The translations under genes and the position numbers were made by a program. Shown here one piece after another: positions 1-44,998 of a stretch of DNA of 44,998 bases; the stretch's first letter is position 1, and every line of letters starts with the position of its first letter. Source of the stretch: Methanobacteriota archaeon (GTDB lineage Archaea > Thermoplasmatota > Thermoplasmata > RBG-16-68-12 > JAFNFQ01); assembly GCA_017885655.1 (NCBI GenBank), contig JAFNFQ010000083.1, forward strand, positions 1-44,998. The letters are read 5' to 3'. Below the pieces are notes generated by a model. The model ran no database searches, was not told the origin of the DNA, and saw nothing but the letters and a program-made list of their open reading frames with translations.

Positions 1-689
1 TCGGGTCGTCCGGACCCCCGTTCGGACCTCTGACTGCTCAAAATGCCTGTCCGCGGACTGCGGAGAGTCTTCCGCAGGTCGCGGAAGGTTGTCCGCAAGC
101 CGCGGACAGTCGTCCGCAAGCAGGTTTTGACTGTCTTCAGGTAGCCATGGATCGTGCGGAATGCCGTGCGGGTCGTCTGAGGAGTCCCGCCAAAGGTCTG
201 GCAAATCGCACTGAGTGTTTGATAATTTGCGGCAACTGCCCGAATAATAACTTAGGTCTGCCCGAGAGTCAGACTGACTGTGTGAGATGGCCCGCAATCA
301 GCGCCGTTCACTTGGCCTCCGCCCCCTGGCCACACTGATACTCGATATGATGTGGATCACTCCCCCCCTGGACTTCTGTTGATGATCGAGGTCTGGGACG
401 GCTTGGCGACGAGTTGGCTATATCTCAGTCAAAGAAGATTGCGGGGTCGTGATGGGATACGCCGTCAATTTATTCCCCGCAAGTGTCAGCTCCGGCGCCG
501 CACCGGCTCCCATGTAGACATAGATAGGCGCGAAAAGCGACCTCCTCTCAGGGGATTGGATTCCTTGGCGGCTTCCCGCTGTCAATTCTCTTCCACATCG
601 TCCATCTGCTTTCCTGCACGGCCCATACGGCGGTAATCCCGATTCCCGCCACACATCGGGTTGTGGTGGTGGGCGACATCGAGATTTAA
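1..689. other. Intergenic stretch, no gene recognised
   Basis: I find no protein that I recognise in this stretch on either strand. The short open frames have no ribosome-binding site, no domain signature and no typical amino-acid composition. The first 120 bases hold a cluster of small GC-rich inverted repeats, listed separately. The rest is of mixed composition and more AT-rich than the flanking genes. It ends in the promoter region of the Kelch gene that begins at 846. It could contain decayed coding sequence, but nothing in it can be assigned. Confidence 0.5.
49..120. repeat. Cluster of short GC-rich hairpins with a shared CCGC/GCGG core
   Basis: Several perfect inverted repeats lie head to tail: the palindrome GTCCGCGGAC (49-58); TGCGGA (59-64) against TCCGCA (71-76); CTTCCGC (69-75) against GCGGAAG (81-87) with a 5-base loop; and TGTCCGC (90-96) against GCGGACA (102-108) with a 5-base loop. 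GTCCGCAAG is also directly repeated at 91-99 and 112-120. The second and third hairpins overlap, so they could be alternative structures. The function is unknown. A terminator region, a protein-binding array or a remnant of a mobile repeat are all possible. Confidence 0.6.
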
Positions 690-716
690 CACTTAGAAGG
701 GTGCACCACAAACTAT
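690..716 (+). promoter_or_regulatory. Shared upstream element, copy 1
   Basis: The pattern is CACTTAGA, three variable bases, GTGCACCACAAAC, one variable base, then AT. The same pattern occurs at 5611-5637 before the paralogous gene. It lies about 50 bases upstream of the TATA-like box and 130 bases before the start codon. The ACCACA core (705-710) is matched by an inverted TGTGGT at 662-667. I infer a binding site for an activator or repressor common to the two genes. Confidence 0.55.
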
Positions 717-767
717 TTCCAACCCCCTTGGAATCCTTGAACTAAGACCAAGGCCTTTCACGAACCG

Positions 768-777
768 TTAAATACGT
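768..777 (+). promoter_or_regulatory. TATA-like box of the first Kelch gene
   Basis: The AT-rich box GTTAAATACG stands in GC-rich surroundings, about 70 bases before the ATG at 846. Initiation about 25 bases downstream would give a leader of roughly 45 bases ending in GGGGAGGA (831-838), a good ribosome-binding site with a 7-base spacer. Confidence 0.5.
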
Positions 778-845
778 TCGGCAACATGAAAGGCGGGAGT
801 CCCGAGAACACAGCTATGCTGTGGAGAACAGGGGAGGACTAGGAC

Positions 846-3800
846 ATGTTGAGCAAGAAGAGTGTGAGTGCGATAGCGATAACAGCCTTTATGCTGCTGT
901 CGTCTGCGATGATGTTCATATCGCAGAAGGCGGACGCAGCCTCTTGGCTGACGACGACGGATACCGATTTCGCTCCCGGGAACTTCTTCACCGGCACCGG
1001 TTTCGAGTCCGTGTTGCACGGTACGGGAGCAGCCGCATATATTCAGAATAAAATGGGCATGATGAACTGGATCCAGAAGAACCCTGACACGAATACGGGC
1101 CCCAGATCACAGTTCGGTTTTACGAACGATTCTCAGGAAAGCCGTTTCATCTTATTCGGAGGCCTGGCCGGCAGCCAGTGGCGCAACGATACATGGGAGT
1201 ACAACTATGCCGCCCAGAACTGGGAACAGATATGTTCCGACAACACTCCTGCATGCGCACCTCCTAAGAGGATAGCCCCCTCGATGGCGTATGACAACAA
1301 CAGCAAGGTCGCGGTCATGTACGGCGGTGTGGACGACCAGGGCAATGGCCTCAGTGACACTTGGGAATATGACGTCAGCACCAACACGTGGACCAACAGG
1401 ACCGCGCCCATCTCGCCGCGCGGGATGATGGCGCACAAGTTGGTCTATGACGCCAAGGACAAGAGAGTGATCCTCGTCGGCCGCGGCGTCGCCGCGATGG
1501 AGGTCTGGGAGTACAACGCCGCCACGCACGTTTGGGCAAACAAGAACGCGATTGGCGGCCCGTCGCAGAGAGGGAGCTTCGCCCTTGGGTACAGTTACCA
1601 AGCCAACCACCAGAGAGTGGTCCTATTCGGCGGCGCGGAATTCACGACCTCTTACGACGAGACATGGGAGTACAACTACGCCTCGAGCAGCTGGTCGCAG
1701 GTCAGCCCTGCGGACAAGCCGACCGCCCGCTACGGTTCCTCGATGACATACAACCTCAAGCAGTCGATTGAAGGATTGATCCTCTGGGGCGGGAGCTCAT
1801 GGTCGACTGAGACGTGGAGGTATAACTGGACAGGCAGCACCCCGACATGGACTCAGATCCAGACCACCACGACCCCGAACCCGGGAAGGACGAACCACGG
1901 CCTCGCCTACGACCCCGGCTACAATGCCCTGATGATCTATGGCGGCGAGCCCTTTACCGGCCCGAAACTCAACGACACCTGGATGCTGGAGACAGGCTAC
2001 AACCTCGAGGGGCGGTACTACTCGAAGTTCTTCAACACGTTCGTGACCGCCACGCAGTGGCAGTACATATTCTTCAACAAGACGAGCGAGCCGAACACGC
2101 AGGTCAGGTTCCAGGTCGAGGCGAACAACGTCTGTGACAACGCGGCCCTCCCATCCTTCAAGGGACCCCTCGGATTACCCAACACTTACTACACAACCTC
2201 GGGGGAGGCTCTGTGGAGCGGGCTATTAGGGAACAAATGCCTACGGTGGTTGGCCGACATGATCACTTTTGTCCCGTCCGTGGCTCCGCAGTTGCAGGAT
2301 GTGACGATAATCTATGATGCGGGCATAATCAAGCCGCAGGTGGATACCGTATCTCCGACGGGTGCCGGCCACCCGATCAACTCGCACATCTACATCAATT
2401 TCACGAAGCCGGTGGACACGTTCAACACTTGGGTGTACGTCTGGCAGGTTCTTGGACCGGTGAACATTACCCTGGACCCGTTCATATGGACAGAGGCGAA
2501 CAGCAAAGTCGAGATCACTCACAACTCACAGCCCTTCCTGGAGGCACACGCATACAGGGTTCGCGTCTACGCCGCTGATACGCTGGGGCAGTCCCTCAAT
2601 TATACATTGGGCTACTACCAATGGGCCTTCACAACGATCAGCATACCTCCCCAGATAATGAGCACCGTGCCGGAAGCCAACGCCGAGGATGTGGGGCTAG
2701 CGGCCCCGGTCGTCATAACATTCAGCGAGCCGATGAATACCGCCACATGCTGGCCTTATGTCACGATCGACCCTGTGACACCGGAGACGCTCGCCTTTGA
2801 CGGGCACTCTTGGAGCGGGGGGGACATGGTGCTGACCCTGACGCATTCGGTGCAGTACCAGCAGTTCACAGTCTACACGATTGACGTGCCAATAGGGAAC
2901 GCGACAAGACCGTGTCAGGATAAATCCGACATCTTGCTGACCTACGGGCCGACGGCGGTGCCGTGGTCGTTCACGACCTTGGCGCTCAACCCGTTCATCA
3001 CGTTGACGGACCCGAGGGACCAGCTGCCGGAAATCCCCGTAGCCAAGGACATAAAGACGACCTTCAGCAAGGACATGGACCATAGCAATTTCTACTACGC
3101 CTTCAAGGAGTGGGACCAGGCGACCCTATCCTGGAAGAACTGGACTGGGACGTTCAACGCACCTTCCTGGTCCGGCAGGTCGGTGACGCTCAGCCACACG
3201 ACGGCGTTCACGTACTGCAAGCCTTACAGGGTGGAGATGTGGGCATTGAACCTGACGGGCAAACCCCTAATTCCGAACCCAGCTGTGCCGAACCCGTGGA
3301 AGTTCATGACCGTGGGGGCCAGCGGCGCTTGCGGCCCGTTCCTGATGCATACCACGCCGTTCGACGGCGAGCAGAATGTCCCGATATGGAAGAACGTAAC
3401 CCTCTACTTCTACTACAGCCCGCCGGACACGGGTGGCATGAACCCAACCTCTTTCACGTTCTCATTCAAGGATCAATGGAACAGCGAACTGTCGGGCCAA
3501 TTCACGCTGAACTGGCTCGGCATGGGACCTAACGCAGTGGAGCTGTTGCACCCATCGTACCCGCTCGACCCCTGTCAGGAATACACCGTGAAGGTGTTGA
3601 CGGCCAGGGACAACTCCGGACGGCCCTTCATACCCGGGATGGCCATAAATCCGTTCAAATTCAAGACGGTCACAACGGATTGTCGGCCGGCCATGATCTG
3701 GACACAACCTGCCAACGGGACCCTGAACACCCCAATCGACCAACCCCTCGTTTTGAAGTTCAGCGAGCAGATGAATACGGCGTCATTGGTCGTGACCCCC

Positions 3801-5459
3801 CGGCCGACTGTCACGCTGAATGCGCCCGTCTGGACCGAGGGCGACACGAATGTGTCAATCACGCACAGCTCATTCACCATATGTACTTGGTACAATGTAT
3901 CCGTATTCGCGAAGAACCCGGCGGATATGAACATCGGACGTGGGCCTGTGCCGAACCCGTTCATGTTCCGGACATTCTGTCCGCCGTCCGGCACATACAT
4001 CACCGTAACCTATCCAGCAAACGGTCAGACGGGCATCCCGTTGACGGCATCGATCTGGGTGAACTTCAGCGACCCGATGGACACGGCGAGCCTGACGTTC
4101 ACTTTGCAGCCGGGAACATTCACCTTCAGTCAATTCTGGAGCAACGGTGACATGACTGTCAGGCTGGATCACACTACACCATACGCCCAAGGCACGGTGT
4201 ACACCGCACGCGTGGTCACTGCCCGCAACAAGACCGGTGGCAACATTATCCCCGGTGGAGCGCCCAACCCATGGACCTTCAGAACATACGCTCCGCCACC
4301 TTACATCGTCACCACGATACCTCCAGACGGAGCATCAGGCGTCCTGCTCGATGCAACGATAACGGTCATCTTCAGTGTACCGATGGATCAGACTTCCGTG
4401 ACCTTCGCCACGAGCCCGGCGCTCACATACTCGCAGCAATGGACCAACGGCCAGACGGTGGTCTTCAGCCACTCGACGCCATTCAACCTCTGCACCCCCT
4501 ACACGGCCACGGTCCTCGACGCAAGGGACCCAAGCGGCACCCACCTCGGACCCGGACCGGTCCCGAACCCGTGGATCTTCACTACCGATTGCAGATTCCC
4601 GGTGAGGGGCTTGAAGGTGACGAGGCAGGCGCCGAACGTGCGGCTGGACTGGACAGGCGATGTCCAAGTGCAATTCTGGAACGTCTTCACCGCAAACGAC
4701 AGGCTGACACCGTGGCCATGGACCATGATTGCCAACATCACAACGCCAAGCAACAACTTCTACATCCACACCAACGCGATCAGCGATATGCAAAACCACT
4801 TCTACATCGTCCGCGGCTACAAGCCCGGCGGGTGGAGCAGCAACAGCACCATGGGCGCGCTGTGGCACCCGACGCTTGCGCCGAACGGCGGCAGGCCAAG
4901 CGCGTTTTGGTTCAGCCTCCCGTATAACTCGATGTACAAGAAGGCCAAGGACATCTCTGACGAGCTGACCTACCTGAAGATAAACGTCGTGGCCAAGTTC
5001 GATTCGGCGAAGCAGCAGACGGTGGTCTGGTACTACTCGCACGGAGTGTGGCGCGGCACCAACTTCAACATCGCGGCGGGCGAGGGGATGATGATAGGCG
5101 TCATCAGCAACTTCGACTGGGCGATCAACGGCACGGACAAGGTAATCTCGATGACGTTCACGTTCAGATCGCACCTGCGCACCAATATCTACTGGATAAG
5201 CCTGCCATACACGAACGGTCTAGCTAGTGCCAGCGGGCTCGTGACAGCGATCGCGGGCGGGACCGGACCCGGAACGAATACGAAGATAATCGCCGTGGGC
5301 AAGTGGGTCTACGCGACCCAGTCGAGCCGGGTGTACCGCTACGCGGTGTCGGGCTGGAGCGGGGACGACTTCAACATCGTGCCTGGCGACGGGATATGGA
5401 TCGAGGTCATGTCGTCGTTCGCATGGAACCTGACGCTGATCACGCCGGAAGTCCCGTAA
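846..5459 (+). CDS. Secreted Kelch-repeat protein with Big_5/SbsA-type Ig domains
   Basis: This 1537-residue exported protein has an N-terminal signal peptide (basic MLSKK, hydrophobic core, likely cleavage after ADAA near residue 32). Residues about 95-385 hold six Kelch blades with recurring GG...DTWEY...W motifs (for example FGGLAGSQWRNDTWEYNY), which should form a beta propeller. After a linker come seven Ig-like domains of the SbsA/Big_5 type, each opening with 'P..G....P....I.V.FS.PMDT', up to about residue 1240. A degenerate FN3-like domain follows. The C-terminal 200 residues contain two copies of a 'WFSLPY...W....F.I.PG.G.WI' module. There is no C-terminal membrane helix, so it is probably released or attached non-covalently. 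The start is fixed by GGGGAGGA at 831-838. A paralogue with the same layout follows at 5760. Adhesion or glycan binding is plausible but unproven. Confidence 0.9.
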   Translation: MLSKKSVSAIAITAFMLLSSAMMFISQKADAASWLTTTDTDFAPGNFFTGTGFESVLHGTGAAAYIQNKMGMMNWIQKNPDTNTGPRSQFGFTNDSQESRFILFGGLAGSQWRNDTWEYNYAAQNWEQICSDNTPACAPPKRIAPSMAYDNNSKVAVMYGGVDDQGNGLSDTWEYDVSTNTWTNRTAPISPRGMMAHKLVYDAKDKRVILVGRGVAAMEVWEYNAATHVWANKNAIGGPSQRGSFALGYSYQANHQRVVLFGGAEFTTSYDETWEYNYASSSWSQVSPADKPTARYGSSMTYNLKQSIEGLILWGGSSWSTETWRYNWTGSTPTWTQIQTTTTPNPGRTNHGLAYDPGYNALMIYGGEPFTGPKLNDTWMLETGYNLEGRYYSKFFNTFVTATQWQYIFFNKTSEPNTQVRFQVEANNVCDNAALPSFKGPLGLPNTYYTTSGEALWSGLLGNKCLRWLADMITFVPSVAPQLQDVTIIYDAGIIKPQVDTVSPTGAGHPINSHIYINFTKPVDTFNTWVYVWQVLGPVNITLDPFIWTEANSKVEITHNSQPFLEAHAYRVRVYAADTLGQSLNYTLGYYQWAFTTISIPPQIMSTVPEANAEDVGLAAPVVITFSEPMNTATCWPYVTIDPVTPETLAFDGHSWSGGDMVLTLTHSVQYQQFTVYTIDVPIGNATRPCQDKSDILLTYGPTAVPWSFTTLALNPFITLTDPRDQLPEIPVAKDIKTTFSKDMDHSNFYYAFKEWDQATLSWKNWTGTFNAPSWSGRSVTLSHTTAFTYCKPYRVEMWALNLTGKPLIPNPAVPNPWKFMTVGASGACGPFLMHTTPFDGEQNVPIWKNVTLYFYYSPPDTGGMNPTSFTFSFKDQWNSELSGQFTLNWLGMGPNAVELLHPSYPLDPCQEYTVKVLTARDNSGRPFIPGMAINPFKFKTVTTDCRPAMIWTQPANGTLNTPIDQPLVLKFSEQMNTASLVVTPRPTVTLNAPVWTEGDTNVSITHSSFTICTWYNVSVFAKNPADMNIGRGPVPNPFMFRTFCPPSGTYITVTYPANGQTGIPLTASIWVNFSDPMDTASLTFTLQPGTFTFSQFWSNGDMTVRLDHTTPYAQGTVYTARVVTARNKTGGNIIPGGAPNPWTFRTYAPPPYIVTTIPPDGASGVLLDATITVIFSVPMDQTSVTFATSPALTYSQQWTNGQTVVFSHSTPFNLCTPYTATVLDARDPSGTHLGPGPVPNPWIFTTDCRFPVRGLKVTRQAPNVRLDWTGDVQVQFWNVFTANDRLTPWPWTMIANITTPSNNFYIHTNAISDMQNHFYIVRGYKPGGWSSNSTMGALWHPTLAPNGGRPSAFWFSLPYNSMYKKAKDISDELTYLKINVVAKFDSAKQQTVVWYYSHGVWRGTNFNIAAGEGMMIGVISNFDWAINGTDKVISMTFTFRSHLRTNIYWISLPYTNGLASASGLVTAIAGGTGPGTNTKIIAVGKWVYATQSSRVYRYAVSGWSGDDFNIVPGDGIWIEVMSSFAWNLTLITPEVP

Positions 5460-5470
5460 GAACGAACGAA

Positions 5471-5506
5471 CCGGGGCCCTCTCCAGGGTCCCGGACCTTT
5501 CAATTT
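5471..5506 (+). terminator. Hairpin followed by a T-rich tract
   Basis: CCGGGGCCCT (5471-5480) pairs with AGGGTCCCGG (5485-5494) around a CTCC loop, with one G-T wobble. T-rich sequence follows at 5498-5506. It begins 12 bases after the stop codon of the first Kelch gene and would end its transcript before the next promoter. Archaeal termination depends more on the T tract than on the hairpin, so the hairpin's role is inferred. Confidence 0.5.
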
Positions 5507-5610
5507 TCCATCACTCCTTTTCTAATCGAGCCTGTTCTCGCACCGGACAGCGTGGACTCTTGAATTCTCCACAGGAAACGTATGTGGTTCATCATTGAAC
5601 AGACCCACGT

Positions 5611-5637
5611 CACTTAGATTAGTGCACCACAAACGAT
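5611..5637 (+). promoter_or_regulatory. Shared upstream element, copy 2
   Basis: It matches the element at 690-716 at 23 of 27 positions, including the uninterrupted 13-base GTGCACCACAAAC. It lies 47 bases before the TATA-like box and 123 bases before the start at 5760. An inverted TGTGGT sits at 5583-5588, 43 bases before ACCACA at 5626-5631. This spacing equals that of copy 1. Confidence 0.55.
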
Positions 5638-5683
5638 ATTACTCTACTCCTCCTTCGCTTGTCTAGCGATGCAACCCGGAAAC

Positions 5684-5692
5684 CTTTAAGTA
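5684..5692 (+). promoter_or_regulatory. TATA-like box of the second Kelch gene
   Basis: CTTTAAGTA lies 76 bases upstream of the ATG at 5760, matching the arrangement of the first Kelch gene (box at 768-777, ATG at 846). This parallel supports both assignments. Confidence 0.45.
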
Positions 5693-5759
5693 ACATGGGT
5701 TCATGACAGGCCAAACCTCGCAATAGAACTTGTCCATAATGGAGAGGAGGCAAAAGAAC

Positions 5760-8700
5760 ATGGCTAGCAAGAAAGCGGTTAGATTTGTCGTAGTCGCGCT
5801 GACCTTTGCGTTCATGATGAGCGCTTTCGTCGTGATGATTTCACCCGTGGCGAAGGCGTCGCTGTGGACGCAGACGACCGAATCGGACTTCGGCGCGGCC
5901 ACAACTATGAACAATGTGAATGTGCAGGGCACGGGCAGCCCGGCATACGTGCAGTTGAACAAGACATTCTTTGGATGGGTCAACAAGAATCCCGCGGTCG
6001 CGCCATCCAAGCGGCAATCAGCCGCCTCATTCTTCGACACCGTGAACGGTAGGACGATGGTCATGGGCGGATTGGACGCAATGAGCGTCAACCTCAATGA
6101 CACGTGGGCCTACTACGCGGCAACGAACACGTGGACGAAACTGTCCAACAACGCGCCTTGGGCCGCAAGGTGGGGCAGCGGCGCCGCGTTTGACTCGACC
6201 CACGGCATCGGCGTTCTCTTCGGCGGATTTGACGCCAACGGCCAGAACTATGAGACATGGGAATACGCCGCCGCGACCGGCGTTTGGACCAACAGGACCG
6301 CCGCCGCCAAGCCGAGATTGACCAGCACTCCTCTCGATTTCGACAGCACCCAGGGGAAGGTATTGACCGCGGGCATGGGTGGAATCAACTGGGAGACTTG
6401 GGGGTACGACGTCACGACCCACATCTGGTCACAGAGGGCGGGCACGAACCCGCCGCAGAACAGGGGGGGTCAAAGCCTCGTTTACTATCCCCTCATATCC
6501 CGCACGGTGATGTACGGCGGGTCTTATCTCTTCACGACATGGGACGAAACCTGGGAGTACAACTATGCGACCGACTCATGGACGAACAAGACTGGCCAAA
6601 CCGGTGGTGCCAGTCCGGGCGGAAGGACCGGGCACGGCATCGTCTACAGGGCGACCCAGAACGACCTCATGCTCTATGGCGGTCAGCCCGGATATCCGAC
6701 CACCACGTACAGATATTGGGACAATGCCGGCCAGAGATATTGGGCGATGATTTCGACAGGCAGCAGCCCGTCTGGGCGCATAAACCTCGTGATGAGCTAC
6801 GACCCTGGGATAGCCTCCTCCGTGATCTTTAGTGGCAAAGACCAGGTAGGCAATAAGTTCAACGACACTTGGCAGTTCGAAGCCGGATACCAGCCGCAGG
6901 GAACGATGTCATCCGCTGTATTCGACAGCTATCATTCGAATACTATGTGGAAATACATCTTCTGGAACCAGACCCCGATCAATGTTCCCGCGGGCGGCAC
7001 GATAAGATTCTACCTCGCGACATGCAACAACCCCTACGACATCGGCTCACCCGGCCTTTGCGAGTGGAAAGGCCCGACCGGTGGGTCCTCGTACTATACC
7101 AGCCCTGGCGCCGCCATATGGGCCGGCGCATCACCTGCAAGATACATCGCGTACTACGTCCAGATCCTATGTGCCGCCTGCACGGATTCCCCGCATTTGG
7201 AGGATGTGTCGATCGAGCACACTGCTGCCTCAATCCCGCCAACGGTGGCGAGCACCTATCCCTGGGCTCAGGCCGGAGTGCCCGTAGGCTCGCAGATATG
7301 GATCAATTTCTCAGAACCCATGGATTTCAACCAAGTGATCGTCACGCTCAAGGATACCGCTACATGGACCGACTTCCCGTACAACAGCGTCTGGCAGAAC
7401 AATTCCGTGAACCTGATCATGACCCACTCTGGCACTCCATTCGATATTTGCACACAGTACAGGTATAACATAACCCAGGCGATCGACCTGGAAGGTCAGT
7501 CGATGGTCGGTCTGCCCAAGAGCTACGTCTTCTCGACGTACTGCCCCTTGCCGGAAATCACGCAGGTGTATCCCCATCTTGCTGATGTCGATATCCCACT
7601 GACATCCGCGATATATGTCAATTTCAGCAACCCGATGAACACAGGCATGATCGATGTGAACGTCACACCGCCGCTCCCTGATTCAAGCAACCAGTGGTCC
7701 AACGGCAACAAGAACCTCAAGGTCAGCCACGTGGCCTCCCTCGCGGACTGCGTGATATACACAGTCAATGTCAGCGGCATGGACGTCTACGGCCAGGGCC
7801 TCGTGCCCGCCTCTGTGCCGAATCCATGGTACTTCGAATCCCACTGCATGAACCCGAGGGTCACATCAACCAGCCCGAACGGAGGGTCGATAGAGGTGGC
7901 GGTCGACAAGGCGATCTCGATCACCTTCAGTCACAAGATGAGCCCGCCGACGGTGAACGTGGCATTCACCCCGTCCATAAGCCTGACCGCGTCGTGGAAC
8001 ACGCCGACGAACACCACGCTCACCCTCAATCACCCGCCGGCGTTCACCGCCTGCACGAAGTACACCATGAACGTGACCGGGCAGGACACCAGCGGCAACC
8101 ATATCCAGGGCGGCTACTACACCTTCTGGATCTTCACGACCTGCGGCGGTTCGCCTTTCGTCCTGCAGACCATGCCAATAGACGGATCGACTGATGTCGC
8201 CCTCGACCACGATGTGCAGTTCATATTCAACGAGGCGATGCAGCGCTCGACAGTCACGTACACGGTCTTCCCGCAGGACTGGACGTGGACGGTCGATTGG
8301 GTTGGGATGGACGCGATAATGATCTTGAATCACACATCAGACTTCACCGGGTGCGCGAGATATTACATCAATGTAACAGGCGGCAGGGACGTTGACGAGG
8401 GCAAGGATCTGGTCAACGGCCCGGTGCCGAACCACTTCCGCTTCGACAGCCTCTGCACAAACCCGTTCGTGAGGACATGGGTCCCGACGGACAATTCGGT
8501 TGACATACCCCGCAATCAGAATATCGTGATTACCTTCAGCAAGCCGATGAATACAGCCTCGTTCGGGTACAGCATCGACCCGCTGATCACTTTGGGCGAG
8601 GCGTGGACCAATGGCGACACGGTGTTCACATTGTCGCATGGCCCGCTGTTCACGAACTGCACGGACTACATTTTGAGGATCGGACTGGCCGACAGCAAGG

Positions 8701-10199
8701 ACGGCTACCCGCTCATCGGAGACCGCGAGCTGAACTTCAGGACGTTCTGTCCAGGCCCGAACCCGTTCATCGTCATAACAGATCCAGCCGATGGCACCAC
8801 CGACGTGGCCTTGGACAAGGTCGTGTTCGTACAGTTCAACAAGACGATGGACCGCGCGTCGTTTAGCGTTCAGGTCACCCCGATCACGCCGATGGCCCCG
8901 ACTTGGGGCGCGCTGGACATGTACCTCAACCTCTCGCATGCGCCGTTCCTAGAGGCGACCCTCTATACTATCACGATACACGCGTGCGACCTGTTCGCGC
9001 AGTGCCTAGTACCCGGCCCGGTGCCGAACCCGTGGTCCTTCACGACGACATCCACCAACCCGAAGATTATGACGACGGACCCCACGAATAACCAGCTGGA
9101 CGTCCCATTGACGAAGACTATCATCGTCAATTTCAACAAGGCGATGAACCAAGCTTCCGTCAACGAAATCGTCTCTCCGGGGGGCATATCGTTCACGAAA
9201 TCGTGGTCCAACGGCGACAAGACGCTGAGCCTTCTCCATGCTGTACCATTCCAGGCGTGCACTTTGTACACGGTGACAATAACCGGCCAGGACACGGTCG
9301 GCAATCCGCTCGTGGCAGGCCCTGTCCCGAACCCGTGGACGTTCACGACCACGTGCCTGCCTGCCGCCCCGCCCGGTCTGCAGGTGGCTCGCTCGGGCAA
9401 TGACATCGTCCTGACATGGCGGGCGTCGACTCTGGCGACCGGCTACTACGTGTACCGCGCGACTGACCGCTTTGCACCATGGCCATGGGCCCAGGTCGGC
9501 AACGTGACCGGCCTGACCTATACCGCCACGGGCGATAACGGCGACACTGTCAACCACTTCTACCTCGTCAGGGGCCGCAACGCCCTCTGGCTCGAGGGAC
9601 CGAACAGCTCGATGGGAGCGAGGATGTACAGGCAGTTCAGCCTCGCCTCCGGAGTCCCGAACTCGCAATGGTTCAGCCTGCCCTACCGCTCGACATACAC
9701 GAAGGCCAGCGACATCACCACCGAGCTCACCAACGCGAAGATCAACGTGGTCGCGAAGTGGGACGCGCGGAAGCAGACCACGATACTCTACTACTGGTTC
9801 CACAACGCCTGGCGCGGGCAGGACTTCAACATCCTCCCCGGCGACGGGCTGTATATCGGCCTGGTCACTTCCTTCGGCTGGTCGATCACCGGCACCGACA
9901 GCTCGACCGCACTGCAGTTCACGATGAACCCGCCATCCAAGACGAACTACAACTTCATATCCTTGCCCTACACCACTTCGTACACCAACGCCCAGTCGAT
10001 AACGAACGAGCTGACCTCGTCCAAGGTTGTCGAACTAGGGCATTGGGACCCGGCATCGCATGCCTGGCAGAAGTGGACGTACTCCGGTGGCACATGGACG
10101 GGACCGAACTTCGATATAATGCCCGGCGACGGGTTCTACATGGTGATAGCATCGGGCTTCACCTGGGCCCCGAAGCTGATCACGCCGGATGTTCCGTAG
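5760..10199 (+). CDS. Secreted Kelch-repeat protein with Big_5/SbsA-type Ig domains (paralogue)
   Basis: This 1479-residue paralogue of the gene at 846 has the same order: signal peptide (MASKKAVRF, hydrophobic core, cleavage near AKAS), six Kelch blades with GG...DTWEY signatures in the first third, seven Big_5-type Ig domains, an FN3-like domain, and a double C-terminal 'WFSLPY...PG.GFYM' module. There is no membrane anchor, and both proteins end in LITP(E/D)VP. I chose the ATG at 5760 because GGAGAGGAGG (5741-5750) lies 9 bases upstream; upstream in-frame TTG 5730 and ATG 5739 lack such a site. Each Ig domain carries asparagine-X-serine/threonine sequons, as expected of a glycosylated archaeal surface protein. 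It probably heads a transcript with the anchored proteins downstream, because only 16 bases separate it from the next gene. Confidence 0.9.
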   Translation: MASKKAVRFVVVALTFAFMMSAFVVMISPVAKASLWTQTTESDFGAATTMNNVNVQGTGSPAYVQLNKTFFGWVNKNPAVAPSKRQSAASFFDTVNGRTMVMGGLDAMSVNLNDTWAYYAATNTWTKLSNNAPWAARWGSGAAFDSTHGIGVLFGGFDANGQNYETWEYAAATGVWTNRTAAAKPRLTSTPLDFDSTQGKVLTAGMGGINWETWGYDVTTHIWSQRAGTNPPQNRGGQSLVYYPLISRTVMYGGSYLFTTWDETWEYNYATDSWTNKTGQTGGASPGGRTGHGIVYRATQNDLMLYGGQPGYPTTTYRYWDNAGQRYWAMISTGSSPSGRINLVMSYDPGIASSVIFSGKDQVGNKFNDTWQFEAGYQPQGTMSSAVFDSYHSNTMWKYIFWNQTPINVPAGGTIRFYLATCNNPYDIGSPGLCEWKGPTGGSSYYTSPGAAIWAGASPARYIAYYVQILCAACTDSPHLEDVSIEHTAASIPPTVASTYPWAQAGVPVGSQIWINFSEPMDFNQVIVTLKDTATWTDFPYNSVWQNNSVNLIMTHSGTPFDICTQYRYNITQAIDLEGQSMVGLPKSYVFSTYCPLPEITQVYPHLADVDIPLTSAIYVNFSNPMNTGMIDVNVTPPLPDSSNQWSNGNKNLKVSHVASLADCVIYTVNVSGMDVYGQGLVPASVPNPWYFESHCMNPRVTSTSPNGGSIEVAVDKAISITFSHKMSPPTVNVAFTPSISLTASWNTPTNTTLTLNHPPAFTACTKYTMNVTGQDTSGNHIQGGYYTFWIFTTCGGSPFVLQTMPIDGSTDVALDHDVQFIFNEAMQRSTVTYTVFPQDWTWTVDWVGMDAIMILNHTSDFTGCARYYINVTGGRDVDEGKDLVNGPVPNHFRFDSLCTNPFVRTWVPTDNSVDIPRNQNIVITFSKPMNTASFGYSIDPLITLGEAWTNGDTVFTLSHGPLFTNCTDYILRIGLADSKDGYPLIGDRELNFRTFCPGPNPFIVITDPADGTTDVALDKVVFVQFNKTMDRASFSVQVTPITPMAPTWGALDMYLNLSHAPFLEATLYTITIHACDLFAQCLVPGPVPNPWSFTTTSTNPKIMTTDPTNNQLDVPLTKTIIVNFNKAMNQASVNEIVSPGGISFTKSWSNGDKTLSLLHAVPFQACTLYTVTITGQDTVGNPLVAGPVPNPWTFTTTCLPAAPPGLQVARSGNDIVLTWRASTLATGYYVYRATDRFAPWPWAQVGNVTGLTYTATGDNGDTVNHFYLVRGRNALWLEGPNSSMGARMYRQFSLASGVPNSQWFSLPYRSTYTKASDITTELTNAKINVVAKWDARKQTTILYYWFHNAWRGQDFNILPGDGLYIGLVTSFGWSITGTDSSTALQFTMNPPSKTNYNFISLPYTTSYTNAQSITNELTSSKVVELGHWDPASHAWQKWTYSGGTWTGPNFDIMPGDGFYMVIASGFTWAPKLITPDVP

Positions 10200-10215
10200 G
10201 AGAGGAGGTAAGAAA

Positions 10216-12726
10216 ATGAGAAAAGAACTGAGCATAGCAATCGTGATTGGACTAGCGTTTGTGGCTCTGCAGGGGAACTTCGGGGTGAGTGCGCAGCCGC
10301 CATACCCCAACAAGATCATAACGGGATTGGTCGGGCCGGTAGCCGGGCTGAACGCACCGGTGAACTACAGCAACGCAGTGCTGTACCTCACCACGCAGGC
10401 GACCGGGACCGAACCGCTCGTGATCCAGAACAGGCTCAGCCTCGCGCCGCCCCCGCCAAACGCTGACTTCAGACCGGACTACGCGCAGGACATCGGCGGC
10501 GTCAACTACGACTGGAATGCAGTCACCGACACGGTCATGGCGATATTCGAAGTGCGCAGGGGAATGAACACATATGTCGGGATTAACTACACCGGCTCAA
10601 CCAAGGCGGTGCTGGACACCAACCTGATGCAGGAGCTTCCTGCGGTGAGCGTCGAGGCATACCCGACGCTGACGGTAACCAACCCCCCGAGCACGACCAC
10701 TCTGGACATCACGTGGACCGGGATGGCGGACCTGCCTGGGAACATCATGAGCTATGGCCTCCTCCAGTCGGTGAACGGCATGGCTGGCCCATTCACATGG
10801 ATTGCGGATGTGACTGCGGTTCCGGCCGGTGCAAACTCGCATTCGGTGACAGGGCTTGCAGACGGCACGTACTGCTACAAGATCAACGCGGAGTACAGGA
10901 GGAATGTCGCCGGCACGACTCTCAATGCAACGGTCGGCACGTCCGAGCCAAGCTGCCGGACACTTCTGACGCCTCTTGGGATCTTGAGCACGACACCCGC
11001 CAACAACGCCATCGACATCCCCTTGACAGACCCGATAACGGTTACCTTTAACAGGCCACCGGCGAGCCTACCCGCGATTTCGGCGGATGTCAAGTCGTTG
11101 GTCCCTCAGGGTCAGACAGTCACGACAGCCCCGTCATTGCTCGGCTCTGTCCTGACACTTGCCCACGCGGCGGATCCGTATATCGACTGTCGGGTTTACA
11201 AGGTGTGGATCAATGAGAGCGGAGTGCCTGTTCCGCCCACTGCCCCGGCCGTAAACCCTTGGACATTCACGGCACTTTGCCCGTTCCCGACCGTAGTACC
11301 CCCCACCCAGCCGGCGAGTGGTGAGGTCGGCGTGCCGCTGGACACGAACATAGTCATTACGTTCTCCAAGCAGATAAACACGGCGACATTTTTGGTGTCA
11401 ATCGCCCCCGTGATTACGCTGAACCTGCCATACACATGGAGTGTTGTTGACACTGTCGTCACGATAACCCACGCACCGTTCGATCATGACGTCCCGTACA
11501 CCTTCACGATAACGACGGCTGACGACATGAGCGGCAACCCGCTAACGGGAGCGCCATACTCATGGTCGTGGACCGCCAACAGCCCGCCTACGGTCACGGT
11601 CGACGCACCGACCGGCGGATGCTTCGCGCTGGCAGACGTTGTCCACATAGCGTGGACCCCGATGGATGACAAGACCGCTGTCAGCCTGCTGAACTTCGAC
11701 GTCAACTACAACGGCACGGTGAACGGCGACGTGACGTCCGGCCAGGGGATACCAACGAGCATCGATTGGACACATCCCACTACGTTGGATGCCACAGGCC
11801 TGATGATCAACGTCACCGCCACTGACGAGGCAGGAGCCTCCAGCTACGGATTGTCGGCAGCGTTCGACGTCGACTCGACGGCGCCGGAGATTGACAACTC
11901 AGGACCGACGGGTGCTCTGGGTTATGCGCATTACATCCACATCACGGTCAACTTCACTGAGGCGATGAACACAACATCTGTCGAAGCCGCAATAACGATT
12001 GCGCCGCTTGCGACGCTCGCATTCACGTGGTCGAATGGCGACAAGCAGGTGGACATCAACGTCACGGCCACGTCGGACACGCCCTACACCATAACTGTCG
12101 GAGTAGCGTCGAAGGACATTTGCGGCACCGGCAACGCGATGGCTATCGCGGGGAGCGTGGCCTTTTCCACGGGCCCGAGGAAGCCCATGAAGCCAGCCCT
12201 GGTCGGGTTCGCGGACTCGGACACGCAGATTACGCTGACCTGGGCCGCGATATCGCTCTTCGATGACCTCACACCGATCACGAGCGCGACGACGATCCAG
12301 TACGTGCTGTACAGAGACAACACCGAGATCAAGAGGACCGCGACCACGAGCTACCAGGACACGGGGCTGACAGCAAACACGCAGTACACCTATACCGTGA
12401 AGGTACTCGCGAACGGCACGACCTTGTCTGATGCATCCAACCCAGTGACCATCACGACGAAAGCGAAAACGACCATGGACTGGCTGCCGATAATCCTCAT
12501 CCTGATCATCGTGATAGTCGTGGTCGTGATTATCGCGGCACTCCTGATGAGGAAGAAGAAGCCCGAGGTCATGGAAGAGGCACCACCCGAGGAAGTCCCG
12601 GCAGAAGAGGCGCCACCGGAGGAAGCACCCACTGAAGGAGAGGCCCCGCCGGAAGGCGAGGCACCTCCCGAGGGAGAGACGCCACCGGAAGGAGAGGGCG
12701 GCGAAGAGTCGCCCCCTCCCGCCTAG
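10216..12726 (+). CDS. Membrane-anchored Ig/FN3-domain surface protein with acidic Pro-rich tail
   Basis: This 836-residue protein has a signal peptide (MRKELSIAIVIGLAFVALQG). The middle holds Ig-like domains, at least three with the Big_5 'ITVTF..P' opening, and one FN3-like domain near the C terminus. A single transmembrane helix (starting DWLPIILILIIVIVVV) is followed by MRKKK, which puts the tail in the cytoplasm. The tail is about 55 residues of repeated PPEE and PPEGE units. The ATG at 10216 is chosen because GAGGAGGT (10202-10209) lies 6 bases upstream, just past the stop codon of the Kelch gene; the upstream extension has no such support. The tight spacing implies cotranscription with the Kelch protein, so it may be its membrane partner. 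No enzyme motif is visible. Confidence 0.85.
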   Translation: MRKELSIAIVIGLAFVALQGNFGVSAQPPYPNKIITGLVGPVAGLNAPVNYSNAVLYLTTQATGTEPLVIQNRLSLAPPPPNADFRPDYAQDIGGVNYDWNAVTDTVMAIFEVRRGMNTYVGINYTGSTKAVLDTNLMQELPAVSVEAYPTLTVTNPPSTTTLDITWTGMADLPGNIMSYGLLQSVNGMAGPFTWIADVTAVPAGANSHSVTGLADGTYCYKINAEYRRNVAGTTLNATVGTSEPSCRTLLTPLGILSTTPANNAIDIPLTDPITVTFNRPPASLPAISADVKSLVPQGQTVTTAPSLLGSVLTLAHAADPYIDCRVYKVWINESGVPVPPTAPAVNPWTFTALCPFPTVVPPTQPASGEVGVPLDTNIVITFSKQINTATFLVSIAPVITLNLPYTWSVVDTVVTITHAPFDHDVPYTFTITTADDMSGNPLTGAPYSWSWTANSPPTVTVDAPTGGCFALADVVHIAWTPMDDKTAVSLLNFDVNYNGTVNGDVTSGQGIPTSIDWTHPTTLDATGLMINVTATDEAGASSYGLSAAFDVDSTAPEIDNSGPTGALGYAHYIHITVNFTEAMNTTSVEAAITIAPLATLAFTWSNGDKQVDINVTATSDTPYTITVGVASKDICGTGNAMAIAGSVAFSTGPRKPMKPALVGFADSDTQITLTWAAISLFDDLTPITSATTIQYVLYRDNTEIKRTATTSYQDTGLTANTQYTYTVKVLANGTTLSDASNPVTITTKAKTTMDWLPIILILIIVIVVVVIIAALLMRKKKPEVMEEAPPEEVPAEEAPPEEAPTEGEAPPEGEAPPEGETPPEGEGGEESPPPA

Positions 12727-12798
12727 ATACCTATAGACGCCGATACTAGGGTGGAAAGGGCTATATCTCCGACCGCGGGTGGAAAGAGCTCGCGGCAC

Positions 12799-15700
12799 AT
12801 GATAGAGCTAGCTCGCTCCAGGCCGGCAATAGGCAGAGTCGCTTGCGCAGCGATTGCGCTGCTCTTCCTCGCGGCGGCGGTGACCCTTCCTCCTGGCGCT
12901 TCGGGGCACATGCTCCCCGAGGCCGGGATCTTCTCGAGATACGTGCAGGGGCAGGTCACTGCGGACGGCAACATCACCGCAGCGGAATGGCAGGACGCGG
13001 CGGTCGTCGATCTTACCGCCATCCCCTTCAACACCGCGACCGCATACATGCTCGTCCGGAACAACGACACGATGCTCCACGTGGCCTACGACGTCACGAG
13101 CGACACGACGCAGGGGGTGAACGATGCCGCGGGCATCGCTTTCGACGGCGACCACAACGGAGCGCCGACGCCCCAGGGCGACGGCGAGTACAGCGTCAGG
13201 GCAAGCAATGACAGCGCATGCCTGCCGTTCGTCTCGGTCCGATGTCACTATGTCTACTCAGGTCCGGGTACCGCTTGGACACCACAGGACGCGATGGACC
13301 AGGCGCTTCCTTTCCATGGCGGGCTGTGGGCGGCGGTTGGTTTCGGTCCCTCGCAGAGGGAAGCCGCGCCGCACCGGATGTATGAGTTTTCCATCCCCCT
13401 TGCGTTGATCGGGCGACCGACCGCCGCGGTGAAGGCCGGGGACACCGTCGGTTTCTACGCCAGCCACCACAGCTCCCCGTTCGTCGGCGTCTGGGATGGG
13501 GACTCTTCGAGTACTGCGTCATGGCCCGACAACTCCCCCCTCGGGCCGAACGGCTACGGGCACCTGTACCTCGCTGCGCCGACTGGAGCCGCGCTCACGC
13601 CAGATTACTCTTACAAGCCCGCGAGCCAATCGCAGCCAGCCGTTCACCGCCTCAGTCTCAGGAACATGGGGCAGAGCCCGGACAGTTTCGACCTGGCCGC
13701 AACTCCGGGCCTCGGATGGACCGTGGAGCTGAGGGACAACCTCGGCGTCCTCCTGACGAACCATGGCGGGAATGCGACGCTCCCCGATGTGGGCCCCCTC
13801 CTTCCGGGCGCGGACACCTCGATCGTCGTGACGGTCATCCCGCCGCCGAGCGCGCTCCCGGGCGCCATTGACGAGATGTCTCTCGAGGTCCGGCCCTGGT
13901 CCGACGAGTCGAGGACAGCAGCGACGATATTGCGGTCAACCACGCCGATTCCTGCACCATGGTCCGACGATATGGAGGGCGGCGCGCCAGGGTGGCACGT
14001 GCTCTCCCGTCCGGTGAACGATTGGCAGCTCGGGACGCCGAGCGTGACCTTCCCCACTGGGCCGACAACGGCGCATTCGGGCACGAACGTGTGGGGCACG
14101 AACTTGGCGGGGAACTACAGCCTGAGCAGCTTCTCGATCCTGGAGACACCCCAGGTCCGCATCCCCGACTATATTTCCAGCGCGCACCTGGTCTTCTGGC
14201 ACTGGTACAGGATCATAGGCGGCTACGGGGACGGCGCGTGGGTGGAGGCGAGCTCCGATGGCGGGGACTGGGCTTTGATTCCGCCAGAGGCCGGCTACCC
14301 CGCCCAGCGGCTCGGCGGAAAGCCCGCGTACGCGGGGGCGAGCGGCGCCTGGGTCATGGCAGACTTCAACCTCACGTCCTTTGCGGGACATTCGGTGGCG
14401 TTCCGCTTCATCCTGTGGGACTGGCTCGCCAACGGTGTCACGGCAGGCTGGTACATCGACGACGTGACGGTCCAGGCCTCGCTCCCTGCAGCCGGACTGC
14501 GCCTCACGCCGCCGACAGGTTTCATGGCCGGCTCCAAGCTCGATTCCCTCAAGCTCAATCTCACGATACAGAACGTAGGGAGCTCGGACGACGTGTTCGA
14601 CCTCTCGTACAGTCAGCTGCTCGGATGGAACGTATCGTTCCTCGATCAGTTCGGCGTGCCACTCGACGACACCGAGCGGCCCAGGGACGGTTTCGTCGAC
14701 ACCGGGCTCGTGACCTCGGGCGGCCATGTCGAAGTCACCATCAACGTCACCATACCCGCGAGCGCGACCCCCGGCGAGATCGAGTCGGTGACTGTCGTCT
14801 TCCGCTCGAGCCTGGACATAGGAGTCTCGGCGAACGGGCAGTACAAGTTCCAGCTGGCCACGCCTTTACCCTACCTCGACGACGTGGAGTCGGGGGTAGC
14901 CGGTTGGGTGGCAGCCCCTGGCTCTCTCTGGCACCAGGTGAACAGTTGCCAGCCAAGCCCTCCGGCGTGGTTCATCTCCTACAGCCCCTGCCACAGCTGG
15001 TGGTACGGGCAGGACATGAAGGGCAACTACGCGACGGGGGCGAGGACCTATGGCAACCTCACCTCCCCGCCGATAGAGCTCTTCAACGTCTCCGTGGCGC
15101 ACCTGAGCTTCCGCTACTGGTACGAGACCGAGCCCACGGTGCAGTACGACCAGCGTTGGATCATGATCAGGATGGACAACGGCCAGTGGCCGGGCAAGGG
15201 GCAGGCAGGATCGTATCAGATGGGGCTGTTCTTCGACAAGACGTGGCTGGCGGCGAGCCTCGACCTCTCCTCTTTCATCGGGCACATCGTCCAGGTTAGG
15301 TTCTTCTTCGACAGCATAGACGCGCAGAACAACGCGCACCAGGGCTGGTACATCGACGACGTGAACGTGTCCGTCTATGTCCCAGGTTCGACACCACCGA
15401 ACATCGCGCTCACGAGGCCGGTCATGGGCGAGCGCTGGACGGCGGGGGTGCCGCAGGCGATAGTCTGGGATGCCTCGGACGATTCGGACCCCCCGAACGC
15501 ACTCAGGGTCTGGGTGAACTACTCGCAGACCGGATCGGCCCCGTGGACCCCGATACCGAACGCCCAGGCGGTGCGAGGCGATTCGTCACCCGTGACCTGG
15601 ACACCGCCTTGCGAGAATCTCACCGGCGTCGCGCTGAACGCGACAGTCGCCGACACATTCGGCCTTTTCAGCTGGTCAGGGCCGATCAGATTCGACCTGG

Positions 15701-17262
15701 ACTGCCGCAAGCCCGCCGTCGTGAGCAGCCAACCGAGGAGTCCGCCGGATGTCTCCGTGAAGACGAACGTGAGCGTTACCTTCAGCGAGGAGATGAACAC
15801 CACCGCGGCGCAGTCCGCCTTCAGCCTGAAGACGGTCCCCGGGTGGATGTCCGTCTCCGGGACATTCTCATGGGCCGGCAACACCATGTACTTCGTCCCC
15901 TCGAACGACCTCAGGGCGTCCACGGTCTACCAGGCGAACGTCTCGGTGTCCGCGACCGACGTCTCCCGTCCCGGAAACGGCCTAGCGGCGCTTTTCACGT
16001 GGCAGTTCACGACAAGCTCCCACGCCGACTCCCCTCCCGACATTTCGATCCAGACGCCGTCTGGCGGGGAAGATTGGTCGGGACACACTCCGACGAATCC
16101 TGACATCAGGAACATCGAGTGGTCCGTCTCGGACGATTTCGACCCTAAGGTCGCGCTGAAGGTATGGGTGAACTACACGACAGACAGCGGAGGCAGCTGG
16201 ACTCCGCTCACCCCCTTCCAACCCCTCAATGGCACAACCGCCAAGATTGCATGGGAGGTGCCGTGCGTCGATTCCGCGCAGGCCGCGATAGGCGTCGATG
16301 CGATCGACACCGGGGGCAAGAGGAGGTCGGTCGCGAGCCCCCTGTTCAAGATAGACTGCAGCCCGCCGACCATAATCAGCTACGAGCCGACAGGCTATGT
16401 CGTCCCTCCGGACGCGAAGGTGATGGTGGCCTTCAACGAAACGATGAACCAGGGGAAGGCGCAGGCGGCGTTCGACATGTGGAAGACTGCCGACATGATG
16501 CCAGTGGCGGGGTTCTTCTCCTGGGTCGGGTCGGTCATGACATTCGACCCATCCGTCGACCTGCTCCGTGGATCGACGTATCAGGTCCGGATAACCACCG
16601 ATGCCAGCGACGCCTCCAGTCCGGGGAACGCACTGCAGTCGGAGATAACATGGCAGTTCACTGTCGCGCAGGCACCGCCTCCCCGCGTCAGCACGACCGA
16701 TCCTGCGAACGGCACCGCGAACGTGCCAGTGGACCTGAGGATAATCACGATCACCTTCACCCCGAACACCACGTCCTTCCAGGGCGCGGTGAACATCACC
16801 CCCTACGTCAACTTCACGATGGAATCGCCCGTCGGCTCTTCCGTCATCATCGTCCACATCTGGAAGAAGCTTGAACTCGGCACTCGCTACCGCATCAGGT
16901 TGAACGCCTCTCTCATCCTCGACGACCTGAACAACCATCTCGACGGCAACGGCGACGGGGCAGGCGGCGACGACTATTCATTCACGTTCACCACGGCGTC
17001 TAGCGAGCCACCGGTGGAGAACGGGGTCCCTTCGTGGATCTGGGCCATCCCGCTGGCGGCGATTGGCTTCGTTGTCCCGCTGGCGGCATACGTCTGGCGG
17101 AGGAAGAGGAAGGAGAAGAGGAGACGGAGGCGGCGGGAGAGAAAGGCAACCTCCGTTTACAGGGAGACCATAGGGCCTGACAGGAGGATGGCGGGAGAGG
17201 AGGCGTCCGTTGAGAAAGAGGAGGAGACGGTCAGTGACGCTTCCCTGCGCCCTCCCTTCTGA
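12799..17262 (+). CDS. Membrane-anchored multidomain surface protein (CBM9-like, MAM-like, Ig-like domains)
   Basis: This protein of about 1487 residues has a signal peptide (IGRVACAAIALLFLAAAVTL). The first 200 residues, with 'GNITAAEWQDAA', resemble CBM9/DOMON-type carbohydrate-binding domains. Two blocks opening 'DD(M/V)E.G..GW' and ending 'GWYIDDV(T/N)V' look like MAM/immune-inhibitor-A type modules, each preceded by a NEW3-like stretch with 'G.....FDL......GW.V'. Big_5-like Ig domains with 'VTFSEEMNTT' fill the rest. A transmembrane helix (IWAIPLAAIGFVVPLAAYVW) is followed by a strongly basic run and a short mixed tail. A GTG at 12751 is an alternative start; I prefer ATG 12799 because it gives a normal signal peptide. 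The 3' end overlaps the convergent NMD3 gene by 32 bases. The ligand is unknown; polysaccharide binding is an inference from the N-terminal domain. Confidence 0.8.
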   Translation: MIELARSRPAIGRVACAAIALLFLAAAVTLPPGASGHMLPEAGIFSRYVQGQVTADGNITAAEWQDAAVVDLTAIPFNTATAYMLVRNNDTMLHVAYDVTSDTTQGVNDAAGIAFDGDHNGAPTPQGDGEYSVRASNDSACLPFVSVRCHYVYSGPGTAWTPQDAMDQALPFHGGLWAAVGFGPSQREAAPHRMYEFSIPLALIGRPTAAVKAGDTVGFYASHHSSPFVGVWDGDSSSTASWPDNSPLGPNGYGHLYLAAPTGAALTPDYSYKPASQSQPAVHRLSLRNMGQSPDSFDLAATPGLGWTVELRDNLGVLLTNHGGNATLPDVGPLLPGADTSIVVTVIPPPSALPGAIDEMSLEVRPWSDESRTAATILRSTTPIPAPWSDDMEGGAPGWHVLSRPVNDWQLGTPSVTFPTGPTTAHSGTNVWGTNLAGNYSLSSFSILETPQVRIPDYISSAHLVFWHWYRIIGGYGDGAWVEASSDGGDWALIPPEAGYPAQRLGGKPAYAGASGAWVMADFNLTSFAGHSVAFRFILWDWLANGVTAGWYIDDVTVQASLPAAGLRLTPPTGFMAGSKLDSLKLNLTIQNVGSSDDVFDLSYSQLLGWNVSFLDQFGVPLDDTERPRDGFVDTGLVTSGGHVEVTINVTIPASATPGEIESVTVVFRSSLDIGVSANGQYKFQLATPLPYLDDVESGVAGWVAAPGSLWHQVNSCQPSPPAWFISYSPCHSWWYGQDMKGNYATGARTYGNLTSPPIELFNVSVAHLSFRYWYETEPTVQYDQRWIMIRMDNGQWPGKGQAGSYQMGLFFDKTWLAASLDLSSFIGHIVQVRFFFDSIDAQNNAHQGWYIDDVNVSVYVPGSTPPNIALTRPVMGERWTAGVPQAIVWDASDDSDPPNALRVWVNYSQTGSAPWTPIPNAQAVRGDSSPVTWTPPCENLTGVALNATVADTFGLFSWSGPIRFDLDCRKPAVVSSQPRSPPDVSVKTNVSVTFSEEMNTTAAQSAFSLKTVPGWMSVSGTFSWAGNTMYFVPSNDLRASTVYQANVSVSATDVSRPGNGLAALFTWQFTTSSHADSPPDISIQTPSGGEDWSGHTPTNPDIRNIEWSVSDDFDPKVALKVWVNYTTDSGGSWTPLTPFQPLNGTTAKIAWEVPCVDSAQAAIGVDAIDTGGKRRSVASPLFKIDCSPPTIISYEPTGYVVPPDAKVMVAFNETMNQGKAQAAFDMWKTADMMPVAGFFSWVGSVMTFDPSVDLLRGSTYQVRITTDASDASSPGNALQSEITWQFTVAQAPPPRVSTTDPANGTANVPVDLRIITITFTPNTTSFQGAVNITPYVNFTMESPVGSSVIIVHIWKKLELGTRYRIRLNASLILDDLNNHLDGNGDGAGGDDYSFTFTTASSEPPVENGVPSWIWAIPLAAIGFVVPLAAYVWRRKRKEKRRRRRRERKATSVYRETIGPDRRMAGEEASVEKEEETVSDASLRPPF

Positions 17263-18271
17263 GCATCGAGACGAATGACTCGTTGTCCGCTTTCACTATC
17301 TGCACCTTCGCGGGCTCGCCCAGGTTCGGCGGCCTCGGCACCTTAGCGTTCCTCGCTTCGGCGGGGTCGAAGTACTCGACCTCCTTGTCCGAAATCGAGA
17401 TCACTTCGGTTTCGAAGCGTTCCGATTCGACGACCCTGCCCCTCTCCATCTTCGTCCCCGTCGGCGACAATCTCTCCCCGCTCTTCAGGTCCCTGAGCAC
17501 CGGCCGCTGCCCCATGGAGACGACCTCGAACATCCTGCCCTCCATGCGCACGACGTCGCCCTCCCTGTACCGGGGCAGCCTGACGAGGTGCGTGGTCCTA
17601 TAGATCTCCTTGCCGTCCTTGAGTCCGAAGAGCTTCGGAGACACGCCGACCGTGCCGCCATACTTCGCCCTGATCCCCTTCGCGATGTTCCTCCCCAGGT
17701 CGTGGCTGCTGAGGTAGATGTCGACTCCGCCCTTCACCGGCTCCATCTTCGAGATGAACGCCTCGCCCTTCGAGGCGGCGCGTTCCACGATGCGCTCCGT
17801 GAACCCGACGGTTTCGTCGATTTCTTCGTCGGAAAGCCGCCTCTCGTCCGCCCTGATTTGCAGTATAGCTTCGTAGTAGAACCCGGCCTTCCTCCCGCAG
17901 GTGGGGCAGGCGCCGCCGTGCACCCTGAGCCTCGTGCGGAAGTCCTTCACGAGGTCAAGGTCATCCACCTTGAGCACCGCCTTGACGGTGACCAGGAGGT
18001 TTCGCTCGTCCTCCTGCCTGACGTCGAATGTGAACGTCCGGAACGTCACCTCCCTGGCGGTGCGCACGTTCTTCTCGAGCAGGCGGAGGATCGCCCCTTC
18101 GATGTCAGTCTCCACCCACGCCTTGCCGACCTGGAGCTTGGAGCACTGGACGCACTTCACGACATCAATTGTCCCGGGCGGCTCGATCAGCTCGTGACGC
18201 TTGAGGAAGCAGTTGGGGCACAGCCCCTGTATCGTCTTGACCGTCGCGCCGCACTCGACGCAGAAGCTCAT
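17231..18271 (-). CDS. nmd3: NMD3-family ribosome biogenesis protein
   Basis: The 346-residue protein opens with MSFCVECGATV and has paired cysteines typical of archaeal NMD3: CVEC, CPNC, CVQC and CPTC within the first 155 residues, expected to bind zinc. In eukaryotes NMD3 is the 60S-subunit export adaptor; archaeal homologues have the zinc and beta domains and are thought to act in large-subunit assembly. The C terminus lacks the export-signal region of the eukaryotic protein, as usual in archaea. The ATG at 18271 follows GAGGCGA. It lies 53 bases after the DUF424 gene on the same strand. Its end overlaps the convergent surface-protein gene by 32 bases. Confidence 0.9.
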   Translation of the reverse strand: MSFCVECGATVKTIQGLCPNCFLKRHELIEPPGTIDVVKCVQCSKLQVGKAWVETDIEGAILRLLEKNVRTAREVTFRTFTFDVRQEDERNLLVTVKAVLKVDDLDLVKDFRTRLRVHGGACPTCGRKAGFYYEAILQIRADERRLSDEEIDETVGFTERIVERAASKGEAFISKMEPVKGGVDIYLSSHDLGRNIAKGIRAKYGGTVGVSPKLFGLKDGKEIYRTTHLVRLPRYREGDVVRMEGRMFEVVSMGQRPVLRDLKSGERLSPTGTKMERGRVVESERFETEVISISDKEVEYFDPAEARNAKVPRPPNLGEPAKVQIVKADNESFVSMLRREGAGKRH

Positions 18272-18324
18272 GTCGCCTCGAAAAAGGCCGGCGCCCTCTT
18301 AACCTTGCCGCCAATCTAGGATTG

Positions 18325-18615
18325 CTAAGCCACATTCATGACGAAGAGCTGCGCGTGCGGCACTCCCTCTATCCACAGTATCCCGTCCTTGCCCACGAGT
18401 CCCGCCCTCCTCGCCGCCTCGACGGTCTCGCTGCCGACGAGGTTGCCCATCGTCGCAAGCTTGAGCTGCCTGATGAAATCCTCCTCGGTGACGTCACCGC
18501 CATCGTAGAAGGGGGAGACATGGAGCCTCAGCTCCCCTTCGCGCAGGGTCCTCCCGATGAGGTCGGCGTCACACGCCGCGACGAGGACCTCCCTGCCGCG
18601 CGTGTGGATCTTCAT
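18325..18615 (-). CDS. DUF424 family protein
   Basis: The 96-residue protein has the family pattern: an opening MKIHTRGREVLVAACDADLIG, a central 'FY.GG.VTEEDF', and a C-terminal 'A..VG..IEAA..AGLV....ILWIEGVPHAQ'-type block (here ETVEAARRAGLVG and IEGVPHAQLF). DUF424 proteins are small archaeal proteins of unknown function, frequently found beside translation genes such as NMD3, as here. Its start has no clear ribosome-binding site, but an AT-rich box at 18661-18670 would give a leader of some 20-25 bases, so it may have its own promoter downstream of the MCM gene. Confidence 0.88.
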   Translation of the reverse strand: MKIHTRGREVLVAACDADLIGRTLREGELRLHVSPFYDGGDVTEEDFIRQLKLATMGNLVGSETVEAARRAGLVGKDGILWIEGVPHAQLFVMNVA

Positions 18616-18660
18616 TCTTATCGTGGGCGGTGTCTCCGCCCTGAGGATGCGCTTCCGAGC

Positions 18661-18670
18661 TCATATATTT
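18661..18670 (-). promoter_or_regulatory. TATA box before the DUF424 gene
   Basis: Read on the minus strand the box is AAATATATGA, in the gap between the MCM stop (18707) and the DUF424 start (18615). Its position 46 bases before the start codon is normal. It suggests that DUF424 and NMD3 can be transcribed apart from MCM. Confidence 0.5.
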
Positions 18671-18706
18671 GTCCGAACGGCTTTCGCTCGCGGTAATCAA
18701 CGGCAT

Positions 18707-21295
18707 TCAGAGCCTTGTCACGACCCTGAACTTGCCCTCCGTCGGGGTGTAGACCTCGCCCTCCTCCTTCCACCGCTTCAGTATCTTCTCCGCTTGGGCC
18801 GTGGGGATGCCCCTCTGCTCCGCGAGCTGGACTATGTCTTCCAGGTCGGCGGTCCCGTCCTCCCCCGCGAGCTCCCTGAGGATGTCCCTGAGGACGATCA
18901 TCTGCTCGCGCTGAGAGTGGCTCACGCCTGTCGTGATGATGTCGATATCCACCCGCCCGCCCTCACCGGACACGCGGCTGAGCCAGTACTCCACTATCCG
19001 CACCGCCCTCGCCGCGTCGTCCGCTGAGACTATCGGGCTCAGCCTCGCCCTCGCCGACGCCTCCGCGAGTCTCACATACGCTTCCAGTTGCCTCGGGGTT
19101 ATCGGGACCGCTGAACCTTCCATCTCTCCTCCCTTGCGTATGTCAAGGTACTGCTCCTTGAGGGTGTCCATCGCCTCCGGGGACAGTATCGGGTAGACGC
19201 GCTTGGCGAACGCCACGTACTTCCTGAAGAAATCCGGCTTGAAGAAAGGCCTGAACGCATCATCGCTGACCCCGCTGGCGGGGACTGATTCCCCGTGCTC
19301 CCTCTTCGTTATCATCTCCCCCGCCAGGTGCCCCCTGATGATGTGTTCCGCGAGGTTGCGGTCGTACTCCGCCTGGGGCCTGTCGAACATGCTGAAGATG
19401 ATGTCGAACCTGCTCAGCAGCGTCGGGGGCATGTCTATCTGCTCGCTGACATACTTATGCTCGTCGAAGCGACCGAACTTGGGGTTGGCTGCACCAAGGA
19501 CCGCGCATCTCGCCTGGAGGACCGCGGTGATGCCCGCCTTCGCGACGCTGACCCTCTGCTGCTCCATCGCTTCATGGATGGCGGAGCGGTCCTGCGGGTT
19601 CATCTTGTCCATTTCATCGATGCAGTTGTGCACGATGACTCCATCGCAGAGGAAATTCTCTCCGTCGGGCACGCGCAAATCGTAAACGTAGCCGTCATGA
19701 TACTCGACAGCCACCTTGGCCACCGGATCAAGATGCAGGCCGCCCCGTGCAGAGTATCGGTTTCCCGAAGCAATGAATGCACCATTAGGCTTCATTTCAT
19801 GCAGCAGTTTCCATTCTAAGGTTCCGCCATCCAAGACTAGATGATCGGGTGTCAGACGTAGTTCCGTCCCTGAACGGAGCGTCACTTTGAGAATCGCGCC
19901 CTGATAATGCCGTCGTACAACCAGAGTCGCTCTGGCGTCTCTAACCTCGAAAAACCGCTGGTCAAGGCTCAAGGTGGTTCCATTGAACGGAGAGAGCTCG
20001 AGATTCCGCCCCTTCGAGGTCGCTTTCCACATTTTGCCGGTGTCAAACATCGATTCAATGGTTTTTTCCTCGCCGTCGCAGAAGACTTTCGCACTAGGAT
20101 GGAGGCATGCAAGACCCTTATCAGCCAGCACGAGAGCTCCGGCCTCAAGGGTCCATCGTCCTTCACCGAATTCTTCGCTTCGGATGGCTGCAGCAGTCAG
20201 CCCAGCTGCACTCGCGGCTCTGCCCGTAGCAAGGATACCTCGCGGGGAGAGCTTGGCCATGTAGGCGAGCAGTTCTGACTTTGCCGTGCCTGGGTCTCCT
20301 ACCAATAAAATATGGATGTCACCCCTTATCCTCCTGCCATCGGGCATATGCTTCGGGACGCCCCCGAAGAGCTGCAGGGAGAGGGCCTCCTTCTCCACAT
20401 CCAGTCCGTAGATTGAGGGCGCTATCGAGGCGACGATGTGCCGGAAAATATCGGGGTCCTCCGCCTCGCGCCTGATCTCCTCGACGTCCTCGTCCGAGAT
20501 CTTGATCTCCTCGTACTCGACCTGCTCCATCTCCATCGAGTTGATCTCCATGAAGATGTCAAAGAGGGTGGATTTCAGGCCGGGTTTCACACGCTGATAG
20601 CTCTTCAGTATGCCGTTGAGCACGACCCTGTCGCCTGGCATCGCGAACCCGACCATGTCGTCGTCGATGTGTGCGCTCAGCCGCCTGGGTTCCTCGCCCC
20701 CCCTCAACCCCTCCGGGGCCTCCTGCGCCTCGATCTGCTGCGTGTCGAGGAAGACCGAGCCCTCGTTGATCAGCGCGAACTTGGTCGCCGAGGCGGAGCG
20801 CTTGCAGCCGCCCTGGTCCTCGTAGCACTCGAGCGGCTCGTGGAGGACCGTGTTCTCCTGTGGCATCTTGATGACGGTGCCGCACCTCGCGCACCTGAAA
20901 GACGCATCGGTGAGCCTCGGCCTGACCTCGGTGGCCTTGCGCACCAGTCCCTCTACCGCGATGTAAGTCCCCAGGTGCTTGCTCCTCAGGTCCCTTATCT
21001 GGACTCGCGACTCCCGGGGCAGCCCTTTCAACCGCAGGTGGACCCGGACGGCCTCGTCCGTCGGGGGGATGAGCCTCCTTATAGTCTCCTCGCCCGCCGC
21101 AATCGCGGTCTGCGGCCTCCTGAGCAGGTACATGCCGAAGTCGGTGTCGTAGCGGTCCAGATCCTCGAACCGGACCTCCAGGCTCCGAGTCTCAGGGTAC
21201 TCGTCAGCCAGGCTGAGTATGCGGCTGTGGTATTCCTGTTCCTCGAAGAACTCTTCCCATTTGGCGAGCAGTTCCTCTTGAGAGTAATCTACCAT
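18707..21295 (-). CDS. mcm: MCM replicative DNA helicase, intein-containing
   Basis: MCM forms the hexameric helicase that unwinds DNA at archaeal replication forks. The precursor is 862 residues from this start; removal of the 161-residue intein leaves 701, the usual archaeal MCM length. In order: N-terminal domain starting MVDYSQEELLAKWEEFF; a zinc site with C135, C138, C157 and C164; a Walker A motif GDPGTAKS around residue 335; the intein at 397-557; the Walker B motif rebuilt as CIDEMDKM; the sensor region GAANPKFG; an arginine finger region with SRFDIIF; and a C-terminal winged helix. The start is uncertain. The frame stays open to 21412, and an ATG at 21346 is possible, but MVDYSQ matches the family N terminus. 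A zinc-ribbon gene lies upstream on the same strand. Confidence 0.93.
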   Translation of the reverse strand: MVDYSQEELLAKWEEFFEEQEYHSRILSLADEYPETRSLEVRFEDLDRYDTDFGMYLLRRPQTAIAAGEETIRRLIPPTDEAVRVHLRLKGLPRESRVQIRDLRSKHLGTYIAVEGLVRKATEVRPRLTDASFRCARCGTVIKMPQENTVLHEPLECYEDQGGCKRSASATKFALINEGSVFLDTQQIEAQEAPEGLRGGEEPRRLSAHIDDDMVGFAMPGDRVVLNGILKSYQRVKPGLKSTLFDIFMEINSMEMEQVEYEEIKISDEDVEEIRREAEDPDIFRHIVASIAPSIYGLDVEKEALSLQLFGGVPKHMPDGRRIRGDIHILLVGDPGTAKSELLAYMAKLSPRGILATGRAASAAGLTAAAIRSEEFGEGRWTLEAGALVLADKGLACLHPSAKVFCDGEEKTIESMFDTGKMWKATSKGRNLELSPFNGTTLSLDQRFFEVRDARATLVVRRHYQGAILKVTLRSGTELRLTPDHLVLDGGTLEWKLLHEMKPNGAFIASGNRYSARGGLHLDPVAKVAVEYHDGYVYDLRVPDGENFLCDGVIVHNCIDEMDKMNPQDRSAIHEAMEQQRVSVAKAGITAVLQARCAVLGAANPKFGRFDEHKYVSEQIDMPPTLLSRFDIIFSMFDRPQAEYDRNLAEHIIRGHLAGEMITKREHGESVPASGVSDDAFRPFFKPDFFRKYVAFAKRVYPILSPEAMDTLKEQYLDIRKGGEMEGSAVPITPRQLEAYVRLAEASARARLSPIVSADDAARAVRIVEYWLSRVSGEGGRVDIDIITTGVSHSQREQMIVLRDILRELAGEDGTADLEDIVQLAEQRGIPTAQAEKILKRWKEEGEVYTPTEGKFRVVTRL
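19625..20107 (-). other. Mini-intein in the Walker B region of MCM
   Basis: This in-frame 161-residue insertion lies between KGLA and CIDEMDKM. It starts with cysteine (CLHPSAKVFCDGE, splicing block A), has TPDH (block B, with the conserved threonine and histidine), a block F-like VYDLRVPDGENFLCDG, and ends VIVHN (block G) directly before a cysteine at +1. These are all the residues expected for class 1 protein splicing. No LAGLIDADG endonuclease domain is present between blocks B and F, so it is a mini-intein that cannot home by itself. G+C is lower than in the extein: blocks 19741-19800 and 19801-19860 each have 30 of 60, against 41 of 60 at 20641-20700. This agrees with acquisition from elsewhere. 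Confidence 0.93.
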
Positions 21296-21418
21296 TCTCG
21301 CGCCCCCGGGCTCTCGCGTCGATGTCGCACCTCCTCGTGAGTACATAACGTTTGTAACGAGTCTTCCCGTGGACTCCGCCCTACCATAGAGTAAAGGTGG
21401 AGTCGTTTCCACTGGAGA

Positions 21419-21565
21419 TTATCCGCACGGGCTGTATCCGCATTCCCTACAGAACCCGCACGCCCCGGCCCGGTCCAAGGGCTGACCGCAGTCGGGGCAG
21501 GAGTCTTGGTTCACGGGCTGAGACTCGGTCCTCGACACCTCCTGCGCAACCTTGCTTGCCATCAT
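21419..21565 (-). CDS. Small zinc-ribbon protein
   Basis: A 48-residue protein reads MMASKVAQEVSR..., then CPDC, CGFC.EC and a final C, ending GYSPCG. The cysteine pattern C-x2-C ... C-x2-C-x2-C ... C, with the 'CPDCG.PL......C..CGYS.C' form, resembles the zinc ribbons at the C terminus of class II (B12-dependent) ribonucleotide reductases and other stand-alone archaeal zinc ribbons. The first 20 residues are polar and probably flexible. It lies 123 bases upstream of the MCM start on the same strand, so it may belong to the same transcript. There is no strong ribosome-binding site; two consecutive ATG codons (21565, 21562) are available. The function is unknown; a nucleic-acid or protein-binding accessory role is only a guess. 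Confidence 0.65.
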   Translation of the reverse strand: MMASKVAQEVSRTESQPVNQDSCPDCGQPLDRAGACGFCRECGYSPCG

Positions 21566-21729
21566 GCACCCATACTATGTGCACATCAGGTGCAAGGCAT
21601 TGACGGCAGGGTTTATGAAAGTAAATGACAAGGAGAACTGGAGCGAGATATCAAATTGCCGGCTCCGCCCAAGGCGCCGAAGTTTCGGGCAGAGTGGACA
21701 TCGGGGGAGTCGCATGCGCACTTCAGAAG

Positions 21730-21738
21730 TTTCATATC
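21730..21738 (+). promoter_or_regulatory. TATA-like box of the first NosD-FN3 gene
   Basis: TTTCATATC stands about 45 bases before the ATG at 21782. Initiation about 25 bases downstream would leave a short leader carrying GGAGGGTGA (21769-21777), a strong ribosome-binding site with a 4-base spacer. Confidence 0.45.
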
Positions 21739-21781
21739 TTGAGGGATGCTTGTAGCAGCATGCCCCAAGGAGGGTGAGACG

Positions 21782-24700
21782 ATGAAGACAAGGTGCATGA
21801 TTGCCGTGCTTGTGGTCTTGGCAACATCATTCTACGTTTCGGTGATGGTGCTGCCTGGAACCACGAGCGCTGCGGTTCTCTATGTTGGCGGTGGCGGGCC
21901 TGGCAACTACACGCTGATTAGGTACGCGATCGAGAACGCGAGTGCGGGAGACACGATTTTCGTTTACAACGGAATATACGTGGAGAACGTCATAGTCAAC
22001 AAGATGGTGTCGCTTGTCGGGGCGGATCGCAACACGACCATCATTGACGGCGTTGGAAGCGATGCACTGCTCATAGCGAGCGACTGGGTCAACGTCACTG
22101 GTTTTTCCATGGTCAACGCATCGGCGGAGAGCGGCGTCAACGTGAGCGCATCGAGTCGTTGTCGGCTCAGTGGCAACATCATGAGCAACAACCTCATCGG
22201 GATAACCGCGACGGCATCGCCGGGCCTCGAGATTTTCGACAACATCGTGAGCAACAACTCGGAGAAAGGCGTGGACATATACGTGGCTGACCACGTCTGG
22301 GTGTCTAGCAACTTCGTCGCATCGAATGCACATTACGGAATCGCCATCACTGCCACCTCGGACGGCACCGTCGTGAACAACGCAATCACGGGCAACGGCT
22401 TGGGAATCTGGATGTATGCCGGGGTGCGGAACACGTTCTATTTGAACGTCGTATCCAACAACTCGGTTGGCTCTGAATTTTCAGGCTCGAATTGGATCGT
22501 GATTTACCATAACAACTTCATCAATAATACTTCGCAGGCATCAGACGACAGCCTGACGATGACGAATTCGTGGGATGACGGCTATCCCACCGGTGGCAAC
22601 TTCTGGTCTGATCACACCAGCCCAGATCTGCTCCACGGCCCGGGTCAGAACCTTACAGGCGCAGACGGTATTGTGGATATACCGAGATGGATCGCCCGCG
22701 CCATGCCGGATTTGTATCCTCTGGTGAAGCCTTACCCGCCATCTCCGAGAGCGCCCCCGACAGCGCCGCTGAACCTTCAGGGAACCGCTGCTGATGCGCA
22801 GGTGACTCTCAGCTGGGGTGCGCCTGCCTGGGACGGTCTGTCTGCCGTGACGAACTACGCGATCTATAGGGGTTTGGCTTCAGGCACGGAGACTTATCTG
22901 ACTACGATAGGGAACGTGACGACCTATTTGGACGCCCCGCTGATAAATGGCGTGACCTACTACTATGAGGTAGCCGCGATCAACGCGGCAGGGGAAGGTC
23001 CGAAATCGAACGAGATGAACGCCACTCCCGCCAGGGTGCCGGGGCGCCCGCGCCAGCTCAACGCCGTCGGCGGTGACTCAAATGTCACGCTTACATGGCT
23101 CCCGCCAGCCAACGATGGCGGGGCGGCCGTGACGAACTACACAATCTATAGGGGGGTGACATCAGGCGGAGAAACATTCCTCGTGAAGATCGGGAACGTC
23201 CTCACCTACCTCGACACGGGCGTCACTAACGGAGTGATGTACTGTTACATAGTCTATGCAGTCAATGTCATGGGCGAAGGCGCCCCCGCGACGGAAGCAT
23301 GTGCGACCCCGACGACATTGCCCTCCGAACCTCTGAGCCTTGCTGCAGCTTCTGGAGACACGCAGGTGGTCCTCACATGGATCCCGCCAACATCTGACGG
23401 TGGATCGCCGATTACGAACTATGAAATCTACAGGGGTACGACGTCAGGTGGAGAATCCTTCCTGGTGGAAATCGGCAACGTGCTGACGTCCACGGACACC
23501 GGGCTCACGAACGGACAGAGGTACTTCTACAAGATCGCGGCAAGGAACGCCGTCGGCGAGGGCCCGCTGTCCGGTGAGGCCAGCGCGACCCCCGGCCTAC
23601 CGCCAGGCGCCCCGACCGGCCTGACCGCATCTGGCGGGAACAGGCAGGTCACGCTGACATGGTCCCCGCCCATCGACAATGGCGGCATCGCGATCACGAA
23701 CTACGTGATTTACCGGGGTCCGGCCAGCGGGGCCGAGGTCTACCTGAGGACAATCGGCAACGTGACAACTCATATCGACACGACGCTCACTAATGGCGTC
23801 ACATACTTCTACAAGGTCGCGGCGGTGAACGAGGCGGGAGAAGGAGCGCTCTCGGCGGAGGCATCCGCCACTCCGATGAGTGTTCCCAGTCCCCCAACTG
23901 GAGTCGTGGCCATGAGCATTCTTTCCAGCGTGATAGTCGAATGGCAGTCCCCAATGGACACGGGGGGATCCCCGGTCACGAACTACTCGATCTACAGGGG
24001 GACCTCGCCCGGAGGAGAGACCCTGCTGGCGACCATAGGCAATCTCCTGTCGTACACGGACATCAACGTGACCAACGGCCAGATTTACTACTATGTGGTG
24101 TCCGCGATCAACGCTGCCGGCGAGGGCCCGAAGTCGCTGGAGGTCAGGGTGACTGTGCCCGACCACCCCTCGGCCCCCCTTACCCTGTTGGCAACGAGTA
24201 GGAACCAGGAGGTGACGCTGACGTGGGACCCACCGACTTCTGATGGCGGCTGTCTCATCACCAACTACTGGATCTACAGGGGGTTCTGGAGCGGCGGGGA
24301 GACTCTTCTGACGACCATCGGCGTCTCCACGACCTTCACGGACACGGGGCTCATTAACGGGGTCACCTACTACTACCGGGTCAGCGCAATCAATGCCGTC
24401 GGCGAGGGGCCGAGATCCAATGAGGCGATGGCGGTTCCAAGCAGCCTGCCGTCCCCGCCATCGATCGTCAGCGCAATCGGCATCGACGGCGAGGTCGTAC
24501 TCACAATCTTCCCGCCAACGGACAGCGGCGGTCTTCCGATCATCACCTACAAGATGTACCGGGGAACGAGTCCCGGCGGGGAAGTCTTCATTACGGACAT
24601 AGGCACGCCGAGCAAGCACTTCGACGCGGGCCTCACGAACGGCGTCACGTACTACTACATGCTGTCCGCGGTGAACGCAAATGGTGAGAGCGTTCTTTCT

Positions 24701-26113
24701 GAGGAAGCGAGCGCGATGCCCCGCGCTCTGCCGTCGGAGCCCCTCAGCCCGCAGGCCACGGCAGGCTTCGGCCAGGTGCAGCTCACGTGGCAGACACCCG
24801 CCAAGGACGGCGGCTACCCGATCACCGCCTATAAGGTGTATCGTGGAATCGCCTCTGGCGGCGAGACCCCGCGGGCGACCCTGGGCGACATCCTGAGCTA
24901 CACGGACTTGGCGGTGACGAACGGGCAGGGATACTTCTACAAGGTCAGCGCGACGACTGTGGTGGGGGAGGGCCCGCAATCGGCCGAGGTGTCTGCGACA
25001 CCGTTGTCGCCTCCGTCGAACCCTTCGCCGCCGCAGAACCTCGCGGCGGTGGCGGGGAACGGCCAGGTCGCACTCTCCTGGGATGCACCCGCATGGGATG
25101 GCGGTTCGCCGGTCACCGGCTATAGCCTCTACCGCGGCACGGCGGGGGCCGGAGAGGTTTTCATCAGGACCGTCGGCAACATCCTGACCTACACCGACAC
25201 TGGGCTGACGAATGGCCAGACCTACTACTTCCAAATCACCGCGTCGAACGTGGCGGGTGAGAGCGGGCGCTCGAACGAGGCAATTGCCAGGCCGGCCATG
25301 GTGCCCGGACAGCCCACTGGGCTGGTCGCGGTTGCAGGAACTCTGCAGTCGACCCTCACGTGGAACGCCCCTGCGAGCGATGGCGGTTCCTCGATTACGA
25401 ACTACGTCATCTACCGCGGCGCCGCCTCTGGCAGTGAGACAACTCTGGCGACCGTGGGCAACGTCCTCACCTATGTGGACAGCGATGTGGTCGGCGGTCG
25501 CGCCTACTTCTACAGGATCAGCGCCATCAACTCGATAGGAGAGGGACCGCTGTCCATTGAGGCGACTGTCACCATCTCCCCGTCACCGAACCTGCCGCCG
25601 ACGTGCTCGATCACCGCTCCTCTGCAGGGAGCTGAAGTCTTCGGCAGAGCCGCAATCAAGGGAGTCGCCGCGGACGCGGACGGAAACATCATCGTCGTGG
25701 AGATCCGCATAGATGGTGGATCCTGGATGGGCGCGTCGGGCAAGGACGCGTGGAGCTACGCTTGGAACACGAAGTTGTACTCGAACGGGCAGCACACGAT
25801 CGAGGCGCGGTCCTATGACGGGAAGGATTTCTCGCAGGTCGCGAGCGTGACCGTGTCAGTCAACAACCCCGCCGAGCAGGGCCCGGGCGGCGGCAGGGGC
25901 TCGTCTGATGCCGTCGGCATTGCGCTGTCTGTCGCCCTCCTCGTCGTTGCGATGTTGTTGTTCTTCCTTTTCCTGAAGAAGAAGCGGCCGAGGAAAACCT
26001 TGGCGGAGCATCCGGAGAGTCCCCCGAAGGAGGAGATTCCGGAGAAGGAGATTGAGGCGGAGTGGCAGGAGGAGTGGGAGGAAGAGGAAATTCTGCCAGA
26101 GGAATCGCCGTAG
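21782..26113 (+). CDS. Membrane-anchored NosD beta-helix protein with ten FN3 domains
   Basis: This 1443-residue protein has a signal peptide (MKTRCMIAVLVVLATSF). Residues about 35-310 are a right-handed beta helix of the NosD/pectate-lyase type: 'IRYAIENASAGDTIFVYNG.Y.E', repeated NN runs, and the closing 'GNFWSD....D..HGPGQ...GADGI.D.P'. Ten FN3 domains follow, each with 'P..P..L.A.......V.L.W..P..(D/N)GG..(I/V)TNY.IYRG' and 'NG..YYY.V.A.N..GEG..S.E..A.P'. Then come one Ig-like domain, a transmembrane helix (ALLVVAMLLFFLFL) and an acidic tail of about 40 residues. NosD-type helices often bind carbohydrate or help anchor surface proteins; no catalytic residues are evident. The ATG at 21782 is fixed by GGAGGGTGA. 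The next gene is a paralogue of the same design. Confidence 0.88.
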   Translation: MKTRCMIAVLVVLATSFYVSVMVLPGTTSAAVLYVGGGGPGNYTLIRYAIENASAGDTIFVYNGIYVENVIVNKMVSLVGADRNTTIIDGVGSDALLIASDWVNVTGFSMVNASAESGVNVSASSRCRLSGNIMSNNLIGITATASPGLEIFDNIVSNNSEKGVDIYVADHVWVSSNFVASNAHYGIAITATSDGTVVNNAITGNGLGIWMYAGVRNTFYLNVVSNNSVGSEFSGSNWIVIYHNNFINNTSQASDDSLTMTNSWDDGYPTGGNFWSDHTSPDLLHGPGQNLTGADGIVDIPRWIARAMPDLYPLVKPYPPSPRAPPTAPLNLQGTAADAQVTLSWGAPAWDGLSAVTNYAIYRGLASGTETYLTTIGNVTTYLDAPLINGVTYYYEVAAINAAGEGPKSNEMNATPARVPGRPRQLNAVGGDSNVTLTWLPPANDGGAAVTNYTIYRGVTSGGETFLVKIGNVLTYLDTGVTNGVMYCYIVYAVNVMGEGAPATEACATPTTLPSEPLSLAAASGDTQVVLTWIPPTSDGGSPITNYEIYRGTTSGGESFLVEIGNVLTSTDTGLTNGQRYFYKIAARNAVGEGPLSGEASATPGLPPGAPTGLTASGGNRQVTLTWSPPIDNGGIAITNYVIYRGPASGAEVYLRTIGNVTTHIDTTLTNGVTYFYKVAAVNEAGEGALSAEASATPMSVPSPPTGVVAMSILSSVIVEWQSPMDTGGSPVTNYSIYRGTSPGGETLLATIGNLLSYTDINVTNGQIYYYVVSAINAAGEGPKSLEVRVTVPDHPSAPLTLLATSRNQEVTLTWDPPTSDGGCLITNYWIYRGFWSGGETLLTTIGVSTTFTDTGLINGVTYYYRVSAINAVGEGPRSNEAMAVPSSLPSPPSIVSAIGIDGEVVLTIFPPTDSGGLPIITYKMYRGTSPGGEVFITDIGTPSKHFDAGLTNGVTYYYMLSAVNANGESVLSEEASAMPRALPSEPLSPQATAGFGQVQLTWQTPAKDGGYPITAYKVYRGIASGGETPRATLGDILSYTDLAVTNGQGYFYKVSATTVVGEGPQSAEVSATPLSPPSNPSPPQNLAAVAGNGQVALSWDAPAWDGGSPVTGYSLYRGTAGAGEVFIRTVGNILTYTDTGLTNGQTYYFQITASNVAGESGRSNEAIARPAMVPGQPTGLVAVAGTLQSTLTWNAPASDGGSSITNYVIYRGAASGSETTLATVGNVLTYVDSDVVGGRAYFYRISAINSIGEGPLSIEATVTISPSPNLPPTCSITAPLQGAEVFGRAAIKGVAADADGNIIVVEIRIDGGSWMGASGKDAWSYAWNTKLYSNGQHTIEARSYDGKDFSQVASVTVSVNNPAEQGPGGGRGSSDAVGIALSVALLVVAMLLFFLFLKKKRPRKTLAEHPESPPKEEIPEKEIEAEWQEEWEEEEILPEESP

Positions 26114-26229
26114 CCGGATTGGGATGTGCCGGTGCCGCAATCGCACCCAGACAGGGCCGAATCATGGGTAGACCTACCACCCCCGGGCCGTGGAACATGG
26201 CTACCAGCGTCCGCATCTCAAATTAGAGG

Positions 26230-26238
26230 TTATAAATA
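26230..26238 (+). promoter_or_regulatory. TATA box of the second NosD-FN3 gene
   Basis: TTATAAATA is a near-consensus archaeal TATA box, 41 bases before the ATG at 26279. Expected initiation near 26262 leaves a short leader. The box rules out upstream in-frame starts, which would lie before the promoter. Confidence 0.65.
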
Positions 26239-26278
26239 CGGGGGCTGTGCTCCGTTCCGGCGAGGAGGCTCTGGAGCA

Positions 26279-29200
26279 ATGTACTCCGTGGGCGAGCCCC
26301 AGTCGGGGCTCTTGGCTAGAGGAACTGACCGACTCAAGATCGGTCTTCGCGGAACGAGGTCGAGGAATCTGGGGAAGGGCAAGGCAAGTCTCCTGCTTGC
26401 ATTCTTTGTGCTGGCGGGTTGCTTCTTCACGATGATCACGATTGTCCCCGTGAGCGTGAGGGCCACCACATGGTACGTTGGCGGGACGGGTCCCAGCAAC
26501 TTGACGACGATTCAGGCCGCCGTCGACTCCGCGAGCTCCGGAGACACTGTCTTCGTGTACAACGGGACATATCCCGAACAGGTCACGATTGCGAAGACGA
26601 TATCCCTCGTGGGCGAGGCCAACAATTTCACGATAATCGACGGGACAGGTTTGGGCACTGTCGTCTACGTGACTGCCAATTGGGTGAACATCTCCGGTTT
26701 CACCGTGAGGAACAGCTCTTCGACCCTCAACTCGGCAGGAATCGAGCTTCATTGGGTCGAAAATTGCAGGATAGTCGACAACAACGTCTCGTCGAACAAC
26801 CAGCTGGGCATCTATCTCAACCACTCGAACGGGAATATGATTGAGAACAACGACGCGGACGACAACATCGGCATCACCGGCGCCGGAATCTACCTGAGCT
26901 ACTCGAACAACAATACGGTGATCAACAACACCGCCTCGGGCAACGCGTACGGTCTTTATGCTGAGTACTCCACGAACAACAGCATGACCCTGAACAACGC
27001 GTCGTCGAACTGGGATCACGGCGTTCTCTTCATGCACTCGTTGAACAGCACGATAGCGGACAACTCGTTCTACGACAATTGGGGGAAAGGCGTCTACCTC
27101 TCGAGTTCAGAGGGTATCGTCGTCTCCAACAACAGCTTGATCCTGAACCTGATAGGAATCCAGCTGTGGCTGTCGGGCAACTGCACGGTCGTCAACAACT
27201 CCCTGGTGGACGGCGGGGACAACGGGCTGGTTCTGTATTCATCATTTCACAACATCGTTCACAACAACACGATACTGAACAACTCGGGGGACGGCATCAT
27301 CAGCAGGTTCGCGCACGACAATGTCATCTCCAACAACACAATCGATCTCAGCTACTGGGCGGCGATTGAGCTTCAATCGTCCCTGAGGGAAACCCTGGTC
27401 GGCAACGTCATGGGTGATGGCGGCGTCTACATCACCCCCGCGAACTATGACAGCGTGGCGAACTGGAACACTCATTCCATCGACGAGAGCAATCTGGTCA
27501 AGGGGAAACCTGTGAGATACTGCAAGGACATCGTCGGGGGCACGGTCCCGCCTGGAAGCGGTCAGGTCATCCTCGCGAACTGCAAAGGCATCACGATGGA
27601 GAACCAAGACATCAATGGCGTTGTCGCAGGCATAGAGCTGGGATTCTCTCCATCGAATGCGATTGTCTCGCTGAACTCATCCGGCAACATGAACGGAGTG
27701 GAGCTGTTCGAGTCGAACAACAACTCGATTGCGAATGTGACTATCGATTATGGGGACATAGGCATCAGCGTGCGCTACTCAGGCAATACGACGATCCGGG
27801 ATTCCGTATTGCGCTGGAACACCTATGATGGAATATACATGTTCCTTTCTCCATGGAGCGTTGTCTCAAACGTGTCGGTGTCGGACAGCCTGGACGTCGG
27901 CATATCCATTCAGAGTTCTGACCACGTCTGGGTGACCAATGGCACGCTGTCGGGTAACAGCTTTGGCATTCTCATGGGGAATTGCGGCGACGGGGCCATC
28001 GTGAACAACACGATCTCCAACAACTCCGTCGGCATCTCACTGACGAACACTCTGTATGCCGTGGTATTCCACAACCGGTTCTTGAACAACAGCATGGGTG
28101 CGCAGGACAGCGGGGGCGGGTCGGACCGGTGGAACGACAGCTACCCCTCAGGCGGCAACTACTGGAGCGATTACACGGGCATCGACGTGATGCACGGCCC
28201 GAACCAGGACATACCTGGCGCCGACGGCATCGGGGATACCCCGCAGCCGATCTCTGGAGGGGTAAACCAAGACAATTATCCTCTCATGGCGCCATTCCCG
28301 CCGCCGCCAAGGGCCCCGCCAACCCCGCCAAAGACTCTGCAGGCCGTGGCAGGAAACGCCCAGGTGACCTTGACGTGGGCCGCCCCCGACTGGGACGGTC
28401 TCTCTCCTGTCACCAACTACACGGTCTTCAGGGGGACTGTCTCCGGGGGAGAAACGCCTCTGATAACGCTTGGAGTCGTCCTCTCCTACCTGGACGCGGG
28501 TCTGACGAACGGCCAGACCTACTACTACAAGGTCGCGGCGGTCAACATCGCGGGCGAGGGCGGGAAGTCGAACGAGGCGAGCGCGAGGCCGGCCACCCTG
28601 CCAGGACCGCCCATCGGGCTCACGGCGGTGCCTGCGGACAGGCAGGTCAGCCTATCGTGGTCTGCCCCTTCAAGCAATGGCGGTTCCCCGATTACCAACT
28701 ACGCGATTTACAGGGGCACGACTCCCGGAGGGGAGACTCACCTGGTCACTATAGGCAATGTCCTCTCGCACGTCGACTCTGGTCTGACTAACGGCGTCAC
28801 TTACTATTACACCGTCGCCGCGATAAACGGCGTCGGCCAAGGTTCGAATTCGACGGAAGTCAGCGTTATTCCCTTGGCAGTGCCGACAGAGCCACTGAAC
28901 CTGCAGGCGGCGTCCGGCAACGGGCAGGTGACGCTCACGTGGAGCGCGCCCCTGTCGGATGGCGGCGTGCCGATTACGAACTACACAATCTACAGGGGCA
29001 TCGCACCGGGTGGTGAGTCCTATCTGATTACGATCGGAAATGTCCTCACCTACGATGACATCGGCCTGATCAACGGCCAGACATACTACTATCAGGTCTC
29101 CGCGACGAACGCGGTGGGCGAGGGCGGGAAGTCGAACGAGGCGAGCGCTAGACCGGCAACGATACCTGGACAACCAGCCGGTCTTGTGGCGGCGCCAGCA

Positions 29201-31561
29201 GACAGGCAGGTCAGCCTCACGTGGTCTGCTCCCGCGAGCAACGGCGGCTCCGCGATCACCAATTACGCGATCTACAGGGGGACGACCTCTGGCGGGGAGA
29301 CACTCCTCGTCACTGTCGGCAACGTCCTCTCGCACGTCGACCCGGGTCTGACGAACGGGGTCACGTACTACTACACTGTCGCTGCGATCAACATCGTCGG
29401 CCAGGGTCCGAATTCCACTGAGGCCAGCGCCACTCCCCTGGCGGTGCCGACAGAGCCGTTGAACCTGCAGGCGACGTCCGGCAGCGGGCAGGTGACGCTC
29501 ACCTGGAGCGCACCCCTGTCGGATGGTGGCAATCCGATCATCAATTACACTATCTACAGGGGCCTCGTGCCTGGCGGTGAGTCCTATCTGATCAAGATCG
29601 GCAATGTCCTCACCTACGATGACACAGGCCTGATCAACGGCCGGACATATTACTATCAGGTCTCTGCGTCGAACGCGGTGGGCGAGGGCCCGAGGTCCGC
29701 CGAGGTGGGCGGGATCCCAGGCTCAACGCCAAGTGCGCCAATTGGACTCGCCGCATCGCCCGGCAACCGACAGGCAATCCTCACGTGGTCTCCGCCGGCG
29801 GACAACGGCGGTCTTGCGATCACGAGCTACTCAATCTACCGCGGGAACTTCTCCGGTGGCGAGACTCTCTTGATCACAATAGGCAACGTCCTCACCTACA
29901 CCGACACGGGCCTGACCAATGGGCAGACTTACTATTACAGGGTGAGCGCCTGGAACGCGATGGGAGAAGGCGCGAAGTCGAATGAGGCGAGCGTGACGCC
30001 GGCGGTGCCCCCATCCGAACCATCCGACCTGATTGCGAATGGCGGCATCGGGCAGGTCAGCCTGCAGTGGCTGCCGCCGATAAACAATGGCGGGAGCCAA
30101 GTCACCGGCTACAGGGTCTACAAGGGAACGAGCCCGGGCGGCGAGACCCTCCTGGTCGCGCTCGGGAATGTGCTGACCTATACGGATGGCGGCCTCAACA
30201 AGGGCACGACTTTCTACTATCAAGTCACGGCGATGAATGCAGTCGGCGAGGGTCGACGCTCTGTCGAGAGGAGCGCGACGACGGCGGCTGAACCTACGGC
30301 ACCCCGGAACCCGCGCGCGGTTGCGGGGAACGGCCAGGTCAGGCTGAGCTGGTCCGCGCCTTCATCCGATTGCGGGGCGCCAATCACCAACTACAGGATC
30401 TACAAGGGAACGAGCCCGAGCGGCGAGATATTCTTCCTTGAGCTGGGCAACGTCTTGAGCTACACTGACACGGGATTGACGAACGGGCAGGCATACTACT
30501 ACCTGGTTTCGGCGGTGAATGCAATCGGCGAGGGCATCGCGACTGGCGAGGTCAGCGCGACTCCAACGGCCGGTCCGAGCCCGCCCTCCACGCCACAGAA
30601 CCTGCAGGCCTTCGCGGGAAACAAGCAGGTCACGCTCACGTGGGTCGCACCGGCATCCGACGGCGGTGCCCCGATCACTAGCTACCGCATCTACGCTGGC
30701 CCGTCGTCGTCCGACAAGAGCATGGTCGCGGAGACCGGGAACGAGCTCTCCTTCGTGGATAGGGGGCTGACGAACGGCGAGATGCGCTTCTATGAGATCG
30801 CTGCGGTGAACGCCGCCGGGGAAGGAGCGAGGTCGAACGAGGCGAGCGCGACGCCGAGGACCGTGCCGGGGCAGCCGATAGGTCTCACGGCGGTTGCGGG
30901 GAACGGCGAGGTGACGCTGAGCTGGACCGCCCCCGCGGAAGACGGAGGTTCAGCGGTGACCGGCTACGAGGTCTACCGCGGCACCTTCTCCGGTCAGCTG
31001 ACCCTGCTGGCGACGATCGGCGACGTCCTCACCTACCTCGACACAGGCTTGACGAACAGCCAGGTCTACTACTACATGGCGAGCGCGGTGAGTGCCGTGG
31101 GCAAGGGCCCGGCTTCCCCCGTGGTCAGCGCGACGCCGTGGAACCGTCCGCCGACATGCTTGATTGACACCCCATTGTACCGCTCCTCCATATCGAGGAC
31201 GGTGACGGTGTCAGGAACCGCTTCAGACCAGGACGGGACGGTCGTCAGGGTGGAGGTCAGGATCGATGACGGCACCTGGCAGGTGGTGAGCGGGACGACG
31301 TCGTGGTCGTACTCGTGGGACACGGGCGGCGTCTCGGACGGACAGCACACGATATACGCGAGGTCGTTCGACGGGGACGGCTACTCGGGTCTGGCGCAGA
31401 CCACGGTGACGGTGGCGAACGCCCCGCCACAGGGAGGAAACTCGGCGTGCATGATCGGGCTGGCGATACTCATCCTTCTTGCCCTGGTCGTCTTCTACAT
31501 CCTGAAGGTCAGACCGAAGAGGCGCGAGAAAGAGGAGAAGGAGAAGCCGCCGGCGAAGTGA
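26279..31561 (+). CDS. Membrane-anchored NosD beta-helix protein with ten FN3 domains (paralogue)
   Basis: This 1760-residue paralogue of the preceding gene has a longer beta-helix region. The signal segment is ASLLLAFFVLAGCFFTMITI, preceded by a long basic n-region. Residues about 60-680 form NosD-type helix repeats rich in NN and NNS, in two parts joined by 'GKPVRYCKDIVGG.VPPG.GQVILANCKGI', and closed by 'GGNYWSDYTGIDVMHGPNQ..PGADGIGDTP'. Ten FN3 domains follow (about 28320-31135), then one Ig-like domain, a transmembrane helix (IGLAILILLALVVFYIL) and a short Lys/Glu-rich tail. The ATG at 26279 lies downstream of the TATA box and of GAGGAGG. Two FN3 pairs are close copies at a 564-base offset. 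The dense sequons suggest heavy N-glycosylation. A role in surface adhesion or layer building is inferred. Confidence 0.88.
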   Translation: MYSVGEPQSGLLARGTDRLKIGLRGTRSRNLGKGKASLLLAFFVLAGCFFTMITIVPVSVRATTWYVGGTGPSNLTTIQAAVDSASSGDTVFVYNGTYPEQVTIAKTISLVGEANNFTIIDGTGLGTVVYVTANWVNISGFTVRNSSSTLNSAGIELHWVENCRIVDNNVSSNNQLGIYLNHSNGNMIENNDADDNIGITGAGIYLSYSNNNTVINNTASGNAYGLYAEYSTNNSMTLNNASSNWDHGVLFMHSLNSTIADNSFYDNWGKGVYLSSSEGIVVSNNSLILNLIGIQLWLSGNCTVVNNSLVDGGDNGLVLYSSFHNIVHNNTILNNSGDGIISRFAHDNVISNNTIDLSYWAAIELQSSLRETLVGNVMGDGGVYITPANYDSVANWNTHSIDESNLVKGKPVRYCKDIVGGTVPPGSGQVILANCKGITMENQDINGVVAGIELGFSPSNAIVSLNSSGNMNGVELFESNNNSIANVTIDYGDIGISVRYSGNTTIRDSVLRWNTYDGIYMFLSPWSVVSNVSVSDSLDVGISIQSSDHVWVTNGTLSGNSFGILMGNCGDGAIVNNTISNNSVGISLTNTLYAVVFHNRFLNNSMGAQDSGGGSDRWNDSYPSGGNYWSDYTGIDVMHGPNQDIPGADGIGDTPQPISGGVNQDNYPLMAPFPPPPRAPPTPPKTLQAVAGNAQVTLTWAAPDWDGLSPVTNYTVFRGTVSGGETPLITLGVVLSYLDAGLTNGQTYYYKVAAVNIAGEGGKSNEASARPATLPGPPIGLTAVPADRQVSLSWSAPSSNGGSPITNYAIYRGTTPGGETHLVTIGNVLSHVDSGLTNGVTYYYTVAAINGVGQGSNSTEVSVIPLAVPTEPLNLQAASGNGQVTLTWSAPLSDGGVPITNYTIYRGIAPGGESYLITIGNVLTYDDIGLINGQTYYYQVSATNAVGEGGKSNEASARPATIPGQPAGLVAAPADRQVSLTWSAPASNGGSAITNYAIYRGTTSGGETLLVTVGNVLSHVDPGLTNGVTYYYTVAAINIVGQGPNSTEASATPLAVPTEPLNLQATSGSGQVTLTWSAPLSDGGNPIINYTIYRGLVPGGESYLIKIGNVLTYDDTGLINGRTYYYQVSASNAVGEGPRSAEVGGIPGSTPSAPIGLAASPGNRQAILTWSPPADNGGLAITSYSIYRGNFSGGETLLITIGNVLTYTDTGLTNGQTYYYRVSAWNAMGEGAKSNEASVTPAVPPSEPSDLIANGGIGQVSLQWLPPINNGGSQVTGYRVYKGTSPGGETLLVALGNVLTYTDGGLNKGTTFYYQVTAMNAVGEGRRSVERSATTAAEPTAPRNPRAVAGNGQVRLSWSAPSSDCGAPITNYRIYKGTSPSGEIFFLELGNVLSYTDTGLTNGQAYYYLVSAVNAIGEGIATGEVSATPTAGPSPPSTPQNLQAFAGNKQVTLTWVAPASDGGAPITSYRIYAGPSSSDKSMVAETGNELSFVDRGLTNGEMRFYEIAAVNAAGEGARSNEASATPRTVPGQPIGLTAVAGNGEVTLSWTAPAEDGGSAVTGYEVYRGTFSGQLTLLATIGDVLTYLDTGLTNSQVYYYMASAVSAVGKGPASPVVSATPWNRPPTCLIDTPLYRSSISRTVTVSGTASDQDGTVVRVEVRIDDGTWQVVSGTTSWSYSWDTGGVSDGQHTIYARSFDGDGYSGLAQTTVTVANAPPQGGNSACMIGLAILILLALVVFYILKVRPKRREKEEKEKPPAK
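28580..29707 (+). repeat. Tandem 564-bp duplication of an FN3 pair
   Basis: The segment at about 28580-29143 recurs at about 29144-29707, offset by 564 bases (188 codons, two FN3 domains). Matching landmarks: TGCCGACAGAGCC at 28881 and 29445, and the ADRQVSL(S/T)WSAP and GNVLSHVD.GLTNGVTYYYTVAAIN peptides in both copies. The copies differ mostly at single bases, so this is a fairly recent in-frame expansion of the array. Confidence 0.75.
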
Positions 31562-31580
31562 GACCGGGGAGACGTCGCGC

Positions 31581-32099
31581 TCAAGCCCAATGCAGGACCA
31601 GCTCGATCCTAATTGACTCTCCGCAGATGGAGTAGTCGGAGGAGGCAGAGTAGCCCGAGGAGGAATCGAGCGTTCCGAGGGACACGACACTCTCAAGGCC
31701 GCTTTCTCCCGCAACCTCCATTCTCAGGGAGAACTCGTACGCTCCGGTCAGCAGACCGCGGGCAATCATCTCAACCTTCCGGTTGCAGTCTGAGAAAGCA
31801 CTCACCTGCTTGCCCCGCGCGACCAGGTATGTCTCCAGGAGCAGGTAGTCCTCCACGGTGGTGTTGTTCCCGAGGGCAACCCTCCCGCCATCGCCCCCTT
31901 CGTAGAACGCCTCCGGGAGAGTGCTTGACAGCATCGAGTCGAGGCTCGTCCTTGCGTACTCGAGCGCGGCGTCCCTCGCCGCACCGCCGTCAGGTCTCGT
32001 CAAGATGAGAGTGGACGAGAGGACCAGGCAGGACGCAACCGAGATGATCATGAGGAAGAGCATGGCGTCGTAGAAGCCCTCCTGCCCGAACGAGTCCAT
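31581..32099 (-). CDS. Pilin-like protein with N-terminal membrane helix
   Basis: The 172-residue protein starts MDSFGQEGFYDAMLFLMIIS, a very short polar head followed directly by a hydrophobic helix of about 20 residues. This layout is typical of type IV pilin-like or TadE-like proteins. The rest (about 140 residues) is polar, predicted extracellular, with two cysteines. I cannot assign a named family. The start follows the stop of the upstream gene directly (TGA then ATG), and GGAGGGA (32104-32110) lies just before it, so the two genes form one transcription unit and may be translationally coupled. The secretion ATPase and membrane protein genes are nearby on the opposite strand, which supports a role as a filament subunit or minor pilin. 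A prepilin-peptidase site is not certain. Confidence 0.55.
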   Translation of the reverse strand: MDSFGQEGFYDAMLFLMIISVASCLVLSSTLILTRPDGGAARDAALEYARTSLDSMLSSTLPEAFYEGGDGGRVALGNNTTVEDYLLLETYLVARGKQVSAFSDCNRKVEMIARGLLTGAYEFSLRMEVAGESGLESVVSLGTLDSSSGYSASSDYSICGESIRIELVLHWA

Positions 32100-32558
32100 T
32101 CATTCCCTCCATGCCCAGAGGACGACGCGCGCGGGGCTGATGCTCCCGCCACCGCCGCGAAGGGACGCGCTCGTCACGCACGCTCCGCGATCTTGCGCTG
32201 GCGGGCCGGTCGACCACGACCATGAGCGTCCCCCGCCATCCGCCACCGCGACGATACTGAGGCTGAAGCCGAAATCGACCCTCAGCCCATCCCTGATCGT
32301 TGCCACGTCAAGCGCGTCCAGCTTCCCCTCTTCGAGCATCCCCCTCTCGCCCTTCCAGAGCACCGGTTCGAACTGAAGGAGATCCTCGCAGACCCTCCGA
32401 GCGTCCTCGTCAAGTTGCTTCTGTGCACTTCGCTCTTGGTTCGCCGCGAAGGTCGATGCCAGATCGACGACAAGCATGCTGACCGAGATCATCGCGACCA
32501 TGACGCAGAAGAGGTCCTGAGCGAAAGCGAACCCCCGGCGGTCCATGCATCCAGACAA
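32100..32558 (-). CDS. Pilin-like protein with N-terminal membrane helix
   Basis: The protein is about 152 residues. Its N terminus contains 'DRRGFAFAQDLF' followed by a hydrophobic helix (VMVAMISVSMLVVDLAS). The arginine-glycine step just before the helix resembles the processing region of archaeal class III signal peptides. The rest is polar with an alpha-helical segment (QERSAQKQLDEDARRVCEDLL) and then beta-type sequence. I chose TTG at 32558 because CCTCC at 32565-32569 (GGAGG on the coding strand) sits 6 bases upstream; ATG at 32546 is the alternative but is 18 bases from that site. It is the first gene of a two-gene minus-strand unit. It is divergent from the secretion operon that begins at 32671. 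The role as a pilin or pseudopilin is inferred from layout and context. Confidence 0.55.
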   Translation of the reverse strand: MSGCMDRRGFAFAQDLFCVMVAMISVSMLVVDLASTFAANQERSAQKQLDEDARRVCEDLLQFEPVLWKGERGMLEEGKLDALDVATIRDGLRVDFGFSLSIVAVADGGGRSWSWSTGPPAQDRGACVTSASLRGGGGSISPARVVLWAWRE

Positions 32559-32620
32559 GCGCCGCCTCCGGGCAACAACCCATCGCGCGGAGTTAGTCCG
32601 CTCCGATGATACGTCCGGCT

Positions 32621-32634
32621 GGCACCTATATGCC
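32621..32634. promoter_or_regulatory. TATA-type element shared by the divergent pilus-like operons
   Basis: GGCACCTATATGCC is an imperfect palindrome with a TATA-like centre, in the 112-base gap between the divergent starts at 32558 (-) and 32671 (+). On the plus strand it sits about 40 bases before the ATG at 32671. On the minus strand it is about 65 bases before the pilin-like gene. One symmetric box could serve both directions, or only the plus one. Confidence 0.4.
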
Positions 32635-32670
32635 TTCGCCGGCACACTCGATATGCGAGGAGCATCAGGG

Positions 32671-33225
32671 ATGTTCAACTCCTATCAGATGGACCACGCG
32701 AAAGGACTCATGATCGTGGACTGCAGCGACGCCGACGTCGACGAGCCGGACCTCAAGGACCCGAGGTGCCTCAAGGCGGTCCTCAAGAACCTGGGCAGCG
32801 AGCTGAGGGTCGACGGCGTCGTGCTCAACCACCACAGGGAGAAGCACTACGGGCGGAGGACGCTGAAGGCCCTGCGCGAGGTCATATCGCTGTCCTCGCT
32901 CCACGACCAGCTGGCGGGCCAGGAGCCGCTGCCGAACTTCCCCGGCCTCGCGAGGAAGGAGATACAGGTGAGGTGCGGCGCATGTCAGTTCAACCCCGCG
33001 TCGCTCTTCGCCCGTCTCAAGGAATTGCTGCTCGGCGACCTGCCCCAGATAGATTTCCCAGCCTTTTCCGCGGAGTTCGCGGCGAGGGCGAGAGAGCTGG
33101 AGCGTCACAGGTACAAAGGCTGTCAGCACTGCACCGCCAGGACCGTCGCGGATCTCTCGTTCCTGCTCTCCGAGGTCGAGTCGTTCGCCGACAAGATCCT
33201 CGCGCCGGGCCAGGGGAGGAAGTGA
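32671..33225 (+). CDS. Uncharacterised four-cysteine protein of the pilus-like operon
   Basis: I do not recognise this 184-residue protein. Its features are an N-terminal half with 'GLMIVDCSDADVDEPDLKDPRCLKAVLKNLG', an HHREKHYGRR basic patch, and two CxxC pairs separated by about 60 residues (RCGACQFNPASLF and GCQHCTARTVADL), likely one zinc site. No signal peptide or membrane helix is visible, so it is probably cytoplasmic. The ATG at 32671 follows CGAGGAG at 32655-32662 at good distance; the frame stays open upstream but crosses the promoter. It immediately precedes the secretion ATPase (the stop TGA and the next GTG are 2 bases apart), so it is likely a cofactor or regulator of that ATPase. 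Confidence 0.7.
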   Translation: MFNSYQMDHAKGLMIVDCSDADVDEPDLKDPRCLKAVLKNLGSELRVDGVVLNHHREKHYGRRTLKALREVISLSSLHDQLAGQEPLPNFPGLARKEIQVRCGACQFNPASLFARLKELLLGDLPQIDFPAFSAEFAARARELERHRYKGCQHCTARTVADLSFLLSEVESFADKILAPGQGRK

Positions 33226-33227
33226 GC

Positions 33228-35015
33228 GTGAGCGCGGGGGAGTCGGCCGTACAGCACTCGGTCACCGATGCACCGGTGGAGTCCGCGATCGAGTCTCTCC
33301 TGACGCGGCTGGGAAACATCGAATCGCAGAGGCTCAGGGACTCGCTGGCGATCGTGCTCGACAACGACAGGGAGACGAAGCCGGCTTTCTCGTCGTCCTG
33401 GGTCCTGCCGATACCGCCGCCGCAGGCGCAGCTGGTGAAAAGCTATCCCATAGGCGACGCGGAGGTGAGGCTCTACCGTCTCCCCGACAGGACGGAGTCG
33501 CTCTACTTCGTCGCTCCCTTCGAGTACAGCCTCGATTCCCGCCAGCTGAAGCTGCTGTGCAAGGCGAGGGAGGAGCTCAGGGCGCTCAACCCGGGGAAGG
33601 TGGAGCTCAGGACTCCTCAGGAGGCGCGCATGTACGCCGTGCAGGTCGGCGAGAAGATGCTCGCCGCCGCCTCGAAGAGGGACGAGGTCAGCGTCGGCAA
33701 GGACAAGAGCGAGGAGAAGGCGATGCTCAGGAAGCTCGCGTCGGTGCTGGCGAGGTACACGACAGGCCTGGGTGTGATTGAGATCCCCCTCACGGACCCG
33801 AACGTCCAGGACGTCTACATCGATGCGCCGAACTCGAGGTGCCCCGTGCATCTCGTCCTTGGCGCGGTCGACGGCGGGTTGAGCCAGCGCTGCGTGACGA
33901 ACATCAGGTTGACGGAGGGCGACGCGGAATCGCTCCTGTCGCGGTTCAGGTTCGAGAGCGGCCGCCCCTTCTCCGAGGCGATGCCGGTGCTCGAGACGAA
34001 CCTGGACGAGTTCAAGTCCAGGGTCACGGCGATAGGGAAGCCGCTGAGCCCTCACGGCCTCGCGATGGCTCTCCGCCGGCACTCGACGGAGCCGTGGACG
34101 CTGCCCCGCCTCATAGCGGCGAAGAGCCTCACGCCATTCGCGGCGGGCCTCCTCTCCTTCCTCATAGACGGGCGCTGCACGATCCTCGTGGCGGGGAGCA
34201 GGGGCGCGGGGAAGACCTCTCTCCTCGGCGCGCTCATGCTCGAGCTGCCGCAGAGCCAGAGGATCCTGACCATCGAGGACACGCTGGAGCTGCCGACGAC
34301 GCAGATGCAGATGCTCGGCTACAAGGTGCAGAACCTGTTCGTGCAGAGTTCCCTGGGCGGACTGGGCGAGATGACCGCGGACGAGGCGCTCCGCGTCTCC
34401 CTGAGGCTCGGCGAGAGCGCTCTCGTGCTCGGCGAGGTCAGGGGCCAGGAGGCGAGGACTCTCTACGAGGCGATGAGGGCGGGGACGGCGGGGAGCTCGG
34501 TCCTCGGCACGATACATGGCAACTCATCCAAGGCGGTGTACGAGCGGATAGTGCATGACATGGGGATCCCCCCGATGGCCTTCGCGGCGACGGACGTCAT
34601 CGTGATCGCAGGTCTCGCGAGGCCTGGCGGGACGCAGAGGCAGCTTCGCCGCGTGACGGAGATCACCGAGCTGGCGAAGTCGAGGGGACCGGGCGAGTTC
34701 TCGCAGCTCATGACATACGAACCGAAGGTGGACGAGCTCAGAGGGGTCGACAGGGTCCTCTGGAACTCGGAGAAGATCTCCTCGATAGCGGCGCAGTGGG
34801 GCCTCTCCACGGAGGAGACGATGGAGAACATCCGCATCAGGGGAGAATGCAAGAGGAGGGTCGTCGCCGAGTCTGTCAGGCGCGCGGACCCGAGCTTGCT
34901 CGGCGCGAGGTTCGTCGCCGCAGCGAACGCGAAGTACTGGTCGCTCGTCGAGTCCGGTCTGGCGGGAGACGTGCTGCTCTCGGAGTGGACCAGTTGGCTG
35001 GCGGGGGGCTGGTGA
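33228..35015 (+). CDS. Type II/IV secretion system ATPase (FlaI/GspE/TadA family)
   Basis: This 595-residue cytoplasmic ATPase powers assembly or export of pilus-like filaments. The N-terminal 300 residues contain the family's dimerisation region ending in 'MALRRHSTEPWTLPRLI'. Then come Walker A (GSRGAGKTS, about residue 323), the Asp box region 'ILTIEDTLELPT', Walker B 'LVLGEVRGQEARTLYEAMRAG', and the His box 'GTIHGNSSKAVYERIVHDMG'. These are diagnostic of the archaeal FlaI/GspE ATPases. The start is GTG: GGGGAGGA (33213-33220) lies 7 bases before the GTG at 33228; the GTG at 33222, overlapping the previous stop, is too close to it. The next gene follows directly (TGA then ATG). The system's identity (archaellum, adhesive pilus or Tad-like) is open, but no archaellum-specific genes are present. 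Confidence 0.93.
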   Translation: MSAGESAVQHSVTDAPVESAIESLLTRLGNIESQRLRDSLAIVLDNDRETKPAFSSSWVLPIPPPQAQLVKSYPIGDAEVRLYRLPDRTESLYFVAPFEYSLDSRQLKLLCKAREELRALNPGKVELRTPQEARMYAVQVGEKMLAAASKRDEVSVGKDKSEEKAMLRKLASVLARYTTGLGVIEIPLTDPNVQDVYIDAPNSRCPVHLVLGAVDGGLSQRCVTNIRLTEGDAESLLSRFRFESGRPFSEAMPVLETNLDEFKSRVTAIGKPLSPHGLAMALRRHSTEPWTLPRLIAAKSLTPFAAGLLSFLIDGRCTILVAGSRGAGKTSLLGALMLELPQSQRILTIEDTLELPTTQMQMLGYKVQNLFVQSSLGGLGEMTADEALRVSLRLGESALVLGEVRGQEARTLYEAMRAGTAGSSVLGTIHGNSSKAVYERIVHDMGIPPMAFAATDVIVIAGLARPGGTQRQLRRVTEITELAKSRGPGEFSQLMTYEPKVDELRGVDRVLWNSEKISSIAAQWGLSTEETMENIRIRGECKRRVVAESVRRADPSLLGARFVAAANAKYWSLVESGLAGDVLLSEWTSWLAGGW

Positions 35016-36923
35016 ATGGATGGCGGGTCGTGGTTCGTCTCCTTCTGTTCCTTCGCATCCCGCCGCTTCCCCGCGCTCGTGAAGACTGGCGCGCAGCATC
35101 TGGAGAGGATACGCAAGAAGAAAGTAGAAAAGAAACCCGCCAACCCCCGAATCACCGGGCTATCCTGGAAAGGCGGGAAGAAGGACTCGGGTTCGACGCA
35201 GGTAAGCAGGGTCGAGAAATCGCTCAGGTTCACGGGGACTTCGCTGATGGTCGAGGAAGTCCTCGCGGCTGCCTGGCTGGCGGGAATTCTCGCCTCCGTG
35301 GCGGTGGTCGCCGCAGTCGTCCTCGTCTTCATTCTCGGTGGATTCGGCCCGATGCTCTATTTCCTGCCGTTCGCCTCGATTGCCCCGATCGCGGCGTACT
35401 CCCTCATCATGAACTACCCTGAGGCCCGCGCGAGGAGGATGAGGATCAGATCGCTCGGCTCGGCGCCTGAGGCCGTGACCTACATGGCGATGAGCCTCAA
35501 GCTCTCCCCCTCCCTCAACAAGGCCGTCGAGTTCGCCGCGGAGAACACGGAGGGGCCGCTCGCCGACCGGCTCAGGGGGGTCATGTGGGACGTCTACACG
35601 AGGAAGAAGGAGTCGATCGAGGAGTCGTTCATGGGCTTCGCGAACGACTGGGGCGAGTGGAACGATGACCTGAAGCGCTCTCTCTACGGTTTGCTGAGCG
35701 CGGCGGGGGAAGGGACGCAGCAGGGACTTGACCGTGGCCTGGAGAGGGCGCAGGAGACGGTCAGAGCGGGAGCAAGGAGGAGGATGGAGGAGTTCACCGC
35801 CTCGCTCAAGATGCCCGCGACCGCGTTCTTCGCCCTGTGCGTTCTGCTGCCGCTGATCATCGGGACGACCCTCCCCGTCCTCAGCCTGGGGGGAATGGGC
35901 ATCCAATCCGTTGAGACGCTGTCGCAGCCGCAATCGGGCGGAGGCGGGCCACAGCTCGTGCTGCTTCTTGATGTCGTCTTTCCCGCCATTGCGTTCCTCT
36001 ACTCGATCATGCTCCTGGGGAGGCGGCCCGGCACGACGGGAGCGCCTTGCATCCCGCCAACCAGGAACAGAGCGCGGAGGAAGTGGGCGGCAGCTTCCCT
36101 CATCATTGCAGTGATCCCCCTTCTATCTCTCCTCACCTTGGCCAGCGCCTTCGCGCCGATCGCGGTCATCTGGAGCTTCACGCTCGGCGTCTCGACCTAC
36201 CTTGTACTCAGCAGCGCGGACCGCCGCAGGAGGCAGAGGGAATTGCGGCTCCTCGAACAGCAGATGCCGGACGCCGTCTTCATCATCGGGAGCAAGCTGG
36301 GGGAGGGACTCTCGGTCGAACAGGCCCTGGGGAGGGCGAGTGAGTCGCTCAAGGGGCTGGAGGTCGCTGCCTTCCTGGACCGCCTCCGCTTCTCGCTGCA
36401 GCTGCACAGGCGCGGCCTCGAGGAGACGCTGTTCGGGCGCGAGGGCCTGCTGAGGGAGCATCCTTCCCGCATGGTCAGGGTGTCGCTGAAGATGGTCGTC
36501 GACCTCTCCCGCAAGGACCCCTCGGCGGCTGGCAAGGCGCTCGTCGACTTCTCGCACTACCTCAGGGAACTGCAGGAGGTCGAGAGGGACATCAAGTCAA
36601 AGCTGGGCGAGATCGTCGATGCGATGAAATCGACGGCGAGCTTCTTCGCGCCGCTGGTGCTCGGCATAACCTCGGCGCTGTACATGCTCCTCGAGAAGTC
36701 CTTCGGGAGCGTAGCGCCCCTCCCTATCTCGTCTCTGTCGTTCATGGCGGCGCTCGGACTCTACCTGGTGGTCATGGTGCCGATTATCGCGAACTTCAGC
36801 GTCGGCCTGGAGACAGGCGGAGACGGTGCCGAACTGGCGGGGTTCCTCGGCAAGGCGTGGCCGACGTCGCTGGGGTTGTTCACGCTGGCTGCGGCATTCT
36901 CTGTCATCGGGCTGGGAATATAG
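35016..36923 (+). CDS. Polytopic membrane platform protein (TadC/FlaJ/T2SSF type)
   Basis: The 635-residue integral membrane protein pairs with the ATPase encoded immediately upstream. It contains two copies of a T2SSF-type domain. Each has a cytoplasmic helical part (ALGSAPEAVTYMAMSLKLSPSLNKAVEFA and EQQMPDAVFIIGSKLGEGLSVEQALGRAS) followed by membrane helices. I count about nine hydrophobic segments, grouped near residues 70-125, 265-330, 350-395, 545-600 and at the C terminus. Such proteins are the inner-membrane platform that the ATPase moves during pilin polymerisation. The gene starts at the ATG directly after the ATPase stop, implying translational coupling. The soluble N-terminal 70 residues are basic (RKKKVEKK). 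Confidence 0.88.
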   Translation: MDGGSWFVSFCSFASRRFPALVKTGAQHLERIRKKKVEKKPANPRITGLSWKGGKKDSGSTQVSRVEKSLRFTGTSLMVEEVLAAAWLAGILASVAVVAAVVLVFILGGFGPMLYFLPFASIAPIAAYSLIMNYPEARARRMRIRSLGSAPEAVTYMAMSLKLSPSLNKAVEFAAENTEGPLADRLRGVMWDVYTRKKESIEESFMGFANDWGEWNDDLKRSLYGLLSAAGEGTQQGLDRGLERAQETVRAGARRRMEEFTASLKMPATAFFALCVLLPLIIGTTLPVLSLGGMGIQSVETLSQPQSGGGGPQLVLLLDVVFPAIAFLYSIMLLGRRPGTTGAPCIPPTRNRARRKWAAASLIIAVIPLLSLLTLASAFAPIAVIWSFTLGVSTYLVLSSADRRRRQRELRLLEQQMPDAVFIIGSKLGEGLSVEQALGRASESLKGLEVAAFLDRLRFSLQLHRRGLEETLFGREGLLREHPSRMVRVSLKMVVDLSRKDPSAAGKALVDFSHYLRELQEVERDIKSKLGEIVDAMKSTASFFAPLVLGITSALYMLLEKSFGSVAPLPISSLSFMAALGLYLVVMVPIIANFSVGLETGGDGAELAGFLGKAWPTSLGLFTLAAAFSVIGLGI

Positions 36924-36965
36924 GCTGCCGAACATCGAAGCCAAATTCTAAATGCCTGCTCACTC

Positions 36966-37382
36966 ATGCCCGATTCCGTGGACGTGCCCGGGGAACTTGA
37001 CGAGCTCAGGAGATTCCACGGCCACCTGGGGCCGTATGTCGCCATAGGCTTCCGCATGGGGCAGATAGCGAGGAGGGAGCTTGGCGAGTACAGGGGCATG
37101 ACGGCCGTCGTCAGCTGTTCCCTGGTGCCACCGATGCGGTGCCTCGTGGACGGGGTCCAGATGGGATCCAGCTGCACCTTCGGGAAGGCCAACATCAAGC
37201 TCAAGCCGGGGGCGAACCCCCGCGCGACCTTCGAGAAGGCGGGGAAGAGGCTCACCGTGACGCTCAAGCCAGGGTTCAGGCAGACCATCGACAAGGAGAT
37301 GTCCAAGGCCGAGGAGGTCGACCAGAGCTTGCGCTACTATCGGATGGCAGAGGCCGACCTCTTCGACGTCTCGCTCGCCTAG
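36966..37382 (+). CDS. FmdE-like (formylmethanofuran dehydrogenase subunit E-related) protein
   Basis: The 138-residue protein has the FmdE domain signature: RRFHGHLGPYVAIGFRMG, then MRCLVDGVQMGSSCTFGK with two cysteines expected to bind zinc or another metal together with the histidines, and a basic C-terminal half. Stand-alone FmdE proteins are widespread in archaea and bacteria outside methanogenesis, and their role is mostly unknown; methanogens use it with tungsten/molybdenum formylmethanofuran dehydrogenase. No other methanogenesis gene is in the window. An AT-rich patch just before the start suggests its own promoter. Its stop codon overlaps that of the convergent protease gene in the palindrome CTAG at 37379-37382. 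Confidence 0.88.
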   Translation: MPDSVDVPGELDELRRFHGHLGPYVAIGFRMGQIARRELGEYRGMTAVVSCSLVPPMRCLVDGVQMGSSCTFGKANIKLKPGANPRATFEKAGKRLTVTLKPGFRQTIDKEMSKAEEVDQSLRYYRMAEADLFDVSLA

Positions 37383-40300
37383 CCAGGGACGTTCCAGGAC
37401 GCGTCGTTGAGTGCCAAGATCCAGTAGCCGCATCCTGGCGTCAGCTGGAACGAATCGTAGGTGATCCTGTCGAGGTAGTACGGTGCTTCGAGCGCGTTGT
37501 ACGCTTCGAACGCCATGACGTTGCCCGGCATCTGCGACTTCAGCTGCCCGAGGTCGTACGGCATGAAGGACGGGAAGCCAACGAGGTTCCAGCCCGCCTT
37601 GATCTGGACAGTCATGCCCGTCGGCACCTTGCCAGCGACCTTCGCGTTTCCCGCGCTCGTCGTGTGCACCCAGATTCCCATGCTCATCGTCGCGACCGAG
37701 AAGTCGTTGTACGTCCTGCCAGGTTTGTAGCTCTGCCAGTGGTCCACCGAGTCCATCGGGTCGTACCATCGCGCAGAGTCGTAGTTGACTCCGGCAAATA
37801 TGGTCGTGAGCGTCATGTCGCTTGTGATGACGGGAATCGACAGCAGGTTCGTGCCGCTGATCAGAGCCTTGACTGCCTTTGCGCCCTGGTCGACCGTGCT
37901 CGCCGTGCCGCCGGCGTTCTTGGCCTTCACGAAGTAGAAGTACGAGTTGGCGTCGGCGCCCGCTCCCACGTCGACGTAGAAGCCCTGTCCGACCGGTGAC
38001 GTACCTAACATGGTGTAGGCCGCTCCCTTGTTCTTGTCGTAGCCACTTGCGCTGCGCCAGATAGTGTAGTTGTCGAGGTTGGTCGGGTCGTCGGGCGAGA
38101 GTAGCCATGTGACCCTCACGTCAGTCCTCCCGTTCACGAGAGCCGTGTCGGTGAGCACCGGCGGTCTCGGGGGCCTTGTCGGCGGGACGTTCTGCACGCA
38201 GAAGGTCGATTTCTCGAACGCTCCCCAATGGCCCGCGACGTCCAAGGCGTGGATGTAGATGTCATGGCAATTATTCGACAGGAAGTCGAGCCTGCCGGAC
38301 CATGTGACGGGCTCCGTGGGCGAAGTCGGCGGGCTTGTGAGGTTCATCCCCCAGCCCAAGCCGTCCGCCCCCGTCGCGTCGAAGAAGAACTCGGCCGGCC
38401 TCGTGGCGTCGATGTTGCTGTTTCCGGTGGTCGTGTCATCGGCTGTGGCGTTGATATACACGGTAACCGGGCCCATTACCGGGTTCGGGTGGATCGTGCC
38501 GCTGCCCGCCCAGAGCCTCGGTCCGGCGCAGTCGCCGGTGGACCTTGTGACCGTGAACGTGCCGTCGCTGTCGTCGGAAGCGTTGAAGTTCGGGTTCCCG
38601 TCGTCCTGCACCTCTATGCGGACAAGGAAGGCGTCGCCGTTGCACACGCCGCCAGAGAGGTACCACGGGTGCGAAGTGTTCACCGCAGGTATGTTGTACG
38701 CTATCGGGAACCAGCTCTGACCATTGTCGAACGAGTAGTATGCGGCCTGGCTCAGGATGTTGGCCCCGGAGGTGGACGCGGTCCAGGTGATCGTGACCGT
38801 GTCGGCGACGAAGTTCTCGCCGCCGTTGGGTGCCGATACCAGCACGTCGGGGTGGTCCCTTCCCAGGAGCCAGATGATCGTCTTGTCGAGGATGCCTGTC
38901 CTCGTGGCACTGAGCGCGACTCCTGCGTTGAAGTCGATGTCTATCCAGTTGAAGTAGTAGCCGACCATCTTTGAGGGGGTCCCTCCCCAGAGGCCGATGC
39001 CCAGAGAGCCGTTGTTGGCGCTCGAGACCCACCTCACCGATATCTTGTCGGGCGTGGAGTCGCCGCCAACATCGGACCACACATAGGTCGTCAATCCGCC
39101 AGCCGGCAGCGAGGTCACTTCATCCGCCGAGCCGCCGCTCCTGAACGGGACGTATGGTATCGGGCCAGCGGAGTAGGCGTCGCTGATCGGGTCGCCCGAC
39201 TCGCCGAGTATCCCCGTTATGGTCAGCGGGTCTCCCGCGTTCGGGTTCCCGCTGCTGAACGACGCCTTCAGGAGGGCCTTCACCTGAGAGCACTTCACAG
39301 GGTCGACCCAGCTGGAGGTCACCGCGCAATACGCCCAGAACGTGTCGTGGTGCACGTAGAGGAGCCTGCCGCCGGAGTTGAGGTAGTTGGTCAGCAGGAG
39401 GAGCTCGAAGTCGTTGTGCGGCGGGTACTGTTCCATGCCGACCTGCCATATCACCGCCTTGTACGACTGCATGAGGCCGAGCGACGGGTCGCCGCTGTAG
39501 GTGACGTGCCACTCGTTGTAGGACCATCCCCGTGCCGCGAGAGACTGCCTGTACGCCTGCACGCCCTCGGGGCGTTTCTGCTCGAACGTCTCGTCGCCCA
39601 GCACGAGCAGTATCTCGCCCTTCGCGGTCGTCTTGAAGGCGTGGTGCTGCCCGCCGTTGTCGTCGGTGGTGTTGTGCCCCCTCGCGTCCGTGCTCTGCAC
39701 GTCGAAGAAGTAGAGCGTGGCGGTCTGGAGGTTGACCAGAGTGATCGAATGGCTGATCATCAGCTCCGAGGTTGACTTCACGTTCGCGATCGGCAGCACC
39801 GCACCGTAGATGATCGTGGAATCTGCCGGGATGTTCGTCTTCCATGTGATCGTCGCGGTGGAGCTCGTGATGCCGCTGACCACGACGTCGTATATCATCG
39901 GCCTTAAGGCATCTATGGTGGCGTGTGCGAAGGAGTCGTGCGGCGGGTTCAGGTCAGTGTACTGCGCCCAGATCGTGTCCCTGTCGCTGACCTCGAGGAT
40001 GGCGTCGGGCAGCGGCGTCCCGAAGGAGGTCTGTATGGAGCCGGCAAAGACGCCGGTCCCCGCTCCAGTCTCGGTCAGGGTTATGTCCTCGGGCCAGGGC
40101 TCGGTCGTGCTCGTCATGCTGACCGTCAGGGGCCCGGTCGCGCCGGGGTCGACGACCCAGACGTTGACCGTGTCGCTCTCCTTGTAGCTGTGGCGGTCGA
40201 GCATCACCTGGCCGTAGCCTATGTCGAGCCCGCCCACCACCGCAATCGAGTACGGCTGGGGTCCCGCCGGCACGTCGTTCGCCAGGACCCTGAGGGTCCA

Positions 40301-42607
40301 GACGCCAGTGCCCGGGTTGTTGACGATTACACCTTCGATGTTGTTGAGGTGATCGTAGGAGCCGAAGTTCGGCCTTGAGGCGCCGGTCGCGAAGGTGCCC
40401 CAGACGTTCCCCTTGTAGACGTCGCTGTTCGGGGCGGTCACGGTGATGTCGAGGTCGTTGACGAGCGCCCTCCCGACACCGACCGAACCGGGGAAGTCAG
40501 TCCAGCTGACGATGAACCTGAGGTTCTGAGTGGCGTTGTTCACGAGGTAGGTGTATTCCTCCCATTGCCCCGTCTTGAGGCCGGACGTGTCGTCCACGAC
40601 GCTCAGGTGCCTCGGGTCGCCCTGGAAGTACAGCGCGTCGTCGAGGAGGGGCCTGCCCCATCCCTGCGCGTCGTTGGGCCACCTGTCCTCCGAGCCCGGC
40701 CTGCTCCTCGACCCGGTCATCTTGACCGCGCTGGCGACCATTGTCGCCGTCAGGAGCGAGGCCTGCGGGTTGAAGCCGTTCAGTGCGGTCTTGGTGCCCG
40801 TCGGGTACCAGCCGTCCGTGAAGTACTGGCGGACCAGGGCCGCATGCCCTGCCGCGTCAGGTGCGGCGTAGCTCGTTCCTCCGAACTGGAACCACTCCAT
40901 GTCCCTGTTGGCGTTGGACCACGGGTTTGCGTCCGAGGCGGCGGTGTCACCCAAGCTCACCCAGGATATCGTGGGCTTCAACCGCCCGTCTGCGGTCGGA
41001 CCCCAGCCGCTGTACGACGTCATGCCGTTCTCGCTCGGGTATGCGTTTGTCCCGCCGGCCGAGAGGACGTTCTTGGCAGACGCCTGCTCCTGCACCACCT
41101 GAAGGGTCGGGCCGCCGTTCCCCTCGGCGAAAACGACCAGCATGTCGGGGTGCTTCCACATGAATTCGTCGATCTGCATCGAGCTGAGGCCGTATGTTGC
41201 CGTGCCGCCGCCCCAGCTGTTGGAGTGGATTCTCGCGCCGGCACCGTACGCCGGTCCGAACAGGAGGTTCAGGTCGTCGGGGATGTAGGACAGGAGGTCG
41301 TCGTCGCCGCCGCCGCAGGCCACCGATGGCCCGACCGTGCCTATGTCCTGGAAGAAGTGCTGCGCCGCCTTCGCCATGCCGTCGTTGTTGCTGGCGCCTA
41401 TCCCGTCGTCGCTTCCGTCGAGGATGCCGGCGGTCGCCGTTCCGTGACCTGAGGTGCACGGCCCCGTGCCGATGGCGCTGTCCTTCAGCGCCCATTCCTC
41501 GGTCCACGGGTCGATGTTGGTGTAGTTGGCCATCGGGTAGTACCTGATGACCTTGCGGCGGTTCAGGTCAGTCACGTTGTAGATGTCGCCTATAGTGATC
41601 TGCGAGTCGGAGTTGCGGAACATGTTGTGGTCGTAGTCCAGACCAGTGTCCGCCGATGCGACTATCTGACCCTCGCCCATGATGCCCTTCTCCCAGATCT
41701 TCCTGGCCCCAGGTATGAGGCTGGGGTCCTGGTCGGTCTGGTGCACCGCTTGGGCGTAGTAGTTGTCCACCGTCGGTTCAGAGTAAGGCTCGATGAACTC
41801 GACGCTGCTCATCCTGGCTATGACGGGGATCAGGGAGGCGTCGATCCTCGCCCTGATGTCGCCGAAGCTTTCGGCCTGGTAGTAGCTCACCACGCCGGCG
41901 TCGTTCCAGCCGAAGGTGGCCTTGCCGTAGCCCTGCTGGTTGATGAACGCCAGGACGGAGTTGACGGATGCGCCTGGGAGCGTGACTATCTCCACATAGG
42001 TGAGGCCCTGAGACCCGTAGAGCGCGGGGTCGATCCTGTAGACCGGCTGGTATATCCCGCTCCAGGTGACGGTCCTGAGGGCGTCGATGGATGCCCTGAC
42101 CTCAGGGGTCATCCTCACCAGGAATGCGTCGTTGGGGATGTACCTCAGGATCTCGGCGCCGAGGGACTCTATCTGCCACTTCCACTCCTCCTTCACGGGT
42201 CCTATGAACTGAACGAGGTAGGAGCCCATGGTCCCCGCCGGGTATGCCTGGACTTCGAGCGACGCGGGGATGGCCGGCTCGCCGTCCCTCGTGTCGAAGG
42301 TGGTCGCCGCCAGGTCGATGCTGAAGAGGTCCGAGGCCTCCTCGAAGCTGAGGGCGTTGTTCTTGAGGGTCAGCATCTGGCTCGGGTTGACCTTCGCCAG
42401 CACGTACCCATCGTAGGTCTCAACTATCTCGACGCCGTAGGACGTGAGGCGCTGAGCGTCGGTCCCGGGCGTGTAGATGCGCACATATGTCGCTTCGTCG
42501 GTCTGCGGCCCCTGCTCCGACGCCTTGATCATCGAGATCGAGGTCGGGACAAAGAAGACCGCTGCCAATGCTATTGCCAACACTTTCACTAATCTGGCAT
42601 ATTTCAA
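37379..42607 (-). CDS. Very large secreted subtilisin-family (S8) protease
   Basis: Counting from the chosen start, the protein has 1742 residues. A hydrophobic signal segment (VLAIALAAVFFVPTSI) is followed by a pro-region of about 250 residues. The S8 catalytic domain has Asp320 (ASADTGLDYDH), His388 (SGHGTATAG), the oxyanion Asn497 (AEGNGG) and Ser579 (GGTSYAAP), so it is probably active. Downstream are a beta-sandwich of the P-domain type, an FN3-like domain with 'VVSGITSSTATITW', a 'KAVIWQVGMEQYPPHND' block resembling a flavodoxin-like fold, Ig-like and FN3-like domains, and a C-terminal module with 'AGWNLVGFPSFM' and 'PGCGYWIL'. No C-terminal membrane helix. I chose TTG at 42607: GGAGGAGG lies 9 bases upstream, and the earlier ATG at 42694 falls inside the TATA box. 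The substrate is unknown. Confidence 0.9.
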   Translation of the reverse strand: MKYARLVKVLAIALAAVFFVPTSISMIKASEQGPQTDEATYVRIYTPGTDAQRLTSYGVEIVETYDGYVLAKVNPSQMLTLKNNALSFEEASDLFSIDLAATTFDTRDGEPAIPASLEVQAYPAGTMGSYLVQFIGPVKEEWKWQIESLGAEILRYIPNDAFLVRMTPEVRASIDALRTVTWSGIYQPVYRIDPALYGSQGLTYVEIVTLPGASVNSVLAFINQQGYGKATFGWNDAGVVSYYQAESFGDIRARIDASLIPVIARMSSVEFIEPYSEPTVDNYYAQAVHQTDQDPSLIPGARKIWEKGIMGEGQIVASADTGLDYDHNMFRNSDSQITIGDIYNVTDLNRRKVIRYYPMANYTNIDPWTEEWALKDSAIGTGPCTSGHGTATAGILDGSDDGIGASNNDGMAKAAQHFFQDIGTVGPSVACGGGDDDLLSYIPDDLNLLFGPAYGAGARIHSNSWGGGTATYGLSSMQIDEFMWKHPDMLVVFAEGNGGPTLQVVQEQASAKNVLSAGGTNAYPSENGMTSYSGWGPTADGRLKPTISWVSLGDTAASDANPWSNANRDMEWFQFGGTSYAAPDAAGHAALVRQYFTDGWYPTGTKTALNGFNPQASLLTATMVASAVKMTGSRSRPGSEDRWPNDAQGWGRPLLDDALYFQGDPRHLSVVDDTSGLKTGQWEEYTYLVNNATQNLRFIVSWTDFPGSVGVGRALVNDLDITVTAPNSDVYKGNVWGTFATGASRPNFGSYDHLNNIEGVIVNNPGTGVWTLRVLANDVPAGPQPYSIAVVGGLDIGYGQVMLDRHSYKESDTVNVWVVDPGATGPLTVSMTSTTEPWPEDITLTETGAGTGVFAGSIQTSFGTPLPDAILEVSDRDTIWAQYTDLNPPHDSFAHATIDALRPMIYDVVVSGITSSTATITWKTNIPADSTIIYGAVLPIANVKSTSELMISHSITLVNLQTATLYFFDVQSTDARGHNTTDDNGGQHHAFKTTAKGEILLVLGDETFEQKRPEGVQAYRQSLAARGWSYNEWHVTYSGDPSLGLMQSYKAVIWQVGMEQYPPHNDFELLLLTNYLNSGGRLLYVHHDTFWAYCAVTSSWVDPVKCSQVKALLKASFSSGNPNAGDPLTITGILGESGDPISDAYSAGPIPYVPFRSGGSADEVTSLPAGGLTTYVWSDVGGDSTPDKISVRWVSSANNGSLGIGLWGGTPSKMVGYYFNWIDIDFNAGVALSATRTGILDKTIIWLLGRDHPDVLVSAPNGGENFVADTVTITWTASTSGANILSQAAYYSFDNGQSWFPIAYNIPAVNTSHPWYLSGGVCNGDAFLVRIEVQDDGNPNFNASDDSDGTFTVTRSTGDCAGPRLWAGSGTIHPNPVMGPVTVYINATADDTTTGNSNIDATRPAEFFFDATGADGLGWGMNLTSPPTSPTEPVTWSGRLDFLSNNCHDIYIHALDVAGHWGAFEKSTFCVQNVPPTRPPRPPVLTDTALVNGRTDVRVTWLLSPDDPTNLDNYTIWRSASGYDKNKGAAYTMLGTSPVGQGFYVDVGAGADANSYFYFVKAKNAGGTASTVDQGAKAVKALISGTNLLSIPVITSDMTLTTIFAGVNYDSARWYDPMDSVDHWQSYKPGRTYNDFSVATMSMGIWVHTTSAGNAKVAGKVPTGMTVQIKAGWNLVGFPSFMPYDLGQLKSQMPGNVMAFEAYNALEAPYYLDRITYDSFQLTPGCGYWILALNDASWNVPG

Positions 42608-42691
42608 ATGACCAGTCCTCCTCCATTCAAAGGAAGTCTTTGCGCGCGATGCTGCCCACACCACTGCGCGAGCGGCAAGTATGATGCGTGA

Positions 42692-42701
42692 CATATATAG
42701 C
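42692..42701 (-). promoter_or_regulatory. TATA box of the S8 protease gene
   Basis: On the minus strand the box reads CTATATATGT. Initiation near 42668 would give a leader of about 60 bases containing GGAGGAGG before the TTG start at 42607. Confidence 0.65.
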
Positions 42702-42769
42702 TTTTGTTAGGTCGCGAGGTGTAGTCCGTATGGTGTGGGAGAGGTCTCTCGACACCGCCGTGCGGCGCG

Positions 42770-43591
42770 TCACTCGGCGATTACCCTGGTCACTTGGAAC
42801 GCGCCGTTCTGGAACATGAGCAGGTAGTAGTTCGGGCTGTGCGCGGCTCCTCTCATCTTGACGCACCTGATGCGCCTCTGGATGTTCGCGTCGTCGACGC
42901 GCTCCATCTTCACGTGGATGATGCCGTCGGCGATGAACTCCTCGCCGTGCTTCCCGTACTGCGTATCGCCCGAGCCCATCTCGGAGATGACGAAGATCGT
43001 GGAGTTCAATTCCTTGAGCCACTCGAACAGCTGGAATATGTCCTCCCTGGGCGACTGGAACCTCGCCATGACCTCGAGCACGGGGAGCGAGTCTATCGCC
43101 AGGAGCTCGCAGCCCGTCGCGCTCTTCATGTTCTGCGCGTACATCTTGAAGATGTCCATCCAGGTCCTGTTCGCCATGCCCTCGAGGTTCTTCCTGATCA
43201 CGCTCAGGTCAACTATGCTCAGCTTGTCCTCGACGTCCCTGGGGTCCATGCCCATGCCCCTCAGGTGCCTTACCAGGTTGTCCCTGCCCTGCTCCAGGGA
43301 GATGAAGATGCCCGACCTGTTCTCCTTTATCGCGTTCTGGTACATGATGTAGAAGATCGCTGTGGACTTCAGGGTGCCCGGCTCTCCAGCGACGAGGACG
43401 ACCGAGCCCTTCGGGATGCCGCCGCTCAGCTTGTCGTCGAAGCCCTGGATGTAGGTCTTGATCCTGTTCTCCGGCGCCTCGATGAGCTCCTTGATCTCCT
43501 CTTGCAGCTTCTTCTCCGGGACCTTCTTCTCGGGTGCTTTCTTGTCCGTCGACTCCTTGAACAGTGTCTGGAGCTTGTCAGCGCCGCGCAT
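42770..43591 (-). CDS. KaiC/RAD55-like RecA-superfamily ATPase
   Basis: The 273-residue protein has an N-terminal charged linker (lysine- and glutamate-rich, ...KKAPEKKVPEKKLQEEIKEL) and one RecA-fold domain beginning YIQGFDDKLSGGIPKGSVVLVAGEPGTLKST. The Walker A motif is GEPGTLKST, and Walker B is in CELLAIDSLPVLEV, as in the KaiC/GvpD/RAD55 group. It lacks the second domain of cyanobacterial KaiC, so no clock function is implied. Archaeal single-domain members act in signalling, motility or gas-vesicle control, but the role here is unknown. ATG 43591 lies about 29 bases from the TATA centre (43615-43624), so the transcript is probably leaderless; the upstream extension crosses the promoter. 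It is divergent from the winged-helix-like gene at 43809. Confidence 0.85.
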   Translation of the reverse strand: MRGADKLQTLFKESTDKKAPEKKVPEKKLQEEIKELIEAPENRIKTYIQGFDDKLSGGIPKGSVVLVAGEPGTLKSTAIFYIMYQNAIKENRSGIFISLEQGRDNLVRHLRGMGMDPRDVEDKLSIVDLSVIRKNLEGMANRTWMDIFKMYAQNMKSATGCELLAIDSLPVLEVMARFQSPREDIFQLFEWLKELNSTIFVISEMGSGDTQYGKHGEEFIADGIIHVKMERVDDANIQRRIRCVKMRGAAHSPNYYLLMFQNGAFQVTRVIAE

Positions 43592-43614
43592 CCGTTTCGA
43601 ATCCCTTGGCGGCC

Positions 43615-43624
43615 GATATAATGC
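43615..43624 (-). promoter_or_regulatory. TATA box of the KaiC-like gene
   Basis: On the minus strand it reads GCATTATATC. Its centre is about 29 bases before the ATG at 43591, so transcription should start at or next to the start codon. Confidence 0.6.
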
Positions 43625-43766
43625 TTGTCGGCCAATTATCATCGAGCGAACTCGCAGGAGTGTGAAAAAAATAAAAGGGGGAGCTAATCGTGATTGCAAG
43701 GAGAGAACCCAGGGGGGGCATATCCGTTTCTGAACCGGCTCTGTGAGCATCTGTTCGCGTGGAAAC

Positions 43767-43775
43767 GTTTATTTG
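43767..43775 (+). promoter_or_regulatory. TATA-like box of the winged-helix-like gene
   Basis: GTTTATTTG stands alone in GC-rich sequence, about 40 bases before the probable TTG start at 43809. Initiation near 43798 gives a leader of about 10 bases. Confidence 0.45.
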
Positions 43776-43808
43776 TTATCAGCTCTGTTACCATGCGCGG
43801 GTGGGGAA

Positions 43809-44402
43809 TTGTTCGTCCCTGAGAAGAACCTCAAGGATCTGGTCATCTCGTATGTGAAGTCCGAGGAGAGGTCCATCAGCGCCCTGACGCGGCAGCTGAA
43901 CAAGGACGGCTACAAGTTCCACAGGCTATTCATCACGGGGTACCTGAAGGCGCTGACTGACATGGGTCTCCTCAGGGAGAGGGACATCCCGCCGTCGAAG
44001 ATCTACACGACCTCGGCGTACAGGGGGCAGAACCTGTACGAGGCGATCGGCGAGCAGTGCAGGGCGCTCGAGAGGGACGAGAGGAGGCAGGCGCGCCTCG
44101 CGATCGCTGTCCTCCAGAGGCTCTTCAGGAGACCGGTCTTCCTCAGGGAGATCAAGGAGTGCGGCTTCGGGACGCAGATAGACGCGCTGCAGGCGTCGAA
44201 GGAGGAGAGGGAGGAGGCTAGGAAGATGCTCCTCAAGATAGGCATTCAGCTGCCGACGAACGAGCCGGCGTACTATCTCAAGGAGAGGAAGGACCAGAGC
44301 AAGGAGGCAGTGCTGGCGAGCGTGGTGCTGCAGAAGTTCGAGGCGACCGGGCTCGTCCTGGCGACGAGGCAGGTCAGCCTGGAGGAGAAGAAGAGGTACT
44401 AG
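43809..44402 (+). CDS. Winged-helix-like archaeal protein of unknown function
   Basis: The 197-residue protein begins LFVPEKNLKDLVISYVKSEE (read with M at the TTG). Residues about 5-80 read as helix-turn-helix material (SISALTRQLNKDGYKFHRLFITGYLKALTDMGLLRERDI), resembling a winged-helix domain with a terminal wing region. The rest is alpha-helical and strongly charged, with a second possible helix-turn-helix (AIAVLQRLFRRPVFLREIKECGFG), ending in EEKKRY. The start is uncertain. The frame is open to 43743, but the TATA-like box at 43767 argues for a start after it; no ATG is available. It is divergent from the KaiC-like ATPase with a 217-base intergenic region, so it could regulate that gene or itself. 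No DNA target can be named. Confidence 0.65.
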   Translation: MFVPEKNLKDLVISYVKSEERSISALTRQLNKDGYKFHRLFITGYLKALTDMGLLRERDIPPSKIYTTSAYRGQNLYEAIGEQCRALERDERRQARLAIAVLQRLFRRPVFLREIKECGFGTQIDALQASKEEREEARKMLLKIGIQLPTNEPAYYLKERKDQSKEAVLASVVLQKFEATGLVLATRQVSLEEKKRY

Positions 44403-44724
44403 GCCGCCGGGATGGACGCTCAGCTCCTCCCGAGGCTACCCAAGGGCTTCCTCGGTCCCGCTTCCCCGCGAGCGCCGGTAATCCGCGGTAAGGCTGCTCA
44501 CTTCCGTGCCTGACCCGATCCCCGCGATTGAGACTGGGTTCCTGCCCTCCGGCAGGTCTCCGGTCACTTCCAGCCCCGCGGGACAGAACCTCAACGTCGG
44601 CCCCTGGACCGCGGCAGGACTGGGAGCGCCGCTCCCGGCTGTCACCCCCGCTGAGGACGGTTTCGGTGTATAAGGGGACGCCCAACCCCCCGGTCAAGCC
44701 TAGCGCCGTTCACATCGGGCGGTC
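44403..44724. other. Intergenic stretch, no gene recognised
   Basis: There is no convincing gene on either strand. The open frames present have no ribosome-binding site or recognisable motif. One small perfect hairpin occurs: GGGAGC (44622-44627) against GCTCCC (44631-44636). The 3' end of the winged-helix-like gene has no clear terminator in it. Confidence 0.5.
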
Positions 44725-44735
44725 GATATATAAAG
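44725..44735 (+). promoter_or_regulatory. Strong TATA box near the right edge
   Basis: GATATATAAAG matches the archaeal TATA consensus well. Transcription would begin near 44760. The transcript would cover the short frame at 44803 or a non-coding RNA. Confidence 0.55.
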
Positions 44736-44802
44736 ATTGGCGGGGAGAAGGGGCATGTCGAATTCCGAGATCACTCTCTTGGAGAGACCGCAATGACCCC
44801 CC

Positions 44803-44922
44803 ATGCCCAGGCTGACGCAGGGGCAGGTCGCACGGATGATAACCGCGAGGGAAGATGGGGTCAAGTCAGCATACTCGATCGCCGAGTTCAGATCCGAAGA
44901 AGGTCCTCAGAGGAGATTGTGA
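44803..44922 (+). pseudogene. Possible remnant of a transposase N terminus
   Basis: An ATG frame of 39 codons begins MPRLTQGQVARMITARED and continues ...SAYSIAEF before a TGA at 44920-44922. The opening is reminiscent of the helix-turn-helix start of archaeal IS481-like transposases (MPRLT..QV..MI..RE.G..S...IAE....S.RRVQ). After this point the expected continuation is lost, and another frame is open to the window edge. It follows a strong TATA box. It may be a decayed insertion sequence or a chance resemblance; sequence beyond the window is needed to decide. Confidence 0.25.
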
Positions 44923-44998
44923 GGCGTCCCGAGGATGGAGAACGCAGGAATCGGCTGGATGGCGGAGCGCTCTCAGACCGATGGAGGGACTCCGGGAT

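Follow-up and report, generated by a model that had tools for sequence, protein, structure and literature searches.

In the archaeal DNA analyzed here (the whole stretch of 44,998 nt, called the window) two genes, whose long exported products contain a Kelch propeller as well as Big_5 domains, are preceded by the same sequence element. Judging from the comparison with related genomes, this is a promoter element which, within an order of uncultured archaea, is almost confined to the Kelch/Big_5 family, and one putative protein probably turns on the genes of this family as a group. The earlier note had described the element as CACTTAGA-N3-GTGCACCACAAAC-N-AT at positions 690–716 and 5611–5637, and we found it at both places with 23 of 27 positions identical. 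The features of the locus are listed in Table 1.

Table 1. Coordinates of the element copies, associated promoter sequences and genes in the window
Feature	Position	Strand	Remarks
Element copy 1	690–719	+	CACTTAGA, GTGCACCACAAAC, TATTTC; rank 2 by foreign-trained matrix
Parts of copy 1	693–719		TTNGA box 693–697; GTGCACCACAAAC 701–713; weak TATA-register stretch TATTTC 714–719
Element copy 2	5611–5641	+	CACTTAGA, GTGCACCACAAAC, GATATTA; rank 4 by foreign-trained matrix
Parts of copy 2	5614–5641		TTNGA box 5614–5618; GTGCACCACAAAC 5622–5634; weak TATA-register stretch GATATTA 5635–5641
Inverted TGTGGT upstream of copy 1	662–667	+	probably not part of the element; not conserved
Inverted TGTGGT upstream of copy 2	5583–5588	+	probably not part of the element; not conserved
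Second BRE/TATA, Kelch gene 1	760–774	+	ACGAACCGTTAAATA; anchor +57; 86 bp before ATG; 8.0 bits
Second BRE/TATA, Kelch gene 2	5678–5692	+	GGAAACCTTTAAGTA; anchor +54; 82 bp before ATG; 12.7 bits
Kelch gene 1	846–5459	+	1537 aa; N-terminal hydrophobic segment, Kelch propeller, Big_5 domains
Kelch gene 2	5760–10199	+	Kelch plus Big_5; ATG at 5760; first gene of probable operon
Big_5/fn3 protein	10189–12726	+	overlaps end of Kelch gene 2; probably co-transcribed
Big_5/MAM-like protein	12751–17262	+	24 bp behind Big_5/fn3 gene; probably same operon
Conserved-synteny neighbours of the Kelch array	17231–21412 and 32766–35015		NMD3, DUF424, MCM, T2SSE-type ATPase

We searched the window for a third match to the 21 specified bases with at most three mismatches and found none, with none expected from 100 shuffles. 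Applying the full pattern genome-wide (2.5 Mb, at most three mismatches) we obtained these two matches only, and none with the reversed pattern as control; GTGCACCACAAAC alone is uninformative at this threshold (10 found, 10.8 expected). The surrounding sequence is dissimilar, as had been noted before: aligned in register, the two regions share 31% identity over 100 bp upstream and 20% over about 120 bp downstream, which is the random level, so that the upstream regions cannot be regarded as a recent duplicate of each other. We also rejected an RNA element: Rfam gave no match in 1–6000, and the position of the element is at the core promoter or upstream of it.

Among 100 related genomes the full element was found in one further genome (G015), which belongs to another family of the same order. 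This copy (CACTTAGAAGAGTGCACCACAAAG) matches 20 of 21 bases, lies between two genes of the Kelch/Big_5 type and is located 159 bp from the ATG, compared to 156 and 149 bp for the window copies. We collected Kelch-domain homologues, seven of them from the own genome and full-length ones from several relatives, and read 24 upstream regions. A looser form of the element, TTNGA-N5-YGNACCASAAAC-TATTW, is present in 15 of these: five in the own genome (the window pair and three paralogues), the near-identical copy in G015 and nine in five other genomes (G034, G013, G019, G004 and G006). The 15 sites come from five families (f1 to f5) and should not be read as 15 independent lineages, since three of the source genomes fall into one genus. 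In their alignment the core carries 1.58 bits per column, compared to 0.2 in the flanks, which is the level of small-sample noise. Across families the Kelch proteins are only about 30–38% identical, yet the sites are kept. Two of the seven own Kelch promoters are without the element and one has a weak version only; the site on C64 is weak and reaches rank 19 with the matrix described below. Upstream of a distant homologue (SG225.bin14, L164) we saw no element; the sequence ahead of the match appears to be coding there. Kelch genes are located beside NMD3, DUF424, MCM and a type II/IV secretion ATPase in G004 (f5) as well as in G013 (f4), and beside NMD3 in G034; from this synteny some of the compared promoters are probably orthologous and kept at one place across families. 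The main refuting conditions named in the earlier note thus did not apply: the element is conserved beyond its own family within this Thermoplasmatota order, and its retention at homologous promoters together with its virtual absence elsewhere supports the view that it is under selection.

For specificity we trained a matrix on the nine promoters of other genomes and scanned 1.03 Mb of the own genome on both strands (about 2 million positions). The four best sites (C73d, 691, C73a and 5612, in this order) all belong to own Kelch promoters and score 25.0–28.4 bits, while the next best site reaches 19.4 bits, more than 5 bits lower. The training sites had first been picked by eye for their resemblance, a concern that is answered by de novo EM discovery: given only the relatives' upstream regions, with the near-identical G015 copy excluded, the procedure found the same motif unprompted, with a log-likelihood of 147 compared to 83–88 for shuffles, and at each of the widths 15, 22 and 29 this motif came out best. 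In a model search of 38 whole genomes, for which the E-values are rough, the top nine matches were all Kelch promoters. Beyond the order we observed no excess over chance, as weak matches occur in 22 genomes of other orders where about 21–25 are expected (E 0.1, 250 genomes of the class).

The idea of a regulon of surface proteins holds for the Kelch/Big_5 family, which shares the element, but not for exported genes in general: we observed no enrichment among 70 non-Kelch exported genes compared to 260 other genes (P = 0.48), with gene starts and exported status taken from simple scripts rather than curated annotation. Weaker matches also precede exported genes for Big_5 proteins (G015 and G012), an own S8 protease, NosD-like and PKD proteins, with E-values at chance level except for the Big_5 pair. 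In this pair AGAAGRGTGNACCAGAAATTACTTG precedes orthologous exported non-Kelch Big_5 proteins (L078 and L068, near 1500–1530); the two sites are near-identical and convincing. A further member is possible on own contig C11, where a weak copy (ACTTCGATATCGATACCAAAAACATTTAA; L100, 2211–2239) precedes the gene of a subtilisin-like exported protease.

Next, we compared the element with the general promoter of the own genome. As derived from 372 upstream regions, this promoter reads GAAAA-gC-TTTATA and is located some 70 bp ahead of the start codon; it contains neither ACCA nor TTNGA, and no conserved sequence was found further upstream of it in these regions. The element as a general promoter feature was rejected by this motif and by the matrix scan. 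The EM procedure aligned SAAAC-TATTW with GAAAGCTTTTAA and GAAAGGAATAAG from relatives' promoters without the ACCA form, and the 3' part has the layout of an archaeal core promoter, a purine/A-rich BRE directly before an AT-rich TATA. From this alignment and the general motif, the right end SAAAC-TATTW lies in the BRE/TATA register and TTNGA-N5-YGNACCA is a family-specific addition outside it. The TTNGA and YGNACCA boxes are about one helical turn apart, a spacing compatible with one protein on one face of the DNA. In their own register the BRE/TATA sequences are weak: they score −1.5 to 8.2 bits, and 13 of the 15 fall below the genome median best score of 7.1, with a matrix built from the own genome (G000) only and thus approximate for the relatives.

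No core promoter above 2.7 bits follows the element in 10 of the 15 promoters, and C73d and G006C28 have moderate downstream scores. The earlier note had placed a TATA box about 50 bp downstream, and this stands for both window copies (ACGAACCGTTAAAT at 760–773 and GGAAACCTTTAAGT at 5678–5691; scores in Table 1) but not for most members, because there the 3' end is itself in the BRE/TATA register and no better core follows; in most members the site and a weak core promoter are thus fused into one. A separate architecture is found in the window pair and G015, with a good BRE/TATA at +54 to +60 from the anchor, 82 to 86 bp before the ATG.

On the basis of these patterns we consider it fairly probable that we are dealing with a family-specific activating promoter element. 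A putative DNA-binding activator would sit on TTNGA-N5-YGNACCA beside the BRE and recruit TFB and TBP to the poor BRE/TATA (SAAAC-TATTW), and thereby the Kelch/Big_5 surface-protein genes would be switched on together. Weak BRE/TATA sequences in the own register are what is expected of activator-dependent promoters. In the window pair and G015 the element would either activate the second promoter from upstream or itself be the first promoter of a tandem pair. Given the stronger BRE/TATA downstream, the upstream copy of the window pair could also be a mere relic, which is disfavoured because 20 of 21 bases are kept in G015.

Known archaeal activators bind directly upstream of the BRE and help TFB or TBP onto weak elements (PMC5512572, PMC4390858, PMC5937170). 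Both features are found here, a conserved sequence directly upstream of the BRE and outside the general promoter as well as a weak BRE/TATA beneath, and the anatomy is therefore likely to be of the EarA/GvpE/TFB-RF1 kind. In Methanococcus maripaludis the fla (archaellum) operon is preceded by four 6-bp sites for EarA, an activator presumed to help recruit TFB (PMC5512572); these short conserved sites likewise lie immediately upstream of a weak BRE and serve a surface-structure operon, whereas the Kelch element is a single bipartite site of other sequence. The UAS of the leucine-zipper-like GvpE in haloarchaeal gas-vesicle promoters is also bipartite and adjacent to the BRE, to which it needs a close distance, but consists of two 8-nt parts 4 nt apart in a divergent promoter pair (PMC4390858); TTNGA and YGNACCA do not have this format, as they differ in length and composition. 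In Pyrococcus furiosus the TFB-RF1 motif (TCTGAANTTCAGA) precedes pf1089 and pf1011 (PMC5937170). Common to it and the Kelch element are a constant distance to the weak BRE with TATA that follows, the conservation across related species and the very small number of targets. The TFB-RF1 motif is, however, a palindrome, whereas the Kelch element is not palindromic, and no TCTG-N5-CAGA was found in the 15-site alignment.

The main rival to an activator, although in our estimation an unlikely one, is an extended BRE, in which one TFB paralogue reads YGNACCASAAAC, perhaps with TTNGA, directly and no separate activator takes part. The ACCA adjoins the BRE register, and genomes of the order have about 2 to 7 TFB genes (about five here, with two TFIIB repeats each). 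However, TTNGA is located about 17–21 bp before TATA, and the usual contact of TFB reaches less far. We give still less credence to the specific version in which a dedicated TFB paralogue reads YGNACCASAAAC plus TTNGA and the promoters form a distinct class of the order that sets apart a family of large surface proteins. A repressor operator, at which binding to ACCASAAAC-TATTW would block TBP and TFB, is improbable: the site does overlap BRE/TATA in most members, but a weak BRE/TATA beneath it suits an activator better, and the strong BRE/TATA about 50 bp downstream in the window pair and G015 is too far away for simple occlusion. That the paralogues just kept an ancestral BRE/TATA with no special regulator would agree with the homology of the genes and the register of the 3' half; we regard this as very improbable, as ACCA and TTNGA lie outside the general promoter, ACCA shows stronger conservation than the TATA part, and the sites persist across families despite the low identity of the proteins.

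The looped or cooperative operator of the earlier note, in which an inverted TGTGGT would form a half-site four turns further upstream, is largely refuted and hardly credible: TGTGGT does start 43 bases before ACCACA at both window copies (a same-register inverted 6-mer in 0 of 20 000 shuffles, for a feature picked after the fact), but it is in register in 2 of the 15 promoters only, and is absent from 12 others and from the G015 copy (0 of 6 bases), where the main element is kept. TGTGGT may have been added locally in the window pair.

With respect to the locus, Kelch gene 2 heads a probable three-gene operon ending at 17262. We found no conserved regulator or DNA-binding gene beside the Kelch loci, the syntenic neighbours being those named above. 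Several further observations concern this DNA. Upstream of Kelch gene 1 an imperfect 29-nt inverted repeat lies at 47–109 in a stretch rich in GTCCGCGGAC-like repeats. The MCM helicase gene (18707–21412, minus strand) contains an in-frame intein-like splicing domain (Pfam PF14890, residues 445–596). At 21746–31561 two very large proteins are encoded that combine NosD/beta-helix with many fn3 repeats; together with the adjacent secretion ATPase and T2SSF genes (32766–36923) they form a surface/secretion locus. On own contig C73 (L037, 3167–3196 and 12264–12340) two tandem Kelch genes end almost identically, including the CATTAGAATTCCGGACC that follows, and only one copy continues into ACCAGAAAACTTAAA, which looks like recent recombination or gene conversion in this array.

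The number of known archaeal activators and activator sites is very small, and we found no paper on promoter elements of this uncultured Thermoplasmatota group or its Kelch proteins. By its anatomy the element is likely a further case of an archaeal activator-type site adjacent to the BRE, with a sequence other than those of the three compared here. It offers a clean case for weighing TFB paralogues against separate activators as choosers of promoters; if a TFB paralogue does define the class, control would be exerted by exchanging a basal transcription factor and would be tied to a defined DNA code. At the same time, a motif of 29 bp that marks out one family of giant surface proteins across several archaeal families is a bait for its regulator.
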